Assembly: GCF_030412265.1 (NCBI RefSeq)
Contig: NZ_JAUHLN010000009.1
Location: 1-64,000 of the forward strand
DNA: 64,000 nt
Direction of reading: 5' to 3'
Origin: Fictibacillus terranigra
GTDB lineage: Bacteria; Bacillota; Bacilli; Bacillales; Fictibacillaceae
Within the stretch, counting starts at the first letter, position 1. Each line of letters begins with the position of its first letter. A program made the position numbers and the translations under genes. The notes beneath the pieces were generated by a model that saw only the letters and a list, made by a program, of their open reading frames with translations, was not told the DNA's origin and did not search any database. Below, piece by piece: positions 1-64,000 of the stretch.

Positions 1-2
1 TT

Positions 3-632
3 CAATTAAGGGAGTTGAATCAGGAAGATGCAGAGTTATTAATCTCTTATTTTCCAAAAATCGTGAAGACGGATACATACCGAAAGCAGCTGCAGACACG
101 CAACCTGCTCATCGGTTATCTTTTATACACAACAGGCCTTCGGGCAAGTGAGCTCCTAAATCTGAATTGGGGAAGTTTCCGAAAGAATCGAAGAGGCAAC
201 TTATTAGTGGATGTGATCGGGAAAGGCAATAAACCCCGCACTATTCCAATAAAGCAAGAAACTAAGAATCTGTTGTTTAGCTATCGGGAAGTATTATATG
301 AATCAACGGATATCAATATGCAGGATACCAGTCCTTTATTTTACTCGGTATATAATAAGGAAAAAACTCGTTTCGAGAAGAAGCGTTTGACCTACCCAGC
401 TCTTTATAAAATCGTAAAGTCTGCCGTCAAACTGGCAGAGCAAAATACAGCTATTAGTCCTCACTGGTTTAGGCATACTTTTGTGACGGTTATGCTGGAG
501 AATGATGTGCCGCTTGCAGTGGTTAAGGATTGGGCTGGTCACTCGGATATTTCGACAACTAATATGTACTTAGAGCGTATCAATCAAAATAACATGGACC
601 TTCATTTAGAAAAGGTAAGAATTTTTAAATAG
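3..632 (+). CDS. Tyrosine recombinase/integrase, catalytic domain (5' end outside window)
   Basis: Site-specific DNA recombinase of the XerC/XerD/phage-integrase family. The frame is open to the left edge, so the N-terminal DNA-binding domain lies outside the window; the TTG at 15 is only the first possible start seen. All catalytic residues are visible (numbered from that TTG): R43 in TTGLRASELL, K70 in GKGNKPR, H150 and R153 in HWFRH, H176 in GHSDISTT and the nucleophile Y185 in MYLERI. The C-terminus is intact. A strong bidirectional terminator follows at 732-775. It may be the integrase of an island or a stand-alone Xer-like protein; no attachment site is recognisable. The family is certain, the role is not. 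Confidence 0.9.
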   Translation, partial: QLRELNQEDAELLISYFPKIVKTDTYRKQLQTRNLLIGYLLYTTGLRASELLNLNWGSFRKNRRGNLLVDVIGKGNKPRTIPIKQETKNLLFSYREVLYESTDINMQDTSPLFYSVYNKEKTRFEKKRLTYPALYKIVKSAVKLAEQNTAISPHWFRHTFVTVMLENDVPLAVVKDWAGHSDISTTNMYLERINQNNMDLHLEKVRIFK

Positions 633-731
633 ACACTAATATGTACTTCCTTAATTTTGCGTGCACTTTATTCCGGTACAGCAGAAAAATCAATTAGAAA
701 TTAAAATGTAGTTAAAATATTAGTTTGTTAT

Positions 732-775
732 AAAAAAGGCTTATCTTAACAAAGTTGTAAGATAAGCCTTTTTTT
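732..775. terminator. Bidirectional rho-independent terminator
   Basis: A 17-bp stem (A-run, GGCTTATCTTA, loop acaaagttg, TAAGATAAGCC, T-run) has a T-run on both strands. It terminates the recombinase transcript and could stop leftward transcription too. Confidence 0.85.
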
Positions 776-995
776 GGCTATTAAAATGAACAAGTTCGTT
801 ATTTATTACATTGTTTCCCCATTTGTACCATCTTAAAAGAGCATTCCCATTCCTTCTCTTCGATTCTAAACCCCAGTTCTGACCTAAGTTGTCACTGATT
901 AGGGCACCAATTTCTAAAGATGTTACATCTTCTAAATCCTCAAAAGAGGAAATTATTTGTAAAGTTTCTGTAAATAAAACTTTTTTAGCAAGCAA
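741..995 (-). pseudogene. Possible truncated gene fragment, unrecognised
   Basis: This leftward frame of 84 codons reads plausibly as protein (contains SDNLGQNWGLESKRRNGNAL), but its last codons run into the terminator at 732-775. Its first codons lie at the junction with the IstB remnant that begins near 990. It looks like the 3' end of an unidentified gene cut off by the IS insertion. No ribosome binding site supports the apparent start. It could be a chance frame. Confidence 0.3.
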
Positions 996-1375
996 AAGCT
1001 ACGTCAAACGCCTGAAGTTAAGCTGGATTCGGGAGCATTATCATGAGATTAAGGCGGACAGCAACGAAGAGTATTTATTGCGGTTGATGAAACATGAAAT
1101 CGCAGCATCGCGAGGAACGAAAAACAACCTTCTGCTTCAGCAGGCAACGCTGCCGAAGGTGGCTGGAACCCCGTTTCATTGGAAGGACAGCAAGCTGGGA
1201 CAAGGTTTAACAAATGAATATCTTTTGCATGGCGGTTTTTGAATAATCAGGAAAACTTGATTTATTATAGGGGGGTCGGAACAGGTAAGACATTTCTATC
1301 CAGTTTGATTAGCCTTCACGCCATTCAGCAGCAAGGAAAGAGTAGCCACATAATCTTTGTACTCTTGTGTGCGAT
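990..1375 (+). pseudogene. IS21-family IstB ATPase remnant
   Basis: Remnant of the IS21 helper ATPase IstB. The stretch 990-1242 reads LKLSWIREHYHEIKAD and LLLQQATLPKVAGTPFHWKD, the characteristic N-terminal part of IstB. A stop follows at 1242. The next stretch, about 1246-1360, continues in homologous frame with the Walker A motif GVGTGKT and SLISLHAIQQQGKSSHIIFV. The rest of the ATPase domain, the partner IstA and the element ends are not recognisable, so the copy is dead. Confidence 0.8.
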
Positions 1376-1735
1376 GTTTTGACCCAAAGAGAACACGTCA
1401 GTCCTTCGCCTGATTCTTGAAGTTTTTGCACCAGAACCAAATTTCACATATAATACTACTTCTTGTTTACAAAATGTATAAACTTATCTGAGTATAATTC
1501 CAACAATCTGTAGGATGCTCGTTAAACTCTAGTACCGTATGATAAATAAAGAACTTGACTCCTCTTGGCGTTCGGGTGGAATTTGTTGGTTACCAGATGC
1601 ACGAAATACCGAAAGGAAATAAAAAGAGAGTGGTGATTTTCCGACACTCAGAAATGAGTGAGTGAGCAATTGGGGAATTTGTTTCAAAGAAATGATGAAA
1701 TATAGAGTAGTAAAGAATTATGGAGGTATGTGAAA
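1376..1735. other. Upstream region of the M24 gene, AT-rich, no intact gene
   Basis: It holds the dyad at 1498-1517, described separately. No confident promoter or coding frame is visible. A short open stretch near 1400-1480 (reads RLILEVFAPEPNFTYN) may be another gene scrap. Confidence 0.5.
1498..1517. promoter_or_regulatory. Candidate operator dyad shared with 12920-12939
   Basis: The sequence TTCCAACAATCTGTAGGATG contains an imperfect dyad (CCAACA-N3-TGTAGG). The same 20-mer with one change lies upstream of the Fe-S protein gene at 13098. It is about 220 bp upstream of the M24 gene start. A binding site for the local PucR-type regulator is an inference. Confidence 0.5.
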
Positions 1736-2911
1736 ATGTTGCCATTTGAAAAAACAGAATACCAAGAGCGGGTAAGAAAAGTAAAAACAAGCATGGAAGA
1801 ACAAGGAATAGAAGTATTAATAATTACAGACCCGGCGAATATGAACTATGTAACGGGATATGATGCGATGTCATATTACGTGCCTCAAGTCGTAATAGTC
1901 GCAACAGGCTTAGAGGAGCCTGTATGTATTGTAAGATTGCAAGATTTATACTGTGCAACGGAAACAACATGGATGTCGGGAGAAAATGTAATAGCTTATC
2001 CTGACAAATATTTGTGGGAGCCGAAAGTGCTGCATGTCATGGATTTTATTGGAGACTTTTTAAAAGAAAAAGGACTTCATAATAAAAAAACCGGCCTCGA
2101 ATTCGATGCTTCCTATTTTAACGCACATTGGTATAAAACATTAGAAAGAAGTTTGCCGGATGCATCATTTATAGATGCTACGGCACTAGTAAACTGGGTA
2201 AGAGGGCAAAAATCCATAAGAGAATTAGAATATATGCAGATCGCTGCAAGAATAGTAGAAAAGACAATGTATAATGCAATCGAAAGCATTGGCGTTGGGG
2301 TAAGAGAGTGCCATGTTGCAGCAGAAATTTATAGTGACTTAATGAAAGGAACGGGCGTGTATGGCGGTGAATATCCATCACTGGCGCCCATAATGCCTGC
2401 AGGAGAAAGGACAGCAGGGGCCCACTTCTCATGGACAACAGAAGGAAAATATCAAGATGGTCAACTAATATACATGGAGTTATCAGGAAGTTATAAACGA
2501 TATCATGCCCCCCTAACAAGAACAATCTTTATAGGAGAACCGCCTAAGAAAGTAAGAGAAACAGCGAAAATAGTAATAGAGGGACTAGACAAAGCACTGT
2601 CGGCAGTAAAGCCGGGAGTATCATGTGAGGAGGTAGAAAAAGCGTGGCAAACAACCATTAATAGATATGGTTTGGAAAAAGAATCAAGAATGGGATATAC
2701 GGTGGGCTTAAGCTATCCGCCTGTATGGACGGAAAATACGGCGTATTTTAAACCGGGAGAAAAGACGGTCTTAAAGCCGAATATGACGTTCCATATGATG
2801 CCTGGAATGTGGCTTGACGGCTATGGCGTAGCAATCACTGAAACCTTAAGAGTGACTGAAGATGGTTGTGAAACGATAACGAGATTCCCAAGAGAGTTGT
2901 TTGTGAAGTAA
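1736..2911 (+). CDS. M24-family (creatinase/ectoine hydrolase DoeA/EutD-like) protein
   Basis: Pita-bread-fold hydrolase of the M24 family, about 391 aa, the usual size for creatinase and ectoine hydrolase. An N-terminal creatinase domain (DPANMNYVTGYDAMSYYVP, about residues 30-50) precedes the M24 domain. The metal-ligand region normally D...D reads MELSGSYKRYHAPLTRT, so the canonical metal-binding aspartates are absent. That is typical of creatinase- and DoeA-type enzymes rather than aminopeptidases. ATG 1736 is preferred because GGAGG (1722-1726) lies 9 nt upstream; a GTG at 1730 is too close. An EhuB-like fragment directly downstream favours ectoine hydrolase (ectoine ring opening), but another cyclic amide or creatine-like substrate is possible. 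Confidence 0.85.
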   Translation: MLPFEKTEYQERVRKVKTSMEEQGIEVLIITDPANMNYVTGYDAMSYYVPQVVIVATGLEEPVCIVRLQDLYCATETTWMSGENVIAYPDKYLWEPKVLHVMDFIGDFLKEKGLHNKKTGLEFDASYFNAHWYKTLERSLPDASFIDATALVNWVRGQKSIRELEYMQIAARIVEKTMYNAIESIGVGVRECHVAAEIYSDLMKGTGVYGGEYPSLAPIMPAGERTAGAHFSWTTEGKYQDGQLIYMELSGSYKRYHAPLTRTIFIGEPPKKVRETAKIVIEGLDKALSAVKPGVSCEEVEKAWQTTINRYGLEKESRMGYTVGLSYPPVWTENTAYFKPGEKTVLKPNMTFHMMPGMWLDGYGVAITETLRVTEDGCETITRFPRELFVK

Positions 2912-2921
2912 ACCCACGCAA

Positions 2922-3110
2922 CCTGTCATTGACGGAAAAGTGATCCGGGGGTATGGTGCTACCGCCTTCCGTAAGGAAAACGATGATTTTCGTGAAGCTT
3001 TTAACCGTGAGCTGCAGGCTTTGATTCTTAAGATTCTTCTGCGATTCGGATTTACAGTACAAGAGCTTCCTGGAGACGTTCCCCTGAAGAGATATGCAAT
3101 TAATCACTAA
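2922..3110 (+). pseudogene. C-terminal fragment of an EhuB-like ectoine-binding protein
   Basis: An open frame without a start begins right after the M24 gene and reads GYGATAFRKENDDFREAFN, then FGFTVQELPGDVPLKRYAINH and stop. This is the tail of a family 3 amino acid/ectoine solute-binding protein. The signal peptide and most of the protein are missing, so the gene was truncated by deletion. Its position next to a DoeA/EutD-like gene matches ehu-eut ectoine loci and supports that assignment. Confidence 0.6.
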
Positions 3111-3159
3111 CGATTCATGCTTAAAGCTGCTGAACCACTAAGGAGGGTCAACCATGGAG

Positions 3160-3814
3160 TATGTTAGGTTACTAATATTGGCGACCCACTATTTGGCAGT
3201 TTGTATAAATTAATGCAAAAAGTATTGCCTCCTGAAGAGGTATTAGACTTCCAGGTTTGGAAAGAACCATGAGAGGATCCGAAGGTCCGTGTCTTTGTAG
3301 TTTTTCATGATGGTAAGGTGGTTGGAGCCACTGAATACCGCTATTACGAAGAGTTAAATGTGGCGATGACTGACTTTACAATTATTGGACATGAAGAGCT
3401 TGGGGTCGGGAGGTTTCTCGCTCAGCAACGAAATCAAGATCTCCGGGCTGTGGCTGCTTCTTATGGTAATCATTTGTTTGGGATGTTTGCTGAAGTTTAT
3501 AATCCATATCGTGGAGAGCACTTGTTATTTGGAACGATCATTCCAATGGATCGGTTTGTCAGGCGTGAAGTTTTTCCCACCTCGGGTATCGCCGTCTAGA
3601 TCTCCCCTATGTACAGCCATCATGGAAAAATGACGGGGAGGAAGTTATCAGTTTGGATCTATGCTTTAAAAGTACAGATGCGTGGATCGATTCGATCCCC
3701 TCCGAACTGGTTAAAGATTTCCTTGTCACGCTTCTAACCAATAAGCCTGATACGTGTTATCAAATGATAGAGAAGTTAAAATCAACGAATAAGATTGCGC
3801 TTCTTCCTTTTTAA
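3160..3814 (+). pseudogene. Degenerate GNAT-like acyltransferase gene
   Basis: A single ancestral reading can be followed through an in-frame stop near 3271 and a frameshift near 3575. It reads LYKLMQKVLPPEEVLDFQVW, VVFHDGKVVGATEYRYYEE, GVGRFLAQQRNQDLRAVA, then after the shift LGYRRLDLPYVQPSWKNDG and an end at 3814. The GVGRFL segment and the LGYRRLDFPYVQP-like region suggest a GNAT-fold N-acyltransferase. The start is also damaged; a GGAGG at about 3142 precedes ATGGAG. It is not expected to be functional. Confidence 0.5.
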
Positions 3815-3826
3815 CCCATTTATGTG

Positions 3827-3869
3827 AAAAGCACATCTACTCATTCCCGGGTAGTGTGCTTTTATTTTT
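3827..3869 (+). terminator. Rho-independent terminator
   Basis: Stem AAAAGCAC(AT)CTAC with GTAG(T)GTGCTTTT, loop tcattcccgg, followed by TATTTTT. It closes the decayed M24 transcription unit before the PucR gene. Confidence 0.75.
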
Positions 3870-3886
3870 GTCCAGTAATATAAACT

Positions 3887-3914
3887 TGCGTATAATTGAT
3901 ATCAATTATATATT
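3887..3914 (+). promoter_or_regulatory. PucR-gene promoter overlapped by a perfect 20-bp palindrome
   Basis: TATAATTGATATCAATTATA (3891-3910) is a perfect palindrome. A -35-like TTGCGT (3887-3892) and a -10-like TATATT (3909-3914) with a 16-bp spacer bracket it, so a bound protein would cover the promoter. A half copy (CAATTGATAT) recurs near 3954. Autoregulation by the downstream PucR-family protein is inferred. Confidence 0.55.
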
Positions 3915-4059
3915 TTGTATGGAAAGGATCCATTGTATTTTCCATAACTTGTCCAATTGATATTTTAAAATGCTACCATTATAGTTTAATTATTACAGAT
4001 AATCCGAGTTGTCGAAAAAAGCCGGATTTCGATATTTCGTCAACAAACTGGAGGTAATC

Positions 4060-5739
4060 ATGAAGTTTACAATGAAATGTGTACTGGATAGTGACATTCT
4101 TGAACCTGCCAAAGTACGAACAGCTGCACATAACCTTGAAAATATTCCGGTTGAATGGATATCAGTAATGGAGTACCCGGTTGAAAACTATATTCGAAAA
4201 AATGAATTCGTATTGAGTACGGCTATTGGCTGTCATGAGAATTTAGTTGTATTCCAAAACTTCGTCCGGGATGTTATCGATTCCGGGGCCGCAGCAATGG
4301 CTATTGCATTAGGCCGATATGTGGAGGAAATACCAGAAGAAGTGCTGCAGATAGCTGAGGAGCATGATTTTCCTATTATTGAACTGCCTTGGGGTATTCG
4401 CTTTTCCGATATTACCCAAACAGTACTGAGTAAAATAAACCGTTGGCAGAAAAAGACGGTTGACTGTTCAGAAGAGCTCCAAAAAGAACTGCTCTATTTG
4501 TTTCTAACGGATGGAACCTTATCACAAGCTGCGGATATTATCGAGGAAAAAACCGGACTGCCGGCAGCTATTGTTGATACTGATGGAATCTTGAAAGGCA
4601 GAAGCAAAAACGCGGACTCATTAACTGCCAAATGGGAAGAATATGTACAATCCGTTTCACATCCGGAACTTTGGAATCCGGAAGATTACCTTTCCAAAGA
4701 CATTGGCTGGATCTACTTGAAGGACTCCATCATTCAAGTGAAGATTCGAACAACCAATAAGATTAATGGATTCCTTCTTTTGGAACAGCCATCTGAAGTG
4801 CTGCTTAATTCGCTTTTTACCAATGGGGAAGAATATATGCTGGAATATGCAGCAACAGCCACATCGTTATGGTTTCAAAGGGAGACGACCATCAAAGAAA
4901 CCGAATTGAGATTAAGGGATGATTTTGTCTGGAGCCTAGCCAAGGGAGAATATGACTCCTGGGATCATATTCTGTCAAGGGCAAAATCCTTAGACTATAA
5001 TGTAAATCTTCCGTATGTATGTATCCTTGGGTTCGCTGAGAATCTGGAAAGCATCTTTGAGAAGACAGAAGCGGATAAAGCAACATACGAACAATGGTTA
5101 CAGGTAACGACCCGTGCTATCGAGGAACAGGTCATTCTTTCAAGGGAATCTATCCATCGGAAAGTGATGGCGACCTATCAGCGGGAACGTTTAATCGTTT
5201 TTTTGGAAGCTCCCTTAAATCAGGTGAAGGATACGTTTAATCTCTTTCTTGACAATGTAGAAAGCAGACTGAAAAAGCGATTCCCGGGTCTGATTATGTC
5301 GTGGGGAATTGGAGAGAATCACGCTGGAATTCAAACCTTCCACGATAGTTTTAATGATGCAAGGATTGCGCTGGATATAGGCCGCCGCCAAATTGGCCCA
5401 GGATATCGGCATACTTACTCCAATACTGGTATTTTAAGAATTTTGGTTACAATTTCCAAAAACTCTGACGTATTCGCAGTAATTTTATCCACTATTGGAC
5501 GATTAATCGATTATGATAACAAGCGGGGGGGAGATCTCATCCATACACTTACCTCCTATATACGTAATCAAGGCAATGTAAGTCAAACGGCTCGAGCTCT
5601 CCATGTCCATAGACATACTTTATTATACCGGCTGAAGAAGATTGAAACCCTTACGGGGCGTTCGCTTATGAATCCGGACGACCTGTTTTTGCTCGACCTC
5701 AGCATAAAACTTTGGTCGATTAGTCATAATCAAGAGTAA
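4060..5739 (+). CDS. PucR-family transcriptional regulator
   Basis: DNA-binding regulator of about 559 aa with the usual PucR architecture. There is an N-terminal PucR domain (about 15-125, with ENYIRKNEFVLSTAIG and FPIIELPWGIRFSDI), a central GGDEF-like CdaR region (about 300-430) and a C-terminal HTH_30 domain (NVSQTARALHVHRHTLLYRL). The start at 4060 is chosen because GGAGG (4050-4054) lies 5 nt upstream; the frame is open further up to 4009. Family members often control catabolism of purines, polyamines, betaines or related nitrogen compounds. Here it sits between the ectoine-hydrolase-like gene and a ProP-like transporter, so it probably governs that regulon. Confidence 0.92.
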   Translation: MKFTMKCVLDSDILEPAKVRTAAHNLENIPVEWISVMEYPVENYIRKNEFVLSTAIGCHENLVVFQNFVRDVIDSGAAAMAIALGRYVEEIPEEVLQIAEEHDFPIIELPWGIRFSDITQTVLSKINRWQKKTVDCSEELQKELLYLFLTDGTLSQAADIIEEKTGLPAAIVDTDGILKGRSKNADSLTAKWEEYVQSVSHPELWNPEDYLSKDIGWIYLKDSIIQVKIRTTNKINGFLLLEQPSEVLLNSLFTNGEEYMLEYAATATSLWFQRETTIKETELRLRDDFVWSLAKGEYDSWDHILSRAKSLDYNVNLPYVCILGFAENLESIFEKTEADKATYEQWLQVTTRAIEEQVILSRESIHRKVMATYQRERLIVFLEAPLNQVKDTFNLFLDNVESRLKKRFPGLIMSWGIGENHAGIQTFHDSFNDARIALDIGRRQIGPGYRHTYSNTGILRILVTISKNSDVFAVILSTIGRLIDYDNKRGGDLIHTLTSYIRNQGNVSQTARALHVHRHTLLYRLKKIETLTGRSLMNPDDLFLLDLSIKLWSISHNQE

Positions 5740-5845
5740 GAATATTTCGCAGTATTTACAAACAGTTTCATTTTATGCATGATTGATGTTGCCTTAATTG
5801 AGGTACTGCCAACATTTCGAAATTTTGCCCGCTAAGTAAATATCA

Positions 5846-5894
5846 AAATAAAGAAATCGGTTTCCTGTATGATCAGGAATCGACTTCTTTATTT
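5846..5894. terminator. Bidirectional terminator between convergent genes
   Basis: A long imperfect stem (AAATAAAGAAATCG...TTTCCTG / CAGGAA..CGACTTCTTTATTT) sits between the convergent PucR and MFS genes, with A/T runs on both sides. Confidence 0.75.
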
Positions 5895-5904
5895 TAACCC
5901 TTCA

Positions 5905-7404
5905 TTATTTAATTGATACACCCCGATTATGGCCAAGACCTATTATTTTTTCCTCGTCTATTTCCATATTCAATTCCTCTTTCCACCAAAGAGCTTCATC
6001 TGGATTTTTCAAGATTTCATCAATTTCGTTTAGATCCTCAACAGCCGGCATAGATCCACGTAACGATCTACCAGCGGTTTCTTTGACAAAAAAGCCAACT
6101 ATGATGAGTCCGAAAAGACAAGAAGCCATTAAATAATAAGCTGGAATCATACTATTGTTGGTGATACTTACCATCCAAGCAACAACAAGAGGGGTTGTCC
6201 CTCCGAATAAGGAAGTTGAAATATTGTATGTGATCGCAAGTGATCCAAACCGTACGTTCGTAAAAAATAAAGACGGCAGCGTTGCTGGAAGTGTTCCCTG
6301 GAAACAAGCAAGCTGACTACCAAGGAGAAGCAGCCCCAAAAAGACAATAAAATCATTACCAGTTTTCATCATCATAATTGCTGGTATACTGAGTAAAATG
6401 TTACCAATTAGAGCTCCCTTTATAATACGATTGCGACTACGAATACGATCACTTAAATATCCCATCCCTAAGATGATAGGAATCATGAGAACCATAAGGA
6501 GAAGGACCAAAAATAATCCTTTCGTTTCACCATAGCCAAGTTCTTCGGATAAATAAGATGGCATATATGTAAGTACCGTATAGTTCGTCGTGTTATAAAA
6601 GAGAACTATTCCTATACAAATCAAAAGTGGTTTCCAATGGTGGGTTAAAATTTCTTTAAAAGAAGCACGGTGTTTTTCCTCTTTTTCTGCTTTCGCCATA
6701 GCCTTGAAAGCAGGTGTTTCTTCTAAGTGAGAACGGAAGTAAAAGCCGATAAATCCTAAAGGACCGGCAATCAAAAATGGAATTCTCCATCCCCATTCAA
6801 CCATCTTGTCAGGACCGAGGAGGTATGACAATAAAGTGACTAAACCAGCACCTGCAATAAAACCGACGAGCGACCCAACTTCTAAACCACTCGCTAAAAA
6901 ACCACGTTTTTTATCTGGCGTTGATTCGGCAATAAAAGTCATTGCACCTGCATATTCTCCTCCAGTTGAAAATCCTTGGATTAACCTAGTAATAAGTAAC
7001 AAAATAGGAGCAGCAATACCGATAGTAGCATAGCTTGGAATAAGACCGATACTTAATGTTGATCCAGCCATCATGATTAATGTTAAAGCCAAGATATTCT
7101 TACGCCCGATTCGATCCCCCATCATACCAAAAACAAAACCACCTATCGGACGAGCGATAAAAGCAATTGCAAATGTAGCAAAAGCATAGATCAATTGGAA
7201 GGAAGAATCAATTTCTGGAAAGAAAACTTTACCAATCGTAATAGCTAAATATGCATAGAGACCAAAGTCAAACCATTCCATGGCGTTACCCAACGAGGTA
7301 GCAATAACGGATTGTTTAGCAATCTTCGTATCTACGATATTAACATCCTCTTTTTTAAACTTTTTATCAGATCCTCCAAGAATGTTTTTTGATTTATAGT
7401 CCAT
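5905..7404 (-). CDS. ProP-like MFS symporter (metabolite:H+ symporter family)
   Basis: Integral membrane transporter of 499 aa with 12 predicted helices. It carries hallmark MHS motifs: GNAMEWFDFGLYAYLA near residues 37-52, FGMMGDRIGRKN after helix 2 and RLIQGFSTGGEY. It is closest in character to proline/glycine betaine/ectoine transporter ProP, but shikimate, citrate or ketoglutarate permeases share the signature. It lacks the long coiled-coil C-terminus used by E. coli ProP for osmosensing. ATG at 7404 follows TAGGAGGAATTT. A 12-bp palindrome lies just upstream (7426-7437). The likely role is uptake of the substrate degraded by the neighbouring amidohydrolase/Etf genes. Confidence 0.88.
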   Translation of the reverse strand: MDYKSKNILGGSDKKFKKEDVNIVDTKIAKQSVIATSLGNAMEWFDFGLYAYLAITIGKVFFPEIDSSFQLIYAFATFAIAFIARPIGGFVFGMMGDRIGRKNILALTLIMMAGSTLSIGLIPSYATIGIAAPILLLITRLIQGFSTGGEYAGAMTFIAESTPDKKRGFLASGLEVGSLVGFIAGAGLVTLLSYLLGPDKMVEWGWRIPFLIAGPLGFIGFYFRSHLEETPAFKAMAKAEKEEKHRASFKEILTHHWKPLLICIGIVLFYNTTNYTVLTYMPSYLSEELGYGETKGLFLVLLLMVLMIPIILGMGYLSDRIRSRNRIIKGALIGNILLSIPAIMMMKTGNDFIVFLGLLLLGSQLACFQGTLPATLPSLFFTNVRFGSLAITYNISTSLFGGTTPLVVAWMVSITNNSMIPAYYLMASCLFGLIIVGFFVKETAGRSLRGSMPAVEDLNEIDEILKNPDEALWWKEELNMEIDEEKIIGLGHNRGVSIK

Positions 7405-7425
7405 AAATTCCTCCTATAAAATATA

Positions 7426-7437
7426 TTGATATATCAA
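7426..7437. promoter_or_regulatory. Palindrome TTGATATATCAA upstream of the ProP-like gene
   Basis: A perfect 12-bp palindrome 22 bp upstream of the start codon. It resembles the core (TTGATATCAA) of the palindrome in the PucR promoter. It may be a second operator for the same regulator; AT-rich chance occurrence is possible. Confidence 0.35.
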
Positions 7438-7480
7438 AGGTTATAGGGTTGTCTAAAACATATATATAAATCCAATTTTT

Positions 7481-7663
7481 TTGCTTAATCTAAATCTGAT
7501 GGAATTAATCTGGAATTGGCTCAAAGAGGGTGTGCTGTCAAATCGGTATTATCAGGACCGTTCGGATTTAAAAGCCGGAATTGAATCATTTTTACAGTAT
7601 CTTTTGGATTATGTAGAACAGGTAAAAAGCCGAGTCCAGAATGTTTATATGTCCTTTTTTTAA
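7481..7663 (+). pseudogene. IS630-type transposase C-terminal remnant
   Basis: It reads LNLNLMELIWNWLKEGVLSN then IESFLQYLLDYVEQVKSRVQ. This matches the C-terminal end of IS630-family DDE transposases (NLNPIExLWxWLK...), including the last catalytic region, where the glutamate is kept as MELIW. Nothing upstream of it remains because the ProP gene region abuts it. The element is dead. Confidence 0.65.
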
Positions 7664-8304
7664 CTTTTTCCGACACGCTTGTAAACATGATTTTTTTTGG
7701 AAGATTTAACTTGAATATAGAGATGTCAACATCCATTGGGGCTTCTGTTCAGCTATAAGGTTTTTATTGGTGTATTCTCCATGCCTTCCCTAGCAAAGAA
7801 GTAAGGTTAGCCTTGTCCAACACCTCCTTGATTAATTTCAATCATGGCACTTTACTCAGTTCTAACACGAAAGGACCTCAACACATTTTTTTATCTCTTT
7901 CGTTATATAAATTTCAATTATTACGTTTCCAAAAGAAATATGGTACTTCTAATTCTGACTTATCTTCTAATATAATTAGTTTTTTTATTTTTTAAAAGAA
8001 TCGTGTTAGATTTCCTAACATAAAATCTTAAATCTTGGAAAATACCAAAATGTAGAAATCCTTTTAGACTACGCTAATGTGTATGAAATAAAGAGGAAAA
8101 CATAAAATTTTATCGCCTTTTTTGATAGCGCTTTCAAAATAGTATAGTATTTAAATTATAAAAAGATTTTGTCGAAAATACATCTTTTAATATGTATGAA
8201 TTTTCAGATAATAAATTATACAATTTGTTGGATAGTGGACTTTGTGATTTTGTCGTTTGGGTATGTTGGTTGATCCCCCATTCATGGACAGCGTACAGCT
8301 ACGG
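7664..8304. other. AT-rich intergenic region, no gene
   Basis: It is about 640 bp with no supportable coding frame. It contains a perfect cre-type box (8123-8136) that is not placed before any intact gene, and a TTGTTGGAT half-site-like sequence near 8226. It is probably the remains of a deleted gene's control region. Confidence 0.5.
8123..8136. promoter_or_regulatory. CcpA-type cre box (orphan)
   Basis: TGATAGCGCTTTCA matches all fixed positions of the cre consensus TGWNANCGNTNWCA. The nearest gene ends rather than starts here, so the target gene seems lost or lies elsewhere. Confidence 0.55.
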
Positions 8305-9465
8305 TTACCCCAAATATTTTAAGGTTAACCGGTAAAACCATTCTGCGGCAAGAGGCAACACACTTTCATCAATCTGAAAGCGGGGATGGTGATGCGAATA
8401 CAAAGGTTGGTTCGGATCGCCTGCTCCAATAAAACAAAAAGCACCCGGAATTTCTTTTAGATAATAAGAAAAGTCCTCTCCAACCATATTCGGTTTCATT
8501 GTTCCTGTATTTTCGACTCCGAACACCACTCTTGCCACATCAATCATGAAGTCAACTTCTCTATCATGGTTTACCACTGCGGGATACCCTCGTTGATAAT
8601 TTATATTAATCGTTGCCCCATAAATTTTAGCCAACCCGTTAGTTAATTCTTGCAGTTCCCTTTGCAGCGTTTCCCTAACTTCAGGAGTAAAACTTCGTGC
8701 TGTTCCTTCTAATACAGCCTTGTTTGCAATGATGTTAAAAGCCGTACCGGATTTAAGTTCCCCAAAAGTAATTACGCCAGATTCTAGAGGATCGATGTTT
8801 CGGCTAATAATGTGCTGAGCGGACATGACAAGGTGTGATGCTATCACAATAGAATCTATTGCTTTATGGGGCATCCCTCCATGTCCGCCTTTTCCTTCTA
8901 TTTCAATAGTGAAACGATCAGTTGTTGCCATCATGGGCCCGTAACACGTCTGGAACGTCCCCGAAGGCAATTCAGACCAGAGGTGCAAACCAAACACAGC
9001 ATCTACACCATGTAAGGCTCCCTCCTGAATCATTCCGTAGGCACCACCGGGATTTAATTCTTCTGCAGGCTGAAAAATAAACCGCACATTTCCTTTTAAC
9101 TTGTCCTTTTGCGAGGTTAATAATTTAACGGCTCCCATTAAAATCGCAATATGACCGTCATGGCCGCACGCATGCATGACACCAGGAACCTCCGAAGCAA
9201 AAGGCAATCCCGTTTCTTCTTGAATCGGCAAGGCATCCATATCGGCTCGTAAAGCAATGGTTGGCCCTTTCTCAGCACCTATTAAATCTGCAACAACACC
9301 ATACCCGTTTACATTCTCTTTTACCTGCAAACCGTAACTTTTTAAAAAATCTGCAACTATTTTTGATGTTCTTTTTTCCTCAAAGGAAAGTTCAGGGTGT
9401 TGATGAAAGTCCCGACGCCACTCTATTATTTCTTCCGATATCGTTTTACTGGCTTCTTTTATCAT
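8305..9465 (-). CDS. M20D-family metal-dependent amidohydrolase
   Basis: Cytoplasmic zinc hydrolase (N-acyl-amino-acid amidohydrolase / hippurate hydrolase / IAA-amino acid hydrolase group), about 386 aa. Metal and catalytic motifs are clear: RADMDALPIQEE (about residues 70-81), HACGHDGH, FQPAEE, the dimerisation-domain GGHGGMPH and the C-terminal HHPRF. ATG 9465 is preferred, with GGTGG 7 nt upstream; a TTG seven codons earlier has no site. It cleaves an N-acyl amino acid or similar amide. With an ectoine-hydrolase-like gene nearby, N-acetyl-diaminobutyrate is one possible substrate, but this is inference. A hairpin separates it from etfA. Confidence 0.88.
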   Translation of the reverse strand: MIKEASKTISEEIIEWRRDFHQHPELSFEEKRTSKIVADFLKSYGLQVKENVNGYGVVADLIGAEKGPTIALRADMDALPIQEETGLPFASEVPGVMHACGHDGHIAILMGAVKLLTSQKDKLKGNVRFIFQPAEELNPGGAYGMIQEGALHGVDAVFGLHLWSELPSGTFQTCYGPMMATTDRFTIEIEGKGGHGGMPHKAIDSIVIASHLVMSAQHIISRNIDPLESGVITFGELKSGTAFNIIANKAVLEGTARSFTPEVRETLQRELQELTNGLAKIYGATININYQRGYPAVVNHDREVDFMIDVARVVFGVENTGTMKPNMVGEDFSYYLKEIPGAFCFIGAGDPNQPLYSHHHPRFQIDESVLPLAAEWFYRLTLKYLG

Positions 9466-9619
9466 TGTTCTACCACCATTTCTCAATTTATTTTAATAAC
9501 TGCTTGAGGACTAAAAAGGGTTCAAACTCTTTTTTGTCAGCCCTTGTGAACGGCTATAAGTACATATGATAAGCACAAAACAGTAATAGGGAAGTAAATA
9601 ATTAAATCTTGTCACTATA

Positions 9620-9652
9620 TTTGAACCTGGTGACAAAGCCACCCGGTTCAAA
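9620..9652 (-). terminator. Hairpin downstream of etfA
   Basis: Stem TTTGAACC-GGGTGG with CACC-GGTTCAAA around a 6-nt loop, read leftward after etfA. The stem is strong but no T-run follows, so it may be a processing or partial-termination hairpin before the M20 gene. Confidence 0.55.
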
Positions 9653-9669
9653 TATATGAATAAATATAT

Positions 9670-10650
9670 TTAGATTGACACAGCTTGTTTCTCAGCAAGT
9701 ACTTTCTTAAATTCTTTAGTTAATAAAGGCACGACTTCAAATAAATCCCCGACGATACCGTAATCGGCAACGTGAAAAATATTCGCTTCCGGGTCCTTAT
9801 TGATCGCTACGATCACTTTTGAACTGGACATTCCCGCCAGATGCTGGATCGCCCCGGAAATGCCGCATGCGATATATAAATCTGGTGTCACCACTTTGCC
9901 GGTTTGACCGATTTGTAATGAGTAGTCACAATACTCGGCATCGCAGGCAGCTCGTGACGCGCCTACTGCACCTCCAAGAACGTCTGCCAACTCTTGCAAC
10001 GGTATGAATCCTTTAGAGCTTTTTACTCCTCGTCCGCCGGAAACAATTACTTTCGCCTCTGAAAGATCCACTTTGGCGGCTGCTTTTTTTACAACTTCTT
10101 TTACCACTGTTCGCAAATCTTTGATCTCGACCGGCAATTTGATCGTTTCACCAGCAACCTCATTTTCTACGGCTTCGATATTGTTTGGACGAATCGTTGC
10201 CATTACAAGACCCTCGGTAATTTTTTTCTTTTGAAACGCTTTTCCTGAATAAATCGGTCTTGTGAAGACAATACCTTTCCCCGTTTGAACATCTGTGCAG
10301 TCCGATATTAATCCAGCGTTTAACCGTGCAGCTACACGAGGAAAAACGTCTTTTCCGATGGAAGTATGTCCGGTTAATACAACCTGTGGCTGCACTTCAT
10401 CAATTACTTTTAGCAACGCTTGCTTATATCCGTCCGGCGTATATTCGTTCAATTCTTTATTGTTCACAACATACACCTTCTGCGCTCCATATTTGGCGAT
10501 TTCTTCACTATACTTTTCCGCATCACTTCCAAAAACGCACGCAGTGATTTCCCCGTCGCTTGCAATGCAACCTGCAACGGTTAAAACTTCAAAGGACACG
10601 TTTCTCAGTTTTCCATTTTTGGCTTCGGCCAGTACAAGTACTTTCGTCAT
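9670..10650 (-). CDS. etfA: Electron transfer flavoprotein alpha subunit
   Basis: FAD-binding subunit of Etf, 326 aa, normal length. It carries N-terminal ETF domain sequence and the conserved C-terminal FAD domain (about 195-320: [59 protein letters not shown]). The start has AAAGGAGG upstream, 15 nt after the etfB stop, so the two are co-transcribed. The complex takes electrons from a flavin dehydrogenase and passes them to a membrane quinone reductase. Here the adjacent DAO-family dehydrogenase and the divergent Fe-S protein are the natural partners. It is a pathway-dedicated Etf, judging by its location. Confidence 0.95.
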
Positions 10651-10665
10651 AACGATTTTCCTCCT

Positions 10666-11433
10666 TTAAACAATTTTAGTTTCCTCATGTAGTATATGAA
10701 CTAATTCTTCAACCTGAGCCGGTAGTCCACCTTCAAGAATACGTCCCGTTGCTTTTGCCGGAGGCAAATAGTGGTCTACTGCCTTCGATTTTGATTGTAG
10801 ATCATCCTCAGTTACATTCAAATCCTCGATAGCCAACCGTTCCAATGATTTCTTTTTCGCTTTCATGATCCCCGGTAATGACGGGTAGCGTGGTTCATTC
10901 AAGCCTTGTTGCGCTGTCACTAGAATCGGTAGGGTCGATTCGATGATTTCCACATCACCTTCCGCATCCCTTTCTGCCTTAACGGATTCCCCGTCAATCT
11001 CAAGCTTCGTAATCGTGGCGACATGCGGAATCTCCAATTCTTCAGCAATACGTGGCCCTACCTGGCTGGCTCCATTATCAACTGACATATTCCCGCCAAG
11101 GATAATATCATATTCCCTGTTGTTGATTGCAGCTGTTAATACTTTTGCAATACTATATTCATCCAACGGTTGATCTTCATTTTCAATAAGAACAGCCTTA
11201 TCTGCCCCCATGGCCAAGGCTGTACGAAGGGCACTTTCTGCTTCCGGCGGTCCGACTGTAATAACCGTAACCTCACCGCCATGCTCTTCCTTTAACTTGA
11301 CAGCTTCCTCCACCGCATATTCATCGTACGGATTCATAATCGACCCCACATTGTCTTTCACAATCTGACCGTTTTCTATAGTTATTTTTTCTTCAGTATC
11401 GAATGTTTGCTTCATGATGACTACCATATTCAT
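10666..11433 (-). CDS. etfB: Electron transfer flavoprotein beta subunit
   Basis: Beta subunit of Etf, 255 aa, AMP-binding fold. Family features are ALAMGADKAVLIEN, DIILGGNMSVDNGASQVGPRIAEEL and the EPRYPSLPGIMKAKKK recognition-loop region (about 190-205) that contacts partner dehydrogenases. A strong site (AAAGGAGG) precedes ATG 11433. It lies between the FAD oxidoreductase (11485-12708) and etfA in one leftward operon. Confidence 0.95.
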   Translation of the reverse strand: MNMVVIMKQTFDTEEKITIENGQIVKDNVGSIMNPYDEYAVEEAVKLKEEHGGEVTVITVGPPEAESALRTALAMGADKAVLIENEDQPLDEYSIAKVLTAAINNREYDIILGGNMSVDNGASQVGPRIAEELEIPHVATITKLEIDGESVKAERDAEGDVEIIESTLPILVTAQQGLNEPRYPSLPGIMKAKKKSLERLAIEDLNVTEDDLQSKSKAVDHYLPPAKATGRILEGGLPAQVEELVHILHEETKIV

Positions 11434-11484
11434 GATCGAAAACCTCCTTTTTTACTTGTGTATCAACACATGGTCTATAAAAGA

Positions 11485-12708
11485 CTAAACATGACTATTA
11501 ACTGTTGTTGTGTATGGGTGTGCCGGCTTGAGTAAATCATTTTCTTCAAAACGGGTCAATCGGAAAGGTGCAAGATCGATGCCTTCTTGCTTGCTTTCTC
11601 CTTCCAAAATTAAGTCTGCTGTTAATTTCCCAACGCATGGTGTGATTTTAAATCCATGTCCACTGAACCCGGTGCATAGGTAAGCACCTTCGATAGGTGT
11701 GCCACAAATAAAAGGAATCCCATCAGGTGTAATTTCATAAGCGGCAGAGTAGCTTGCTAACAACTTGGCATTTTCTAAGGATGGGAAACAATTAATAAAT
11801 TTCATAATCGCCTTTTCAATCGCCTTTTCCGTTGCGTGCTTAAGATATTTATCAGCATCGTAATCGGCCGGATCGATATATTGTGGATCGGCGTGATCGG
11901 CATTCCCCAATAATAGGTGACCGCTGCTTACTTCGGGTTTAATATACTGGTCATGCATGAAATCTCCGAAAGAAGGAACGTTTTTCTTAGATCCGCCTGG
12001 AGAAATGTAGATAAGCTGGGCGCGCTGTCCTTTGATTGGTACGTTTACTCCCACATTCTTCATTAAGTGATGTGCCCCTATTCCTGCAGCTACAATGACA
12101 CGAGGTGTAGATATTATGTGATTATTCGTAGTCTCGACACCTACAATCGCACTGCCGTCTTCGCTTGTGATGATTCTCTTAACGCCACAATGTTGTTTGA
12201 TTATAACGCCCAAGGCCCGGGCTGCATCGGCATAAGCTTGATTCGTGAGGACCGGGTCACCATACCCTCCTTGGGGTTCAAAGGCAAATGCTCCAAAATG
12301 ATCCGTATCCAATTCAGGCCAGATTTCCTTTACTTCGTCCATGGTTACTAAACCCGTATTGACACCGTTTCTCTTTTGCATTTCTACATTTTTTTTCAAG
12401 TTCTCAATATTTACGTGATCGACCCCAAACAAATATCCAACGGGTTGATACCCGACACCGCTACCCAAAATCTCGTTCGAATGTTGAAACGTTTCCAAAC
12501 TTTGCACTGCCATCCGCGTGAGAAGTTCATAGCTGTAATGTCCGCGTAAAACACCGCTCGATTGACCGGTTGCCCCCGAACCAATCGCATTTTTCTCTAA
12601 AACTACTATGTTTTTAACATTTCTTTTAGCTAGTTCGTATGCAGTGCTTGCGCCCATTAATCCCGCACCGATTATGACAACATCAGCCGTCTGTGGTAAA
12701 TTACTCAT
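11485..12708 (-). CDS. FAD-dependent amine/amino acid dehydrogenase (DAO family)
   Basis: Flavoenzyme of 407 aa in the D-amino acid oxidase/sarcosine oxidase/glycine oxidase family. It has an N-terminal Rossmann GAGLMGASTAYELAKR, the GATGQSSGVLRGHYS segment near the flavin, VIVAAGIGAHHL, and the C-terminal GAYLCTGFSGHGFKITPCVG that closes over the flavin. Being first in an operon with etfB-etfA it is probably a dehydrogenase that reduces Etf rather than O2. Substrates in such operons include sarcosine, dimethylglycine, proline betaine derivatives or hydroxyproline; the sequence alone cannot decide. ATG 12708 has AAGGAGG upstream. Confidence 0.9.
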   Translation of the reverse strand: MSNLPQTADVVIIGAGLMGASTAYELAKRNVKNIVVLEKNAIGSGATGQSSGVLRGHYSYELLTRMAVQSLETFQHSNEILGSGVGYQPVGYLFGVDHVNIENLKKNVEMQKRNGVNTGLVTMDEVKEIWPELDTDHFGAFAFEPQGGYGDPVLTNQAYADAARALGVIIKQHCGVKRIITSEDGSAIVGVETTNNHIISTPRVIVAAGIGAHHLMKNVGVNVPIKGQRAQLIYISPGGSKKNVPSFGDFMHDQYIKPEVSSGHLLLGNADHADPQYIDPADYDADKYLKHATEKAIEKAIMKFINCFPSLENAKLLASYSAAYEITPDGIPFICGTPIEGAYLCTGFSGHGFKITPCVGKLTADLILEGESKQEGIDLAPFRLTRFEENDLLKPAHPYTTTVNSHV

Positions 12709-13097
12709 TTTTTATGCGCCTCCTTTTTATGAATTGCAGGATTTTGAAGAATAACTATTTGAAATCCTTAGAATCATCATATCGCTAAGATTGGGGAGTG
12801 GTCATTGGACATTTTGTTGGAACTATATTTAAAAAAGCACGACATTTTGGATAAAGTGAAATGGTAGAGGGGGAACCCATCGTTTGTATGATAAATTTGT
12901 ACAATTTTTCGTTATACAGTTCCAACAATCTGTGGGATGACCGAAGCAAACCTTGTAGGTAGGATGTTTTTAAGGACCCAAAAAATAAATAATCGACACT
13001 TTGAAAACATAAGCCCTGGCTTAGCTGCATTTTTTATCTTTGATAAAAATGCAGAGATTCAGAGTTTGTATTAACATCGGGAAAGGAGTTTTTTATT
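12709..13097. promoter_or_regulatory. Divergent control region between FAD/etf operon and Fe-S gene
   Basis: A 389-bp divergent spacer. It contains the dyad TTCCAACAATCTGTGGGATG (12920-12939) and an inverted half (TTGTTGGAACT, about 12815-12825) roughly 100 bp away. Both operons likely share one activator or repressor. No convincing -35/-10 pair was identified. Confidence 0.5.
12920..12939. promoter_or_regulatory. Candidate operator dyad shared with 1498-1517
   Basis: TTCCAACAATCTGTGGGATG differs at one position from the copy upstream of the M24 gene. The dyad is CCAACA-N3-TGTGGG. It is about 160 bp upstream of the Fe-S gene and in the divergent region serving the etf operon. Confidence 0.55.
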
Positions 13098-15188
13098 ATG
13101 GTAGGTTTGCTGAATTTCATAGCTTTTCTTTTCGTGACGGGGTATGCAGTTTATTTGTTTGCCCAACTCGTATACAGCCGGTATTTGTTTGTAAAGCTTG
13201 GTAAGAAAACGGCTTTTGAACCAAACCTCAAAGAACGAATCAATACTGTGTTAGTTAATGTGTTCGGCCAACGAAAATTGTTTAAAGACAAGAAAAGTGG
13301 TCTTATGCATTTGGTATTGTTTTATGGCTTTTTTATCATCCAAATAGGACTCATAGAAATCATAATCAAGGGATTTATTATCGGTTATGAATTCCCTTTC
13401 GGCGCCGCGCACAAATATTTCAGTCTCATGCAGGAGGGGACCACCTTCCTCATGCTGTGCGCTGTGGTATATGCTTTTTACCGCCGGTATATTGAGAAGC
13501 TGAAGCGGTTGCAATTCAAGAGAGACGTCAAAGCCGCCGTGGTTATTGTTGCTCTGACCACGCTGACCATCTCCATCCTGTTTACGCTGGGTTTTGAAAC
13601 GGTTATGCTGGGGCACCAACCGGATTTCGTCTATGCTCCATTCTCCGGAGTGTTTGCGGCAGTGTTCTCCGGCATCGGAACGACGGCAGCAACAGTATTG
13701 TTCTATGTATTTTGGTGGGTGCACCTGCTGACCGTGTTATCATTCATGGTGTTCGTACCGCAGTCGAAGCAATTACATGAGTTATTCGCTATGATCAACA
13801 TCTTTTTCAAGAAAGTCGGCCCTGTTGGAAAATTGAGAAAGATTGATTTCGAGGATGAAGAAGCTGAGGAATTCGGAGTCGGGAAAATAGAGAATTTTAC
13901 CCAGCAACAGCTGATCGATCTATACGCATGCACAGAATGCGGACGATGCACGAATATGTGCCCCGCTTCAGGAACCGGGAAGACGTTATCCCCGATGGAT
14001 CTTATAGTTAGGATGAGGGATCATTTGACAGAAAAGGGAGCGGCCGTTACCTCCCGTAGCGCGTGGATGCCCGGTTTTATTTTTGGATCTTCTGCATTAT
14101 CCCCTTCATTAATCATTGAATCGGCTGGTCAGGAAACTGCGTCAACGGTTGAAATGCCTGATTTGATTGGTGATGTGATCACCAAGGAGGAATTATGGGC
14201 TTGTACGACATGCGGGAATTGTGAAGACCAATGTCCGGTGGCTAACGAACATGTGGATAAAATAATTGATATGAGGCGTTATTTAGTCTTGACCGAAGGC
14301 AATTTGCCTAACGAAGCTACACGTTATTTTCAAAACATCGAACGCCAGAGCAATCCATGGGGAATTAACCGTAAGGAGCGGATCAAGTGGCTTGAAGGAC
14401 GCGAGGACATTGTCGTGCCGACCGTAAACGAAGTTGACGATTTTGAATATCTATTTTTTGTAGGATCGATGGGTTCTTTCGACAAGCGCAGCCAGAAGAT
14501 TGCCCAATCCTTTGCGAAAATCCTTAATATTGCCGGGGTGAATTTTTCCATTCTAGGAAATGAAGAACGGAATTCAGGCGATACGGCTCGAAGAATGGGG
14601 AATGAGTTTCTCTTCCAGCAGCTGTGCCAGGAGAACATTGCCAACTTCCAAGCTTACAATGTCAAGAAGATCGTCACGATTTGCCCGCATACGTACAATA
14701 CGTTCAAAAACGAGTATCCGGAATTCGGATTGGAAGCGGAAGTGTATCATCATACGGAACTGATTTGGAACTTGATTCAAGAAGGCCGGATTAAGCCGGA
14801 AAAAGAAGTCGAAGAAGCAATAGCTTATCATGATTCCTGCTATTTGGGCCGATACAACAACATCTATGACATTCCGCGAAAAATCCTGAAATCGATCCCT
14901 AGTGTAGAAGTATTAGAAATGGAGAGAAATAGCGAAGACTCCATGTGTTGCGGAGCCGGAGGGGGAATGATGTGGATAGAGGAAACGCAAGGAAAACGGA
15001 TCAATATCGAGCGCACAGAGCAGGCTCTCCGACTGAATCCGACAACAATCGGAAGCAACTGTCCTTACTGCTTAACGATGATCAATGATGGGACGAAGGC
15101 AAAAGAAATGGAGGAGCAGGTTAAAACGTTGGATATTGCCGAAATTGTAGAAAAATCATTATGTAGTTCTGGTGACAAAATACCTTAA
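13098..15188 (+). CDS. Membrane-anchored Fe-S oxidoreductase (HdrD/DgcB-like, Etf:quinone type)
   Basis: A 696-aa membrane protein. Residues 1-230 form a NarI-like integral domain with several hydrophobic helices. Two ferredoxin-type 4Fe-4S motifs follow (C278-x2-C-x2-C-x3-CP in CTECGRCTNMCP; C369-x2-C-x2-C-x3-CP in CTTCGNCEDQCP). Two cysteine-rich CCG domains (CPHTYNTF...CYLGRYNN and MCCGAGGGMMW...NCPYC) complete it. This architecture is found in DgcB-like and other Etf-linked membrane proteins that pass electrons to the quinone pool. It is divergent from the FAD/etfBA operon and shares its control region, so it is very probably the electron exit of that pathway. GGAAAGGAG precedes ATG 13098. 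Confidence 0.9.
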   Translation: MVGLLNFIAFLFVTGYAVYLFAQLVYSRYLFVKLGKKTAFEPNLKERINTVLVNVFGQRKLFKDKKSGLMHLVLFYGFFIIQIGLIEIIIKGFIIGYEFPFGAAHKYFSLMQEGTTFLMLCAVVYAFYRRYIEKLKRLQFKRDVKAAVVIVALTTLTISILFTLGFETVMLGHQPDFVYAPFSGVFAAVFSGIGTTAATVLFYVFWWVHLLTVLSFMVFVPQSKQLHELFAMINIFFKKVGPVGKLRKIDFEDEEAEEFGVGKIENFTQQQLIDLYACTECGRCTNMCPASGTGKTLSPMDLIVRMRDHLTEKGAAVTSRSAWMPGFIFGSSALSPSLIIESAGQETASTVEMPDLIGDVITKEELWACTTCGNCEDQCPVANEHVDKIIDMRRYLVLTEGNLPNEATRYFQNIERQSNPWGINRKERIKWLEGREDIVVPTVNEVDDFEYLFFVGSMGSFDKRSQKIAQSFAKILNIAGVNFSILGNEERNSGDTARRMGNEFLFQQLCQENIANFQAYNVKKIVTICPHTYNTFKNEYPEFGLEAEVYHHTELIWNLIQEGRIKPEKEVEEAIAYHDSCYLGRYNNIYDIPRKILKSIPSVEVLEMERNSEDSMCCGAGGGMMWIEETQGKRINIERTEQALRLNPTTIGSNCPYCLTMINDGTKAKEMEEQVKTLDIAEIVEKSLCSSGDKIP

Positions 15189-15245
15189 TAGGAATAAAGA
15201 ACAGCAATATCCTGTTAACGGTGCTGGTGCAAAAACCATTGATAG

Positions 15246-15437
15246 AGACACAGAACCAAAGATAAGAACTTCCAAGTTTTCGACCAGTGGATTGAGGTAC
15301 TACCGACTGATCAAATGGTCCCTGTCAAGGCAACCTACAACCCGAAGACAGGGAGACTGATAGTTTCAGAAATAAGTTCCTCAACTTTGACCTTTTCTTT
15401 GTGGATGCGGGAGGCTTCCGGCGGCATGTTTCTCTGA
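15246..15437 (+). pseudogene. Unidentified short coding fragment
   Basis: An open frame of about 63 codons without a start reads FQVFDQWIEVLPTDQMVPVK and ATYNPKTGRLIVSEISSSTL before a stop. The composition is protein-like, with no family recognised. It lies in a decayed region just after the Fe-S gene and may be the tail of a lost gene. Confidence 0.35.
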
Positions 15438-15507
15438 ACCTCCAAACGAACAGCTTACTCACTAAGTTAACGAAGAACTAATAGCACAATGCACAATAAA
15501 CAAACAA

Positions 15508-15553
15508 CAAAAGCCGGTTCTTCATTCCTTAGCGTAGGAAAAATCGGTTTTTC
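15508..15553. terminator. Terminator-like hairpin
   Basis: Imperfect stem AAAAGCCG..TTCCT / AGGAA..CGGTTTTT with T-rich flanks on both strands. It would end transcription coming from the Fe-S gene and the leftward pseudogene. Confidence 0.55.
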
Positions 15554-15677
15554 GTTTATCAGCATATGCAATAACATCAGGGTCATGCGAAGTATTTATC
15601 AAATTTTACTGCATTACAATCTTATAGAATAAGAGGTCTATATTGGGTGTCTCAGCTTTTGGGACACCCTCATATAT

Positions 15678-16140
15678 TTACACAAAAGTTAATTGTTCAA
15701 TGGTTTTCGGATAATGAGTAATCAGTTCTGCACCACTGGTTCGCAGGACAACTGTGTCTCAGTGGCGGAAACCACCTATACCAGGGATATAAATCCCGGT
15801 TCAATACAAAATACCATTCCTTCATCCAAGGTTAAATTGTTATCAAAGCGGACTTAGGGCTTTTCCTGGCATATCACAAATGTTCTAAGTGCATTTGGAC
15901 GTTCTCTTCGAATGGCTTCAAGGATTGAAAGCGGCAGGGAAAAAAGGGTGCTGTTCCATCGGATTGCCAAGAACCAATTCCCAAAAAAGAGTGGCTAGTC
16001 CACCTGTTTTTTCTTTCAAGCATAAATTCTCGACTTCTTTAATGACCTCAGCAGTTTGCGGATCCAGAGGAACTGGATATTATGAGAACAATCAAACGTC
16101 ATCTCGCCTTTGGACATGGCATCCATAGTGGGAGCGTCAC
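15678..16140 (-). pseudogene. Decayed M24-family (Xaa-Pro peptidase-like) gene
   Basis: The reverse strand reads, through several frameshifts and a stop, DPQTAEVIKEVENLCLKEKT, RRERPNALRTFV and NLTLDEGMVFCIEPG. After a frame change it continues IPGIGGFR and GAELITHYPKTIEQL to a stop at 15678. The EGMVFCIEPG and GGFR segments are the C-terminal metal-glutamate region of M24 enzymes. The N-terminal half is missing. It is a second, unrelated-looking copy of the family that also occurs at 1736. Confidence 0.65.
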
Positions 16141-16498
16141 CTGGCACTTCACTCTGAGTTCACAGGGGTTAACCTCTCTGCCGGTTGCTCTTTAACGGAG
16201 GAAGACCCGCCTTTATCGCGCGAAGGGGCAGTCGCGACGGAGTGACGGAGTGAGGGCGTCGTCCTCACTCTGGTTACCCCTTGCCACAATCAATAAGCTG
16301 TTCATCTGCATCCGTTAACCTTTTCAGTCAATTTTTCAGAGAAAAGCGAATACTATGGTCTTGAGCCAATCGTATCCAGAATCTAGACAAGAAAGTAAGT
16401 ATTTGGATCTGTGTTTTTAAAATTGGTTTGCTAATCCATCATGCAATTATGTAAAATAGGATTGATATAACATTACTATATTGAATAAAGGAGAAATA
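16141..16498. other. Intergenic region upstream of the GntR gene
   Basis: No gene. A GC-richer patch (16205-16285) has the tandem repeat GACGGAGTGACGGAGTGAGG; its origin is unknown. An ATAACATTA sequence (16467-16475) just before the GntR start matches the core of the operators at 17282 and 17319. Confidence 0.4.
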
Positions 16499-17248
16499 AT
16501 GGTAAACCGACTGAATACAGATAGAGATGCGGCTCCACTTTATATACAAATCAAATCTGAATTAAAAGGAAAAATTGAGAAGGGTGAATGGAAGACGGGA
16601 GATAAAATACCGTCTGAAATGGAGCTTTGTAAATTATATAATGTTAGCCGAATTACCGTAAGAGAAGCGATAAATGAGCTAGTCTGGGAGGAATATCTCG
16701 TTAGACACCGGGCAAAAGGAACATTTGTGCTTGATTATCAGCAAAAAGAAACGGACAAAGATTATTATACTTACGTCAAAAGCTTCACTTATGAGATGAA
16801 TGAGTTAGGAGAAAATGTGACGACCATTCATGCGGAAGTGAAAAAAATAAAAGCAGATCAAGCTTTAGCAAAACAGTTAAATGTTAAAGAAGGGGATGAA
16901 GTGATTGAACTAAAGCGTTTAAGAGGAATGCCGAATAAAGTGCCTGTTTTCTTTAAAACCTATTGGGCACATCAATCTAATTTTTCTCTTGATTCAAAGG
17001 ATTACTACGGCTCTTTCTATGAAATGCTAAAGATAAACGGGATTATTTTAACAAATGTAAAAGAATATTTAGAAGCAGTAAAACCTAATGAAGAAGTTGC
17101 ACAAAGGTTGAACATTTCTGAAGATACACCTATTTTAAAAAGGGTAAGAAGTGCAAAAACTCAAACAGGCGACTTTGAGGAGTATACAGAATGCTTTTAT
17201 ATTGGAGAAAGTTATCGATACTATATTGATCTTACTGCCAAAACCTAA
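16499..17248 (+). CDS. GntR-family regulator, HutC/UTRA subfamily
   Basis: Transcription factor of 249 aa with an N-terminal winged helix (about 10-75, SEMELCKLYNVSRITVREAI) and a C-terminal UTRA effector domain (about 95-245) that in relatives binds sugar phosphates or related ligands. The start at ATG 16499 has AAAGGAG 5 nt upstream. It heads the mannose-type operon. Two identical palindromes between it and the isomerase gene, and a related sequence before its own start, are its likely operators, so local repression relieved by a sugar phosphate is expected. Confidence 0.93.
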   Translation: MVNRLNTDRDAAPLYIQIKSELKGKIEKGEWKTGDKIPSEMELCKLYNVSRITVREAINELVWEEYLVRHRAKGTFVLDYQQKETDKDYYTYVKSFTYEMNELGENVTTIHAEVKKIKADQALAKQLNVKEGDEVIELKRLRGMPNKVPVFFKTYWAHQSNFSLDSKDYYGSFYEMLKINGIILTNVKEYLEAVKPNEEVAQRLNISEDTPILKRVRSAKTQTGDFEEYTECFYIGESYRYYIDLTAKT

Positions 17249-17281
17249 AAAATGGGCTATTTTAAAAAAAGGTTTTCATTG

Positions 17282-17295
17282 TCATAACATTATGA
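17282..17295. promoter_or_regulatory. GntR-type operator, copy 1
   Basis: TCATAACATTATGA (6-bp arms, 2-bp centre). The wider repeat GTCATAACATTATGATA is identical to copy 2, 37 bp downstream. Confidence 0.65.
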
Positions 17296-17318
17296 TAATA
17301 TCAGTCTATGATTTAATG

Positions 17319-17332
17319 TCATAACATTATGA
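17319..17332. promoter_or_regulatory. GntR-type operator, copy 2
   Basis: Second identical TCATAACATTATGA palindrome, 46 bp before the isomerase start. Two sites suggest cooperative binding by GntR dimers. Confidence 0.65.
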
Positions 17333-17377
17333 TATTTCAATTTATATGATATAAAAAGATGGTGTAGGTGATATAGC

Positions 17378-19126
17378 ATGGGGAACTATAACAAATTTCC
17401 TGAGATTAGGATTGAAGAGCAAGATAATAGCGCGTGGCAGGGCTATGCGCATATACAGTCGGAGATTTCACAGATAACTAATGGCAATCAAAATCCTAAG
17501 ACAGTTCTCATGGTAGATTGTTATCCAGGGGTTCGGTATCAAGAGATCTTAGAGGGTCTAATTTTACCGCTTAAGCCGGATCTCATTATTCATTCAGATG
17601 ATCTTGCTTTTTCAGGTGAAAAAATAACAGAGATGATACAACGGAACTTAACAGATGATCGAGTTTTCGGAGTGATGAGCAGCCACCAATTATGCGAGTT
17701 TTTTGATAGACTTCTTGTTGAGCATGCAAGAGAAAGCATCGGTGAAGTTGAAAGCGGATTAATCGTCGTTTATGGAGTAGGTGCCCGTCTCATTTGTATT
17801 CCGGATGTACTGGTCTATGCTGACTTGGCGAGGTGGGAAATTCAACAGCGTTATCGGTCACAAGAATTAGGAAACTGGAAAATGGAGAATTTTGATGAAG
17901 ACTTTCTACGGAAGTATAAACGTTCCTATTTTGTAGAATGGCGGATTGCTGATCGTCATAAAAAGCAATTTTTTTCAGAAATTGATTATCTATTAGATAC
18001 AAATGAAACCAATGATCCGAAAATGCTCAAAGGACAAGCTTATTTAAATGGACTTCAGCAAGTGGTTAAACAACCATTTCGTGTCGTACCTTATTTTGAT
18101 CCAGGGGTATGGGGCGGTCAATGGATGAAAGAAGTGTGTGATCTCGATCCAGACCAAGACAATTTTGCATGGAGCTTCGACGGTGTTCCGGAAGAAAATA
18201 GTCTTTATTTGCGTTATGACGATGTAAGAGTTGAAGTACCTTCCATTAATCTCGTATTTAGGCATCCAGTTGAACTTCTTGGAGATAAGGTTCATGCTCG
18301 TTTCGGAACAGAATTCCCGATTCGCTTTGACTTTTTAGACACAGTCGATGGTCAAAACCTAAGTCTACAAGTTCATCCTTTAACGGAGTATATTCAAGAA
18401 ACATTCGGTATGCATTACACGCAGGATGAAAGCTATTACATTCTTGATGCAAAAGAAGAAGCAACGGTTTATCTTGGCTTAAAAGAAAACATTAATAAAG
18501 AGGCAATGCTTGAAGACTTGAAAAAAGCAAATCATGGTTTAGGATCTTTTGATGATGAAAAATATGTCAGCCAGTACCCAGCGAAAAAGCACGATCATTT
18601 TTTAATTCCAGCAGGAACCATCCATTGCTCCGGTAAAAACTGTATGATTCTTGAGATCAGCGCTACACCTTACATCTTTACCTTTAAATTATGGGATTGG
18701 GATCGATTAGGACTAGACGGTTTACCGAGACCCGTTCACTTAAAACACGGAGAGAAAGTCATCCAGTGGGATCGAGACACGAAATGGGTAAAAGAAAATC
18801 TAATCAACCGAATTGAAATAATCAACGAAGAAGACGGTTGGATTCAGGAGAAAACTGGTCTTCACGAACGGGAATTTATTGAAACTAGAAGACATTGGTT
18901 TTCAAAAAAAATTCATCATCACACCAATGGAAGTGTACATGTATTAAACCTTATTGAAGGTGAAGAAGCCATAATTGAAAGTCCTACTGGCCAATTTAAT
19001 CCGTTTATTGTTCATTATGCAGAAACGTTCTTCATCCCTGAAGACGTAAAAGAATATACCATACGTCCGTATGGGAAAGCAAAAGGAAAAACCATTGCAG
19101 TCATTCAGGCGTTTGTAAGAGTTTAA
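17378..19126 (+). CDS. Class I mannose-6-phosphate isomerase with extra N-terminal domain
   Basis: Interconverts mannose-6-phosphate and fructose-6-phosphate. The cupin-type zinc domain occupies about residues 240-580, with ligands Q331 and H333 (SLQVHP), E351 (QDESYY) and H416 (PAGTIHC). The protein is 582 aa, whereas plain Firmicutes type I isomerases are about 315 aa. Residues 1-230 form an additional domain. It resembles a nucleoside/uridine-kinase-like P-loop fold (VLMVDCYPG near 43, LIVVYGVGARL, a DLARW segment), but the P-loop lysine-serine is absent, so it is probably non-catalytic or regulatory. First enzyme gene of the operon behind two GntR operators. It suggests that mannose or a mannoside is the carbon source. 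Confidence 0.88.
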   Translation: MGNYNKFPEIRIEEQDNSAWQGYAHIQSEISQITNGNQNPKTVLMVDCYPGVRYQEILEGLILPLKPDLIIHSDDLAFSGEKITEMIQRNLTDDRVFGVMSSHQLCEFFDRLLVEHARESIGEVESGLIVVYGVGARLICIPDVLVYADLARWEIQQRYRSQELGNWKMENFDEDFLRKYKRSYFVEWRIADRHKKQFFSEIDYLLDTNETNDPKMLKGQAYLNGLQQVVKQPFRVVPYFDPGVWGGQWMKEVCDLDPDQDNFAWSFDGVPEENSLYLRYDDVRVEVPSINLVFRHPVELLGDKVHARFGTEFPIRFDFLDTVDGQNLSLQVHPLTEYIQETFGMHYTQDESYYILDAKEEATVYLGLKENINKEAMLEDLKKANHGLGSFDDEKYVSQYPAKKHDHFLIPAGTIHCSGKNCMILEISATPYIFTFKLWDWDRLGLDGLPRPVHLKHGEKVIQWDRDTKWVKENLINRIEIINEEDGWIQEKTGLHEREFIETRRHWFSKKIHHHTNGSVHVLNLIEGEEAIIESPTGQFNPFIVHYAETFFIPEDVKEYTIRPYGKAKGKTIAVIQAFVRV

Positions 19127-19302
19127 CAAACCTGAAGGAGTATGAACTAAAAGAAAGCGATTGCAGTAACAGTTCAGGACTTGATGGATAGGTTTTGCGA
19201 AGGCTATCATCGACATCAGTATGCCTATGCCGCCAATGATTGTTGGAAATCTATTTAAAATCTTAAGCGTTTTCATCTTCCATTTAGAAGGAGGGGGTTA
19301 TA

Positions 19303-20607
19303 TTGAAAAAAGTAAGATGGTTCGTGATAGCAGGGTTAGTCTTGTCTTTGGGATTAGCAGGCTGCAGCAATAACAATTCCTCAAATACGGAACAACCTGT
19401 TTCTATTCGAATGCAAATTGCATGGGCAACGGACACTGAACGTGGAAAGGCCATTCAGAGAATCATTGATATATTTGAAAAGCAAAATGAAAACATTGAT
19501 GTAAAGCTAGTAGGATCTTCACAAAATAATCAAAAGTTATTAACACAATTATTAAGTGGAGATGCTCCGGAGGTTCTTCAAATTCCTTATCGTGATGAAC
19601 TAAGCTTAGGATCGCAGGGGGCATTTGTAGATTTAACAAAAGAATTTCATGATCAAAAAAATTACTATTATGAAAATATTGTTAAATTAGGAACGGTTAA
19701 TAATAAGTTATATGGATTTCCATGGTTAGGCAGCTCCATCCAATTAGTTTATAACAAAACAATGTTTGAAGAAGCGGGGATTACGTCCCCTCCTGACACA
19801 TGGGAAGAATTATATGAAATCGCGAAAAAATTAACGAAAGATACGAATGGTGATGGGAAAATCGATCAATATGGCATAGGTTTAGTGGGGAAACAACATC
19901 CGGATATCGCATGGTTAGTAAGTATGTTTTTCAATCAAGCTGGTGCAAATCTTGTTGAAAAAGAAGATGGGAATTATCAGGTTGCTCTAAATTCGCAAGA
20001 GGGCAAGCAAGCACTAGATTACTATAAAAAAATGGTAGACGAAGTGTCACCTCCTGATACAGCAAACAAAGATGGCGGCGGTGTCATGGCAGATTTCTTA
20101 AACGGAGAAGTGGCAATGGAGTTTCAAGGTCCCTGGGGAATTACGGATATATGGCAAAATGGCAGTCCATTTGAAGTCGCGGCTGCACCTACACCAGCAG
20201 GTCCCGCTGGAAGAGCGTCTGATTTAGGACTATATATGCTTTCGATCCCGGCAGACATTGAAAAGGAAAAAGAAGAAGCAGCCAAACGACTCATCTCCTT
20301 TCTAGCTTCGAAAAAGGCGCAAGAAATGATCTTGACAGGTGAAAAAGGCAAGGATGGGAAATATTATCCATTACGTTTACCAATGCGGAAGGATCTTGCC
20401 TCTACTGACTATTATAAGAAACATCCTGAGTTCTTAGTCTTTATGGAAGGACTGGAATATCCGAGCATTTCTTCTCCAACCGATTCATGGGCACGGGTCC
20501 AAGAGGAAGTATACCAAAGTGAGCTTAACAAACTTGTTACTGGTAAATCAGCCGAAAACGTACTCCGCACAATTGAAGAAAAAGGAAATAAACTCATTGA
20601 ACAATAG
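19303..20607 (+). CDS. Sugar ABC transporter solute-binding lipoprotein
   Basis: Family 1 extracellular sugar-binding protein, 434 aa. It has a type II signal peptide with lipobox LGLAGC (Cys about 21), so it is membrane-anchored outside the cell. The start is TTG 19303, with AGGAGGGGG 6 nt upstream. Family features include DAPEVLQIPY, YNKTMFEEAGI and DFLNGEVAMEFQGPWG. An intercistronic hairpin (20620-20646) follows, a common way to give the binding protein higher mRNA levels than the permeases. The substrate is likely an oligosaccharide or glycoside processed by the downstream GH63-like enzyme. Confidence 0.93.
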   Translation: MKKVRWFVIAGLVLSLGLAGCSNNNSSNTEQPVSIRMQIAWATDTERGKAIQRIIDIFEKQNENIDVKLVGSSQNNQKLLTQLLSGDAPEVLQIPYRDELSLGSQGAFVDLTKEFHDQKNYYYENIVKLGTVNNKLYGFPWLGSSIQLVYNKTMFEEAGITSPPDTWEELYEIAKKLTKDTNGDGKIDQYGIGLVGKQHPDIAWLVSMFFNQAGANLVEKEDGNYQVALNSQEGKQALDYYKKMVDEVSPPDTANKDGGGVMADFLNGEVAMEFQGPWGITDIWQNGSPFEVAAAPTPAGPAGRASDLGLYMLSIPADIEKEKEEAAKRLISFLASKKAQEMILTGEKGKDGKYYPLRLPMRKDLASTDYYKKHPEFLVFMEGLEYPSISSPTDSWARVQEEVYQSELNKLVTGKSAENVLRTIEEKGNKLIEQ

Positions 20608-20619
20608 AAAATAGCGAAT

Positions 20620-20646
20620 GAGCACCTTTCCCATAGCTAGGTGTTC
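20620..20646 (+). other. Intercistronic mRNA hairpin
   Basis: GAGCACCT and AGGTGTTC pair around an 11-nt loop between the binding-protein and permease genes. There is no T-run, so 3'-end stabilisation of the binding-protein message is more likely than termination. Confidence 0.5.
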
Positions 20647-20668
20647 CCCTTAAAAAGGTGGTCTAAAA

Positions 20669-21580
20669 ATGAGTATGCTAAGAAAGAAACTTAAAAAAGT
20701 AGATTGGTCCGGTTATGTTTTTTTGTTTCCAGCTCTTTTGATCTTAACGTTATTTCTGATCTTTCCCATTATGTGGGCGTTCATAGCTAGCTTTAAAGAG
20801 ATCAAACCATTAGAAATGAAATACTCTGGGCTGTTTAACATACCAGGTGAATTTGTTGGGATTTCCCAATATATTGAAGTCTTTCAAAATGATCTGTTTA
20901 TTAAATCGTTGTTCAACACAGGCTACTTTGCAATTATTTATATTCCAATTACTTTAATAAGTGCTGCATGGCTCGCTATATTACTCAACCGAAAAATGAA
21001 AGGGGTAAACTTCTTCAGAACCGTCTTGTTTATCCCCTATATTATTTCAATTGTAAGTGCGAGTTTGATTTTTTTATATATCTTTAATAGTGAGCAAGGA
21101 ATGGTGAACGCCATGTTACACAAATTTGGTGGTTTAAACGGGCCCAACTGGCTGTCTAATTCACTATTGGCGATGCCGGTAATTGCGATTATGAGCTCAT
21201 GGAAAATGATTGGGTACTTCATGATCATCTATCTTGCTGGTCTTCAAAATATCCCATACAGTTTATATGAAGCCGCTGATATGGATGGAGCCAATTCATT
21301 TCAAAAATTTTGGCATGTGACATGGCCATTACTTGGTCGTATTACGCTCGTTGTAAGTGTGCTGTTAATGATTGATGTCTTGAAAGTCTTCCAAGAAGTT
21401 TTCGTGATGACTGGCGGAGGCCCGGGGGATTCTACGACAACTGTTCCGTTCTTGATTTTTAATGAAGCCTTTAAATACTATCGAATTGGAACCGCTTCAG
21501 CGATGTCATACATTTTGTTTTTTATTGTGATCATTATAACAGTCATCCAAAAACGATCAGTAGATAAACGTCTTGGCTAA
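20669..21580 (+). CDS. Sugar ABC transporter permease (MalF/UgpA-type)
   Basis: Inner-membrane subunit of a carbohydrate importer, 303 aa, six hydrophobic segments. The ATPase-docking EAA loop reads EAADMDGANSFQKFWHVTWP (about 208-227). AAAAGGTGG lies before ATG 20669. It pairs with the next gene. No ATPase gene is in this operon. Confidence 0.93.
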   Translation: MSMLRKKLKKVDWSGYVFLFPALLILTLFLIFPIMWAFIASFKEIKPLEMKYSGLFNIPGEFVGISQYIEVFQNDLFIKSLFNTGYFAIIYIPITLISAAWLAILLNRKMKGVNFFRTVLFIPYIISIVSASLIFLYIFNSEQGMVNAMLHKFGGLNGPNWLSNSLLAMPVIAIMSSWKMIGYFMIIYLAGLQNIPYSLYEAADMDGANSFQKFWHVTWPLLGRITLVVSVLLMIDVLKVFQEVFVMTGGGPGDSTTTVPFLIFNEAFKYYRIGTASAMSYILFFIVIIITVIQKRSVDKRLG

Positions 21581-21592
21581 GGAGGAAATAAC

Positions 21593-22408
21593 ATGAGAAA
21601 AAAAATAGCCGTTCAATCTATTATGTGGTTATCCTGTTTTATTTTCTTATTACCTTTATACTGGCTTTGTATTTCCAGTGTGAAAACAACCAGTGAAATT
21701 ACTCGTTTTCCCCCTACGTTTTGGCCGGATCATTTTGAATGGAGTAACTTTACATTGATTTGGGAACGGTTAGATTTCACACAAACTTTTATGAACTCAA
21801 TCGTTGTCTCTGTTTCGACAACCATTTTATCGACGCTCTTTGGTGCGATGGCTGGTTACGCCTTATCGAAAAAACGTATCTTTGGGAAAAACGTACTCTA
21901 CCAGGCGCTCATTGGTACAATGACCGTACCTCCAGCCGTTTTATTACTACCTTTATTTTTTATCATCATTAAGTTTGGGTTTTATGATTCTTTGCTAAGC
22001 TTGATTTTACCTTTTGGAGTAACGGTTTTTGCTATCTTTTTCATGAAGCAATATATTGATGACATACCTGATGAGCTGCTTGAAGCCGCACGGATGGATG
22101 GATGTAACGAATATCGGATATTTTTCCAAATTGTCATCCCGTTGATTAAACCAGCTTTAACCACTTTAGTGATCATTGAGTTCGTTAACAACTGGAACTC
22201 ATTTGCAATGCCGCTCGTGTTATTGCAAAGCGAAGAAAAATTCACATTGCCGCTGAAACTGGCGATGTTATCTTCAGAGACGGTTGCCGTTCCATGGTCA
22301 CAAATATTAGCAGCTAACTTATTAACGATTCTACCTGTTGTTATCTTATTTATTCTCCTTCAGCGTTACTTTATTAAAGGAATTATGGACGGTGCGGTGA
22401 AAGGTTAA
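21593..22408 (+). CDS. Sugar ABC transporter permease (MalG/UgpE-type)
   Basis: Second permease subunit, 271 aa. The EAA loop reads EAARMDGCNEYRIFFQIVIP (about 163-182). It starts 12 nt after the partner permease, with AAGGAGG. Typical C-terminus RYFIKGIMDGAVKG. A hairpin follows at 22461-22495. Confidence 0.93.
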   Translation: MRKKIAVQSIMWLSCFIFLLPLYWLCISSVKTTSEITRFPPTFWPDHFEWSNFTLIWERLDFTQTFMNSIVVSVSTTILSTLFGAMAGYALSKKRIFGKNVLYQALIGTMTVPPAVLLLPLFFIIIKFGFYDSLLSLILPFGVTVFAIFFMKQYIDDIPDELLEAARMDGCNEYRIFFQIVIPLIKPALTTLVIIEFVNNWNSFAMPLVLLQSEEKFTLPLKLAMLSSETVAVPWSQILAANLLTILPVVILFILLQRYFIKGIMDGAVKG

Positions 22409-22460
22409 GTTTTTTAGAAACCCAGGTTAATAACTTGTAGTAAGTCACTTGATTCAAGTC

Positions 22461-22495
22461 GAGTGAGGCGGGGAATAAACAATGCTCCCTCACTC
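22461..22495 (+). other. Intercistronic hairpin
   Basis: GAGTGAGG pairs with CCTCACTC around a 19-nt loop in the 125-bp gap before the kinase gene. There is no T-run, so it is probably an mRNA processing or stability element. Confidence 0.45.
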
Positions 22496-22533
22496 AGAAA
22501 GTTTCACTCTGTATATTCAAAGGGGGGCCATTT

Positions 22534-23508
22534 GTGTCATTAGTTCTTGGAGTGGATGGGGGAGGCACAAAAACAAGGGCGGTTGTAGTAGATGAAAAGG
22601 GAAACGTGATAGGGTCGGGTATGAATGGACCGTCCGATTATGATGCAGTCGGCATGGAGCAAGCCAAAGAAAATCTTCAGGTTGCCGTTGTACAAGCTTG
22701 TGATTCTTTGTCCAGCACCTCCGAACTGGATGCCGTTTATCTTGGCCTCGCAGGTGTCGTTTCCAGTCGAGATATTCAAGTCGTTCAAGCTATGTTAGAG
22801 GGGATTGATATTTCTCCAAAGACCATTGTAAAAATCAGTCATGATTGTAGTACAGCTTTGGCCGGGGGAACGGGAGGAAAGCCGGGAATTGTCTTGATTT
22901 CAGGTACAGGTTCTTCTTGTTTTGGACGTAATGCCAATGGCGAGGAATGCCTCGCAGGATGCTGGGGCTACTTATTCGCAGATGTTGGCAGCGGTTATTA
23001 TCTTGGACATCAGGCACTAACAGCTATCCTAAATGCATATGACGGCACAGGTGAAACAACCGCATTAACCCAACCAGTTCTTGAAGCGTTAAAGGTCAAT
23101 CACATGATGGAAGTCATGCACCGGATATATCACCCCCGCATAGATATTAGCGGGATCGCTGCGCTTGCGCCCATTGTAACAGAACTTGCAGGGCAGGATA
23201 ATGTGGCAAAATCCATTATTGTTAACGGCTGCAAAGGCCTCGTTAAAGTTGTTGGATCTGTTGTGAATAAACTTGAGTTTAAAGAGGATTTCCCTATTGT
23301 TCCTGTTGGCGGTCTGGCATCTTCTGACTCTATTTTTTCAAAAAATCTCTTTAAAATGCTAAAGGAAGCTTATCCAACAGCCAATATATCAAAACCACTT
23401 GCATCCCCTCTAGCGGGTGCAGGAATTTTAGCACTTCAAGAACTTGGGTTAAAAGTGAACGAAGAAACGTTCATCAAAATGGGTAAAGAAATCAACCGGA
23501 TATTCTAA
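22534..23508 (+). CDS. BadF/BadG-type sugar kinase (N-acetylglucosamine kinase-like)
   Basis: ASKHA-fold ATPase of 324 aa. The phosphate-1 motif is GVDGGGTKTRAVV (residues 5-17), and the phosphate-2/adenosine motifs are GIVLISGTGSSCFG and VPVGGLASS near 258. GTG start with AAAGGGGGG upstream. Relatives phosphorylate GlcNAc, glucosamine or other hexoses at O6. Here mannose released from the imported glycoside is a sensible substrate, giving mannose-6-phosphate for the isomerase; this is inferred from the operon. Confidence 0.87.
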   Translation: MSLVLGVDGGGTKTRAVVVDEKGNVIGSGMNGPSDYDAVGMEQAKENLQVAVVQACDSLSSTSELDAVYLGLAGVVSSRDIQVVQAMLEGIDISPKTIVKISHDCSTALAGGTGGKPGIVLISGTGSSCFGRNANGEECLAGCWGYLFADVGSGYYLGHQALTAILNAYDGTGETTALTQPVLEALKVNHMMEVMHRIYHPRIDISGIAALAPIVTELAGQDNVAKSIIVNGCKGLVKVVGSVVNKLEFKEDFPIVPVGGLASSDSIFSKNLFKMLKEAYPTANISKPLASPLAGAGILALQELGLKVNEETFIKMGKEINRIF

Positions 23509-23556
23509 TCCAACTTTGTAATAAGATATATTCGGTACCAGGAGGAAGATAATTGT

Positions 23557-25206
23557 ATGGAACAGAATCACTCTCATACTCAACAACGTGGCCAGTACTT
23601 TCGCAAAAAAACGTATCAAGATACAACGATCCTTCCATTTAGTGAAGCACGATCCTTCTTGCCTGAACCGTTTTGCGAGAAATATCCTAACGAAGAAAAT
23701 TGTTACTGGCGAACCTGGGAATTGGCCTATAAAAATATTTATCAGCCAACAGAGGAAAGCGGCTTTGTCAGTAATTTTGTAGATGCTGCTTTCAACCAAG
23801 ATATCTTTATGTGGGATACGGCTTTTATCACGATGTTCTGTAATATCGGACATCCTTATATACCTGGGATTCGGTCGCTCGACAATTTCTATTGTAAACA
23901 GTTAGAGGATGGGGAAATCCCTAGAGAAATCATTAGAGAATCTGGCGAGGATTTTTCAAGATGGGTCAACCATGAAAAGAGGCCTCTCCATTCCTTTTTT
24001 CATAATCATTATGAACATCGTGGCTTATTCGGCTCAGAGGCGCCGAGTTATGAAGAGATGTATGTTCCTAAGTTAGGAAGGGAGGTAAAGAACCCACCTT
24101 ACTTAACACTAGACAATCTGAATCATCCAATTATGGCATGGGCTGAACTGGAAAGCTACCGACATACAGGTGATATTAACCGTTTAGAGCTCGTTTGGGA
24201 GCCACTTTTAAAATTCTATGAATCTATGTGTTACCATCTACACAATCAACACGGATTGTTCGTTACCGATTGGGCGAGTATGGATAACTCCCCAAGAAAT
24301 TACTATCTGGGCAGTGGTGTTGATATCAGCTGCGAGATGGTGTTGTTTGCCCGCAACTTAGTAGAAATGGCAAACATCTTATCAGCTAAGTATCAATCTG
24401 AGGGAAAAGTTGAATTAGGAAAGGAGTTTACCGCTCCTATTAAAAAATTAGAAAACGATGTCAAGACCTTCACGGAATCCATTAATAGGAAGATGTGGGA
24501 TAAAGACAGCGGTTTTTATTATGATGTCACCGATGACGGTCAACGATCACCCGTCAAAACGATCGCCGCCTATTGGTCGCTATTAGGAGAAGTAGCCGAT
24601 GAGGAGCAGGCAAAGCAGTTAGCCAAATGGCTTCAGGATCCTAAAACATTTGCGAGAGTTCATCGAGTTCCTACTTTAGCAGCAGATGAAGAAGGATATA
24701 ATCCTGACGGAGGCTATTGGCGCGGATCCGTTTGGGCTCCTACGAATATGATGGTGACCCGGGGATTAGAGAAATATGGATATGACGAGCTTGCGCAAGA
24801 AATTGCGCTTAGCCATTTGGAGAATGTCGTACAAGTATTTGAGGATACGGGTACGATATGGGAGAACTATGCTCCAGACAGTTTAAAAGCGGGCGACGCA
24901 AATAATAAAGACTTTGTAGGGTGGTCAGGTATTGCCCCGATTCTATATTTCTTAGAATATCGGATTGGGCTGCGTGGTAATTCCGCCAAAAATGAACTGA
25001 CATGGAAGATAGACTCTAGTTTAGGAGAAGTGGGCTGTCATAGGTATTGGTTTGCAGGACATACCATCAATCTCCGTGCAGTACCTCAGCCAAATGGTAC
25101 AGTGAAAGTGGATGCAGACAGCGATGGTCCATTCACTTTACATGTGCAATGTGGTCAACATAAGAAGACGATTCAGATCTACGGAAAAGAACAGTTTAGT
25201 TTGTAA
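23557..25206 (+). CDS. GH63/trehalase-like (alpha/alpha)6-barrel glycoside hydrolase
   Basis: Cytoplasmic glycosidase of 549 aa with no signal peptide. Family signatures of the GH63/GH37 (MGH1-like) group are NQDIFMWDTAFITMF (about 86-100), HPIMAWAELESYR, PDGGYWRGSVWAPTNMMV (about 388-405) and the C-terminal GTIWENYAPDS. ATG 23557 is preceded by AGGAGG. In this family bacterial members hydrolyse alpha-mannosyl- or glucosyl-glycerate and alpha-glucosides. With a mannose-6-phosphate isomerase and a kinase in the operon, an alpha-mannoside such as mannosylglycerate fits, but the sequence does not prove it. Confidence 0.82.
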   Translation: MEQNHSHTQQRGQYFRKKTYQDTTILPFSEARSFLPEPFCEKYPNEENCYWRTWELAYKNIYQPTEESGFVSNFVDAAFNQDIFMWDTAFITMFCNIGHPYIPGIRSLDNFYCKQLEDGEIPREIIRESGEDFSRWVNHEKRPLHSFFHNHYEHRGLFGSEAPSYEEMYVPKLGREVKNPPYLTLDNLNHPIMAWAELESYRHTGDINRLELVWEPLLKFYESMCYHLHNQHGLFVTDWASMDNSPRNYYLGSGVDISCEMVLFARNLVEMANILSAKYQSEGKVELGKEFTAPIKKLENDVKTFTESINRKMWDKDSGFYYDVTDDGQRSPVKTIAAYWSLLGEVADEEQAKQLAKWLQDPKTFARVHRVPTLAADEEGYNPDGGYWRGSVWAPTNMMVTRGLEKYGYDELAQEIALSHLENVVQVFEDTGTIWENYAPDSLKAGDANNKDFVGWSGIAPILYFLEYRIGLRGNSAKNELTWKIDSSLGEVGCHRYWFAGHTINLRAVPQPNGTVKVDADSDGPFTLHVQCGQHKKTIQIYGKEQFSL

Positions 25207-25240
25207 CTTGCTTGCATCTTATAAGGGTTAGGGGGTTTTT

Positions 25241-25921
25241 TTGTTGAAGCAGAAAAAAGTGATTGCTTGCCTTGGTGATTCTATGACAGCATTTTGGGGT
25301 CCTGAAATGCCCCAGTTAAGAGAAGCTTTATCATCGGCATTTACTGACCAAGATTTTGAATTGCATAATTACGGTGTTGGTAATACAAGAGCAGAATATG
25401 GAAATTACCGCATCACTCATGAATATCCTAATCCTTTTGGTGAAGGAAAACAGAAAAGTTTATCTGCCGTTAGTCCTGATTTGGTCGTCGTAGAATCGTT
25501 TGCTTATAATCATCGATTGGATGGTCAACATCATATATCAAACTACCAAAATATACTGAAGCAGATCGTGCAGACTATCAAAGAAACGACACCTGCCAAG
25601 GTTTTGTTTTTAGTGACTATACCACCAGACAAAAATAATTTTCTTAATAATGTCCTGCCGCTTAAAGATATTGCTGTAGCAATAAGAAGAGAATGGGCAG
25701 AATATACCGATCAGTACCTTCATGCAGCGATTGATTTTGCAGAAAAAGAAGAGCTGCCATTCGCTAATGTTTACCAACGTGTGCTAAATGAAATCGATCG
25801 AGGTACACCTATTCGTTGGTTTATCGATCAAAATGATAATATCCATCCTAGTAGATATGCCTATTTGGTAAAAGCGGGTGAGATTGTTAATGCAATAAAG
25901 AAACACAAGTTACTTTTTTAA
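25241..25921 (+). CDS. SGNH/GDSL-family hydrolase
   Basis: Small serine esterase of 226 aa. Block I reads CLGDSMTAFWG (catalytic Ser14), NYGVGNTRAEYGN provides the block II glycine, and NIHPSRYAYL carries the catalytic His (about residue 208), with an aspartate three residues before it. There is no signal peptide, so it acts in the cytoplasm. TTG start after AGGGGG. As the last gene of the operon, it probably removes an acyl group from the imported glycoside. Confidence 0.85.
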   Translation: MLKQKKVIACLGDSMTAFWGPEMPQLREALSSAFTDQDFELHNYGVGNTRAEYGNYRITHEYPNPFGEGKQKSLSAVSPDLVVVESFAYNHRLDGQHHISNYQNILKQIVQTIKETTPAKVLFLVTIPPDKNNFLNNVLPLKDIAVAIRREWAEYTDQYLHAAIDFAEKEELPFANVYQRVLNEIDRGTPIRWFIDQNDNIHPSRYAYLVKAGEIVNAIKKHKLLF

Positions 25922-25950
25922 TGGCTCTGTTATTCTGGATCCCTAGATGC

Positions 25951-25982
25951 AAAAGGACTAAATCTTGATCCTTTTAATTTAA
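25951..25982 (+). terminator. Weak rho-independent terminator
   Basis: AAAAGGA / TCCTTTT stem around an 11-nt loop followed by AATTTAAT, 30 bp after the SGNH gene. The stem is short. Confidence 0.5.
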
Positions 25983-26149
25983 TATTTCTTGTGGAACGAC
26001 CCCGTAATTCCATTGGCCTTTCAATAGTTCTAAGACGGGTTACACAACGGCCAATTATGTTCTTATTTCACATTGCTTGCATGCAAGTTAAAGTATATGC
26101 AACGAGATAAAGTTCTACAAAATCATCGTTTTTGGTCTTTTGTCAAGAA

Positions 26150-26300
26150 AGTAGAGTCTTACGTGAAAAGAGAACCATGACCGTCGCTACAGGATGCGGT
26201 CTGGCACCCCAGCTATTGTCACCGCCTACACCCATTTGTTCATAGTTGACTTGACGTTCACCACAATAGCATCTAATTTTGTCAGCTGATAAGCAACGAC
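26150..26300 (-). pseudogene. GH2 beta-galactosidase C-terminal fragment (leftward)
   Basis: The reverse strand reads RQVNYEQMGVGGDNSWGARP, the highly conserved small-chain motif of LacZ-type GH2 enzymes (QMGVGGDDSWG). Frames decay on both sides. It lies only about 40 bp from a rightward piece of the same family. Confidence 0.65.
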
Positions 26301-26339
26301 CAATGAGTCAAAATACAAAGTAACTTATACCATATACGG

Positions 26340-26639
26340 CATGTGCAAGGTGAAGAAAATAACGGATATCCGGACTTTATCTGGGATTGGGTGGATCAGC
26401 AATTAAAATGGCCGACACCAAAAGGAAGTAAGGAGAAATGGTACTTTGCGTATGGCGGTGACTGGAGTGATAAGCCGAATGACGACAACTTTATGGCAAA
26501 TGGCCTTGTATCTGCGGACAGGACCTTACAGCCCGAACTCACGGAAATAGTTACAAATAGCATCGGCTATAGATCAAAATTTCCAGATTTAAAGGGATAT
26601 ATCCGTCTGAATGTTATTTGCAACTATATAAACCAATAA
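26340..26639 (+). pseudogene. GH2 beta-galactosidase central fragment (rightward)
   Basis: It reads GYPDFIWDWVDQQLKWPTPK, FAYGGDWSDKPNDDNFMANG and DRTLQPELTEIV, the conserved GGFIWDWVDQ / YGGDFGDxPNDxNF region of LacZ-type enzymes. There is no catalytic N-terminal part. Together with the opposite-strand piece at 26150-26300 it shows that a lacZ-like gene was broken and partly inverted. Confidence 0.75.
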
Positions 26640-26656
26640 GGGAAGGTAGCTGACAG

Positions 26657-27010
26657 ATGAGCATGTTCGTAAAAGAAGCTATGAATATAGGCGGGCTGCA
26701 AAAAGCTAAGATCATTGCTGGCCACAGTGGGGTTGATAAATTAATTGAACATGTAAGTGTTATAGAAGTGCCTGAGTCCAATGAGTGATTCAGAGGGAAA
26801 GAGTTGTTTCTAACGGCCTTTTATACGATCAAAAATAATGTGGAAGCCCAATTCGATTTAATAAAAACCTCGCTGGGAGTATGTTATCCAGGTATGTATT
26901 ACGATACCATACCTAATGAAGTGATTAAGATGGCGACGAACTTTCCATCCCGATAATAGAAATCCCAAGGGAAGTAGCATATATTGAGATAATCTCTCCT
27001 GTTATGGAAA
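26657..27010 (+). pseudogene. PucR N-terminal domain pseudogene
   Basis: It starts with an ATG after GGAAGG and reads MSMFVKEAMNIGGLQKAKII then AGHSGVDKLIEHVSVIEVPE. An in-frame TGA follows near 26786, then GKELFLTAFYTIKNNVEAQF and further stops near 26956. This is the PucR ligand domain without the HTH. It is unrelated in detail to the intact copy at 4060. Confidence 0.65.
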
Positions 27011-27105
27011 TCATTTGGGCATCGAGTTCATTATGATTTGTTTAACAGGAACCTTCTGGCTTACTGCATAAAAGCCGATTTATAAAAGATATCCTTTAAT
27101 TTAAA

Positions 27106-27147
27106 TTAATGTGCGGTATAGCCTCCATCAACAAGAAGAACTATTCC
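27106..27147 (-). pseudogene. SDR oxidoreductase C-terminal scrap
   Basis: The reverse strand reads GIVLLVDGGYTAH and stop, the standard end of classical short-chain dehydrogenases. Nothing upstream of it is recognisable. Confidence 0.4.
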
Positions 27148-27186
27148 TTTTTAGATTGCTAGATTTCGCCATTATCGAATTATAAC

Positions 27187-27225
27187 AAGCCAATTTTCCT
27201 CGGTTGAAGCAGAATTGGCTTTTTC
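27187..27225 (+). terminator. Rho-independent terminator
   Basis: AAGCCAATT / AATTGGCTT stem with a T5 tail. It insulates the IclR cluster from the upstream graveyard. Confidence 0.7.
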
Positions 27226-27272
27226 TGTCGGAAATAATAACCCAATCTTTTAAATATTTTAAAATTCAGATA

Positions 27273-27331
27273 TTTACAAAAATAACAAACATTGATATCA
27301 TGGTTTTATTCAGTGAAAACATGGTTTTATT
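27273..27331 (+). promoter_or_regulatory. IclR promoter with two direct operator repeats
   Basis: A sigma-A promoter TTTACA (27273-27278) - 17 bp - TATCAT (27296-27301) is followed by two copies of CATGGTTTTATT (27299-27310 and 27320-27331). They are spaced 21 bp, two helical turns, and overlap the -10 and start region. This is the placement expected for autorepression by the IclR protein encoded next. Confidence 0.6.
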
Positions 27332-27347
27332 TTTAAGAGGTGAAAAA

Positions 27348-28130
27348 ATGAAAACAAAGGAATCCATTAATACAGAACGCTATAAAATCAACACATTAGA
27401 AAAAGCATTTGATCTTTTAGAAATATTGGCTAAAAAGAACTCCCTTAATCTGACTGAACTGTCGGCACACTTAGAGCAACCTAAATCCTCCTTATATAGA
27501 ATTATTACAACACTTGAGTTGAGGGGATACATATCGAGAGATGAAACGAATGATAAATATTGTCTAGGCACTAAAACGCTAGAACTAACCAAAAATTTCT
27601 TAGAAGGAAACACACTGCTAAACGTGTCAAAAAGTAAAATGGATCACTTGGTTCAAACCACTGGGGAGTCTGTTAATTTAGGGATATTAAAAAATCATGA
27701 AATTCTTTATGTTGCCAGTATAGAGGGGAGTAACCCTTTAAAGTTTACAGAGGTTGTAGGAGCTAAAGCTCCTTTCCATGCGACAGCCATAGGTAAAGCA
27801 ATCACAGCAAACCTACCTCTTGAACAATTTAATGCCATGATTTCAGATAATAAATTGTATCCGCTTACAGAAAATACAATATGCAGCATGAAACAATTAA
27901 TGGTAGAACTTCAACTTACTAAAGAAAGGGGGATAGCCATCGATAATGAAGAAGTGGTACTTGGAGCCAAGTGTATTGCCGCCCCAATTTTTAATATGTT
28001 TGGAAAGGTTATTGCCGCAATCAGTGTTTCAGGGTCTAAGTATAATTTTACAGATGAGAATTTAAGTCACATCATTACTGAAGTGAAGGGAGCTGCAGAA
28101 CAAATTTCAAAGGAACTTGGTCATAGCTGA
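27348..28130 (+). CDS. IclR-family transcriptional regulator
   Basis: Regulator of 260 aa. The N-terminal winged helix (about 12-70) reads TLEKAFDLLEILAKKNSLNL and LEQPKSSLYRIITTLELRGY. The C-terminal effector domain contains PFHATAIGKAI and AAPIFNMFGKVIAAISVSG. ATG 27348 is chosen because AAGAGGTG lies just upstream; the frame is open further up without a site. It heads the 28-42 kb catabolic cluster. IclR proteins usually sense aromatic, sugar-acid or small-acid effectors. This one probably senses an intermediate of the sugar-acid pathway below. Confidence 0.93.
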   Translation: MKTKESINTERYKINTLEKAFDLLEILAKKNSLNLTELSAHLEQPKSSLYRIITTLELRGYISRDETNDKYCLGTKTLELTKNFLEGNTLLNVSKSKMDHLVQTTGESVNLGILKNHEILYVASIEGSNPLKFTEVVGAKAPFHATAIGKAITANLPLEQFNAMISDNKLYPLTENTICSMKQLMVELQLTKERGIAIDNEEVVLGAKCIAAPIFNMFGKVIAAISVSGSKYNFTDENLSHIITEVKGAAEQISKELGHS

Positions 28131-28163
28131 AATTATTAAATGGCAAAAGGGGAGGAGATTTTC

Positions 28164-29468
28164 TTGAAGAAGCGATGTGTTTCATGGCTGATTTTGATTA
28201 TGCTGTTTGCTGCAGTGCTCAGTGGCTGTAATTCTGACTCCAGTTCGGGAAAAGAAAATCTGAAAGGAGCTACCATTACCCATATGGTGCAATCGGCCAC
28301 CAATAGACCGGAAGCATACAAGGAAATGGCTAAGGAATTTAAAAAAGAAACAGGCATCAATGTCAAGATTGTGGAAGCTCCCTGGGAACAAATGCATGAC
28401 AAGATTATTAATGATTTAGTTACCTCAACTGGCACCTACGATGTTATGGATATTGACAGTGGCTGGGATGGGGAAATGGCACGCTACTTTCAGCCATTGG
28501 ATCCTTATATTAAAAAGTATAAAGTAAACATGGACAATTATTTAGATATTTATAAGAATACAACAGGTATTAGTACACTGACGGGAAATAAGCGCTATGG
28601 TATTCCGTTAACAGGCCAAACGATGGCGATGTATTATAGAAAGGATCTTTTCGAGAAATATAAACTTGATGTACCTAAAACATGGAATGATTTTGATAAT
28701 GCTCTTGAAACATTAAAGCAGGAGAAAGGTGTATACCCTTTTGTAACCGCAGGTGTAAATGTCCAATTGCCCAAATTGTTTTTTGCAAGATATATCCCTC
28801 AGGGTAAACCGCTTTTCACAAAGGACTTTAAGCCTCAGTTTAACAATCAGGATGGGGCTGCCGCTATAGATGGCATGAAAACAATGTTTAAATATGCACC
28901 GCCAGGTTATCTCTCGATGGATACACCTGATGCGGACCCAGTTTTTCTAAATGGAGAAGCTGCCATTATTCTTGCATGGCCCAACACGCTGAGTCCCCTC
29001 TTACAAAACACAAAAAGCTCCAAGATAAAAGATAAATGGGACGCCGTCGCCCCACCTGGACCCGGAAACCTAGGGCCATGGTATCTTTCTATTTCTAAAT
29101 TCTCAAAAAATAAAGAAGCTTCATTTAAATGGATTCAATATCTCTCTGAAAGAGAAAATTCGAAAGAACTGATGGTCAAGTATGGGAATTATTCGACTCT
29201 CAAATCTGTTTGGGATGATCCTGCTGTGAAAGAAGCTATTCCTGGCGCGGAAGGTATTCTTAAAGCCATCAAAAATTGCTTCCTGCCAACCTATTTGATG
29301 CATCCGGCTGGCAATGAGTGGTTTGTCAAAACTGGATCCGCACTGTCCGATGCACTGTCTGATAAGACTTCCACCCAAGAAACACTAGATAAGATGGAGA
29401 AGAATTGGAATAGTGATAAAAAGAAAAATCCCCAAGGCTTAATCTATGAGGAATTAGGCGCGAATTAG
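28164..29468 (+). CDS. Sugar ABC transporter solute-binding lipoprotein
   Basis: Family 1 binding protein, 434 aa, with lipoprotein signal peptide (FAAVLSGC). TTG 28164 is preferred: GGGGAGG lies 8 nt upstream, while the ATG at 28140 has no site. Family features are TYDVMDIDSGWDGEMARYFQP, MYYRKDLFEKYKLDVPKTW and FLNGEAAIILAWP. It delivers the substrate to the two following permeases. Confidence 0.92.
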   Translation: MKKRCVSWLILIMLFAAVLSGCNSDSSSGKENLKGATITHMVQSATNRPEAYKEMAKEFKKETGINVKIVEAPWEQMHDKIINDLVTSTGTYDVMDIDSGWDGEMARYFQPLDPYIKKYKVNMDNYLDIYKNTTGISTLTGNKRYGIPLTGQTMAMYYRKDLFEKYKLDVPKTWNDFDNALETLKQEKGVYPFVTAGVNVQLPKLFFARYIPQGKPLFTKDFKPQFNNQDGAAAIDGMKTMFKYAPPGYLSMDTPDADPVFLNGEAAIILAWPNTLSPLLQNTKSSKIKDKWDAVAPPGPGNLGPWYLSISKFSKNKEASFKWIQYLSERENSKELMVKYGNYSTLKSVWDDPAVKEAIPGAEGILKAIKNCFLPTYLMHPAGNEWFVKTGSALSDALSDKTSTQETLDKMEKNWNSDKKKNPQGLIYEELGAN

Positions 29469-29500
29469 GGATTTAGTGACTGGATATTGGAGGGGATTCC

Positions 29501-30436
29501 ATGCAAACCGAGGCACGCATTCGAATACAGAGCGTCAAGAAATTGCCGCTTTTTAAAATGACCGATAGAAAATGGGCGGTTGTATTTCTAACACCTGGAT
29601 TTATTTTAATGCTGATAGCTTATGTGTATCCTTTACTGTATTCGCTATACCTGAGTTTTTCATCTTGGGATATATTTAATCCGGATGGAAAAATTAAACT
29701 TCAAGGAATGCATAACTATTACAAAATTTTCACCAATGATGCCCTTCTTTCAAGCTTAGTAAGAACATCGATTTTCAGTTTTTCGGCTTTAGTCATACAA
29801 TTGGTTATTGGTGTGTCTGTTGCCCTGCTAGTGACTTCAGAACATCTTAATCAAAAATTCACGTCGTTGGTGCGAGCATTCTTGCTTGCTCCTATGATTA
29901 TTTCTCCTGTGGTAGCGGGGATTTTGTGGAGAACCTTGTACAATCGTGAATACGGGCCTATCAATTACTTTTTAAGCTTGGTGGGCATTTCAAAAAACCC
30001 TTGGATTGCCGATCCAGATACGGCCTTAATGTCCGTTATTATTGTGGAAATCTGGTTGTTTACTCCATTTGTCATCTTTATAATAACAGGCGGTCTTTTA
30101 TCCTTGGCAAAAGAGCCTTTTGAAGCGGCCAAGGTAGACGGGGCCACCCCCTGGCAAATGTTCTGGAAGGTAACCCTGCCGCTTTTGAGACCGGTTATCC
30201 TCATTATTATTACGCTGAGGATAATGGATTTATTTAAAACCTTCGATTACGTCTATTCCATGACTTACGGGGGGCCAGGTGAAAGTACAGAAATTCTGAC
30301 ACTGTCCATATATAAGCAGGGAATCAAGTTTCTTGATGTAACCGGGGCAGCGGCTGCATCCTGGGTTTTATTATTAATTCTATTGCCACCTTCCCTCTAT
30401 TTATTAAGAAAAACATTTATAAGGGAGGGCAGATAA
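29501..30436 (+). CDS. Sugar ABC transporter permease (MalF-type)
   Basis: Permease subunit of 311 aa, six hydrophobic segments. EAA loop EAAKVDGATPWQMFWKVTLP (about 207-226). It is preceded by GGAGGGG and its stop lies only 2 nt before the next start. No ATPase gene is nearby. Confidence 0.93.
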   Translation: MQTEARIRIQSVKKLPLFKMTDRKWAVVFLTPGFILMLIAYVYPLLYSLYLSFSSWDIFNPDGKIKLQGMHNYYKIFTNDALLSSLVRTSIFSFSALVIQLVIGVSVALLVTSEHLNQKFTSLVRAFLLAPMIISPVVAGILWRTLYNREYGPINYFLSLVGISKNPWIADPDTALMSVIIVEIWLFTPFVIFIITGGLLSLAKEPFEAAKVDGATPWQMFWKVTLPLLRPVILIIITLRIMDLFKTFDYVYSMTYGGPGESTEILTLSIYKQGIKFLDVTGAAAASWVLLLILLPPSLYLLRKTFIREGR

Positions 30437-30438
30437 CG

Positions 30439-31272
30439 ATGAAACCAAAATGGCATTGGAAGGTGCTTGGGTACGTGTATCTTACCATCGTGATCCTAGT
30501 CACGCTGTTTCCGGTCTATTGGCTCTTTGTCACCTCGATTAAACTTCAAAAAGACTGGCTGTCCCGGCCGCCCGTTATCTTTCCAAAACAAACCACTTTC
30601 TCAAATTTCCAAAAACTTCTTGCTTCTCCAGAGATGCAACTGGCGATCAAAAACTCCTTTGTTGTTGCAGCTTCAAGTACCGCATTGGCCATGCTCTTTG
30701 GCTCACTGACCGCCTATGTACTAACGAAAATCGTGCTTGGTAACAGGAGAGTAAATGAATTTTTGCTGATTGGAATTTTAATTACAAGGCTTTTCCCTTT
30801 CATTACTCTTCTCATTCCTTACTTCCTTATGATGAGAGACTTCCAGCTGATGGATACATTACAAGCATTAATATTAATCAATACTTCCGTTTTCTTTCCG
30901 TTTGTTGTTTGGCTTATGGTTGGTTTCTTTGAAAATATCCCGCGTGAAATAGAAGAATCCGCCATGATTGACGGATGCAACTTGTGGCAGCGTTTTCTTA
31001 TGATTGTTGTTCCTATTACTAAAACGGGTCTTTCCGTTACAAGCATCTTCATCTTTATTGCATCCTGGAATGAATTTATTTATGCCATCACGTTTACTAC
31101 ACATCAGGCTAAAACCCTGCCTGTTATCATTGGTAGTTTCATTACAGATAAAGGCATTCAATGGGGTGACATGACAGCATTAAGCGTTATTTCTATTACA
31201 CCTGTATTATTAATCGCCATTTTTTCTCAAAAATATTTTGTTAGAGGCCTGACAATGGGTGCAGTCAAATAA
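30439..31272 (+). CDS. Sugar ABC transporter permease (MalG-type)
   Basis: Partner permease of 277 aa. EAA loop ESAMIDGCNLWQRFLMIVVP, C-terminus QKYFVRGLTMGAVK. Its ribosome binding site (AAGGGAGG) lies inside the end of the previous gene, indicating translational coupling. Confidence 0.93.
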   Translation: MKPKWHWKVLGYVYLTIVILVTLFPVYWLFVTSIKLQKDWLSRPPVIFPKQTTFSNFQKLLASPEMQLAIKNSFVVAASSTALAMLFGSLTAYVLTKIVLGNRRVNEFLLIGILITRLFPFITLLIPYFLMMRDFQLMDTLQALILINTSVFFPFVVWLMVGFFENIPREIEESAMIDGCNLWQRFLMIVVPITKTGLSVTSIFIFIASWNEFIYAITFTTHQAKTLPVIIGSFITDKGIQWGDMTALSVISITPVLLIAIFSQKYFVRGLTMGAVK

Positions 31273-31287
31273 TTCGGAGGATTTTAT

Positions 31288-32640
31288 ATGGCAGATATCA
31301 ATATTGATTTGAAACCGGACGGCAGAAGGATTAAGCCACTGCATGGAGTGAATAATGGGCCTGTCTGTTATGGAGCATTGATTGATGTGACCGATTACTA
31401 CAAAAAATTAGAGGTGCCTATGGTCAGGCTGCATGATCCAAACTGGCCGCACCCTAGGGAGGTGGATATACATACCATTTTTCCTGATTTTAATAAGGAT
31501 CCTAGTGACCCTGCAAACTATGATTTTTCAAAAACGGATGAATACATTCAAACCGTGCTCCATACAGGAGCTGGCATTGTTTACAGACTAGGTGAAAGCA
31601 TTGAGCACACTGAAAAAAAGTATTATGTGCATCCGCCAAAAGATTACGATCAATGGGCACAAATCTGTATTGGGATTATTCGACACTATAATGAGGGCTG
31701 GGCAGATGGCTTTCATTATGGCATCGAGCACTGGGAAATCTGGAATGAACCCGATTATGGAACGAGGATGTGGTCGGGCACAGACGAAGACTATTATCAA
31801 TTTTATGAAGTGGTTTCAGTAAAGATAAAAGAAAGATTTCCTCATGTAAAAGTTGGGGGATATGCTGCGGCCGTCGCAACGTCTGACTATTTCGAAGGCT
31901 TTTTGGCTTGGTGTGAAAAAAAGAAGCTGCCTCTTGATTTTTTCTCTTGGCACATTTACACGGATGATCCCTTAAAAGTTCAGGAACATGCGATTCATGT
32001 CCGCAAGCAGCTGGATGCTCATGGATATAAGCGATCAGAAGTCTACCTGAATGAGTGGAACTTCTTTGATGGCGACTGGGAAACAATATGGCTTAAAGGT
32101 AGTGAACGGAAAAGAAGAGACTTATTTACAAAAGGAAAGGGAGCCATTGGAAGTTCCTTTAGTTTATCCGTCTTATTGCTTCTTCAAGACTGTCCTGTAC
32201 AGATGGCCAACTATTATGACGCCCAGCCGACGGCTTTGTTTTGCGGATTATTTGATGCCCATGGCGTACCCCAAAAAACATACTACGCATTTGAAGCCTT
32301 TTCTGAATTGAGCCGGCACCCTCTTCGGATTAAAACTGACATCGCTCCGTCAGTTTCAGGATTGTATTGCTGCGGAGGAAAGGACAATGATGGCAACATG
32401 GTTATTCTAATCAGCAATTACAATGGAGAGAACAGGGAGTATTCCATTGACTTTAATGGAGGCGCAAACCGTAGTATGCAAGTATTGGCAGTGGATGAGA
32501 TTCATAACTTAGAGTTGATTCATCAAACAAAGGTATCCAAATCGATGAAACTAGCGATTGGTGCGAATTCAGCCCTCATGCTTAAAATGGCTGTTAAACA
32601 TGAAGGAACTCATGTCGGCATGAGAGGAAGATTGGAATGA
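31288..32640 (+). CDS. GH39-like beta-glycosidase (cytoplasmic)
   Basis: Clan GH-A (TIM-barrel) glycosidase of 450 aa related to GH39 beta-xylosidases/iduronidases. The acid/base is E154 in EIWNEPDYG and the nucleophile E256 in VYLNEWN. A beta-sandwich tail ends near 440. There is no signal peptide, so it cleaves an imported glycoside. GGAGG precedes ATG 31288. Its stop overlaps the next start (ATGA), so it is coupled to the M81 gene. GH39 members act on xylosides, iduronides, rhamnosides or other glycosides; the sugar here is unknown. Confidence 0.82.
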   Translation: MADINIDLKPDGRRIKPLHGVNNGPVCYGALIDVTDYYKKLEVPMVRLHDPNWPHPREVDIHTIFPDFNKDPSDPANYDFSKTDEYIQTVLHTGAGIVYRLGESIEHTEKKYYVHPPKDYDQWAQICIGIIRHYNEGWADGFHYGIEHWEIWNEPDYGTRMWSGTDEDYYQFYEVVSVKIKERFPHVKVGGYAAAVATSDYFEGFLAWCEKKKLPLDFFSWHIYTDDPLKVQEHAIHVRKQLDAHGYKRSEVYLNEWNFFDGDWETIWLKGSERKRRDLFTKGKGAIGSSFSLSVLLLLQDCPVQMANYYDAQPTALFCGLFDAHGVPQKTYYAFEAFSELSRHPLRIKTDIAPSVSGLYCCGGKDNDGNMVILISNYNGENREYSIDFNGGANRSMQVLAVDEIHNLELIHQTKVSKSMKLAIGANSALMLKMAVKHEGTHVGMRGRLE

Positions 32641-34145
32641 AAAAAATACTAATTGGAGGAATCATCCAAGAAAGCAATACATTCAGTCCGGTAATGAGCA
32701 CGATGAGGGATTTTCGCTCTAATCTTTTTCTGGAAGAAGAAGAAGTTCTCAAGCAGAATACGAAAAACGAGATTTTGGGTTTCATAGAAGGTGCCAGGGA
32801 AGATGGCCTCGAGGTGCAGCCTACCATCTTTGCTCATGCTATTTCTTCCGGGATGTTTACGGCCGATGCCTATAAGGAACTGCAGACCTGGTTTATAACC
32901 AAAGTTAAATCCTTTCATGATTATGAAGGAATTTACCTTGCCCTTCATGGAGCTATGGTTGCAGAGAATTGCGAGGATGTAGAAGGAGACCTTCTTGAAC
33001 AGGTGAGGAGACATGTAGGAGAGAAGTTTCCGATCGTAATTTCACTTGATCTACATGCCAATGTTACGGGGAAAATGGCACGCCTAGTAAATGGAATCAT
33101 TGGTTTTAGGACCTATCCGCACACTGACTTTTTTTCTACAGGATACCGGTCAGCCAAATATTTTTCTTCTTTATTGAAAAAAGAAATAGTACCTGTTATT
33201 GAATTTCGTAAATTGCCAATGATCATTCCGGCTGAAAAAAGCCAATCTTCCCATGGTCCCTTTGCAGATCTATTGGAAGAGGCTGTTATCGGAGAAAAAA
33301 GGGGAGATTCCATTGTAACCTCTCTATTTCCGGTACAGCCATGGCTGGATATAAAAGAAATGGGGGCCTCGGTCGTGGTAGTCGGAGAGAATCGGGAAAA
33401 AGCAAGCGCAGAGGCTGACCGTCTGGCGGAGCTTTTTTGGAATAAGAGGAATGAGTTTGTTGTTGAACTTTCCCAGCTTGATAAAATAGTCGCGAAATTA
33501 AGGGCTGAGGCTATTCGAAAAACTCCATTTGTGGTCTCAGATTCGGCCGACAGCCCGGGTGCGGGGGCTACTGGTGATAGCAACATTGTACTTAAAGAGC
33601 TTCTCCGTTTAAAGGCAGATGAGGATTTACATGTACTTTTGACCATAGTTGACGCTGCGGCAGTAGATCAAGCCATCCATACAGGTTTAGGAAAAAAGGT
33701 CACCCTTTCTCTAGGATATTCCCTAAATCTGAACAAATCCTACGGTTCACCCATCAAGGTAACTGGCACCGTGAAAAGAATTGGAGATGGGCGGTTCTTT
33801 TTAAGTGGGGGTTATGCCGAAAATACTGAAGCCTTTATGGGGAGGTGTGCTGTATTGCAAATAGGCACGATCTCTATCCTTATAACGGAACAGCCTACCT
33901 TTTCAGGAGATCCGGCCATGTACCGGTCAATGGGGATGGAACCATCAGAAGCTGATCTTGTGGTGGTCAAATCGGCGAATCAGTTTCGAGCCGAATATGA
34001 AAAGCTATCAAAACAGATTTTTATTCTGGATACTCCGGGCTGTAGTCCTGCAGATATAACATCGCTTCATTACAAAAACATCGATTTTCCATGTTATCCG
34101 TTTCAAGATCACTTTGAATGGAGGAGGAAATTATATGAAGTGTGA
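32637..34145 (+). CDS. M81-family (MlrC-like) metallohydrolase
   Basis: A 502-aa member of the M81/DUF1485 family, named for microcystinase C. The N-terminal half begins ILIGGIIQESNTFSPV and carries putative metal-binding elements LALHGAMVAE and ISLDLHANVT. The C-terminal MlrC domain (about 300-480) contains DSADSPGAGATGDSN. Homologues in catabolic clusters have amidase or lactonase-like roles that are poorly defined. It overlaps the GH39-like gene by 4 nt and the aminotransferase gene by 11 nt, so it belongs firmly to the same pathway. It suggests hydrolysis of an amide or a cyclic intermediate. Confidence 0.85.
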   Translation: MKKILIGGIIQESNTFSPVMSTMRDFRSNLFLEEEEVLKQNTKNEILGFIEGAREDGLEVQPTIFAHAISSGMFTADAYKELQTWFITKVKSFHDYEGIYLALHGAMVAENCEDVEGDLLEQVRRHVGEKFPIVISLDLHANVTGKMARLVNGIIGFRTYPHTDFFSTGYRSAKYFSSLLKKEIVPVIEFRKLPMIIPAEKSQSSHGPFADLLEEAVIGEKRGDSIVTSLFPVQPWLDIKEMGASVVVVGENREKASAEADRLAELFWNKRNEFVVELSQLDKIVAKLRAEAIRKTPFVVSDSADSPGAGATGDSNIVLKELLRLKADEDLHVLLTIVDAAAVDQAIHTGLGKKVTLSLGYSLNLNKSYGSPIKVTGTVKRIGDGRFFLSGGYAENTEAFMGRCAVLQIGTISILITEQPTFSGDPAMYRSMGMEPSEADLVVVKSANQFRAEYEKLSKQIFILDTPGCSPADITSLHYKNIDFPCYPFQDHFEWRRKLYEV

Positions 34146-35451
34146 TCTTTCCACTAAAAATTTTGAGAAATCGAGACACTATTTAGCCGGTGGTGTCTCA
34201 AGCTCATTGCGTTCCTCAATGAAGCCTGTCCCCCTGTTTGCGACTTCTGGAAAAGGATCTCGCCTACGGGATGTCGATGGCAATGAATATGTTGACTATT
34301 TATTGGCTTACGGCCCACTGATTCTAGGACACTGTCATCCGCAATTAACAGAAGACCTGAAGAGTCAAATGAAAAAAGGTTATACCTATGGCTTACAGCA
34401 TGCTGGGGAAATTGAATTGGCCAAACTGCTGGTTGATATTATTCCTTCTGCGGAGAGAGTAACGTTCAGCGGATCTGGTACGGAAGCGGTTATGCTTGCA
34501 TTGAGGATTGCGAAATCGTTTACGAAAAAAACTAAGATTGTCCGGTTCCAAGGTCACTATCATGGATGGTCTGATTCCATATTCACTTCTTTTCCAACGG
34601 CAGATATGAATAATAACTATTCCTCAGGCGGAAAATTAACCGTTCCTGGAACTTCTGGGCAGAGTGAAAAAAGCCTTGAAGATATCATTGTTCTGCCATG
34701 GAACAATACTGAAGTGCTGGAGGAAACGCTATATGCCCGCCGTAATGAAATCGCTGCCGTTATTACTGAGCCGGTGATGTGTAATTCTGGATGTATCCTT
34801 CCTAAAGAGGGTTATCTTGAAAGAATGAGAGAGCTTACTGAAGAGTTGGGAATCATCTTAATTTTTGATGAAGTAATTACAGGTTTTCGGCTGGGACTTG
34901 GCGGCGCGCAGGGCCGATTTAACATCAAACCGGATTTGACCACGATGGGCAAGGCTATTGCTGGTGGTATTCCGCTAAGTGCCGTTGGCGGAAGAAAAGA
35001 TATTATGGCGCTCATCGAAGAAGGAAAAGTAAATCATCTAGGCACGTTAAATGGCAACCCTATAGCTGTAGCAGCTGCTATTTCGACCATCAACATCTTA
35101 TCAGCACAGCACGGGGCTGTTTTTGACCGTATGGAACGTACTGCCCTAGATCTGGTAGAGGGATTGAGGAATCTATTAGAAAAACATCAAATCAAGGGAG
35201 TAGTTAACCAGATTGGCCCTGTCTTCCATCTGATGTTTACGAATTGCGATGTTGTGACTTCCTATGATGAATTTATGACCAGTGATTCTAAAGCGTATCA
35301 AACCTTTGCCGAGAAGATGTTGTCAGAAGGTGTATTGATTCGTCCAAATGGGCTCTGGTACATCTCAACTGAACATAGTAACCAAGATGTGAAAAACACT
35401 TTGGAAGCAGCAGACAGGGCCATAGCATCGCTTGTCAAGGAATACAGCTAA
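34135..35451 (+). CDS. Class III aminotransferase (glutamate-1-semialdehyde aminomutase-like)
   Basis: PLP enzyme of 438 aa. The fold-type I motifs are SGSGTEAVMLALRIAK (cofactor phosphate), IIFDEVITGFR-type LIFDEVITGFRLG, and the PLP lysine K273 in TTMGKAIAGGIPL. ATG 34135 follows GGAGGAGG, inside the end of the M81 gene. It is not the haem-biosynthesis HemL, judging by context. In this operon it would move an amino group on a sugar-derived or amino-acid-derived intermediate. Confidence 0.9.
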   Translation: MKCDLSTKNFEKSRHYLAGGVSSSLRSSMKPVPLFATSGKGSRLRDVDGNEYVDYLLAYGPLILGHCHPQLTEDLKSQMKKGYTYGLQHAGEIELAKLLVDIIPSAERVTFSGSGTEAVMLALRIAKSFTKKTKIVRFQGHYHGWSDSIFTSFPTADMNNNYSSGGKLTVPGTSGQSEKSLEDIIVLPWNNTEVLEETLYARRNEIAAVITEPVMCNSGCILPKEGYLERMRELTEELGIILIFDEVITGFRLGLGGAQGRFNIKPDLTTMGKAIAGGIPLSAVGGRKDIMALIEEGKVNHLGTLNGNPIAVAAAISTINILSAQHGAVFDRMERTALDLVEGLRNLLEKHQIKGVVNQIGPVFHLMFTNCDVVTSYDEFMTSDSKAYQTFAEKMLSEGVLIRPNGLWYISTEHSNQDVKNTLEAADRAIASLVKEYS

Positions 35452-35472
35452 TTTATTCAAGGGGGATCTCGT

Positions 35473-37242
35473 ATGAGTCATACTGTCGGTTATTCAAAAA
35501 GTTCAGAAACAGAGGAGGAGAAGTACCAAAGCCAAAAAACAAGAAAAATCAGTTTTGAAGGAGATGCCCTTCGAATGTCAATGGATTGGACGGTACAGGA
35601 CCTGGAAAGAGTGCAAGTCCTTGTGGAAAGCTCCCATGGTTCCAGCCACCCGAGTTCGTATCATTTGTCAGAATTAATAAGAGAGGCTGAAAAAGGGGTT
35701 TTCCAGACTGGGGGAAAACCGGCCATTTATACTACTACTGATATTTGTGATGGGGTCGCCCAGGCTCATAATGGCATGCATTATTCTCTGCTTTCGAGAG
35801 ACATGATTGCATCAATGGTAGAAATCCATGCGATGGCCACTCCTTTTGATGCCATGGTATTATCATCGGCTGGGGATAAAGCTGTGCCTGCCCACTTAAT
35901 GGCTATTGCCAGGCTAAACGTACCCTCCGTATTTATTCCCGGAGGCGCAATGGAAGCAGGCCCATGCCTGAGATCGAATGAAGAATTATGGCATATGAGT
36001 GTGGAAGTGGAACAGCAGAAAATGACGAAAGAAGAATTTTTGGCTTTTCAGCGATCTTGTTGTCCGACTTGTGGGGCATGCCAGTACATGGGTACGGCTG
36101 CAACGATGCAGGTGATGTCAGAAGCGCTTGGTCTTGCTCTTCCCTGGTCGGCGCTCATCCCTGCCACTAATGCCGAGATACGGAAAATGGCAAGAGCCGC
36201 AGGACAGCAAATCATGTATCTGGTTGACAAAGAAATTAAACCTCAAATGATTTTAACACGCGAAGCGTTTGAAAATGCGATAATGGTTCACTCCGCCATC
36301 GGCGGATCATTGAATGCCGTCATGCATCTGATTGCGATCGCAAAGGAAGCGGGCGTAGAGATTGATATTGAACTATTTAATGAAATTCATCAAAAAACAC
36401 CAGTACTCGTAAATACAAAAACGGCAGGACATTATCCTACCGAACTGTTCTGGTATGCAGGTGGTGTGCCATTCGTGATGGAACAGCTTAAGGATACATT
36501 GCATCTGGATGTTTTGACCGTGACTGGAAAGACTTTGGGTGAGAATCTCATTGACTACAGTAAAAATGAAATGAAAAACTTTGCAGAAATGTTTTTAGCC
36601 AATTATAAGCTGAACCGAAGGGATGTTATCTATCCTATTTCCAAACCGCTTCAATCTGAGGGCTCGCTTGCAGTATTAAGAGGAAATCTTGCACCAGAAG
36701 GGGCTACTGTCAAAAAATTTGCTGTAGATAAGGACATGATGGTCCATACGGGGAGTGCAAAAGTATTTGACAATGAACGTGAGGCGGTAGATGCCTTGAT
36801 CAAGAAAGAAATTCAGCCAGGAGATGTGGTCATTATCCGCTACCAAGGTCCCCGGGCTATTGGAATGCCGGAGATGTTTTTCATGTCCGAACTTATTGCT
36901 TCCGATCCCATTCTGTCACGAACCACTTCTCTTTTGACAGATGGAAGATTTTCAGGTGCGACGAAAGGGCCTTGTGTTGGTTATATGGAACCAGAGGCCA
37001 TGGACGGAGGGCCTCTTGCTTTTGTTAAAAATCAAGACCTGATTAAGATTGATATACCTAATCGTAAAATTGATGTTGTTGGTCTAGAGGGGAGGGAGTG
37101 CAGCGAAGAAAAAGTGTTGGCTGCTTTTAGAGAACGGAGAATAAGCTGGAATCCGCCGAAATTCAACCACAAAGGCGTTCTTGGGCAATACACTAGATTA
37201 GCAAGGCCAGCGTTGCAGGGAGGATCTTGTTCCAATTCATAA
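35473..37242 (+). CDS. IlvD/Edd-family (sugar acid) dehydratase, atypical cluster ligands
   Basis: A 589-aa dehydratase of the dihydroxy-acid/6-phosphogluconate dehydratase family; length is normal. Core motifs are ICDGVAQAHNGMHYSLLSRD (about 91-110), CCPTCGACQYMGTAATMQ (196-213, with C203) and the C-terminal TDGRFSGATKGPCVGYMEPEA. The usual CDK cluster motif reads GDK here (SSAGDKAVPA, about 131-140), so one conserved cluster cysteine is replaced by glycine. The earlier PC-N/H-H motif is also replaced (SSHPSSYHL). The cluster may be bound differently, perhaps using C92, or the enzyme may be impaired. Presumed role: aldonate to 2-keto-3-deoxyaldonate. Confidence 0.87.
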   Translation: MSHTVGYSKSSETEEEKYQSQKTRKISFEGDALRMSMDWTVQDLERVQVLVESSHGSSHPSSYHLSELIREAEKGVFQTGGKPAIYTTTDICDGVAQAHNGMHYSLLSRDMIASMVEIHAMATPFDAMVLSSAGDKAVPAHLMAIARLNVPSVFIPGGAMEAGPCLRSNEELWHMSVEVEQQKMTKEEFLAFQRSCCPTCGACQYMGTAATMQVMSEALGLALPWSALIPATNAEIRKMARAAGQQIMYLVDKEIKPQMILTREAFENAIMVHSAIGGSLNAVMHLIAIAKEAGVEIDIELFNEIHQKTPVLVNTKTAGHYPTELFWYAGGVPFVMEQLKDTLHLDVLTVTGKTLGENLIDYSKNEMKNFAEMFLANYKLNRRDVIYPISKPLQSEGSLAVLRGNLAPEGATVKKFAVDKDMMVHTGSAKVFDNEREAVDALIKKEIQPGDVVIIRYQGPRAIGMPEMFFMSELIASDPILSRTTSLLTDGRFSGATKGPCVGYMEPEAMDGGPLAFVKNQDLIKIDIPNRKIDVVGLEGRECSEEKVLAAFRERRISWNPPKFNHKGVLGQYTRLARPALQGGSCSNS

Positions 37243-37257
37243 GAAGGGGGCAATCGA

Positions 37258-38019
37258 ATGAAATTACAAGGGAAAGTAGCAGTAATTACAGGGTCATCTC
37301 GCTCCATCGGGGCAGCAGTTGCCAAGCGGTTTGCTCGTGAAGGAGCAAAGGTTGTTATTAATTATAATAAACATCCAGATCTAGCTGAAGAGGTAATGAA
37401 CGATATAGTTGACAATGGCGGACAGGCGATGACTTTCCGTGCAGATGTTTCCCAGGAAGAAGATGTAAAAGCCATGATGGCAGCAGCTGCCTCCCAATTC
37501 GGCACAATTGATATTTTAGTAAACAATGCTGCTATCGATCCTAGAAAAGCTTGGTATGAGATTACCGAGGAAGACTGGGACCATGTAATGGGTGTTAATG
37601 TAAAATCACAATTCTTATGTTCAAAAGCTGTGTTTCCATTTATGAGAAATCAAGGGCAAGGAAAAATTATTAATGTTTCCTCTGTTACCTTTTTTACGGG
37701 TCAAAAGAATTTTCTTCATTATGTTTCTTCTAAAGGAGCCATCATAGGATTTACGAGGGCCTTGGCCAGAGAAGTGGGGGAATATAATATTACAGTTAAT
37801 TGTATAACGCCGGGAGCGGTGTTAACAGAAACAGAATATGAAAAGGTAAGCCCCGAAACGATTGAAACTTCTACAAACTATTTAAAGGAAGCGCAATGCT
37901 TTTCCCGACGTGAAACAGTTGAAGATGTGGAAGGTGCGTTTGTGTTCTTCGCATCTCAGGACAGCAACTTCATCAGCGGCCAGATCCTTAATGTAGACGG
38001 TGGGTGGATGATGCACTGA
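37258..38019 (+). CDS. SDR-family oxidoreductase
   Basis: Classical short-chain dehydrogenase of 253 aa. NAD(P) site TGSSRSIGAAVAKR (residues 10-23) with RSIG in place of the usual GIG, NNAA near 89, catalytic Ser in NVSSVTFFTG, YxxxK as YVSSKGA, C-terminus ILNVDGGWMMH. AAGGGGG lies before ATG 37258. Within this cluster it could oxidise the released sugar to a lactone or a 2-keto-3-deoxyaldonate to the diketo acid. Confidence 0.9.
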   Translation: MKLQGKVAVITGSSRSIGAAVAKRFAREGAKVVINYNKHPDLAEEVMNDIVDNGGQAMTFRADVSQEEDVKAMMAAAASQFGTIDILVNNAAIDPRKAWYEITEEDWDHVMGVNVKSQFLCSKAVFPFMRNQGQGKIINVSSVTFFTGQKNFLHYVSSKGAIIGFTRALAREVGEYNITVNCITPGAVLTETEYEKVSPETIETSTNYLKEAQCFSRRETVEDVEGAFVFFASQDSNFISGQILNVDGGWMMH

Positions 38020-38064
38020 ATACTAAATTATAAGGCACTACATACCCATAGAGGAGGCCAAATA

Positions 38065-38937
38065 TTGAAATTGGTAAGTTTTATGAAAAATGATCAATGT
38101 AATCCGGGTATCCTTATTAACGAAGAGGTGATCGATTTAGAAAAATGGTCCAGGAAGCATAGGGTAGCCCCTGTGACTTCCATCATTGATATTATTAAAA
38201 ACGAATGTCTCTTAAATGAACTGGAGAACTTAACGATGGAGAGCACAAGTGGATGTAGTTTAAAGCTCGAGACGATAACACTTGGACCATGCATCCCCGA
38301 CCCGGAAAAGATTATTTGTGTAGGTCTTAATTATAAGAAACATGCTGAAGAAACAAATACACTTCCACCTGATCACCCCATTTTGTTCAGTAAGTTCCGA
38401 AATTCGTTGGCAGGACACAAGCAGGTTATTGACATTCCAAAGGTCACTAAAAAACTGGACTATGAAGCTGAACTGGCAATTGTCATTGGCAAGGAAGCCA
38501 AGAATGTCCCTCCTGAGAAGGCACAAGAATTTATTTTTGGCTATACCATAGCGAATGACCTGTCTGCCCGCGATTTACAGATGCGTACAACACAGTGGCT
38601 CGCCGGCAAGAACGGTGACGGATTTTGTCCCCTCGGTCCTTGCGTTGTTACTAAAGACGATATTATGGATCCAAACCTCTTAGAAATCACAACGACTCTT
38701 AATGGAGAACGGCGACAATCCTCTAATACCTCTGATATGATTTTTGATTGTATGACACTAGTAAGCAGTATTTCAGAACTCATGACCTTGTACCCCGGGG
38801 ATCTAATTCTGACAGGAACTCCGGAGGGAGTCATTCACGGATACCCTGAAAAAGATCAGCATTATCTTAAAGATGGAGATGAAATCGTGATAGAAATTGA
38901 GCAAATCGGATCATTAAAAAATACATTTTCCAGTTAA
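38065..38937 (+). CDS. Fumarylacetoacetate hydrolase (FAH)-family protein
   Basis: A 290-aa FAH-fold enzyme. Motifs are IICVGLNYKKHAEETN (about 91-106), the metal site YEAELAIVIG (ExE, about 133-142), GYTIANDLSARDLQ and ILTGTPEGV. TTG start 9 nt after GAGGAGG. In sugar-acid pathways, FAH-family enzymes act as 2-keto-3-deoxyaldonate dehydratases or 2,4-diketo-3-deoxyaldonate hydrolases, giving pyruvate plus a small acid. That is the most likely role beside an IlvD/Edd dehydratase and a lactonase. Confidence 0.9.
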   Translation: MKLVSFMKNDQCNPGILINEEVIDLEKWSRKHRVAPVTSIIDIIKNECLLNELENLTMESTSGCSLKLETITLGPCIPDPEKIICVGLNYKKHAEETNTLPPDHPILFSKFRNSLAGHKQVIDIPKVTKKLDYEAELAIVIGKEAKNVPPEKAQEFIFGYTIANDLSARDLQMRTTQWLAGKNGDGFCPLGPCVVTKDDIMDPNLLEITTTLNGERRQSSNTSDMIFDCMTLVSSISELMTLYPGDLILTGTPEGVIHGYPEKDQHYLKDGDEIVIEIEQIGSLKNTFSS

Positions 38938-38976
38938 TCACTGATCTTGATCTTAAATTGTCAGGAGGTGCGGGTA

Positions 38977-40770
38977 ATAGTAAAGTTTTCTCGGAACTTC
39001 ATTTTATTATTGGTTGCATTCTTAATGGGAATTAGTTACAGCTTTGAAGCAAGTGCACAAACAGACAGAAGTAGCAGGAAACAGAATCCAGGTAACCAAG
39101 ATCTGGTAAACCTTCAGCTGCTTGGCCTGACTGATCTCCATGGTTACCTTCAGGCCTTCAACGATGCAGCTAATGGCAAAATAGATACACCAGACGGACT
39201 AGTAACGGTAGGGGGGGCCGCTTATTTAACCACCCACTTAAACCAGTTGGAAAAAGAGCATGAAAATTCCATTCGGATTTCCGTGGGTGATAACTTCATG
39301 GGATGGCCGTTTGAAGTTTATGCTCATCGTAATGAGCCGACGGTAGAATTTTTAAATACCATCAATGTAGAACTCTCCGCTGCGGGAAATCATGAGTTTG
39401 ATTGGTCAAAGAAATTTTTAACCAATCATATGATCAAGGGAAAATGTTTTGGCAGGCCTGATGAGGATAGCTGCTTTATAGATTCATCGGGCAGGCGGTT
39501 TCAGGGTGCCAAGTTTGAATACTTGGCTTCTAATGTTATAGAGGAGAAAACAGGAAAACTTTTATTGAAGCCTTATGTTATCAAACAATTTTCGGACGGT
39601 AAAGGTGGCACAATTCCTGTTGGTTTTATTGGGCTTACCGAAGTTGCTGCAATGATCAAGTCGTTCTCCTTTCAGGAAGGAGTTCTGACCATGGACCCGC
39701 TAAAGATAGCAGCTGATCATTATGCAAAAGAGCTGCAGAACAAAGGTGTAGAAACCATCATTGCTGTTGTTCATGAAGGAGGAGAAGCTGGGACAGATTT
39801 TAATGGCTGCTCAAATCCTCAAGGAATGGTGTTTGATTTCGCAAAAGAAGCCACACCAGCCATTGATGCCGTATTGGCAGGGCATTGGCATACCTCTTTT
39901 AATTGTGTTGTAGATGATCCTGTAGGGAACCCCCGTCCGGTTATAGAAGGAAGTTTTCATGGAAAACTCATCAATGAAGTAAACTTATGGATTGATCCTG
40001 AAAGTAGAGACGTTGTTCGTGACAAAACCACTTCTACTAATCATTTAGTAACAAGAGATGTACCAGCTGATGCGAAGATAAATAATATGGTCTCGTACTG
40101 GAAGAAGCGAGGGGACGAAAAGTATTCACAGCCGGTTGCCAAATTGAAAGGTGACATAACACGAATCCGAAATGAGAATGGAGAAAGCACACTCGCAGAC
40201 TTAATTGCGGATGCCCATTATGCTGCAGGTAAAAAAATGAAAAATCCTGCAGATTTTGCGTTAGTTCCTCCAGGTGCTTTGAGGGGAGGTGATTTACTTT
40301 ATGCAAAAAGCAAAGAGGTAAATGACCAGGATGGACGGATTCTCTTCGGAGAGCAGTGGAAAGCGCATGAATATGTTAACCCTATTCTTGTTGTTACTTT
40401 GACCGGAAAGCAGATCAAGCAAGTACTCGAAGAACAATGGAGATTAAATACTGATGGGACTACTAGCTTTTACCCACTTGCTGTTTCTCATAACGTTCGT
40501 TACTCATATACCAATAAAAAACCTATAGGAGAGAGGGTAAATACGTACGATATAGTGATAAACAACAAAGTATTAAATCCTAAAAAGTCTTACCGTGTTG
40601 CGGCATTGGCTTCTCTAGTAGTAGGAACTGACGGTTATCCTTCATTTAAAAACTACCGTAACCCTATAAGGATAAAAGAAGAGAATGGAAGCTGGGCGTT
40701 CTTGAAATATCTAAAAGATAAAAAGGTATTAGATGTACCTGAACTGGTTAGGGTCTCTAAAATTGAGTAA
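38977..40770 (+). CDS. Secreted 5'-nucleotidase/metallophosphatase (UshA-like)
   Basis: An exported binuclear metallophosphoesterase of about 600 aa. A signal peptide (FILLLVAFLMGISYSFEASA) ends near residue 30. The metallophosphatase domain has TDLHGYL, VGDNFMGWP, GNHEFDW, VHEGGEAG and AGHWHTSFN. The C-terminal 5'-nucleotidase domain ends with a substrate-loop-like GTDGYPSF. No canonical start fits well: AGGAGG (38963-38968) lies 8 nt before an ATA codon at 38977, while the only upstream candidate, TTG 38947, has no site. It therefore uses a rare ATA start or a poorly served TTG. Its place in a sugar operon is unusual. A terminator follows. Confidence 0.85.
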   Translation: MVKFSRNFILLLVAFLMGISYSFEASAQTDRSSRKQNPGNQDLVNLQLLGLTDLHGYLQAFNDAANGKIDTPDGLVTVGGAAYLTTHLNQLEKEHENSIRISVGDNFMGWPFEVYAHRNEPTVEFLNTINVELSAAGNHEFDWSKKFLTNHMIKGKCFGRPDEDSCFIDSSGRRFQGAKFEYLASNVIEEKTGKLLLKPYVIKQFSDGKGGTIPVGFIGLTEVAAMIKSFSFQEGVLTMDPLKIAADHYAKELQNKGVETIIAVVHEGGEAGTDFNGCSNPQGMVFDFAKEATPAIDAVLAGHWHTSFNCVVDDPVGNPRPVIEGSFHGKLINEVNLWIDPESRDVVRDKTTSTNHLVTRDVPADAKINNMVSYWKKRGDEKYSQPVAKLKGDITRIRNENGESTLADLIADAHYAAGKKMKNPADFALVPPGALRGGDLLYAKSKEVNDQDGRILFGEQWKAHEYVNPILVVTLTGKQIKQVLEEQWRLNTDGTTSFYPLAVSHNVRYSYTNKKPIGERVNTYDIVINNKVLNPKKSYRVAALASLVVGTDGYPSFKNYRNPIRIKEENGSWAFLKYLKDKKVLDVPELVRVSKIE

Positions 40771-40785
40771 AAAAGGTCAATTAAA

Positions 40786-40828
40786 AAAAGAGAAGTACGG
40801 GCCTGGTAGGCTCTTACTTTTCTTGTTA
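40786..40828 (+). terminator. Rho-independent terminator
   Basis: AAGAGAAGTA / TACTTTTCTT outer stem and GCCTGGTAGGC inner hairpin, then TTGTTATAT, 16 bp after the 5'-nucleotidase gene. It ends the IclR operon. Confidence 0.65.
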
Positions 40829-40934
40829 TATACATTTCTCCCCGCAATGACTTCGTTAGGGACAGTCCCTTTATAAAAAACGCAAAATACAAAATCAAAT
40901 ATCATATTTTTTAATCGAGTAGGGAGGGTTATTT

Positions 40935-41807
40935 TTGTTAGGTGAAGTGGAATTAGTTATTGATGCCAAAGCGACGCTTGGGGAAGGACCATCTTGGGAC
41001 AGTAAAAGACACTTGCTTTATTGGGTGGATATTCTAGGTCAAAAGCTCCATCTTTACAATCCAACTACTGGTATAAATAAATCTATTGCTCTGGGGCAAT
41101 TGGTAGGATCAGTAGTACCGAGAAAATCAGGAGGAGTTGTACTTGCTCTAGAAAAAGGATTTTATTTTTTAGACTTAGAAACTAAAAGTCTTCAAGCTAT
41201 TTTTGATCCAGAAAGTCATTTAGAAGAGAATCGGTTTAATGACGGAAAATGTGATCCTAAGGGGCGTTTTTGGGCGGGGACCACTGATTCGGTCGGAACC
41301 AACGAGGCAGGTGCTCTGTATTGTTTAGGAAAAGACTTGCTTACGAAAAAGAAATTAGGAAAAGTAAGTACGTCCAATGGACTAGCTTGGTCTCCTGATC
41401 ATAAATACATGTATTTTATTGATACACCTACACGAAAGGTCGTTCAGTTTGAGTATGATCTAAACTCTGGACATATAGAAAATCCCATTGATGTTATCTA
41501 CTTCGTCGACGATGAAGGGCTCCCTGATGGGATGACCATAGACGATGAAGGAATGCTTTGGATTGCCCACTGGGGAGGTTCTAAAATATCAAGGTGGAAT
41601 CCTAAAAGTGGAAAACAAATGCTTTCAGTCCCTATACCTGCATTTTATGTAACGTCTTGTACGTTTGGTGGAAAAGATTTAAACGAGTTATACATAACCA
41701 CTGCAAGAATGGAAAACAATCACTCTAAAATATTTCCAATTGCTGGAGGCGTGTTCCGAATAAAAACGAGTGTAAAAGGTTGCCCAACGTATCAATTCAA
41801 TAACTAA
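40935..41807 (+). CDS. SMP-30/gluconolactonase-family sugar lactonase
   Basis: Six-bladed beta-propeller lactonase of 290 aa. The metal-binding and catalytic residues are visible in TLGEGPSWDSKRHLLYWVDI (Glu near 16), SNGLAWSPDHK (Asn near 149) and LPDGMTIDDEGMLWIAHWGG (Asp near 198). TTG start after GGGAGGG. It hydrolyses an aldonolactone to the aldonic acid, feeding the IlvD/Edd dehydratase encoded upstream. It has its own transcription unit after the terminator at 40786. Confidence 0.9.
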   Translation: MLGEVELVIDAKATLGEGPSWDSKRHLLYWVDILGQKLHLYNPTTGINKSIALGQLVGSVVPRKSGGVVLALEKGFYFLDLETKSLQAIFDPESHLEENRFNDGKCDPKGRFWAGTTDSVGTNEAGALYCLGKDLLTKKKLGKVSTSNGLAWSPDHKYMYFIDTPTRKVVQFEYDLNSGHIENPIDVIYFVDDEGLPDGMTIDDEGMLWIAHWGGSKISRWNPKSGKQMLSVPIPAFYVTSCTFGGKDLNELYITTARMENNHSKIFPIAGGVFRIKTSVKGCPTYQFNN

Positions 41808-42413
41808 TTGCTTAGAGACAAAATCAGAAGGCTATCAATCTACCGATGGAAAAAGAGCATACAAAGCGGCCATGATAATTTGTGATTTTCTTTAAAATCA
41901 CGGTCCGTATTCTGGTGGAACACTTCGTCATCCGCATAAATCAACGGTTTTAAAGAGGATTATCATCAAAACACAATCCTAACCAATTTTAGGGCATGTT
42001 GATAAACAGGATGAAATGATTAAGATTAATATTTCTACAAAACCAAAAATGGGGTTTTATGAGCTGAATATTATGTTTGAAGATGAGATTAGGTTCAGAT
42101 TTATAGTAAGAGCAATAGGCTTAACCGCCAAATCAAAAAGAACCGGGTTAGGGTATATGTTCAGCTTGAAACTCTCCATGGTGCTATTTCCTTGGATGAA
42201 TATTCGCAAGAGAAAAGTCCTGTTATGTTACGCACTGAAAATGGTCCGCAGCTCGTCAAGTTTCAAGAAATATGGAAAGAATGAAGTGGGCGAGATGCCC
42301 CCCGCTAGAAAAATTCCAGATGTTACGCTACTTAAGTTAAAACGATATTAAGAATAAACATATGATTTTTTCGATGGTAGATACTTATAAAGTAATAAAA
42401 GGGGAAATAAAAT
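41808..42413. other. Intergenic region with possible transposase scrap
   Basis: Contains a perfect hairpin GTGATTTT-CTTT-AAAATCAC (41882-41901) and a rightward open stretch, about 42095-42290. That stretch reads VYVQLETLHGAISLDEYSQE and SPVMLRTENGPQLVKFQEIW and vaguely recalls the (S)DNGPQF region of DDE transposases. A longer frame in the same interval looks like chance. No intact gene. Confidence 0.35.
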
Positions 42414-42827
42414 ATGAGGATGTTGCAAGCCATTCCGGCTTTGCCAGTAAGGGATATTAAACGAAGCATAGAGTTTTATTGTGAAAAACTTAGTTTTTCC
42501 CTAGGTTACCATGAAGGTGGTTTCGCTGTCCTTCTTTATAATGACGTTAGACTTATTCATCTTTGGGAAGCCAGTGATGAAAGCTGGCGTACTCGTAGCA
42601 ACTTAAAACCGATCGTCTCGGGTGCAGAATCGTTTATTGCAGGTACTGCCAGTTGTCGAATAGAAGTAGAGGGTATTGATGAACTGTATCAACACATTCA
42701 GCCATTGGATATTTTGCACCCTAATACGCAGCTAACTGACAAGTGGTGGGGAGTACGTGATTTTGGTGTATCAGACCCCGACAATAATCTGATAGAATTT
42801 TTCGAAAACCTTAGCAATCACGGATAA
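42414..42827 (+). CDS. VOC-family (glyoxalase/bleomycin-resistance-like) protein
   Basis: A 137-aa single-pair beta-alpha-beta-beta-beta fold protein. It starts AIPALPVRDIKRSIEFYCEK and ends VRDFGVSDPDNNLIEFFE, the typical VOC pattern with metal-ligand-like residues (His near 54, Glu near 131). AAAGGGGA precedes ATG 42414. Close in style to bleomycin-binding BLMA/BleO-type proteins, but catabolic VOC isomerases or dioxygenases are equally possible here. Confidence 0.85.
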   Translation: MRMLQAIPALPVRDIKRSIEFYCEKLSFSLGYHEGGFAVLLYNDVRLIHLWEASDESWRTRSNLKPIVSGAESFIAGTASCRIEVEGIDELYQHIQPLDILHPNTQLTDKWWGVRDFGVSDPDNNLIEFFENLSNHG

Positions 42828-43105
42828 ATAATTTGAGAATTATTTATATGGGATAAATCAAAAAATCAATAACATTTTATTTAAAGGTAGGAACGACATG
42901 AAAATCCTAGACAGTATTCTCGAGACGCTCCTAGTAGTAGAGGTACTCTCCGAATAAAGACGGATTTTGGTATCTATTATTTTATCGCAGGCTCTTTAAT
43001 GATACAGGTTTCTTCTGTACAGCTTTAAAAAAGGCAGAAATCGCCGTATTGGAGACCGCAGCATGACTCAAAGAGCCTAGCATTTAAAAAAAGAGATGAA
43101 GTCAT
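42828..43105. other. Intergenic region, no gene
   Basis: About 280 bp. It contains a 9-bp inverted repeat AGGCTCTTT / AAAGAGCCT (near 42988 and 43071) about 75 bp apart. No coding frame or clear promoter is seen. Confidence 0.35.
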
Positions 43106-44368
43106 GTGGCAAACCAAACAAAGAAGGTAAAACAAATCCGAATACAAGAACATTGGCAGATGCTGATCTGGCTCTTATTTGTTCAAATACTTGTGGCTTT
43201 TGTGGGCCGCGGTATTGTCCCCCTGGGTGTGCTGATTGGAAATGATCTTTCTCTTACGAAAGCTCAGATCGGTATGCTTCCTGCGGGTCTCTTTTTAGGG
43301 CAGGCGATCGCCTCCATTCCGGCTGGTTTTTTGGCAGACCGGTTAGGCTCCAGAAGACTGCTTCTGGCACTGTCGCTATGTTTAGGGATCAATTTTATGC
43401 TGTCAACCTTCCTTAATGAATTCTGGTCAATGCTCTTGTTTGTTGTATTGGGGGGACTCGGCTACGGTGCTATGCACCCTGTATCCAACAGGGGAATCGT
43501 CTATTGGTTCTCTCAAGTTCAGCGGGGAACAGCCATGGGAATCAAGCAGATGGGTGTGACTTTAGGTTCTGCACTCTCAGCGGTTATTTTGCTGCCGCTG
43601 GCGGCAAAGTACGGCTGGCGAACTGCGGTCATAGGAGCGTCCGCTTTGCTGATTGGTGCGGGATTCCTTTCATTTTATCAGTATAGAGATTCGGAACATT
43701 CTCATTCAGCGAACCATAGTGAGCGACTGTCTGCTTTTTACCGGTCCATGTGGAAGATGGTTCGTAATAAACCGTTGCTTCTTGTTAGTTTAAGTGCGTT
43801 TGGACTAAACGGAGCACAAATGTGCTTAAACACGTATCTTGTTCTTTATGCTCATGAAAAGATGGGCATTTCCTTGGTACTGTCGGGAATGCTCCTCGTT
43901 ATTTCGGAAGTGTGCGGTTCTTTCGGAAGGGTTGCGTGGGGTGTCGTAAGTGACCGGCTTTTTAACGGAGAGAGGACCATCATTCTGTTGTTGATCACAA
44001 TCATTTCGGCCATATCCAGTTTGGTGATAGTCAGTATCCCTGCTAATACGGAATTTCTATTTCTCGTTCCGGTCGTTGCTGTCTTTGGTTTTGCGGTTTC
44101 TGGTTTTAACGGTATCTGGATGAATCTCGCGAGTGAGCTCGTTCGTCCCGAACATGCCGGCATTTCCAGTGGACTGAGCATCATGATCGGTTCTCTTGGT
44201 GTAATGGTAGCACCTCCTTTTTTTGGCCTGATGGTAGATATGAACGGCAACTACACTTACGGCTGGCTGTTTGTTACTTTTCTGCTTTGTATCGTGATCA
44301 TGATTTTGCTCGCCATGTTTCAATTCAATAGAAAAGAAAAAAAGAGGGTGGATCAACATGCAGTTTGA
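43106..44368 (+). CDS. MFS transporter
   Basis: Twelve-helix major facilitator of 420 aa. It has motif A-like GFLADRLGSRRLLL (about 73-86) between helices 2 and 3, a long charged loop around residue 200, and the motif repeat WGVVSDRLFNGERT in the second half. GTG start is preceded by AAAGAGATGA. Resembles CynX/NimT- or nitrate/oxalate-type carriers. It may import a sugar acid or export a toxic intermediate; the substrate is not readable. Confidence 0.85.
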   Translation: MANQTKKVKQIRIQEHWQMLIWLLFVQILVAFVGRGIVPLGVLIGNDLSLTKAQIGMLPAGLFLGQAIASIPAGFLADRLGSRRLLLALSLCLGINFMLSTFLNEFWSMLLFVVLGGLGYGAMHPVSNRGIVYWFSQVQRGTAMGIKQMGVTLGSALSAVILLPLAAKYGWRTAVIGASALLIGAGFLSFYQYRDSEHSHSANHSERLSAFYRSMWKMVRNKPLLLVSLSAFGLNGAQMCLNTYLVLYAHEKMGISLVLSGMLLVISEVCGSFGRVAWGVVSDRLFNGERTIILLLITIISAISSLVIVSIPANTEFLFLVPVVAVFGFAVSGFNGIWMNLASELVRPEHAGISSGLSIMIGSLGVMVAPPFFGLMVDMNGNYTYGWLFVTFLLCIVIMILLAMFQFNRKEKKRVDQHAV

Positions 44369-44602
44369 TCGCAGCTTCGCATAAAAAATATGGAAACCAT
44401 GAAGTGGGTTGAGGCGTGCAGCTGCTGCAGACGGCGTTACTATATTCAATTATTTTGGAATGCTTTCTACTACAATGCCACAACCAAATCAAACCATTAT
44501 AGTCCGTTCCAGTGTGATCCTGCTTTACCGCCGAAATATGCTCTTTGATAAAACAAAGAAGTTCTACGCAGATTATCCAACTTAAAAAATCAAAATAAAA
44601 TG
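44369..44602. other. Intergenic region, no gene recognised
   Basis: About 230 bp between the MFS gene and the bidirectional terminator. Short open stretches, no recognisable family. Confidence 0.35.
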
Positions 44603-44641
44603 AAAAGGAGTACCGCTTACTCTTTACGGTACTCCTTTTTT
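44603..44641. terminator. Bidirectional terminator between convergent operons
   Basis: A 13-bp perfect stem AAAAGGAGTACCG / CGGTACTCCTTTT with an 11-nt loop and A/T runs on both sides, between the rightward MFS gene and the leftward Gfo/Idh operon. Confidence 0.88.
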
Positions 44642-44664
44642 ATTTATTCATTAGCAGCAATCTT

Positions 44665-45777
44665 TTAGAAAGAAGCCTTATGAAAAGAATTAAGATCCAC
44701 GGTTTGAGGCCGTCCTGTAGCGACACACTCATAAATGGCCTGGATACAGGAGAAGTTAAATACAGCCTGCTCGTTTACGATAGCCGGGGACGGTTTCCCC
44801 TGGGTTTTCCAATAAAAATAAATCAATGGCCGATCCATGGCGTGGATGGTAGTTTCACTTTTGGCGATATGTTGATCGGATTCCAATATCCCATTTTTAT
44901 CGAAGGTATAATCGACCTTACCTGGCCCCTCCCATGATTGCCAGTCCCAATTTACGGCACCCTTTAATCCTTCAATTTCAGCAATTGAGCGCTCGGATCC
45001 GTGGGTACATGAAGATCTTTCATAGTTCACTGAAACAGTAGATCCGTTGGATAAATAGTAAAGTAGTTGAGCACCTGCATGCGTTTCTACATCAAAAACA
45101 GTATTCTCAGGTAGCTGTAAATCGGTTTCAGGAGTTTCGAGCCATGCACTTAATACCTCAATTTTGACCGGCGATAATAGATCATTTAATGTCGCAAAGT
45201 CATAAGGTCCCCAATCCATAACAACTCCGCCGCCGCTTTGCTGGTGATTAAGGAACCATTTGCTATTTGGCTGATACTCAATGCCCGGTCTGCCCCGCTG
45301 CCCGCGATGAATGAAAGTCACATGATACAGATTACCTAATTGATCGGATTGAATAAGCTGTTTCACTTTCTCTGTGGCAGGCGTACCTATAAAACGATCA
45401 CTGCAGCACCCGATGAAACGGTCTTGTGAACGCGCTAATTCCAGCATTTCCTCGGCTTGTTCCTGACTGACAGCCAAAGGTTTTTCACATAATACATGAC
45501 GTTTTGTATGAAGAGCAGCACAAGCTAATTTGAAATGGGTAAATGGGGGTGTCGCAACAACGACGATATCATCAGGCTGGGCTGGTTCCTCAAGCATGGA
45601 CGGTACGTCTTCAAACAAACGTGCATGAGGGAACTCTTTTGAAAAATCCTGGAGTGCTTTAGTGTTCGTATCTGCAACAGAAAGTTCTACGTCATCCCCA
45701 ACGTTTAATTCACTAATCGCTTTTGCGTGTGTACGAGAAATGACTCCTGCACCGATTAAATAAATTCGAAGTGGCAT
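44665..45777 (-). CDS. Gfo/Idh/MocA-family NAD(P)-dependent oxidoreductase
   Basis: Two-domain sugar oxidoreductase of 370 aa. N-terminal Rossmann fold begins LRIYLIGAGVISRTHAKAI; the catalytic-lysine motif is HVLCEKPLAVS (about 95-105), and the C-terminal sheet domain has GGGVVMDWGPYDFATL. ATG 45777 with GGTGAGG upstream. It is the last gene of a leftward operon after a binding protein and a TIM-barrel isomerase. Members oxidise sugars or glycosides at C1, C2 or C3. The pairing with an isomerase/epimerase-fold partner is the arrangement used for C3 oxidation followed by glycosidic-bond cleavage. Confidence 0.9.
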   Translation of the reverse strand: MPLRIYLIGAGVISRTHAKAISELNVGDDVELSVADTNTKALQDFSKEFPHARLFEDVPSMLEEPAQPDDIVVVATPPFTHFKLACAALHTKRHVLCEKPLAVSQEQAEEMLELARSQDRFIGCCSDRFIGTPATEKVKQLIQSDQLGNLYHVTFIHRGQRGRPGIEYQPNSKWFLNHQQSGGGVVMDWGPYDFATLNDLLSPVKIEVLSAWLETPETDLQLPENTVFDVETHAGAQLLYYLSNGSTVSVNYERSSCTHGSERSIAEIEGLKGAVNWDWQSWEGPGKVDYTFDKNGILESDQHIAKSETTIHAMDRPLIYFYWKTQGKPSPAIVNEQAVFNFSCIQAIYECVATGRPQTVDLNSFHKASF

Positions 45778-45798
45778 TATGATCCTCACCTTTATTTT

Positions 45799-46629
45799 TT
45801 ATAGTGTGCTTTTTAAAGTATTGCTTTGTATGCTGCTTATACTATTTTTTAAATAAGTAATCGATTCTTTTACAGCTTCAATCATTGTCAGCTGCGGGTT
45901 GGTATCTTTGCGATGCCATAATTCAAACGTAAGCCATCCCTCGTAATGAATCTCGTTCAATGTTTCCATAAATTCAGCCATATCAATTTCCCCGTCAAAA
46001 ACATTTTCAGTCGGGACGGATCCTAATTGATTTCGCAAATGGACAGCGAAAACACGATTAGAATATTGTTTCGCCCATGCTATCGGATCACATCCTGCAG
46101 CATGTGCCCAACCCGTGTCAATGCATAAACCTACGAGAGGGCTGGAATATTCAACGACCGAACGCATATCTCCCTCAGCCATGTCCTGGGTATCAGCATG
46201 ATTATGGAAACAAAGTCTCAATCCGAGTGGCTGAATTAAATCCCCCAGCCGGGCAAGGTTTTCCCCCTGCATTTTTAATTCGTCTTCCGTTTTTGGAAGT
46301 GGGGAAGACCAGCCCCCTTTAGGATCGGCATTCACGATAAAATCTTTCCCCCCTGACGATTTAAGACGGTGAGCCATTGGCATGATATTTTGGTCAACCT
46401 CTAATGCTGCCCATGGTTTATGAAAGTGGCCACCGGCATAACTTGATGATAGCTGCAATTGATTTGCTTTTAAGATACTAACTGTCTCAGGGGTGGCGTC
46501 AATTTCCACAGCATCAAGACCTGCTTGGGCACAATCATAAATCATTTGTTCCAAAGACCGATCTTTGCCGTCTAATTCGTTTCTCGTATACCAGCCGAAC
46601 ATGTTCGACGAAAACCCGTGAATTTTCAT
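45799..46629 (-). CDS. Sugar phosphate isomerase/epimerase-like TIM-barrel protein
   Basis: AP-endonuclease-family-2 (xylose isomerase-like) TIM barrel of 276 aa. Metal ligands are suggested by LRLCFHNHADTQ, VGLCIDTGWAHAAGCDP, RVFAVHLRN and GWLTFELWH. ATG 46629 (MKIHGFSSNMFGWY) is chosen because AAGGAG lies 7 nt upstream; the frame is open further. The fold serves epimerases, inosose dehydratases and the beta-elimination subunits that cleave 3-keto-glycosides. Next to a Gfo/Idh protein, the last role is an attractive possibility. Confidence 0.87.
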   Translation of the reverse strand: MKIHGFSSNMFGWYTRNELDGKDRSLEQMIYDCAQAGLDAVEIDATPETVSILKANQLQLSSSYAGGHFHKPWAALEVDQNIMPMAHRLKSSGGKDFIVNADPKGGWSSPLPKTEDELKMQGENLARLGDLIQPLGLRLCFHNHADTQDMAEGDMRSVVEYSSPLVGLCIDTGWAHAAGCDPIAWAKQYSNRVFAVHLRNQLGSVPTENVFDGEIDMAEFMETLNEIHYEGWLTFELWHRKDTNPQLTMIEAVKESITYLKNSISSIQSNTLKSTL

Positions 46630-46638
46630 TTGTTCACT

Positions 46639-46652
46639 CCTTAGCGCTTTCA
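46639..46652. promoter_or_regulatory. Degenerate cre-like box over the isomerase gene's RBS
   Basis: CCTTAGCGCTTTCA agrees with the cre consensus at 12 of 14 positions and overlaps the ribosome binding region. It may act as a CcpA roadblock; it is weak. Confidence 0.3.
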
Positions 46653-46656
46653 AAAA

Positions 46657-46705
46657 CGGGGCATCTGTGATCTATATAGAAAATGAAAGAATAAGAGATA
46701 CCCCG
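46657..46705 (-). other. Intercistronic hairpin after the binding-protein gene
   Basis: On the leftward RNA, CGGGGUAUC pairs along its full length with GAUGCCCCG (one G-U pair) across a 31-nt loop. Like the hairpin at 20620, it follows a binding-protein gene and probably stabilises its 3' end. Confidence 0.45.
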
Positions 46706-46715
46706 ATGTTATTAG

Positions 46716-48017
46716 TTATTGTTTCGTTTTATTGGCAAGCGGCTGAGCTTCCTTTTTCAATCGGGTTAAGCCTTCTTCAACAGATACTTTCCCGCGAAGG
46801 ATATCGTCATGCGTCTTATTGATTTTTTCCAGATATTCATCTAAAAATGGGACACTTGGGACTGATTTGATTTTTCCGTTAGTAACGTATTTCATAAACA
46901 CCTCATACTTTGGAACCTCTTTCTTCAGCATCGCATCATTCTGCAGACTCTGCCTTGGAGCTAGGTTCCCTAGACTAGCAGCAAACTTGGCCATCTGTTC
47001 TTTTTGGGTGATCCAATTTAAAAACTTCCATGCTTCATCCGGGTGATCCGCACCTTTCGGAATATACAACGTACCAACATTCATAAATCCTGCATTCTTG
47101 GATTCTGGATGATTTTCGTCGTACGGCATAGGAGCGACGCCATAATTTAGGTTTGGCGCATATCGCTCTGCAAATTTAGCTATCCACTCTCCGTCAAATT
47201 GCATGGCGTATTTACCGGCGAGAAATGGATTTTGCGCTGACGCATACTGTCCCGATCCGCTGGCAAAGCGGTCAAGAGCCTTCGTTCCGTAGCGGTCCCA
47301 CATTTTTTTATTGGTTTCAACGGTTTTTTTAAATCCAGGGTCAAGCGGAGTCACTTCTTTTTTCTCCGGATCCCAAATTTTCCCGTTAAAGGCATTCATC
47401 CACATGTAAGGATTTTGGGAAGGCCAAATGCCTAATTGTTCTATTCTGCCGTCCTTCATTTTACTTAGTTTCTTGTCATATTCCATCAGCTGCTGAATGG
47501 TTTCCGGAGGTCCGTCAAATCCAGCTTTCTTAAGCATATCTTTGTTGTAGTAGAGCATCCATGTATTCATGACGATAGGCAGGGCATACGTTTTATCTTT
47601 ATACTGCACAGCGGACCTTGCGGCTGGCACAAAGTCGTTAATGTCATAGTTATCTTCTTTGATGTATTTGTCTAAAGGGAGCATCACCCCGCGGTCGGCC
47701 CATGAAGCCAACTTATTTTCATCATAATGGGACGCGAGGTCAGGGGGATTGCCTCCAACTATTGCGGTCATTTGTTTTTGAATATCACCCTGATTCAAGC
47801 CCTTAACAAAAACCTTGTCCTGGCTTTTGTTGTATTCATTAATCAGTTCAGAAATGATTTTGGCTTCGTCGCCTCCCCACGTATACCAAAAATTAATCGT
47901 TACTTTATCCTTGCTGCTGGCACCTGAACCGGTTTGGCTTGAAGTTGCGGAACAGCCTGACACGATAGTTAAAATCAGAAACGGAATCAACAAAATTTTA
48001 ACGGGCAAACGACACAT
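46716..48017 (-). CDS. Sugar ABC transporter solute-binding lipoprotein
   Basis: Family 1 binding protein, 433 aa. Signal peptide with lipobox (LTIVSGC); Cys becomes residue 1 of the mature lipoprotein. ATG 48017 has AGGAGG 8 nt upstream; an upstream extension in the same frame has no site. It carries VTINFWYTWGGDEAKIISEL and GNPPDLASHYDENKLASWAD. Its permeases are encoded on the other strand (49527-51330), so the importer is split across the divergent locus and co-regulated through the LacI operators. Confidence 0.93.
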   Translation of the reverse strand: MCRLPVKILLIPFLILTIVSGCSATSSQTGSGASSKDKVTINFWYTWGGDEAKIISELINEYNKSQDKVFVKGLNQGDIQKQMTAIVGGNPPDLASHYDENKLASWADRGVMLPLDKYIKEDNYDINDFVPAARSAVQYKDKTYALPIVMNTWMLYYNKDMLKKAGFDGPPETIQQLMEYDKKLSKMKDGRIEQLGIWPSQNPYMWMNAFNGKIWDPEKKEVTPLDPGFKKTVETNKKMWDRYGTKALDRFASGSGQYASAQNPFLAGKYAMQFDGEWIAKFAERYAPNLNYGVAPMPYDENHPESKNAGFMNVGTLYIPKGADHPDEAWKFLNWITQKEQMAKFAASLGNLAPRQSLQNDAMLKKEVPKYEVFMKYVTNGKIKSVPSVPFLDEYLEKINKTHDDILRGKVSVEEGLTRLKKEAQPLANKTKQ

Positions 48018-48077
48018 ATTTGAAACCTCCTGTTTTAATTTTAAAGACCACAGTGATAGATTTTCCTTAAAAATCAG

Positions 48078-48125
48078 AACGTTTCGACTATTTTGAATTA
48101 TAGAAATGTTATTTTGATAAGTCAA
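48078..48125 (-). promoter_or_regulatory. Leftward sigma-A promoter with LacI operator
   Basis: Read leftward: TTGACT (48125-48120), 17-bp spacer, TATAAT (48102-48097), then the operator TCGAAACGTT (48087-48078) starting 9 bp after the -10. It drives the binding-protein operon. The operator centre is the palindromic AACGTT typical of LacI-family sites. Confidence 0.8.
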
Positions 48126-48202
48126 CGCTTTTTTTATTTTCTTTTATATTGGGGTTTTTACAAAAGGAATTCCAATAAATTTATTATTCTGAATATTTTA
48201 AA

Positions 48203-48249
48203 TTGACTTGCAAGAACTCTGGAAATATAATGGGCCTATAACGTTTCGA
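48203..48249 (+). promoter_or_regulatory. Rightward sigma-A promoter with LacI operator
   Basis: TTGACT (48203-48208), 17-bp spacer, TATAAT (48226-48231), and AACGTTTCGA (48240-48249) 9 bp downstream of the -10, at the predicted start site. It drives lacI and probably the rightward operon, mirroring the leftward promoter. Confidence 0.8.
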
Positions 48250-48366
48250 TAATTGATATTCGACGATGGATTTTCCAATTCAATGATAGGGAGGGGAATG
48301 ACACTAGAGTCTTTAGATAAATTGCAGGTCAACATAAGATCGTCAACTAGAGAATGAATGCATGAA

Positions 48367-48410
48367 TTGGATGTGCGTTTTCTCTTTTTTATTGTCTTAA
48401 AACGTTTCGA
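48367..48410 (+). promoter_or_regulatory. Third LacI operator, possible second rightward promoter
   Basis: AACGTTTCGA (48401-48410) is the third exact copy, 161 bp from the second, which is 162 bp from the first. A weaker promoter TTGGAT-N17-TATTGT (48367-48395) precedes it. It may be a roadblock or a looping site. Confidence 0.55.
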
Positions 48411-48467
48411 TTTACAGATAGAGAAAGGGTGTTCATAGTGAATAAGGTACTGAACACGGGAGAGAAA

Positions 48468-49460
48468 ATGGCAACAATTAAGGATGTAGCTAAACTGGCG
48501 TCTGTGTCTGTTTCTACGGCTTCGATTGCTTTAAACGGCAATAAAAATGTAAAGACAGAAACAAGGGTTAGAGTGCTTGAAGCCGCAAAAAAGCTGAATT
48601 ATAGAAAAAATGGGTCTGCGGCAGATTTAAAAAAAAGTCAAACAAAAACATTGGCGCTAATCGTAGACGATTTATCGGGCCCTTTCTTCTCTGAGCTGAT
48701 TAAAGGTGTGCAGGATGTCACGCTGTCCAAGGGTTATGATTTAATAACGTGCAGTGCAATAGGCGGAGAAAATTCCACTCCCACTAGATTTCTGCTGGAG
48801 AAAAGAACAGATGGAGTTATTATCCTCGCTCATACCCTGAAGAATGAAATGATTCTGCATGCGTCCATGGAAGGCTTTCCCATTGTGTTATTGGACAGGC
48901 AATTAGACAGCAGACATACCATTCATATACAGGTGGATAATGAACAAGGGGCTTACAATGCCGTTCATTACCTAATTAGCTTGGGTCACCGGTCCATTGC
49001 GTATGTCAGCGGAAATGCGACATCCACCGACAATCATTGCCGTTATCGTGGTTTTCAAAAGGCTATGGATGAATTTGGATTGGAGCAACCGGACAAATGG
49101 AATATATCCGGGAGTTTCACAGAAGAGGGCGGATATCATACCACAAAAATGCTGATCATGCAGGGGCAATTGCCGAGTGCCATTTTTTACGCAAATGATG
49201 AAATGGCCATTGGCGGGATTCAGGCGTTTAGTGAAAAAGGAATTAAAGTGCCGGAGGATGTTTCCATTATAGGCTTCGACGATATATTGCTGTCGAGATA
49301 TACGACACCTGCCTTGACAACCATCCATCAGCCAAAATACGAAATGGGATCTCTGGCCGCTCATTTAATTTTTCGTGCGCTCAGTGGAGAATCCTTTGAG
49401 CAGCAGCTTTATACGCTGGAAACACGACTCGTGAAGAGGTCATCTTGCCGGCAAGTCTAG
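48468..49460 (+). CDS. LacI-family transcriptional regulator
   Basis: Repressor of 330 aa. The N-terminal LacI HTH reads MATIKDVAKLASVSVSTASI and the hinge helix region SAADLKKSQTKTLALI. The periplasmic-binding-like effector domain ends RLVKRSSCRQV. ATG 48468 (GGGAGAG upstream) gives the canonical start; GTG codons at 48429 and 48438 are alternatives. Three AACGTTTCGA operators lie in the adjacent control region, so it almost certainly regulates both directions and itself. The effector should be a sugar of this pathway. Confidence 0.95.
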   Translation: MATIKDVAKLASVSVSTASIALNGNKNVKTETRVRVLEAAKKLNYRKNGSAADLKKSQTKTLALIVDDLSGPFFSELIKGVQDVTLSKGYDLITCSAIGGENSTPTRFLLEKRTDGVIILAHTLKNEMILHASMEGFPIVLLDRQLDSRHTIHIQVDNEQGAYNAVHYLISLGHRSIAYVSGNATSTDNHCRYRGFQKAMDEFGLEQPDKWNISGSFTEEGGYHTTKMLIMQGQLPSAIFYANDEMAIGGIQAFSEKGIKVPEDVSIIGFDDILLSRYTTPALTTIHQPKYEMGSLAAHLIFRALSGESFEQQLYTLETRLVKRSSCRQV

Positions 49461-49480
49461 ACAGGCAAAAGATCAATTAT

Positions 49481-49494
49481 TGTAAGCGCTTACC
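49481..49494. promoter_or_regulatory. CcpA-type cre box upstream of the permease operon
   Basis: TGTAAGCGCTTACC matches cre at 13 of 14 positions and is highly palindromic. It lies between lacI and the first permease gene, placed for carbon catabolite repression of the whole rightward operon. Confidence 0.7.
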
Positions 49495-49526
49495 TATTAA
49501 ACCCCAAGAATATACAGGAAAGGACG

Positions 49527-50447
49527 GTGCCATGGGCTATGAGACATAATGGCTTAACTCTGAAAAGAAGCCATAAGCAATTCTGGCTTGGATTGGGGTT
49601 CGCATCTCCGTTTATTATCGGATTTTTATTGTTAACCGTCATTCCTTTTTTACAGTCCCTCTATTTTAGTTTTACGGAATACGATATTTTCACGAAACCA
49701 AAATGGATCGGGTTAGAAAACTATGTAAATATATTCCACGATGAAAGGTTTTATAAAGCTTTAACTAATACCTCGTATATGGCATTCATTGCTGTACCGA
49801 TTACGTTGGTGGCCAATTTGTTGATTGCGCTGTTGTTGAACATTAAGGTAAAGGGCATTGCTTTTTACCGTACAGTCTATTATTTGCCGACTGTCGTTCC
49901 GGCGATTGCCACCTCCATTCTTTGGCTATGGATCTTAAATCCTGATATGGGTATTTTAAACAACCTTCTACGGTCATTAGGCCTGCCAGATCCTGCTTGG
50001 CTGTTAGATCCGAATTTCACAAAACCGTCGTTAATCATTATGGGGCTGTTCGCATCTGGAGGCGGAGCACTTATTTACCTTGCTGCATTACAGGGCATTC
50101 CTAAAGAATTTTATGAGGCGGCATCCATTGACGGTGCTAACTGGTGGCACAAATTAAGGTACATTATTCTTCCTGCCTTATCGCCGGTCACCCTTTTCCA
50201 ATTAATAATGGGCCTCATTGGTGCCTTTCAAATCTTTACCGAATCGTTCATTCTTACAAACGGAGCACTTGGCGGACCAGATCAGAGCATGTTGTTTTAT
50301 GCCGTTTACTTATACAACGAGGCATTTGTGAACTTGAATATGGGCTATGCGAGCGCATTGGCGTGGATCTTATTTGTTATCGTCGTGCTGATTACGATTG
50401 TCATTTTCAAAACCTCACTGCGCTGGGTTTACTATGGAGGTGAATAG
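49527..50447 (+). CDS. Sugar ABC transporter permease (MalF/UgpA-type)
   Basis: Permease of 306 aa, six hydrophobic segments. EAA loop EAASIDGANWWHKLRYIILP (about 191-210). The start is uncertain: GTG 49527 is very close to GGAAAGGA, while ATG 49539 is 14 nt away. It partners with the next gene and with the divergently encoded binding protein. Confidence 0.92.
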   Translation: MPWAMRHNGLTLKRSHKQFWLGLGFASPFIIGFLLLTVIPFLQSLYFSFTEYDIFTKPKWIGLENYVNIFHDERFYKALTNTSYMAFIAVPITLVANLLIALLLNIKVKGIAFYRTVYYLPTVVPAIATSILWLWILNPDMGILNNLLRSLGLPDPAWLLDPNFTKPSLIIMGLFASGGGALIYLAALQGIPKEFYEAASIDGANWWHKLRYIILPALSPVTLFQLIMGLIGAFQIFTESFILTNGALGGPDQSMLFYAVYLYNEAFVNLNMGYASALAWILFVIVVLITIVIFKTSLRWVYYGGE

Positions 50448-50448
50448 C

Positions 50449-51330
50449 ATGGAGCTCTCAACCAGATCAATGGACACCACTCATAAAACGGTGGAGGTTA
50501 AACCAAAAACGAAGATAAGAAAATCCATTCTGGCCCATATCGTATTGTCATTAATAGGGTTAGTTTTCATTGCTCCCTTCGTGTGGCTATTTTTATCGGC
50601 GCTTAAAACGCCTCAAGAAATCTTTCAATTTCCGCCATCCATTTTTCCGGAAAAACCGCAGTGGAACAATTTTATCCGAACGTTTGAAACGATGCCGTTT
50701 TTTCAGTACACCTTAAATACACTGTTTTTATGCGCAGCCAATATCGTCGGGCAGTTAATTTCATCTCCGCTTACTGCGTACTCCATTTCAAAAATCAAAT
50801 GGAAAGGGCGCAATGTTGTTTTTGGCATTATCATTGCCACGATGATTCTCCCGGGTCAGGTAACGATGATTCCGGTATACATTATTTTCGCACAGCTCGG
50901 ATGGGTCAATACGTATCTTCCATTAACCATTGGAGCATTTTTTGGATCTGCCTTTAACATTTTCCTGCTGCGCCAGTTTATTATGGGTATTCCGAATGAA
51001 CTATCGGAAGCCGCACGTATTGATGGGGCATCCGAGATTCGTATTTTCTGGCAAATCATCTATCCATTGCTCGTGCCTCCATTGGCAACGATTACAATCT
51101 TTACGTTTTCAGGCGTATGGAATGATTTTATGGGTCCGCTGATTTACTTGAATGATGACAGGTTATGGACGATTACTCTCGGCCTTCAAGGATTTATGTC
51201 CCAGCATGGGGGCGAATGGGAGCTGTTAATGGCGGGTTCCGCGATTTTCACTATTCCATCGGTCATCCTATACTTTATCGGGCAAAAGAATATTATGAAA
51301 GCCGGATCATCATTAACTTCATTTAAATAA
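50449..51330 (+). CDS. Sugar ABC transporter permease (MalG/UgpE-type)
   Basis: Permease of 293 aa with EAA loop EAARIDGASEIRIFWQIIYP. ATG 50449 is chosen: GGAGG (50437-50441) lies 7 nt upstream, and the stop of the previous gene is one base before. The frame is open upstream to 50398 but that would overlap the partner gene. Confidence 0.92.
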   Translation: MELSTRSMDTTHKTVEVKPKTKIRKSILAHIVLSLIGLVFIAPFVWLFLSALKTPQEIFQFPPSIFPEKPQWNNFIRTFETMPFFQYTLNTLFLCAANIVGQLISSPLTAYSISKIKWKGRNVVFGIIIATMILPGQVTMIPVYIIFAQLGWVNTYLPLTIGAFFGSAFNIFLLRQFIMGIPNELSEAARIDGASEIRIFWQIIYPLLVPPLATITIFTFSGVWNDFMGPLIYLNDDRLWTITLGLQGFMSQHGGEWELLMAGSAIFTIPSVILYFIGQKNIMKAGSSLTSFK

Positions 51331-51373
51331 AAATCCAGCACTAAATACACATCAATCTGAGGAGGGGAAAATT

Positions 51374-52207
51374 TTGCATATCAAACTGACACAAGAAGAA
51401 TTGAGTACAGGTGTTTTGAAAAAGGAAACTTTGGACATAGCAGTCGAACAGATCCAGGTAAATGGCTATGTTGTGTTTGAAAGGGTTTTAAGTGATGAAC
51501 TCATTAGTGAAATCCGCGAATCCTTTAATGCGTTGTTTGATGAATATATTGAACGCAAGGGATACAATACCGGAACGAACCGGGCACAGATGTTTCTTCC
51601 TTTCGCTAAGCCGTATATTTCAAAAGATGTGATTGCTCATCCGATTGCGATGTCTGTCATTGATCAGATTTTGGGCAATGATTGCAGATGTACCTATTTT
51701 GCTTCTGATACACCAATGCCAGGTTCAGATTACCAGGCGGTGCACTGTGATTTAAATTCGCTGTTTCCCGAATTGTCCGTTCCTCTTCCATCATTTAGTC
51801 TTGTACTCAATATTCCGCTTGTCGATACAACAGAGGAAAACGGTCCACTGGAAATTTGGCCGGGCGGTACCCACTTACATGGGGACTGGGCAGTTCACGA
51901 TACATTAAACGGGAGTGTCAACCCTCATCTCCACATTGTACGGGCCGCTGAGCATATGCATTCCGAAAAAGTCATTATGCCCGCCGGTTCGATTGTGATC
52001 AGGGATATAAGAATGTGGCACCGAGGTACTCCTAACCGGTCCAATGAAAGAAGAACCAACATCGCTCTAATTTACAACAGAAGCTGGTACTGCTACGGTT
52101 CGTCTATTCAAATTCCGCAAGAGACGTATGACCAGCTATCTCAAAAGGAGAAAGAATTATTCCGGTTTGAAAAGATTGGTTCACCGGCAAAATTGCCCTG
52201 GGAGTAG
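51374..52207 (+). CDS. Phytanoyl-CoA dioxygenase (PhyH)-family Fe(II)/2-oxoglutarate oxygenase
   Basis: Cupin-fold dioxygenase of 277 aa. The iron triad is recognisable as HCD in QAVHCDLNS (about 117-119) and His in IRMWHRGTPNRS (about 217); an Arg a few residues on (NERRTNIAL) would bind 2-oxoglutarate. GAGGAGGGG precedes the TTG start. Such enzymes hydroxylate or oxidatively demethylate small molecules. In a glycoside operon it may hydroxylate the aglycone or remove an O-alkyl group. Confidence 0.85.
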   Translation: MHIKLTQEELSTGVLKKETLDIAVEQIQVNGYVVFERVLSDELISEIRESFNALFDEYIERKGYNTGTNRAQMFLPFAKPYISKDVIAHPIAMSVIDQILGNDCRCTYFASDTPMPGSDYQAVHCDLNSLFPELSVPLPSFSLVLNIPLVDTTEENGPLEIWPGGTHLHGDWAVHDTLNGSVNPHLHIVRAAEHMHSEKVIMPAGSIVIRDIRMWHRGTPNRSNERRTNIALIYNRSWYCYGSSIQIPQETYDQLSQKEKELFRFEKIGSPAKLPWE

Positions 52208-52235
52208 GGATGGAGATCACTAGGAGGCAGTACAG

Positions 52236-52877
52236 ATGGAAAATCACAACTTGGCTGGCAAGCTTTATAGAGTATGCGAATGGATAATGCGCCTGGCCTA
52301 TTTAAATGTACTATGGATAATCTTTACATTGGCGGGGCTTATTCTTTTTGGTCTCTTTCCTTCTACAGCGGCGATGTTTGAGATCAGCAGAAAGTGGATC
52401 GAAGGGGAGACCGACCTTCCTGTTTTTACAACCTTCTGGCGTACGTATAAAAAGGAGTTTTTTAAAGTGCAGAGTCTCGGCTTGGTCCTTGTTTCCACAG
52501 GGGTAATCTTTTTTGTGGACTATCACTATATGCAAAGCCATTTTGCCGTAAAGGAGTCTCCATTCCTAATAGCTTCCATGTTCAGCTTAATTGTCTTTTA
52601 CTTAATAGCGGCCATGTTTATTTTTCCGATATACGCATACTTTCAAACCAATCTGCTTTCCTATTTCAAAAATGCGTTGATATTGGGTATTTCCTATCCG
52701 GTGCATAGTCTAGTGATGGCTGGGGGAATGGTTTTAATCGTTGTGTTTAACCTTCGTTTTCCGGGCTTTTCCCTTTTTCTTAGTGGGAGCTTGTTATCCT
52801 TATGGCTGACATATATAGCACGTAACGTCTTTGTCCGGATTGCCAAAAGGAGAAATACGGGTGTAAAGGTCTCTTAA
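52236..52877 (+). CDS. YesL-like (DUF624) membrane protein
   Basis: A 213-aa integral membrane protein with about five hydrophobic segments. It carries the DUF624 N-terminal pattern LNVLWIIFTLAGLILFGLFP and PSTAAMFEISRKW. Genes of this family are regularly found in Firmicutes sugar ABC operons (for example yesL with the rhamnogalacturonan genes), with unknown function. Start ATG 52236 after AGGAGG. Confidence 0.87.
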   Translation: MENHNLAGKLYRVCEWIMRLAYLNVLWIIFTLAGLILFGLFPSTAAMFEISRKWIEGETDLPVFTTFWRTYKKEFFKVQSLGLVLVSTGVIFFVDYHYMQSHFAVKESPFLIASMFSLIVFYLIAAMFIFPIYAYFQTNLLSYFKNALILGISYPVHSLVMAGGMVLIVVFNLRFPGFSLFLSGSLLSLWLTYIARNVFVRIAKRRNTGVKVS

Positions 52878-52880
52878 ATC

Positions 52881-52934
52881 AATCTCGTTCATTTATGGAT
52901 AGCTTTGTACGTACAAACGTAATATCGTTCATTT
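52881..52934. promoter_or_regulatory. Palindromic operator candidate inside the operon
   Basis: TTTGTACGTACAAA (52904-52917) is a perfect 14-bp palindrome, flanked by a direct repeat AATCTCGTTCATTT (52881-52894) and AATATCGTTCATTT (52921-52934) 40 bp apart. HutC-type GntR proteins recognise sites like TTGTAnnTACAA, so the GntR encoded at 55569 is the probable ligand. It suggests an internal promoter for the phosphotriesterase and following genes. Confidence 0.6.
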
Positions 52935-52986
52935 TAGAAAAAGATAGATTTCAAGCAATCTTGTGATGAAAGAAGAGGAGGGAACC

Positions 52987-53952
52987 ATGAGTAAAGAAAT
53001 TGTCCGGACTGTCCTTGGGGACATTCCCAGTACGGAGCTTGGGATCGTTTATGCTCATGAGCACCTGATCATTCAAGGCGGACTTGGCGTTATGAAGAAA
53101 AGTGATTTGCGGCTTGACAGTATAGATAAATCCATAGAGGAGGTAGAGGAATGTAAACAAGCAGGAGCCCAGACATTTGTTGACTTCATGCCCCTCGACT
53201 GCGGGAGGAATCCATTAGCCCTGGTTGAAATTGCGAATCGAACAAAAACACACATTATCGCAGCGACGGGCTTCCACAAGCCTATGTATTATGATGACCT
53301 TCACTGGATTTATCATTATTCTATCGATCAAATCACGGATCTTCTCATAAAAGAGTGCGAAGAGGGGATGGATCGATATAGCTACAATGGTCCGTTAATT
53401 GAACGAATACAAGCGAAGGCTGGTGTACTTAAGGGAGCCTCTGATTACAATGTGACGACGCCGGTTTCGAAAAAATTGTTCGAAGCGGTAGCTTTGGCTC
53501 ATCTGGAAACAGGTGTCCCTATTGCCACACACACAGAGCATGGTACGTGCGGGATGGAACAAGTGGAGCTTCTGTCGGGGTTTGGGGTGAAACCCGAAAA
53601 TGTGATCATTTGCCACATGGATCGAAATCCTGATCTGTTCGTCCATAAGGAACTGGCTCGTACAGGATGTTACATCGAATACGATAATGCTACGCGGATC
53701 AAATATCATTCGGATAGTCACACGGTTCAGTTAATTATGAAAATGATCGAGTCAGGATTTGGGGACAAGCTTTTACTCGGCACGGATTTTGCTCTTCGCA
53801 GCTACTGGAAAGCTTACGGTGGAGGACCTGGTATGGCCTACCTCTTGAAATCATTTGTTCCGAGGTTAAAGGAAGAAGGAATCCCCGAAGATATGTTGTC
53901 ACGTATTCTAAGAGAAAACCCTCAAAAAGCGTACGCTATTCGGACGTTCTGA
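52987..53952 (+). CDS. Phosphotriesterase-related (PTE/PLL family) metallohydrolase
   Basis: Amidohydrolase-superfamily TIM barrel of 321 aa. Metal ligands are visible: H24 and H26 in VYAHEHL, later THTEHGTCG and ICHMDRNPD, and the catalytic Asp in LLLGTDFALRS (about 262). The usual carboxylated Lys region reads IQAKAGVLKGAS. ATG 52987 is preferred (GAGGAGGG upstream). Natural activities in this family are mostly lactonases, including sugar and phosphosugar lactones, so it may open a lactone produced by the oxidoreductases of this operon. Confidence 0.88.
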   Translation: MSKEIVRTVLGDIPSTELGIVYAHEHLIIQGGLGVMKKSDLRLDSIDKSIEEVEECKQAGAQTFVDFMPLDCGRNPLALVEIANRTKTHIIAATGFHKPMYYDDLHWIYHYSIDQITDLLIKECEEGMDRYSYNGPLIERIQAKAGVLKGASDYNVTTPVSKKLFEAVALAHLETGVPIATHTEHGTCGMEQVELLSGFGVKPENVIICHMDRNPDLFVHKELARTGCYIEYDNATRIKYHSDSHTVQLIMKMIESGFGDKLLLGTDFALRSYWKAYGGGPGMAYLLKSFVPRLKEEGIPEDMLSRILRENPQKAYAIRTF

Positions 53953-53965
53953 AAGAAGTGATGGG

Positions 53966-54742
53966 ATGAATGTTAAAGACAAAGTAGCCGTTATCATAGG
54001 AGGAACAGGCGGAATTGGTTTGGAAACAGCAACGCAAATGGCCAAACATGGAGCTAAGGTCATCATCACGGGCCGAACCAAGGATAGGACAACGACAGCG
54101 GCAGAAGAAGTAATGAAAAGGGAAGGGGCTATTATTGTCCCCATTCATGGAGATGCCACATGTGCCAGCGATGTTGAGAATATTTTTTCAAAAACGATGG
54201 ATCAGTTTGGAAGGGTGGATGTTCTCGTTCACGTGGCGGGAATCAGCGGGCGAAAGTGGGGAGACGGACCTCTTGATGAGTGCAGCGAAGAGGGCTTTGA
54301 TGTCGTCATGAACGCCAATCTGAAAAGTGTATATCTGACCAATCATTTCGCGTTGCAAGTGATGAAGAAACAGCGAAATGGTTCGATTATTAATATATCT
54401 TCGGTTCTGGGCTTGGTTGGCACACAAGCGCATTTTACAACACATGCCTATGCTGCAAGCAGAGGTGCAGTGATTGCCATGAGCCGTTCTGCCGCTGTTT
54501 ATTATGCCAAAGATCATATTCGCATTAATGTTGTCAGTCCAGGTTTATTAGATACACCGATGTCCCAGAGGGCAATCAATGATGAGGTGATTATGGATGC
54601 ACTCACCTATTTTCAGCCGCTCGCTCCACATGTCGGTTATCCAAATGACGTGGCACAGGCCATTATGTTCCTTGCATCCGATGAAGCGAAATTTGTCACG
54701 GGCATTACCCTGCCTGTTGATGGTGGATGGACTGCGCAGTAG
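53966..54742 (+). CDS. SDR-family oxidoreductase
   Basis: Classical SDR of 258 aa. Cofactor motif GGTGGIGLETATQMA (residues 12-26), HVAG in place of NNAG, catalytic Ser in INISSVLG, YAASR as the YxxxK segment with Lys replaced by Arg (AYAASRGAVIAMSR), C-terminus LPVDGGWTAQ. The K-to-R change at the catalytic lysine is unusual. ATG 53966 lies 13 nt after the PTE gene. Confidence 0.87.
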   Translation: MNVKDKVAVIIGGTGGIGLETATQMAKHGAKVIITGRTKDRTTTAAEEVMKREGAIIVPIHGDATCASDVENIFSKTMDQFGRVDVLVHVAGISGRKWGDGPLDECSEEGFDVVMNANLKSVYLTNHFALQVMKKQRNGSIINISSVLGLVGTQAHFTTHAYAASRGAVIAMSRSAAVYYAKDHIRINVVSPGLLDTPMSQRAINDEVIMDALTYFQPLAPHVGYPNDVAQAIMFLASDEAKFVTGITLPVDGGWTAQ

Positions 54743-54773
54743 CCGCTATATACGATGAAGGAGAGGTTATCCA

Positions 54774-55568
54774 ATGGAAAACAGTAAAACAACTGCAAAA
54801 CCCATTGAGCTTGTATCAGATTATTTAGAAGGGGTTAAGCACATTGTAAGCAGGATTGAAAGTACCCAGATGGAAAACATCGAGCGGGCTGTTGACATTT
54901 GTGTACACAGTATACTAAATGATTGTGTCGTTCATTTATTTGGAAGCGGGCATTCCAGGATGGCAGTTGAAGAAATTTATCCGAGGTATGGAAGTTTCCC
55001 CGGCTTTCATCCCATGGTGGAGCTGTCATTAACCAATCATCATAATGTCGTTGGCAATAACGGCCAGAGACAAGCGATCTTTTTGGAAAATGTTGAAGGA
55101 TTTGGGGATGTGATTTTATCAAACTATCATTATAAGGCATATGACAGCATCATCCTCTTTTCCAACAGTGGAACGAGCAATGTGGTTGTGGATATCGCCC
55201 TGGGCATGAAAGAAAGGGAAATCCCTATCATTGCGGTCACATCACTGGCTCACAGCCAACTCGCCAAATCCAAGCACAGTTCTGGCAAAAAGCTTTATGA
55301 AATTGCAGACGTAACCATTGATAACTGTGCTGTGCCGGGTGATGCAATGGTGGAAATCGCAGGCCTGGAAACACCTGTAGGACCAGGTTCTACTATAGGG
55401 AATACCATCATTGTAAATACGATGAAATGCAAAATCGCAGAGAAATTAACGGCAAATGGAAAGCCGCCAAAAGTAATTACGAGTTCTTTGTTTGTAGGGG
55501 AGGAAGCATCGAAACGGCTGTTTGAGGAGTCTTATGAGGAATATTGGGCAACTACCCGCTATTTATAA
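54774..55568 (+). CDS. SIS-domain sugar isomerase-like protein
   Basis: Phosphosugar-binding SIS protein of 264 aa. The core reads VVHLFGSGHSRMAVEEIYPR (about 49-68) and SIILFSNSGTSNVVVDIALG (about 124-143), the two sugar-phosphate loops. Similar to the GmhA/SIS-5 proteins often encoded beside UTRA-GntR regulators. The stop is directly followed by the ATG of the GntR gene. It probably isomerises or binds a phosphosugar, or supplies the GntR effector. Confidence 0.87.
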   Translation: MENSKTTAKPIELVSDYLEGVKHIVSRIESTQMENIERAVDICVHSILNDCVVHLFGSGHSRMAVEEIYPRYGSFPGFHPMVELSLTNHHNVVGNNGQRQAIFLENVEGFGDVILSNYHYKAYDSIILFSNSGTSNVVVDIALGMKEREIPIIAVTSLAHSQLAKSKHSSGKKLYEIADVTIDNCAVPGDAMVEIAGLETPVGPGSTIGNTIIVNTMKCKIAEKLTANGKPPKVITSSLFVGEEASKRLFEESYEEYWATTRYL

Positions 55569-56297
55569 ATGAGAATTCAACTTGAAAGACAAAATCCCGT
55601 TCCTTTATATTATCAAATAACTAAAATTTTAGAGAAAGAAATAACAGAGGGCCTTTATAAGGCCGGTGATCATTTCTCAACAGAAATGGAACTGCAAAAG
55701 GACTTTAACGTAAGCAGAGCTACGATTCGTAAGGCGCTGGAACCTCTCGAGTCGAATGGTTTAATTTTCCGAGTGACAGGTAAGGGCATCTTTATCTCCC
55801 CCGTAAAGCTCAGTGTGGATCTGCCGAATTTATTAAGTTTTAGTGAAGAGATGGAAAAACGGGGAAAGAAGCCAAGCGCGAAGCTGTTAAGTGTGGAGGT
55901 AATTGATGCGCCTCATGTTGTGTCTGAGGCTCTGCAAATTGGTGAACGTGCGAAAACGATTGTCATTCGGAGGATTCGGCTTGGAGATGACATGCCCATC
56001 GTTTATTCAGACTCCTATCTTCCAGATCATATTGGTCTCACATTAAATGATGATTTCAGTGGATCACTGTATGAACTTCTTCATGTCATAACTGGAAGGC
56101 CAGTCGTTGAAGCTAAACATACGATTGAAGCTTCAATAGCCAATCAAGATATGGCTAGTTATTTAGATGTAAACGAAGGATTTCCTCTCTTAAGCTTTAG
56201 GAGAATAGGATATGATCCTTCTAGCCAGCCCATCGTTTACGAAACGGGTTTGGCACGTTCTGACAAGTATTCCTATGACATTTATTTAAAAAAATGA
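55569..56297 (+). CDS. GntR-family regulator, HutC/UTRA subfamily
   Basis: Regulator of 242 aa. Winged helix (about 8-68: STEMELQKDFNVSRATIRKA) plus UTRA domain (85-235). It starts at the base after the SIS stop (TAAATG), with no ribosome binding site of its own visible, so translation is probably coupled. Likely operator: the palindrome at 52904. A second regulator inside a LacI-controlled operon points to a second signal, probably a phosphosugar. Confidence 0.92.
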   Translation: MRIQLERQNPVPLYYQITKILEKEITEGLYKAGDHFSTEMELQKDFNVSRATIRKALEPLESNGLIFRVTGKGIFISPVKLSVDLPNLLSFSEEMEKRGKKPSAKLLSVEVIDAPHVVSEALQIGERAKTIVIRRIRLGDDMPIVYSDSYLPDHIGLTLNDDFSGSLYELLHVITGRPVVEAKHTIEASIANQDMASYLDVNEGFPLLSFRRIGYDPSSQPIVYETGLARSDKYSYDIYLKK

Positions 56298-56312
56298 GCC
56301 ATTAATAAAAAC

Positions 56313-57605
56313 ATGTGGGTGATAAATGTGGAGATGGAAAAAAGGAATACGGATGTGCTTGTTTTAGGGGGAGGGGCAGCAGGTGTAAACGCCTCTATTG
56401 CTGCCGCAAGACATGGGTTAGAGGTCGTTTTGATTGAATCCCAAGGTTGTCTCGGTGGTTCAAGAACGGCTGCCGGAGTAGATACCTTTTATGGGTTTTA
56501 TACACCAGGTGAGAATCAAAAACGCATAGTCGGAGGGATCCCGTGGGAAATCGCACAGAAGCTGTCTATTGAACATTCAAGTTTTGAAAGGCCGAATACG
56601 TATGGTGCAGGTACGGGCATTACGTATGATGTAGAGAAGCTGAAGATTACGTATGAGAATATGGTCCTAGAGGCTGGGGTTAAACTGTTGTTCCATACGT
56701 ATGCTTGTCAGGTAAACGTTGAAGATCATCATATCATGAGCGTCGTGATTGCAAACAAAAGCGGATTAACTGAAATATCAGCAAAATTTTATATTGATAC
56801 GACGGGGGACGGCGACATAGCGGCTCGCTCCGGCGCGCCATTTGACAAGGCGGATTCCGAAGACTTGCAATCTCTTACGACTATTTTCTTTATGGCGAAT
56901 GTTGATGTAGAAAAAGCGAAAAGTATTCCTCATCAAAAGATGGCTGATTTAATGAAGGAAGCGAATCGATCAGGCACATACAAACTTCCAAGAGAAGACG
57001 GATCGTGGCATAGGACACCGAACAAAGGTGTTATTCAATGTAATATGGTCCGAGTGTCCGGAGTGGATGCAACAGATCCATTTGCGCTGACTCTTGCTGA
57101 AGTAGAAGGGAGAAAACAAGCACAGGAGTATGCACGTTTTTTAAAAGAATATATCAGCGGATTTGAGCAGTCTTTTTTAATAGCAACGAGCCAGCATATC
57201 GGAGTTCGGGAGACAAGAAGAATTCTAGGAGAATATATTTTAACGGAGGAAGATGTTGTGCGGGGGGCCAAATTTGAAGATGCGATCGCTTGCTGCAGTG
57301 CTCCTGTAGAAGATCATCACTCAGGCAGCGGAACACGCTGGGCGTATGTTAAAGGGGATGGAATCTATCATATACCGTACAAATCACTTGTGCCGCAAAA
57401 TATTGAGAATCTAATTGTAGCCGGACGGTGCCTTTCTGCAACACATGGTGCTCAGGCATCTGCACGAAATTCCGCCCAATGCATGGCAATGGGACAGGCG
57501 GCAGGGGTTGCGGCAAGCCTTTGTGCAGAGGAAAATTCAAGCTTTCGCACATTAAATGTAAAGCGCTTGCAAAGAAGATTGCTAGAACAGCAGGCTATCA
57601 TTTGA
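56313..57605 (+). CDS. FAD-dependent oxidoreductase (FAD_oxidored family)
   Basis: Flavoprotein of about 425-430 aa. Rossmann VLVLGGGAAGVNASIAAARH (about 14-33), GCLGGSRTAAGVDTFYG (flavin loop), FYIDTTGDGDIAARSG, and the C-terminal NLIVAGRCLSATHGAQASAR. This family contains many enzymes of unknown substrate near glycoside genes. The start is unclear: ATG 56313 lacks a site, and GTG 56328 or ATG 56334 are alternatives. It adds to the redox enzymes of the operon. Confidence 0.87.
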   Translation: MWVINVEMEKRNTDVLVLGGGAAGVNASIAAARHGLEVVLIESQGCLGGSRTAAGVDTFYGFYTPGENQKRIVGGIPWEIAQKLSIEHSSFERPNTYGAGTGITYDVEKLKITYENMVLEAGVKLLFHTYACQVNVEDHHIMSVVIANKSGLTEISAKFYIDTTGDGDIAARSGAPFDKADSEDLQSLTTIFFMANVDVEKAKSIPHQKMADLMKEANRSGTYKLPREDGSWHRTPNKGVIQCNMVRVSGVDATDPFALTLAEVEGRKQAQEYARFLKEYISGFEQSFLIATSQHIGVRETRRILGEYILTEEDVVRGAKFEDAIACCSAPVEDHHSGSGTRWAYVKGDGIYHIPYKSLVPQNIENLIVAGRCLSATHGAQASARNSAQCMAMGQAAGVAASLCAEENSSFRTLNVKRLQRRLLEQQAII

Positions 57606-57644
57606 AAGGGATGGTTGAATCCTCCTAATAAAGGAGCAATTAGA

Positions 57645-58631
57645 ATGATGGACTATTTTATCGGCATTGACTTGGGTGGAACGAATATTAAAGCAGTTGT
57701 CGTAGATAGGGAAGGGACTTTGATTTTCAAAAAGCAGGCTCCGACTATGGCTACTTTAGGCATTGATCATGTTATTCAACAAATTGCGAAGCTCATTATC
57801 GAATGTAGCAAGTATAAAAGCCACATTAAAGGAGCGGGTGTCACGGTGCCAGGAGTTCTCAATCTGCAGGATGGGATGGTAGAACTTATGCCAAATTTCC
57901 CGCACCAATGGAAAGGCGTTCGCCTAAAAGAGAAACTGGAGCACGCAACGAGTTTACCGATCTATCTGCTGAATGATGCCCGGGCTGCCGCTTTTGGCGA
58001 GAAAAAATTTGGATCCGGAAGGCCATATGAACATTTTGTTTGTATGGTGATCGGCACTGGCGTAGGTGGAGGCATTGTCTCGAACGGCGTTTTATTAATG
58101 GGCAGCAGAGGAGTAGCAGGAGAAATTGGGCATCAGGTGGTCGATCCCAAGGGACCAGAATGCGGGTGCGGCAATGCAGGATGTTTAGAGACGATGGCAA
58201 GTGGACCTGCCATTAGTGCAGAGGCGATCCGCTATATCAAACAGGGCATCCCTACCAAGATGCGTGACCTTGTTAACGGCGACTTAAATCAAGTAACACC
58301 AGAAATCGTGAATGAAGCAGCAGAACATGGTGATCGATCTGCCATTACAATCCTTGAAAATACGGCTGCAACGATTTGCAGGGCGATCTTAAATGTAATC
58401 GCGATATTAAATCCAGAAGCTATTATTTTAGGTGGCGGTGTTGGACAATCAGATTTCCTCATTAATAAAATTACTGATCAATTACATCATAAAAAGATAT
58501 TATTTCCAGCATCACTAGGAAGTGTTCAAATCGTTAAAGCTCATTTTAATCACCTCGCCGGTTCTATTGGGGCGGCAGCCTGGACCATGGACAATTTGAC
58601 AAGAGAGCAAAAGGAGCTAACGATCAATTAA
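57645..58631 (+). CDS. ROK-family sugar kinase
   Basis: Hexokinase-like ATPase of 328 aa. ATP motif GIDLGGTNIKAVVVD (residues 7-21), LPIYLLNDARAAAFGE, GTGVGGGIVSNG, the substrate-His region GEIGHQVVD and the ROK zinc motif CGCGNAGCLE. ATG 57645 follows AAAGGAG; the frame opens upstream at 57615 without a site. It would phosphorylate glucose, or another hexose, released in this pathway. Confidence 0.92.
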   Translation: MMDYFIGIDLGGTNIKAVVVDREGTLIFKKQAPTMATLGIDHVIQQIAKLIIECSKYKSHIKGAGVTVPGVLNLQDGMVELMPNFPHQWKGVRLKEKLEHATSLPIYLLNDARAAAFGEKKFGSGRPYEHFVCMVIGTGVGGGIVSNGVLLMGSRGVAGEIGHQVVDPKGPECGCGNAGCLETMASGPAISAEAIRYIKQGIPTKMRDLVNGDLNQVTPEIVNEAAEHGDRSAITILENTAATICRAILNVIAILNPEAIILGGGVGQSDFLINKITDQLHHKKILFPASLGSVQIVKAHFNHLAGSIGAAAWTMDNLTREQKELTIN

Positions 58632-58683
58632 CTATTTCATTAACCGTTACTACACATTAAAACAATCAATAGGAGGGAGACAA

Positions 58684-59775
58684 ATGGAAGTAGGCATTGC
58701 GATTTTAGGATCTGGTTTTGTTTCGGATTTTTACATGAATGGTCTTAAAGAAGTGGTCGGCCATAAAGTGGTTGTGAACTATTCGAGGAGTGAAAAGAGA
58801 GCTAAACAATTTGCTGAACAATGGAATATTCCCAATTGGACAAGCAACATGGAGGAGGCAGTTAAGCGGGAGGATGTCCAGTTAGTGCTCATCGGACTGC
58901 CCAATGATGTACATCTGCAAGCTACTCGAACAGCAGCCAATGCAAAGAAGAATGTAGTTTGTACAAAACCGCTTGGCCGGAATGCAGCAGAAGCAAAGGA
59001 AATGCTGGATCTGGTTAAGAAAGCCGGCGTTTTACACGGGTATGCGGAAACTGAAGTCTTTTCTCCGGCAGTCATTCGTGTAAGAGAATTAATTGAGGCA
59101 GGCGGGATCGGAAATATTTTCTCGCTGCGCTCGCGTGAAGCCCATTCGGGCCCGCACGCACCGCAATTTTGGGACCCTGAAAAAACAGGCGGCGGCGCGC
59201 TGATGGATATGGGCTGTCATATGTTTGAAGCATTTCGTTACTTTTTGGGCAAAGAGAACAAACCGGTCGAATGCATTGCCTGGGGTGACAACTTGGTTCA
59301 TAAAGAAAAAACTACGGCCGAAGACAATGCGGTCGCAATGATCCGTTTTGAATCCGGTGCCGTGGGTGTAGCCGAAGTGTCCTGGGCGGCACTTGGAGGA
59401 ATGGATCTTCGCAATGAAGTGTATGGAGACAAAGGATCAGCATTTACAGATATTACAAGGGGAACCCCGATTCGTGCATTTACAACAGGATCGGCGGGGT
59501 ACGTCATGGAGAAAGCAACAACCGATAACGGATGGATTTTCCCTGTCCCTGATGAAGCACGCGTTTATGGCTATCATGAAGAAATGAAACATTTTGTGGA
59601 GTGTATCGCGGAAAATAAAATGCCACGCGAGACGTATGAAGACGGTTATACTGTGAATCAGATCATGGACGCGTGTTACAAATCGATGAAAACGAAAAAG
59701 TGGGAAAAAATCGAGATTTCAGGAACGGTCAGCGAGAAAAACAGCAGGGAAAGAGAGACGATCAAAAACGGTTAA
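58684..59775 (+). CDS. Gfo/Idh/MocA-family oxidoreductase
   Basis: A 363-aa oxidoreductase: Rossmann GIAILGSGFVSDFYMNGLKE, catalytic-lysine motif VVCTKPLGRNAAEAKEML (CTKP rather than CEKP), and HSGPHAPQFWDPEKTGGGAL with the DMGCHMFEAF metal-like/substrate segment. AGGAGGG precedes ATG 58684. It is the second of three Gfo/Idh proteins in this locus. Confidence 0.9.
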   Translation: MEVGIAILGSGFVSDFYMNGLKEVVGHKVVVNYSRSEKRAKQFAEQWNIPNWTSNMEEAVKREDVQLVLIGLPNDVHLQATRTAANAKKNVVCTKPLGRNAAEAKEMLDLVKKAGVLHGYAETEVFSPAVIRVRELIEAGGIGNIFSLRSREAHSGPHAPQFWDPEKTGGGALMDMGCHMFEAFRYFLGKENKPVECIAWGDNLVHKEKTTAEDNAVAMIRFESGAVGVAEVSWAALGGMDLRNEVYGDKGSAFTDITRGTPIRAFTTGSAGYVMEKATTDNGWIFPVPDEARVYGYHEEMKHFVECIAENKMPRETYEDGYTVNQIMDACYKSMKTKKWEKIEISGTVSEKNSRERETIKNG

Positions 59776-59822
59776 GGAAATGAAAGCAGATAAGTTCCCA
59801 AGAGTAAAGGAGTGATTGATGT

Positions 59823-61076
59823 ATGAAGCAAAGCAAATCATTGGTTATCCCTCGGCTTTCGGTCATGATGTTTCTGGAGTTTTTTGTATGGGGTGCTTGG
59901 TATGTTACGGCAGGCCTCGTATTAACGAAATTTAATTTATCCTCTATTATCGGTACATTTTTCTCAATGGGAGCCATTGCGGCGATTATATCACCTTTTT
60001 TCCTCGGAATGGTTGTGGACCGCTTTTTTCCCTCAGAGAAAGTGCTTTCGGTCCTACATTTAATGGGGGCTATCTTATTATGGCTTATGCCAGACCAGAT
60101 ACAAGCTGGAAACGAATCAGCCATTTTGTGGATTCTATTTATTTATATGCTCTGCTTTATGCCAACCCTTGCACTTACCAATAACGTAGCCTTCCAAAAC
60201 ATAAAAAATGGTGAGAAGAGCTTTCCGATCATCCGGGTCTTTGGCACTATCGGCTGGATTGTAGCTGGACTTGTGATTGGACAATTAGGCTTTTCCGACA
60301 ACGTCATCATTTTTAACATTGCTGCCGGAATGTCAGTTCTTTTATCTCTTTATAGTCTGACATTGCCTCATACCCCTGCACCGGACAAAGGGAAACCATT
60401 ATCGATAAGGGATATTCTTTGTTTAGATGCGTTAGGAATGTTAAAAGACAAAAACTATTTAGTTTTCATTATTTGTTCCATGTTGATTTGTATCCCGTTG
60501 GCTGCCTATTACTCCTTTACTGCACCGTTTTTGGGAGCAGCAGGTATCAAGAACGTGGCTGGAATTATGACCATTGGCCAAATGTCAGAAACTATTTTTA
60601 TGATTTTAATCCCATTATTTATCCGTCGACTCGGTGTTAAATATATGCTTTTAGTTGGTATGCTGGCCTGGACACTGCGTTATGTACTGTTTGGCTTGGG
60701 TGCACCTAATGAAATCCTTATGTTTATGGTTTTAGGTATTGCTCTTCATGGAATCTGTTACGATTTCTTTTTTGTTACCGGTTTTATTTACGCGGAGAAG
60801 AAAGCGAATCATAAAATGAAAGGCCAAGCGCAAAGCTTGTTGATTTTCTTCACTCAAGGAATTGGAATGTACTTTGGTGCCCTTATCGCAGGTAAGTTTT
60901 TCAATTCAACGGTCACTAGAACGGGAACAGAAGCATTAACGCAATGGCAATCCTTCTGGTTAATCCCTTCCATAGGCGCATTGGTAATTGGAATCATTTT
61001 CTTGCTTTTTTTTAAGAAGGAGCAGAAATCTGCCAATATTGATGTAAGTAAATTAAATGTTGGAGGAGACCTATGA
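59823..61076 (+). CDS. NupG-like MFS symporter (nucleoside:H+ symporter family)
   Basis: Twelve-helix transporter of 417 aa with the N-terminal pattern of NupG/XapB (LSVMMFLEFFVWGAWYVTAG), VDRFFPSEKVL after helix 2, and a long membrane-bound C-half. AAAGGAGTG precedes it. In glycoside operons such carriers are likely to move sugars or glycosides instead of nucleosides. The stop overlaps the GH35 start (ATGA), showing coupling. Confidence 0.85.
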   Translation: MKQSKSLVIPRLSVMMFLEFFVWGAWYVTAGLVLTKFNLSSIIGTFFSMGAIAAIISPFFLGMVVDRFFPSEKVLSVLHLMGAILLWLMPDQIQAGNESAILWILFIYMLCFMPTLALTNNVAFQNIKNGEKSFPIIRVFGTIGWIVAGLVIGQLGFSDNVIIFNIAAGMSVLLSLYSLTLPHTPAPDKGKPLSIRDILCLDALGMLKDKNYLVFIICSMLICIPLAAYYSFTAPFLGAAGIKNVAGIMTIGQMSETIFMILIPLFIRRLGVKYMLLVGMLAWTLRYVLFGLGAPNEILMFMVLGIALHGICYDFFFVTGFIYAEKKANHKMKGQAQSLLIFFTQGIGMYFGALIAGKFFNSTVTRTGTEALTQWQSFWLIPSIGALVIGIIFLLFFKKEQKSANIDVSKLNVGGDL

Positions 61077-63538
61077 TTGAAATCAGAAATAAACAGATCA
61101 TCATTGACGGAAAACCTGAAATCATAATGTGCGGGGAGATTCACTACTTTAGACTTGACCGGAGCGACTGGCAAGACCGAATCACCAAATTAAAAGAAGC
61201 AGGCTGCAATGCTGTTGCGTCATACATTCCATGGATTTGCCATGAAGCAGTAGAAGGTGAAGTAGACTTGACAGGCCGCAAACGGCCAGAACTGGATATA
61301 GGCGGATTCATTGATCTCTGCAATGAAAATGGCCTCTATTTCTTTGCGAGGCCAGGCCCGTTTATAATGGCAGAAATGAAAAACGAAGGAATTCCATTTT
61401 GGGTATACGAAAAGCATCCGGAAATCATCCCTGTCACATGGGATGGAGGGGCAATACCTACCCGAACCATTGATTATCTGGCTCCATCTTTTCTAAAAGA
61501 AACCCGCAAGTGGTTTAAGAACATTATGGGCGTCATCGAGCCAAGGCTGCATCAGCATGGCGGAAACGTAATCGCTGTGCAGCTCGATAATGAAATCGGC
61601 ATGCTTTCCTGGGTAAATAATTCACCTGACCTGACGGACCAGCTGCTTGACGACTTTTTCAACTGGCTGCAGCAAAACTATGAAAAACAGCAGTTGAAGC
61701 TCCGTTATCCTTTTGCCTTGATGGAAATATCAGCCCGAAATGAACAGATCCGTTCTCCAAAAGAAGAATATGCTGCCGAGTTAATCGGCGATTTGGGCCG
61801 TTATATGAGGCACCGCTTTAGCCGGTATGTAAACGAGCTTCGAGCCTATTCGGAAGAGTTTGGAGTGAAGGACATTCCGTTTGTAATCAATATCCATGGT
61901 ACAAGCGGGGGAAGAGCACTCACCTATCCGATCGGAATCAGCCAGCTTTATGAATCGTATACACAGAATCCAGGGTATTTGTCCGGATCCGATATTTATT
62001 TCGGTGACTTGAACATGACCACCTTTCAGGATCTTTATTTAATAAACGGCTTTATGGATGCGGTACACCAGGAGGACCAGCCGCTGACTTCTGTTGAGTT
62101 TAATTGCGGTGACGGGAATTTTGGAACCACATACAGTGACCGCTATGATCCATCCGCTGTCGATTTTAAGATCAGAATGTGTATCGCACAGGGAAACCGC
62201 CTCATTAACTTTTATTTGTTTACCGGCGGACGCAATTACAGAATGGATCAGGAACTGAACGACGGAAATGACAGGATTGCTTTTACCGGTGAAAGGCATG
62301 GATTTGCAGCTCCCGTAAGCCCCGAGGGAGAATTGAACTATACCTATCCCCGTATGGCTAGAGTCACGAAAACCATGATGGCCGTTTCAGATAAACTGGC
62401 TGTTATGAAAGAAGAGCATGATCCAGTGGCCTTTGGATTTATCCCTGACTATTACATGACAGAGTCCCATTATTCTGAAAGCTGCAAAATGAGAGAGATC
62501 ATCCAGAACCTTGAGAAAAATCGCGCCAGCGGAGGCTGGGAAATCATGGCCCGCGCGATGCTGCTTGCAGGTTATCGTTTCGGATCCACGGATATTCAAA
62601 ACAAACCGCTGAACCCAAAAATCACACCTGTTTTGGCTCTTCCGTCTGCACGATATATGAATCCTGGAATTCAGCAGAAACTTTCTGATTATGTTCGGGA
62701 AGGAGGAGGCCTGCTCCTCTACGGAGAAGTGCCCGTCTATGATATGGAGGGGAAACCATGTACACTGTTAGCTGATTCACTCGGTGTAAGTCCGAGGGGA
62801 ACGAGAAAGGATTCTGACCATTATTTTTTATCTGTGACAGCTGCTGGATGGGCATCGCCTCGTCCTGAAGTGAGGAGCCATACTGCACATACTTATGAAA
62901 TCAGCGAGGCTGAGCCTATCTTAACCGTTTACGGCACTGATGAAGTTTGCGGGTTTGAAGCCATGTATGGCCAAGGAAAAGCGATTATGATTGGGGCAGC
63001 TTACAGCTGTGATCTTCCGCTATTTACAGAAGCTCTTGAAAGGCTGGGGGCAAAAGCAGGCCTGAAGCATGATTTCAAGGACCACGGTATTTTTCTTACG
63101 TCCACAGCAAATGAGGATGGAGGAAGGTTTTATCATCTTCTGAATCTCGATGGATTTGATAAAGAGCTTCACCTTTATCTTGAAGGAATCCCCTTGTTTG
63201 GAGAAAAAAAGCTTTTGCTGCAAAGCAAGGATGGACTGATGCTTCCGGTCAATATGAAATTAAACAATGGCGTAAAAATTGTTTACTCCACCTCAGAAAT
63301 TACAGAAGTAACCCTTAATAAAATGACTTTCAGGCTGACACAAAAAGAGGACATCATCGTGCTTGAAGGAACCCCCAATGTTGTCCCATCTTCTGATATT
63401 CATATAGAAGAAAGAAACGGACAGACCATTGTCACATCAAGGAAACACGCCAAGGTTGATGACCATCTAGTAATTCATATTCAAGAGTCTATAGGAGGTC
63501 TAACAAAAGAAACCGAAACAGCGGCCAAAAGCCACTGA
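61073..63538 (+). CDS. GH35 beta-galactosidase-like glycosidase
   Basis: Clan GH-A glycosidase of 821 aa. The start of GH35 is unmistakable: IIIDGKPEIIMCGEIHYFRL and AVASYIPWICHE. The acid/base is E174 in VQLDNEIG and the nucleophile E342 in TSVEFNCGDG. The middle carries a beta-galactosidase trimerisation-like (GATase1-like) region (about 520-660, with REGGGLLLYGEVP), followed by beta domains. No signal peptide; acts in the cytoplasm on imported substrate. ATGA overlap with the symporter gene. Confidence 0.88.
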   Translation: MIEIRNKQIIIDGKPEIIMCGEIHYFRLDRSDWQDRITKLKEAGCNAVASYIPWICHEAVEGEVDLTGRKRPELDIGGFIDLCNENGLYFFARPGPFIMAEMKNEGIPFWVYEKHPEIIPVTWDGGAIPTRTIDYLAPSFLKETRKWFKNIMGVIEPRLHQHGGNVIAVQLDNEIGMLSWVNNSPDLTDQLLDDFFNWLQQNYEKQQLKLRYPFALMEISARNEQIRSPKEEYAAELIGDLGRYMRHRFSRYVNELRAYSEEFGVKDIPFVINIHGTSGGRALTYPIGISQLYESYTQNPGYLSGSDIYFGDLNMTTFQDLYLINGFMDAVHQEDQPLTSVEFNCGDGNFGTTYSDRYDPSAVDFKIRMCIAQGNRLINFYLFTGGRNYRMDQELNDGNDRIAFTGERHGFAAPVSPEGELNYTYPRMARVTKTMMAVSDKLAVMKEEHDPVAFGFIPDYYMTESHYSESCKMREIIQNLEKNRASGGWEIMARAMLLAGYRFGSTDIQNKPLNPKITPVLALPSARYMNPGIQQKLSDYVREGGGLLLYGEVPVYDMEGKPCTLLADSLGVSPRGTRKDSDHYFLSVTAAGWASPRPEVRSHTAHTYEISEAEPILTVYGTDEVCGFEAMYGQGKAIMIGAAYSCDLPLFTEALERLGAKAGLKHDFKDHGIFLTSTANEDGGRFYHLLNLDGFDKELHLYLEGIPLFGEKKLLLQSKDGLMLPVNMKLNNGVKIVYSTSEITEVTLNKMTFRLTQKEDIIVLEGTPNVVPSSDIHIEERNGQTIVTSRKHAKVDDHLVIHIQESIGGLTKETETAAKSH

Positions 63539-63558
63539 AAATTGAGGGAGGAATTCAA

Positions 63559-64000
63559 ATGAAAAAACTAAAGATTGGGGTAATTGGGTGTGGGACCATT
63601 GCCAAATACAGACACCTTCCGGAATATGACGTGAATCCTAATGTGGAGCTCACAGCAGTGTGTGATCTCGTGCCTGAAAGAGCAGAGGCGTATGCAGATC
63701 AAAATATGGTGCAAAGGCATTTACAGATTACCATGAGTTATTAAAAGTGGAAGAACTGGATGCAGTGAGTGTCTGCCTACCAAATTACCTGCATGCAAAG
63801 GTTACGATTGTAGCTTTAGATGCTGGCAAGCATGTTCTTTGCGAAAAGCCAATGGCCACTTCAAGGCAAGAAGGGGAGCAGATGATTGAGGCTGCCGTTA
63901 AGAACGGAAAAAAGCTGATGATCGGCCATAACCAGCGTTTTGTCGCAGCACATGTTAAGGCTAAGAAGTTGATTGCGTCAGGTGCCATCGGAAAAATTTA
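63559..64000 (+). pseudogene. Gfo/Idh/MocA oxidoreductase, frameshifted, truncated by window edge
   Basis: GGGAGG precedes ATG 63559. The frame reads LKIGVIGCGTIAKYRHLPEY to a stop at 63744, but homology moves to another frame at an A-run (63701-63704). From 63705 it reads YGAKAFTDYHELLKVEELDA and VSVCLPNYLH, with the catalytic motif HVLCEKPMATS, open to the window end. One missing A (AAAA instead of AAAAA) would restore a normal gene. It may be a true pseudogene, a sequencing error or, less likely, a slippery site. Third Gfo/Idh of the locus. Confidence 0.85.

Follow-up and report, generated by a model that had tools for sequence, protein, structure and literature searches.

A Fictibacillus terranigra gene cluster joining a glycosidase, an M81 hydrolase and an aminotransferase to sugar-acid genes: a possible route for a nitrogen-bearing glycoconjugate

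In Fictibacillus terranigra, genes of the kind used in sugar-acid catabolism share a cluster with genes for a glycosidase, an amide hydrolase and an aminotransferase, which raises the question of whether these proteins serve one pathway and on what kind of substrate they might act. The locus lies in a window of 64,000 nucleotides, the whole stretch of DNA analyzed here. An original prediction read it as oxidation of a free sugar to pyruvate-level products, coupled to the breakdown of a glycoside whose sugar or aglycone carries an amine or amide. Family assignments were made from Pfam and NCBIfam profile scores, and some features (the lipobox and signal peptides) were judged by eye.

Organization of the gene cluster

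Open reading frames and Pfam matches bore out the seven predicted enzyme families and the importer, in the predicted place on the + strand. The features are as follows.

27348..28130, + strand, IclR-family regulator (PF01614/PF09339, scanned from the longer ORF 27204-28130)
28164..29468, + strand, ABC solute-binding lipoprotein with a TTG start and a lipobox judged by eye (PF01547, 150.9 bits, scanned from ORF 28140-29468)
29501..30436, + strand, ABC permease 1 (PF00528)
30439..31272, + strand, ABC permease 2 (PF00528)
31288..32640, + strand, GH39-like glycosidase (PF01229, 71.0 bits, cut-off 26)
32637..34145, + strand, M81 (MlrC-like) zinc amide hydrolase (PF07364, 286.8 bits; PF07171, 161.8 bits)
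34135..35451, + strand, AT3, class III aminotransferase of a HemL-like branch (PF00202, 229.5 bits)
35473..37242, + strand, IlvD/Edd-like dehydratase (PF00920, 363.2 bits; PF24877, 189.8 bits)
37258..38019, + strand, SDR (PF13561/PF00106)
38065..38937, + strand, FAH-family C-C hydrolase (PF01557, 256.7 bits)
38947..40770, + strand, 5'-nucleotidase/metallophosphoesterase (PF02872, PF00149)
40935..41807, + strand, SMP-30/gluconolactonase-type lactonase (PF08450, 275.5 bits)

In the ORF list, all genes from IclR to FAH lie on one strand, no neighboring pair being separated by more than 45 bp and two pairs overlapping, and all operon reading frames are open and full length. The GH39 and M81 genes overlap by 4 bp and the M81 and AT3 genes by 11 bp, the latter figure assuming the ATG at 34135 as the AT3 start codon; the predicted overlap of these three genes is thereby confirmed. 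The IclR gene is separated by 33 bp from the importer genes that follow it, and its product probably controls the operon.

The proposed operon membership stands for the tightly packed genes, but the SMP-30 gene, which had been included, is the least secure member and doubtful: it follows the 5'-nucleotidase gene and then a gap of 164 bp. Its 76.2% identical relative on a B. arachidis plasmid has no sugar genes annotated within 10 kb. The 5'-nucleotidase and IclR genes had been left out of the operon. The 5'-nucleotidase has a signal-peptide-like start, judged by eye, and in its gene no ATG, GTG or TTG follows the ribosome-binding site at normal spacing. Several other sugar clusters are present elsewhere in the window. 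A closed circle with overlapping contig ends was considered and rejected, the last 300 and first 3000 bases of the contig (C16) having no 20-base word in common; the contig may still be a plasmid.

The lower half of the pathway

SDR and SMP-30 family proteins serve in Route III-type pathways. In excerpts of PMC6336799, the Route III of Herbaspirillum huttiense and of L-fucose and L-rhamnose degraders employs a dehydrogenase and then an FAH-family hydrolase with catalytic His and Glu residues, giving pyruvate and a hydroxy acid; the clusters include ILVD/EDD-type pentonate dehydratases and often, as here, an ABC importer and a regulator. The window FAH protein retains the His-x-x-Glu pair (NYKKHAEE) when aligned with 49-52% identical relatives from three plasmids, which share it. 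Second FAH copies in two of the three plasmids (28-29% identical) are without the pair. Assignment of the window protein to a second, dehydratase-like kind was rejected, given that it groups with the His-x-x-Glu copies; a dehydratase-like role for the other copies is presumed.

Because the FAH protein carries the His-x-x-Glu of C-C hydrolases, the lower half of the pathway reads as Route III. The IlvD, SDR and FAH genes are adjacent and in the order required by the route, in which the SDR would be the 4-dehydrogenase of a 2-keto-3-deoxy acid and the predicted C-C hydrolase would act on a 2,4-diketo acid. Only one SDR is encoded in the operon, the second SDR-like ORF (53966-54742) being in another cluster. 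Given that the route with FAH as hydrolase needs two dehydrogenases, entry as a free sugar is unproven, and entry as an acid fits better. The lower half of the predicted sugar-acid set fits, whereas free-sugar oxidation, left with one SDR in the operon and a loosely attached lactonase, is not supported.

If the glycoside contained a pentose or a deoxy-sugar, an ordinary Route III of the type known from L-fucose, L-rhamnose and pentoses could operate, M81 and AT3 being engaged in side work. Such a pathway would match the described clusters of dehydrogenase, FAH hydrolase and ILVD/EDD dehydratase (PMC6336799, in excerpts), and the nearest named model for the FAH protein in NCBIfam is 2,4-didehydro-3-deoxy-L-rhamnonate hydrolase. 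We consider it unlikely, given that one SDR is present where two are expected, that model scores are low (FAH reaches 208.4 of the 500 bits required, and IlvD 349.6 of 882 bits on the L-arabinonate dehydratase model), and that M81 and AT3 are left unaccounted for. Relative to the H. huttiense pathway, the window adds a glycosidase, M81 and an aminotransferase, and has an incomplete set of dehydratase cysteines.

The IlvD/Edd-like dehydratase

Both domains of the two-domain dehydratase family were found (PF00920 and PF24877). In the R. leguminosarum enzyme, the [2Fe-2S] cluster is held by Cys59, Cys127 and Cys200 (PMC9795676, in excerpt). The corresponding places in the window protein, with residue numbers mapped by motif, are Ser, Gly and Cys, such that one of the three is kept. 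The residue replaced by Gly is the cysteine of the CDK motif, which is retained in all four relatives aligned and in four solved dehydratases; the codon is GGG, two base changes from a Cys codon. In three relatives at 48-50% identity and in the IlvD protein encoded elsewhere in the same genome, the first cysteine is missing and the second and third are kept. The cysteine of a CDG motif was considered as a cluster ligand and dropped after alignment with arabinonate dehydratase. Because two of the three cluster cysteines are replaced, dehydratase activity is doubtful and the enzyme may be inactive, which weighs against the predicted place of IlvD/Edd in an established set.

It is conceivable that the operon is decaying, with a dehydratase that no longer binds a cluster and a 5'-nucleotidase gene deprived of its start codon, and that the sugar-acid half no longer works. 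Loss of an otherwise conserved CDK cysteine and the missing start codon would be explained in this way, but all frames are open and full length, the GH39, M81 and FAH motifs are intact, and there is a single genome, with no second strain for testing selection. Decay is accordingly judged highly improbable.

Two of the three 48-50% identical IlvD relatives (Lachnospira eligens and Subdoligranulum) are encoded beside or near a GntP gluconate-type permease gene, neighbors that point to sugar acids; the third (Parabacteroides) has no such neighbor. Judged from the scores, an IlvD relative would have to exceed about 50% identity to be detected at the threshold used, E ≤ 1e-170. Among 35 pattern-matching stretches of viral contigs, no IlvD relative was present.

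The glycosidase, M81 hydrolase and aminotransferase

The GH39 profile matches residues 68-234 only of the 450-residue glycosidase, in which no signal peptide was seen by eye. Alignment to 5z3k and 2bs9 places the Glu of WNEP and that of LNEW at the catalytic positions, and thus the catalytic pair is kept. The closest solved sequence is 5z3k (E 2.2e-40), the GH39 β-glucosidase CmGH1 of Croceicoccus marinus. CmGH1 carries Gln157 and Tyr264 (PMC6933502, in excerpt), whereas both of the aligned residues are Glu in the window protein.

The M81 protein shares both domains and the metal motifs with the microcystinase MlrC, and the zinc-binding Glu/Asp/His/His motifs are kept in six of six aligned proteins. 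The MlrC metal residues are given as E39/D167/H169 and H196, the last also printed as H191 (PMC9982164, in excerpt); the window protein was matched to these by motif, MlrC itself being outside the alignment. By contrast, the score on the MlrC family model is 147.5 bits against a cut-off of 999, and the neighbors are sugar and amine enzymes rather than the mlr set with its peptidases. A search with M81 gave 43 matches in 36 of 348 genomes, the window's own included. Nineteen neighborhoods were fetched, one of them that of the own-genome paralogue; most were checked only for relatives of window genes, with family classification confined to part of three (L079, L080 and L003) and two (L081 and L084) just listed. 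The own-genome copy is near an amidase, a GNAT, an amidohydrolase and an enolase-superfamily gene, and the L003 copy adjoins an amidohydrolase, with a 41% identical FAH relative 4.4 kb off on the opposite strand. Amide or N-acyl chemistry therefore occurs in these two classified neighborhoods and was counted in favor of the reading preferred below. A contig scan with M81 returned three loci (29-41% identical), L003 among them, and the operon was absent from all. In the literature excerpts returned for the M81 family with aminotransferase, operon and catabolism, nothing concerned this pathway.

Functional features of HemL include a gating-loop region that is short and, close to the C-terminus, a Glu. 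AT3 scores 416.7 bits on the hemL equivalog, under its cut-off of 527.3, and passes the looser PRK00062 subfamily cut-off (421.6 against 398 bits). Among seven aligned proteins, AT3 and its relative in genome G543 have a longer gating loop and are without the C-terminal Glu, and two HemL-like proteins from the window's own genome (L106 and L107, 39% and 36% identical to AT3) combine the short loop with the Glu; this residue is unspecific, being present in L047 and L048 with the longer loop and missing in L108. That AT3 is a second HemL was rejected on the equivalog score and the longer loop, L106 and L107 being the presumed HemL pair.

Occurrence in other genomes

The whole gene set and order were found in no other sampled genome; the class, order and phylum genomes are overlapping samples, and the thresholds hide distant relatives. 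No full-length GH39 relative was obtained from 34 family and 397 order genomes (both at E ≤ 0.001) or from 398 class genomes (E ≤ 1e-20), and the predicted conservation of a GH39-M81-aminotransferase-IlvD order was not upheld. By the refuting condition set with the original prediction, this counts against a conserved pathway, with the proviso that rarity is not absence. A plasmid search with the operon DNA gave no match, and among 72,556 plasmid records the solute-binding protein had no relative at E ≤ 1e-30. Relatives of AT3 occur in 133 plasmid records, the best at about 44% identity; two plasmid neighborhoods each were viewed for AT3 and GH39, all unlike the window. In viral contigs, 25 loci encode aminotransferases that are 28-43% identical over the best segment.

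Among 299 class genomes, G543 is the only one besides the window's own in which a close AT3 protein was found at E ≤ 1e-105, a threshold that, judged from the scores, misses relatives under roughly 43% identity; none was found in the other 33 family genomes. The G543 cluster (L080) comprises IclR-AT3-GntR-M81-DegT-DctPQM. Here, a 52% identical IclR gene is beside a 60% identical AT3 gene, with the M81 gene 1.1 kb further on, and a TRAP transporter takes the place of the window's sugar ABC importer. No GH39, IlvD, SDR or FAH relative was found in the 19.9 kb around the G543 AT3 gene, and hence the predicted order is not conserved there either. The nearest NCBIfam model for the window IclR protein is BhcR (227.3 bits, below the cut-off of 350).

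The recurrence of IclR-AT3-M81 in the only other sampled class genome with a close AT3 makes the amine genes look functionally tied, in line with the original prediction. Because it recurs there without the sugar-acid genes, the amine chemistry looks co-regulated, yet separable from them. The G543 M81 is 33-34% identical to the window M81, like other class M81 proteins (30-34%, best rows), and given that it is no closer than these, the linkage may be independent in the two genomes. Beyond the window, G543 provides the one example, first noticed among the 19 M81 neighborhoods before the AT3 search.

Such separability is consistent with two recently joined modules under one promoter, an IclR-AT3-M81 amide or amine module and a sugar-acid module with different substrates, in a neighborhood that reflects mixing of a sugar-use region. 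The G543 arrangement beside TRAP and DegT genes, the several other sugar clusters of the window and AT3 itself, which looks acquired because the other family genomes have no close AT3, all favor this. However, GH39 and IlvD flank M81 and AT3, the 4- and 11-bp overlaps usually signify coupled expression, and a relative of the AT3-linked IclR of G543 heads the whole operon; two modules are on balance somewhat unlikely. Genomic evidence does not suggest that the M81 and aminotransferase genes form an independent regulon.

A cluster on a Paenibacillus rhizovicinus plasmid (NZ_CP048287, L101) is built on similar principles from different components, and was counted in favor of the preferred reading. 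It comprises IclR, GH4, an ABC importer, two SDRs, SMP-30, IlvD/Edd, an M20 peptidase, FAH and glycerate kinase. It has in common with the window an IclR, a glycosidase, an ABC importer, an SDR, SMP-30 (49%), the IlvD/Edd family, FAH (52%) and a peptidase-family metallo-hydrolase. It differs in having GH4 for GH39, M20 for M81, two SDRs, no annotated aminotransferase and an extra glycerate kinase and FAD oxidase; its IlvD is only 31% identical to that of the window and scores best on PRK06131 (739 bits, cut-off 539).

Discussion

The original interpretation is partly supported. The reading that we prefer, tentatively and at less than even confidence, is an operon that would import and catabolize a small glycoconjugate with an amide- or amine-bearing acid part, possibly a sugar acid; the sugar acid, instead of the aglycone, may carry the amine or amide. 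The ABC importer would take up the glycoconjugate, the GH39-like enzyme would cut the glycosidic bond in the cytoplasm, M81 would hydrolyze an amide, and AT3 would remove the amino group so freed. The IlvD-like dehydratase, if active, would form a 2-keto-3-deoxy acid, which the SDR would oxidize at C4, and FAH would split the resulting 2,4-diketo acid by hydrolysis, releasing pyruvate together with a hydroxy acid. The effector of the IclR regulator may be a metabolite connected with the AT3 reaction. This scheme has no role for the 5'-nucleotidase. A more specific version, in which the amide hydrolase and aminotransferase make the Route III substrate from a nitrogen-bearing glycoconjugate and the dehydratase functions although its Fe-S cluster is altered or absent, is distinctly unlikely.

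Most of the parts are familiar, but they are unfamiliar in combination, and a narrow full-text literature search returned no paper on this gene set. If the parts act together, they would lead from a nitrogen-bearing glycoside to pyruvate by a route without a counterpart in that search, and the poorly understood M81 family would gain a likely job beyond microcystin breakdown. With the usual cysteines missing, the dehydratase would also directly test whether the cluster is indispensable in this enzyme family.

Organization of the Operon

By ORF calling and Pfam, ten genes were identified on the plus strand; no gap between them exceeds 45 bp, and at two junctions the genes overlap. Of the enzymes that the original prediction placed in one operon, the GH39-like, M81, aminotransferase, IlvD, SDR, and FAH genes are contiguous, and the SMP-30 gene stands apart.

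27348-38937, plus strand: ten-gene run (IclR, solute-binding lipoprotein, two permeases, GH39-like, M81, AT3, IlvD/Edd-like, SDR, FAH)
32637-34145, plus strand: M81 (MlrC-like hydrolase)
34135-35451, plus strand: class III aminotransferase (AT3)
35473-37242, plus strand: IlvD/Edd-like dehydratase
38065-38937, plus strand: FAH
38947-40770: 5'-nucleotidase gene after FAH (Pfam; signal-peptide-like start by eye)
40935-41807: SMP-30 lactonase, 164 bp after the 5'-nucleotidase gene

Although the 5'-nucleotidase gene, within the catabolic operon, has a good ribosome-binding site, no ATG, GTG, or TTG lies at the usual distance; the only candidate starts are a TTG upstream of that site and a GTG within it. 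Consensus scans of 25200-44800 returned 35 promoter-like and 13 terminator-like sites against shuffle means of 47.4 and 16.1, respectively. Given that neither count exceeds the shuffles, the scan was no help in placing the operon ends.

The contig has 66,632 bases (window, bases 1-64000) and belongs to a 4.97-Mb genome in 16 contigs. A decayed-looking stretch before the IclR gene holds a short open frame (26343-26639) that, by eye and by motif, may be a GH2-type glycosidase remnant. A separate sugar cluster at 16481-25921 comprises an ABC importer, a BadF-type kinase, a GH63/MGH1-like hydrolase, a GDSL esterase, and, by eye, GntR and mannose-6-phosphate-isomerase-like genes. A dense carbohydrate region from 44665 to 64000, continuing to 66491 of the contig, carries Gfo/Idh, sugar-isomerase-like, PTE-family, FAD-oxidoreductase, and GH35/GH42-like genes, with SIS, ROK, and further Gfo/Idh-like genes by eye. 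The left contig end holds a tyrosine recombinase (15-632; phage integrase family, PF00589), and the M20 peptidase, EtfB/EtfA-like, FAD-dependent oxidase-like, and Fe-S oxidoreductase genes seen by eye at 8305-15188 may form a cluster for amino-acid or N-methyl oxidation.

Distribution of the Gene Set

At E ≤ 0.001, the GH39-like protein was matched in 1 of 34 family genomes (its own) and 31 of 397 order genomes, all but its own match being partial; when 398 class genomes were searched at E ≤ 1e-20, two were hit, its own and, over part of the protein, G472. Among 72,556 plasmid records, 30 matched, two of them covering 80% or more of the protein with 27.7% identity. M81 (E ≤ 1e-30) was found in 36 of 348 genomes including its own, the best other match at 34%. 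Of 299 class genomes, two had AT3 (E ≤ 1e-105), namely its own and G543; it was confined to its own genome among 34 family and 81 phylum genomes and to G543 in that genome's family (1 of 4). These counts indicate that the complete gene set is at least rare. A conserved GH39-M81-aminotransferase-IlvD order, for which the original prediction had proposed a genome search, was not found: among the family, order, and class genomes searched, a full-length GH39-like protein occurred only in its own genome, and the IlvD-like protein (E ≤ 1e-170) matched 1 of 398 genomes, itself. No publication with this gene combination was found in a literature search; each family has established chemistry, the sugar-acid half corresponds to a described route, and it is the combination that was not met in the literature searched.

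Aminotransferase, Hydrolase, and Regulator

AT3 is read as a predicted transaminase and is probably not HemL, of which loop length and a Glu in the C-terminal region are marks. It scored 416.7 bits on the hemL model (under the cut-off of 527.3) and 421.6 on the looser PRK00062 model (over the cut-off of 398), with 39 and 36% identity to two further HemL-like proteins encoded by the same genome. When aligned, AT3 and its G543 relative have a longer gating-loop region than this pair and, unlike it, no Glu near the C terminus, a residue that is not specific, being present in the long-loop plasmid proteins L047 and L048 and absent from a third own-genome protein, L108.

When the neighborhoods of 19 plus 3 further M81 loci were compared, a close AT3 was seen in one, that of G543; elsewhere, AT3 relatives reached 27-37% at most. 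The G543 cluster (L080:5678-14712), a possible amino-compound route, has an IclR gene (52%) divergent from AT3 (60%), then GntR, M81 (33%), a DegT-family aminotransferase, and a TRAP transporter. AT3 lies 1.1 kb from M81, the one M81 match in this 5-Mb genome. Other IclR relatives were more distant (29% in the plasmid cluster L101; at best 35.9% among the plasmid matches listed), and the G543 and window M81 proteins resemble each other no more than they do other M81s of the class. In this one case, the G543 arrangement supports a working link of regulator, AT3, and M81, and shows that the link can do without the sugar-acid genes. The pairing of M81 and aminotransferase noted in the original prediction recurs there, but without the sugar-acid genes.

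The second M81 of the same genome (L079:4616-14516) is accompanied by amidase, GNAT, amidohydrolase, enolase-superfamily, RpiR, and alpha/beta hydrolase genes, and a 41% Acidobacteria relative adjoins an amidohydrolase. These two classified neighborhoods would suit hydrolysis of N-acyl or amide compounds by M81.

Catalytic Residues and the Dehydratase

The GH39-like protein scored 71.0 bits on Pfam (cut-off 26) and, in alignment with solved relatives, has Glu at both catalytic positions, whereas its nearest solved relative, CmGH1, has Gln157 and Tyr264 (available text of PMC6933502). Since no hydrophobic signal was seen by eye at its N terminus, it probably acts within the cell. The Glu, Asp-x-His, and His motifs of M81 were present in 6 of 6 aligned proteins and, by motif only, fit the zinc residues of MlrC (available text of PMC9982164). 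The FAH alignment revealed His-x-x-Glu in the window protein and in 49-52% relatives from P. rhizovicinus, P. megaterium, and M. dongyingensis. The second FAH copy that P. megaterium and M. dongyingensis each carry lacks this pair.

The dehydratase is closer to dihydroxy-acid dehydratases (527.1 bits on PRK00911, cut-off 644) than to the named sugar-acid dehydratases (349.6 on the L-arabinonate dehydratase model, cut-off 882). It is 39% identical to its own-genome IlvD; its closest plasmid relatives (48-50%) are in records of Parabacteroides, Subdoligranulum, and Lachnospira. Neighborhoods were viewed for three of four such plasmid records. The Lachnospira gene is preceded by genes for a gluconate:H+ symporter and HPr, the Subdoligranulum gene has ABC importer, GntR, Gfo/Idh, sugar-isomerase-like, and GntP permease genes around it, and no sugar-acid gene was near the Parabacteroides gene.

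In solved IlvD/Edd-family structures, three cysteines hold a [2Fe-2S] cluster (available text of PMC9795676). At these places, mapped by motif in the alignment, the window dehydratase has Ser, Gly, and Cys; the three 48-50% relatives and the own-genome IlvD lack the first cysteine and retain the second and third. Given that the Gly replacing the CDK cysteine is encoded by GGG, which would need two base changes to become a Cys codon, an error at one base is an improbable explanation. Two extra cysteines nearby, in GPC and the first of SCCPTC, are absent from aligned relatives and may be stand-ins for the missing ligands.

Sugar-acid Relatives and Proposed Route

A Paenibacillus rhizovicinus plasmid cluster (L101:1426-20560) carries IclR, a GH4 glycosidase, a DHDPS-family gene, an ABC importer, SDR, SMP-30 (49%), Gfo/Idh, GNAT, IlvD/Edd (31%), SDR, an M20 peptidase, FAH (52%), glycerate kinase, and FAD oxidase. 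As in the window, glycosidase, importer, sugar-acid genes, and metallo-hydrolase occur together, but the glycosidase and hydrolase families differ (GH4 and M20 versus GH39 and M81). The presence of glycerate kinase would be in keeping with cleavage of a hexonic acid to pyruvate and glycerate. On the plasmids of P. megaterium and M. dongyingensis, the FAH relatives are grouped with UxaA-family, DHDPS-family, and alpha-ketoglutaric semialdehyde dehydrogenase genes, which indicates that the FAH branch appears also in sugar-acid clusters of different layout. The part of the SMP-30 lactonase in the operon is doubtful, given that, on a B. arachidis plasmid, the annotation within 10 kb of its 76.2% relative shows no sugar genes.

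The nearest named model for the IclR regulator was BhcR (227.3 bits, cut-off 350). Given that BhcR is glyoxylate-responsive (available text of PMC11323563), there is only a hint that the regulator may sense a small 2-oxo acid.

In the route proposed, the substrate would arrive as an acid and be released and deaminated by GH39, M81, and AT3. Because an FAH of the hydrolase type would act on a 2,4-diketo acid, the SDR is best read as the putative 4-dehydrogenase and the dehydratase as the candidate supplier of the 2-keto-3-deoxy acid. With the SDR so taken, no aldose 1-dehydrogenase remains in the operon, and the start by free-sugar oxidation originally envisaged fits less well: entry as an acid would explain the genes present while leaving the fewest gaps in the route.
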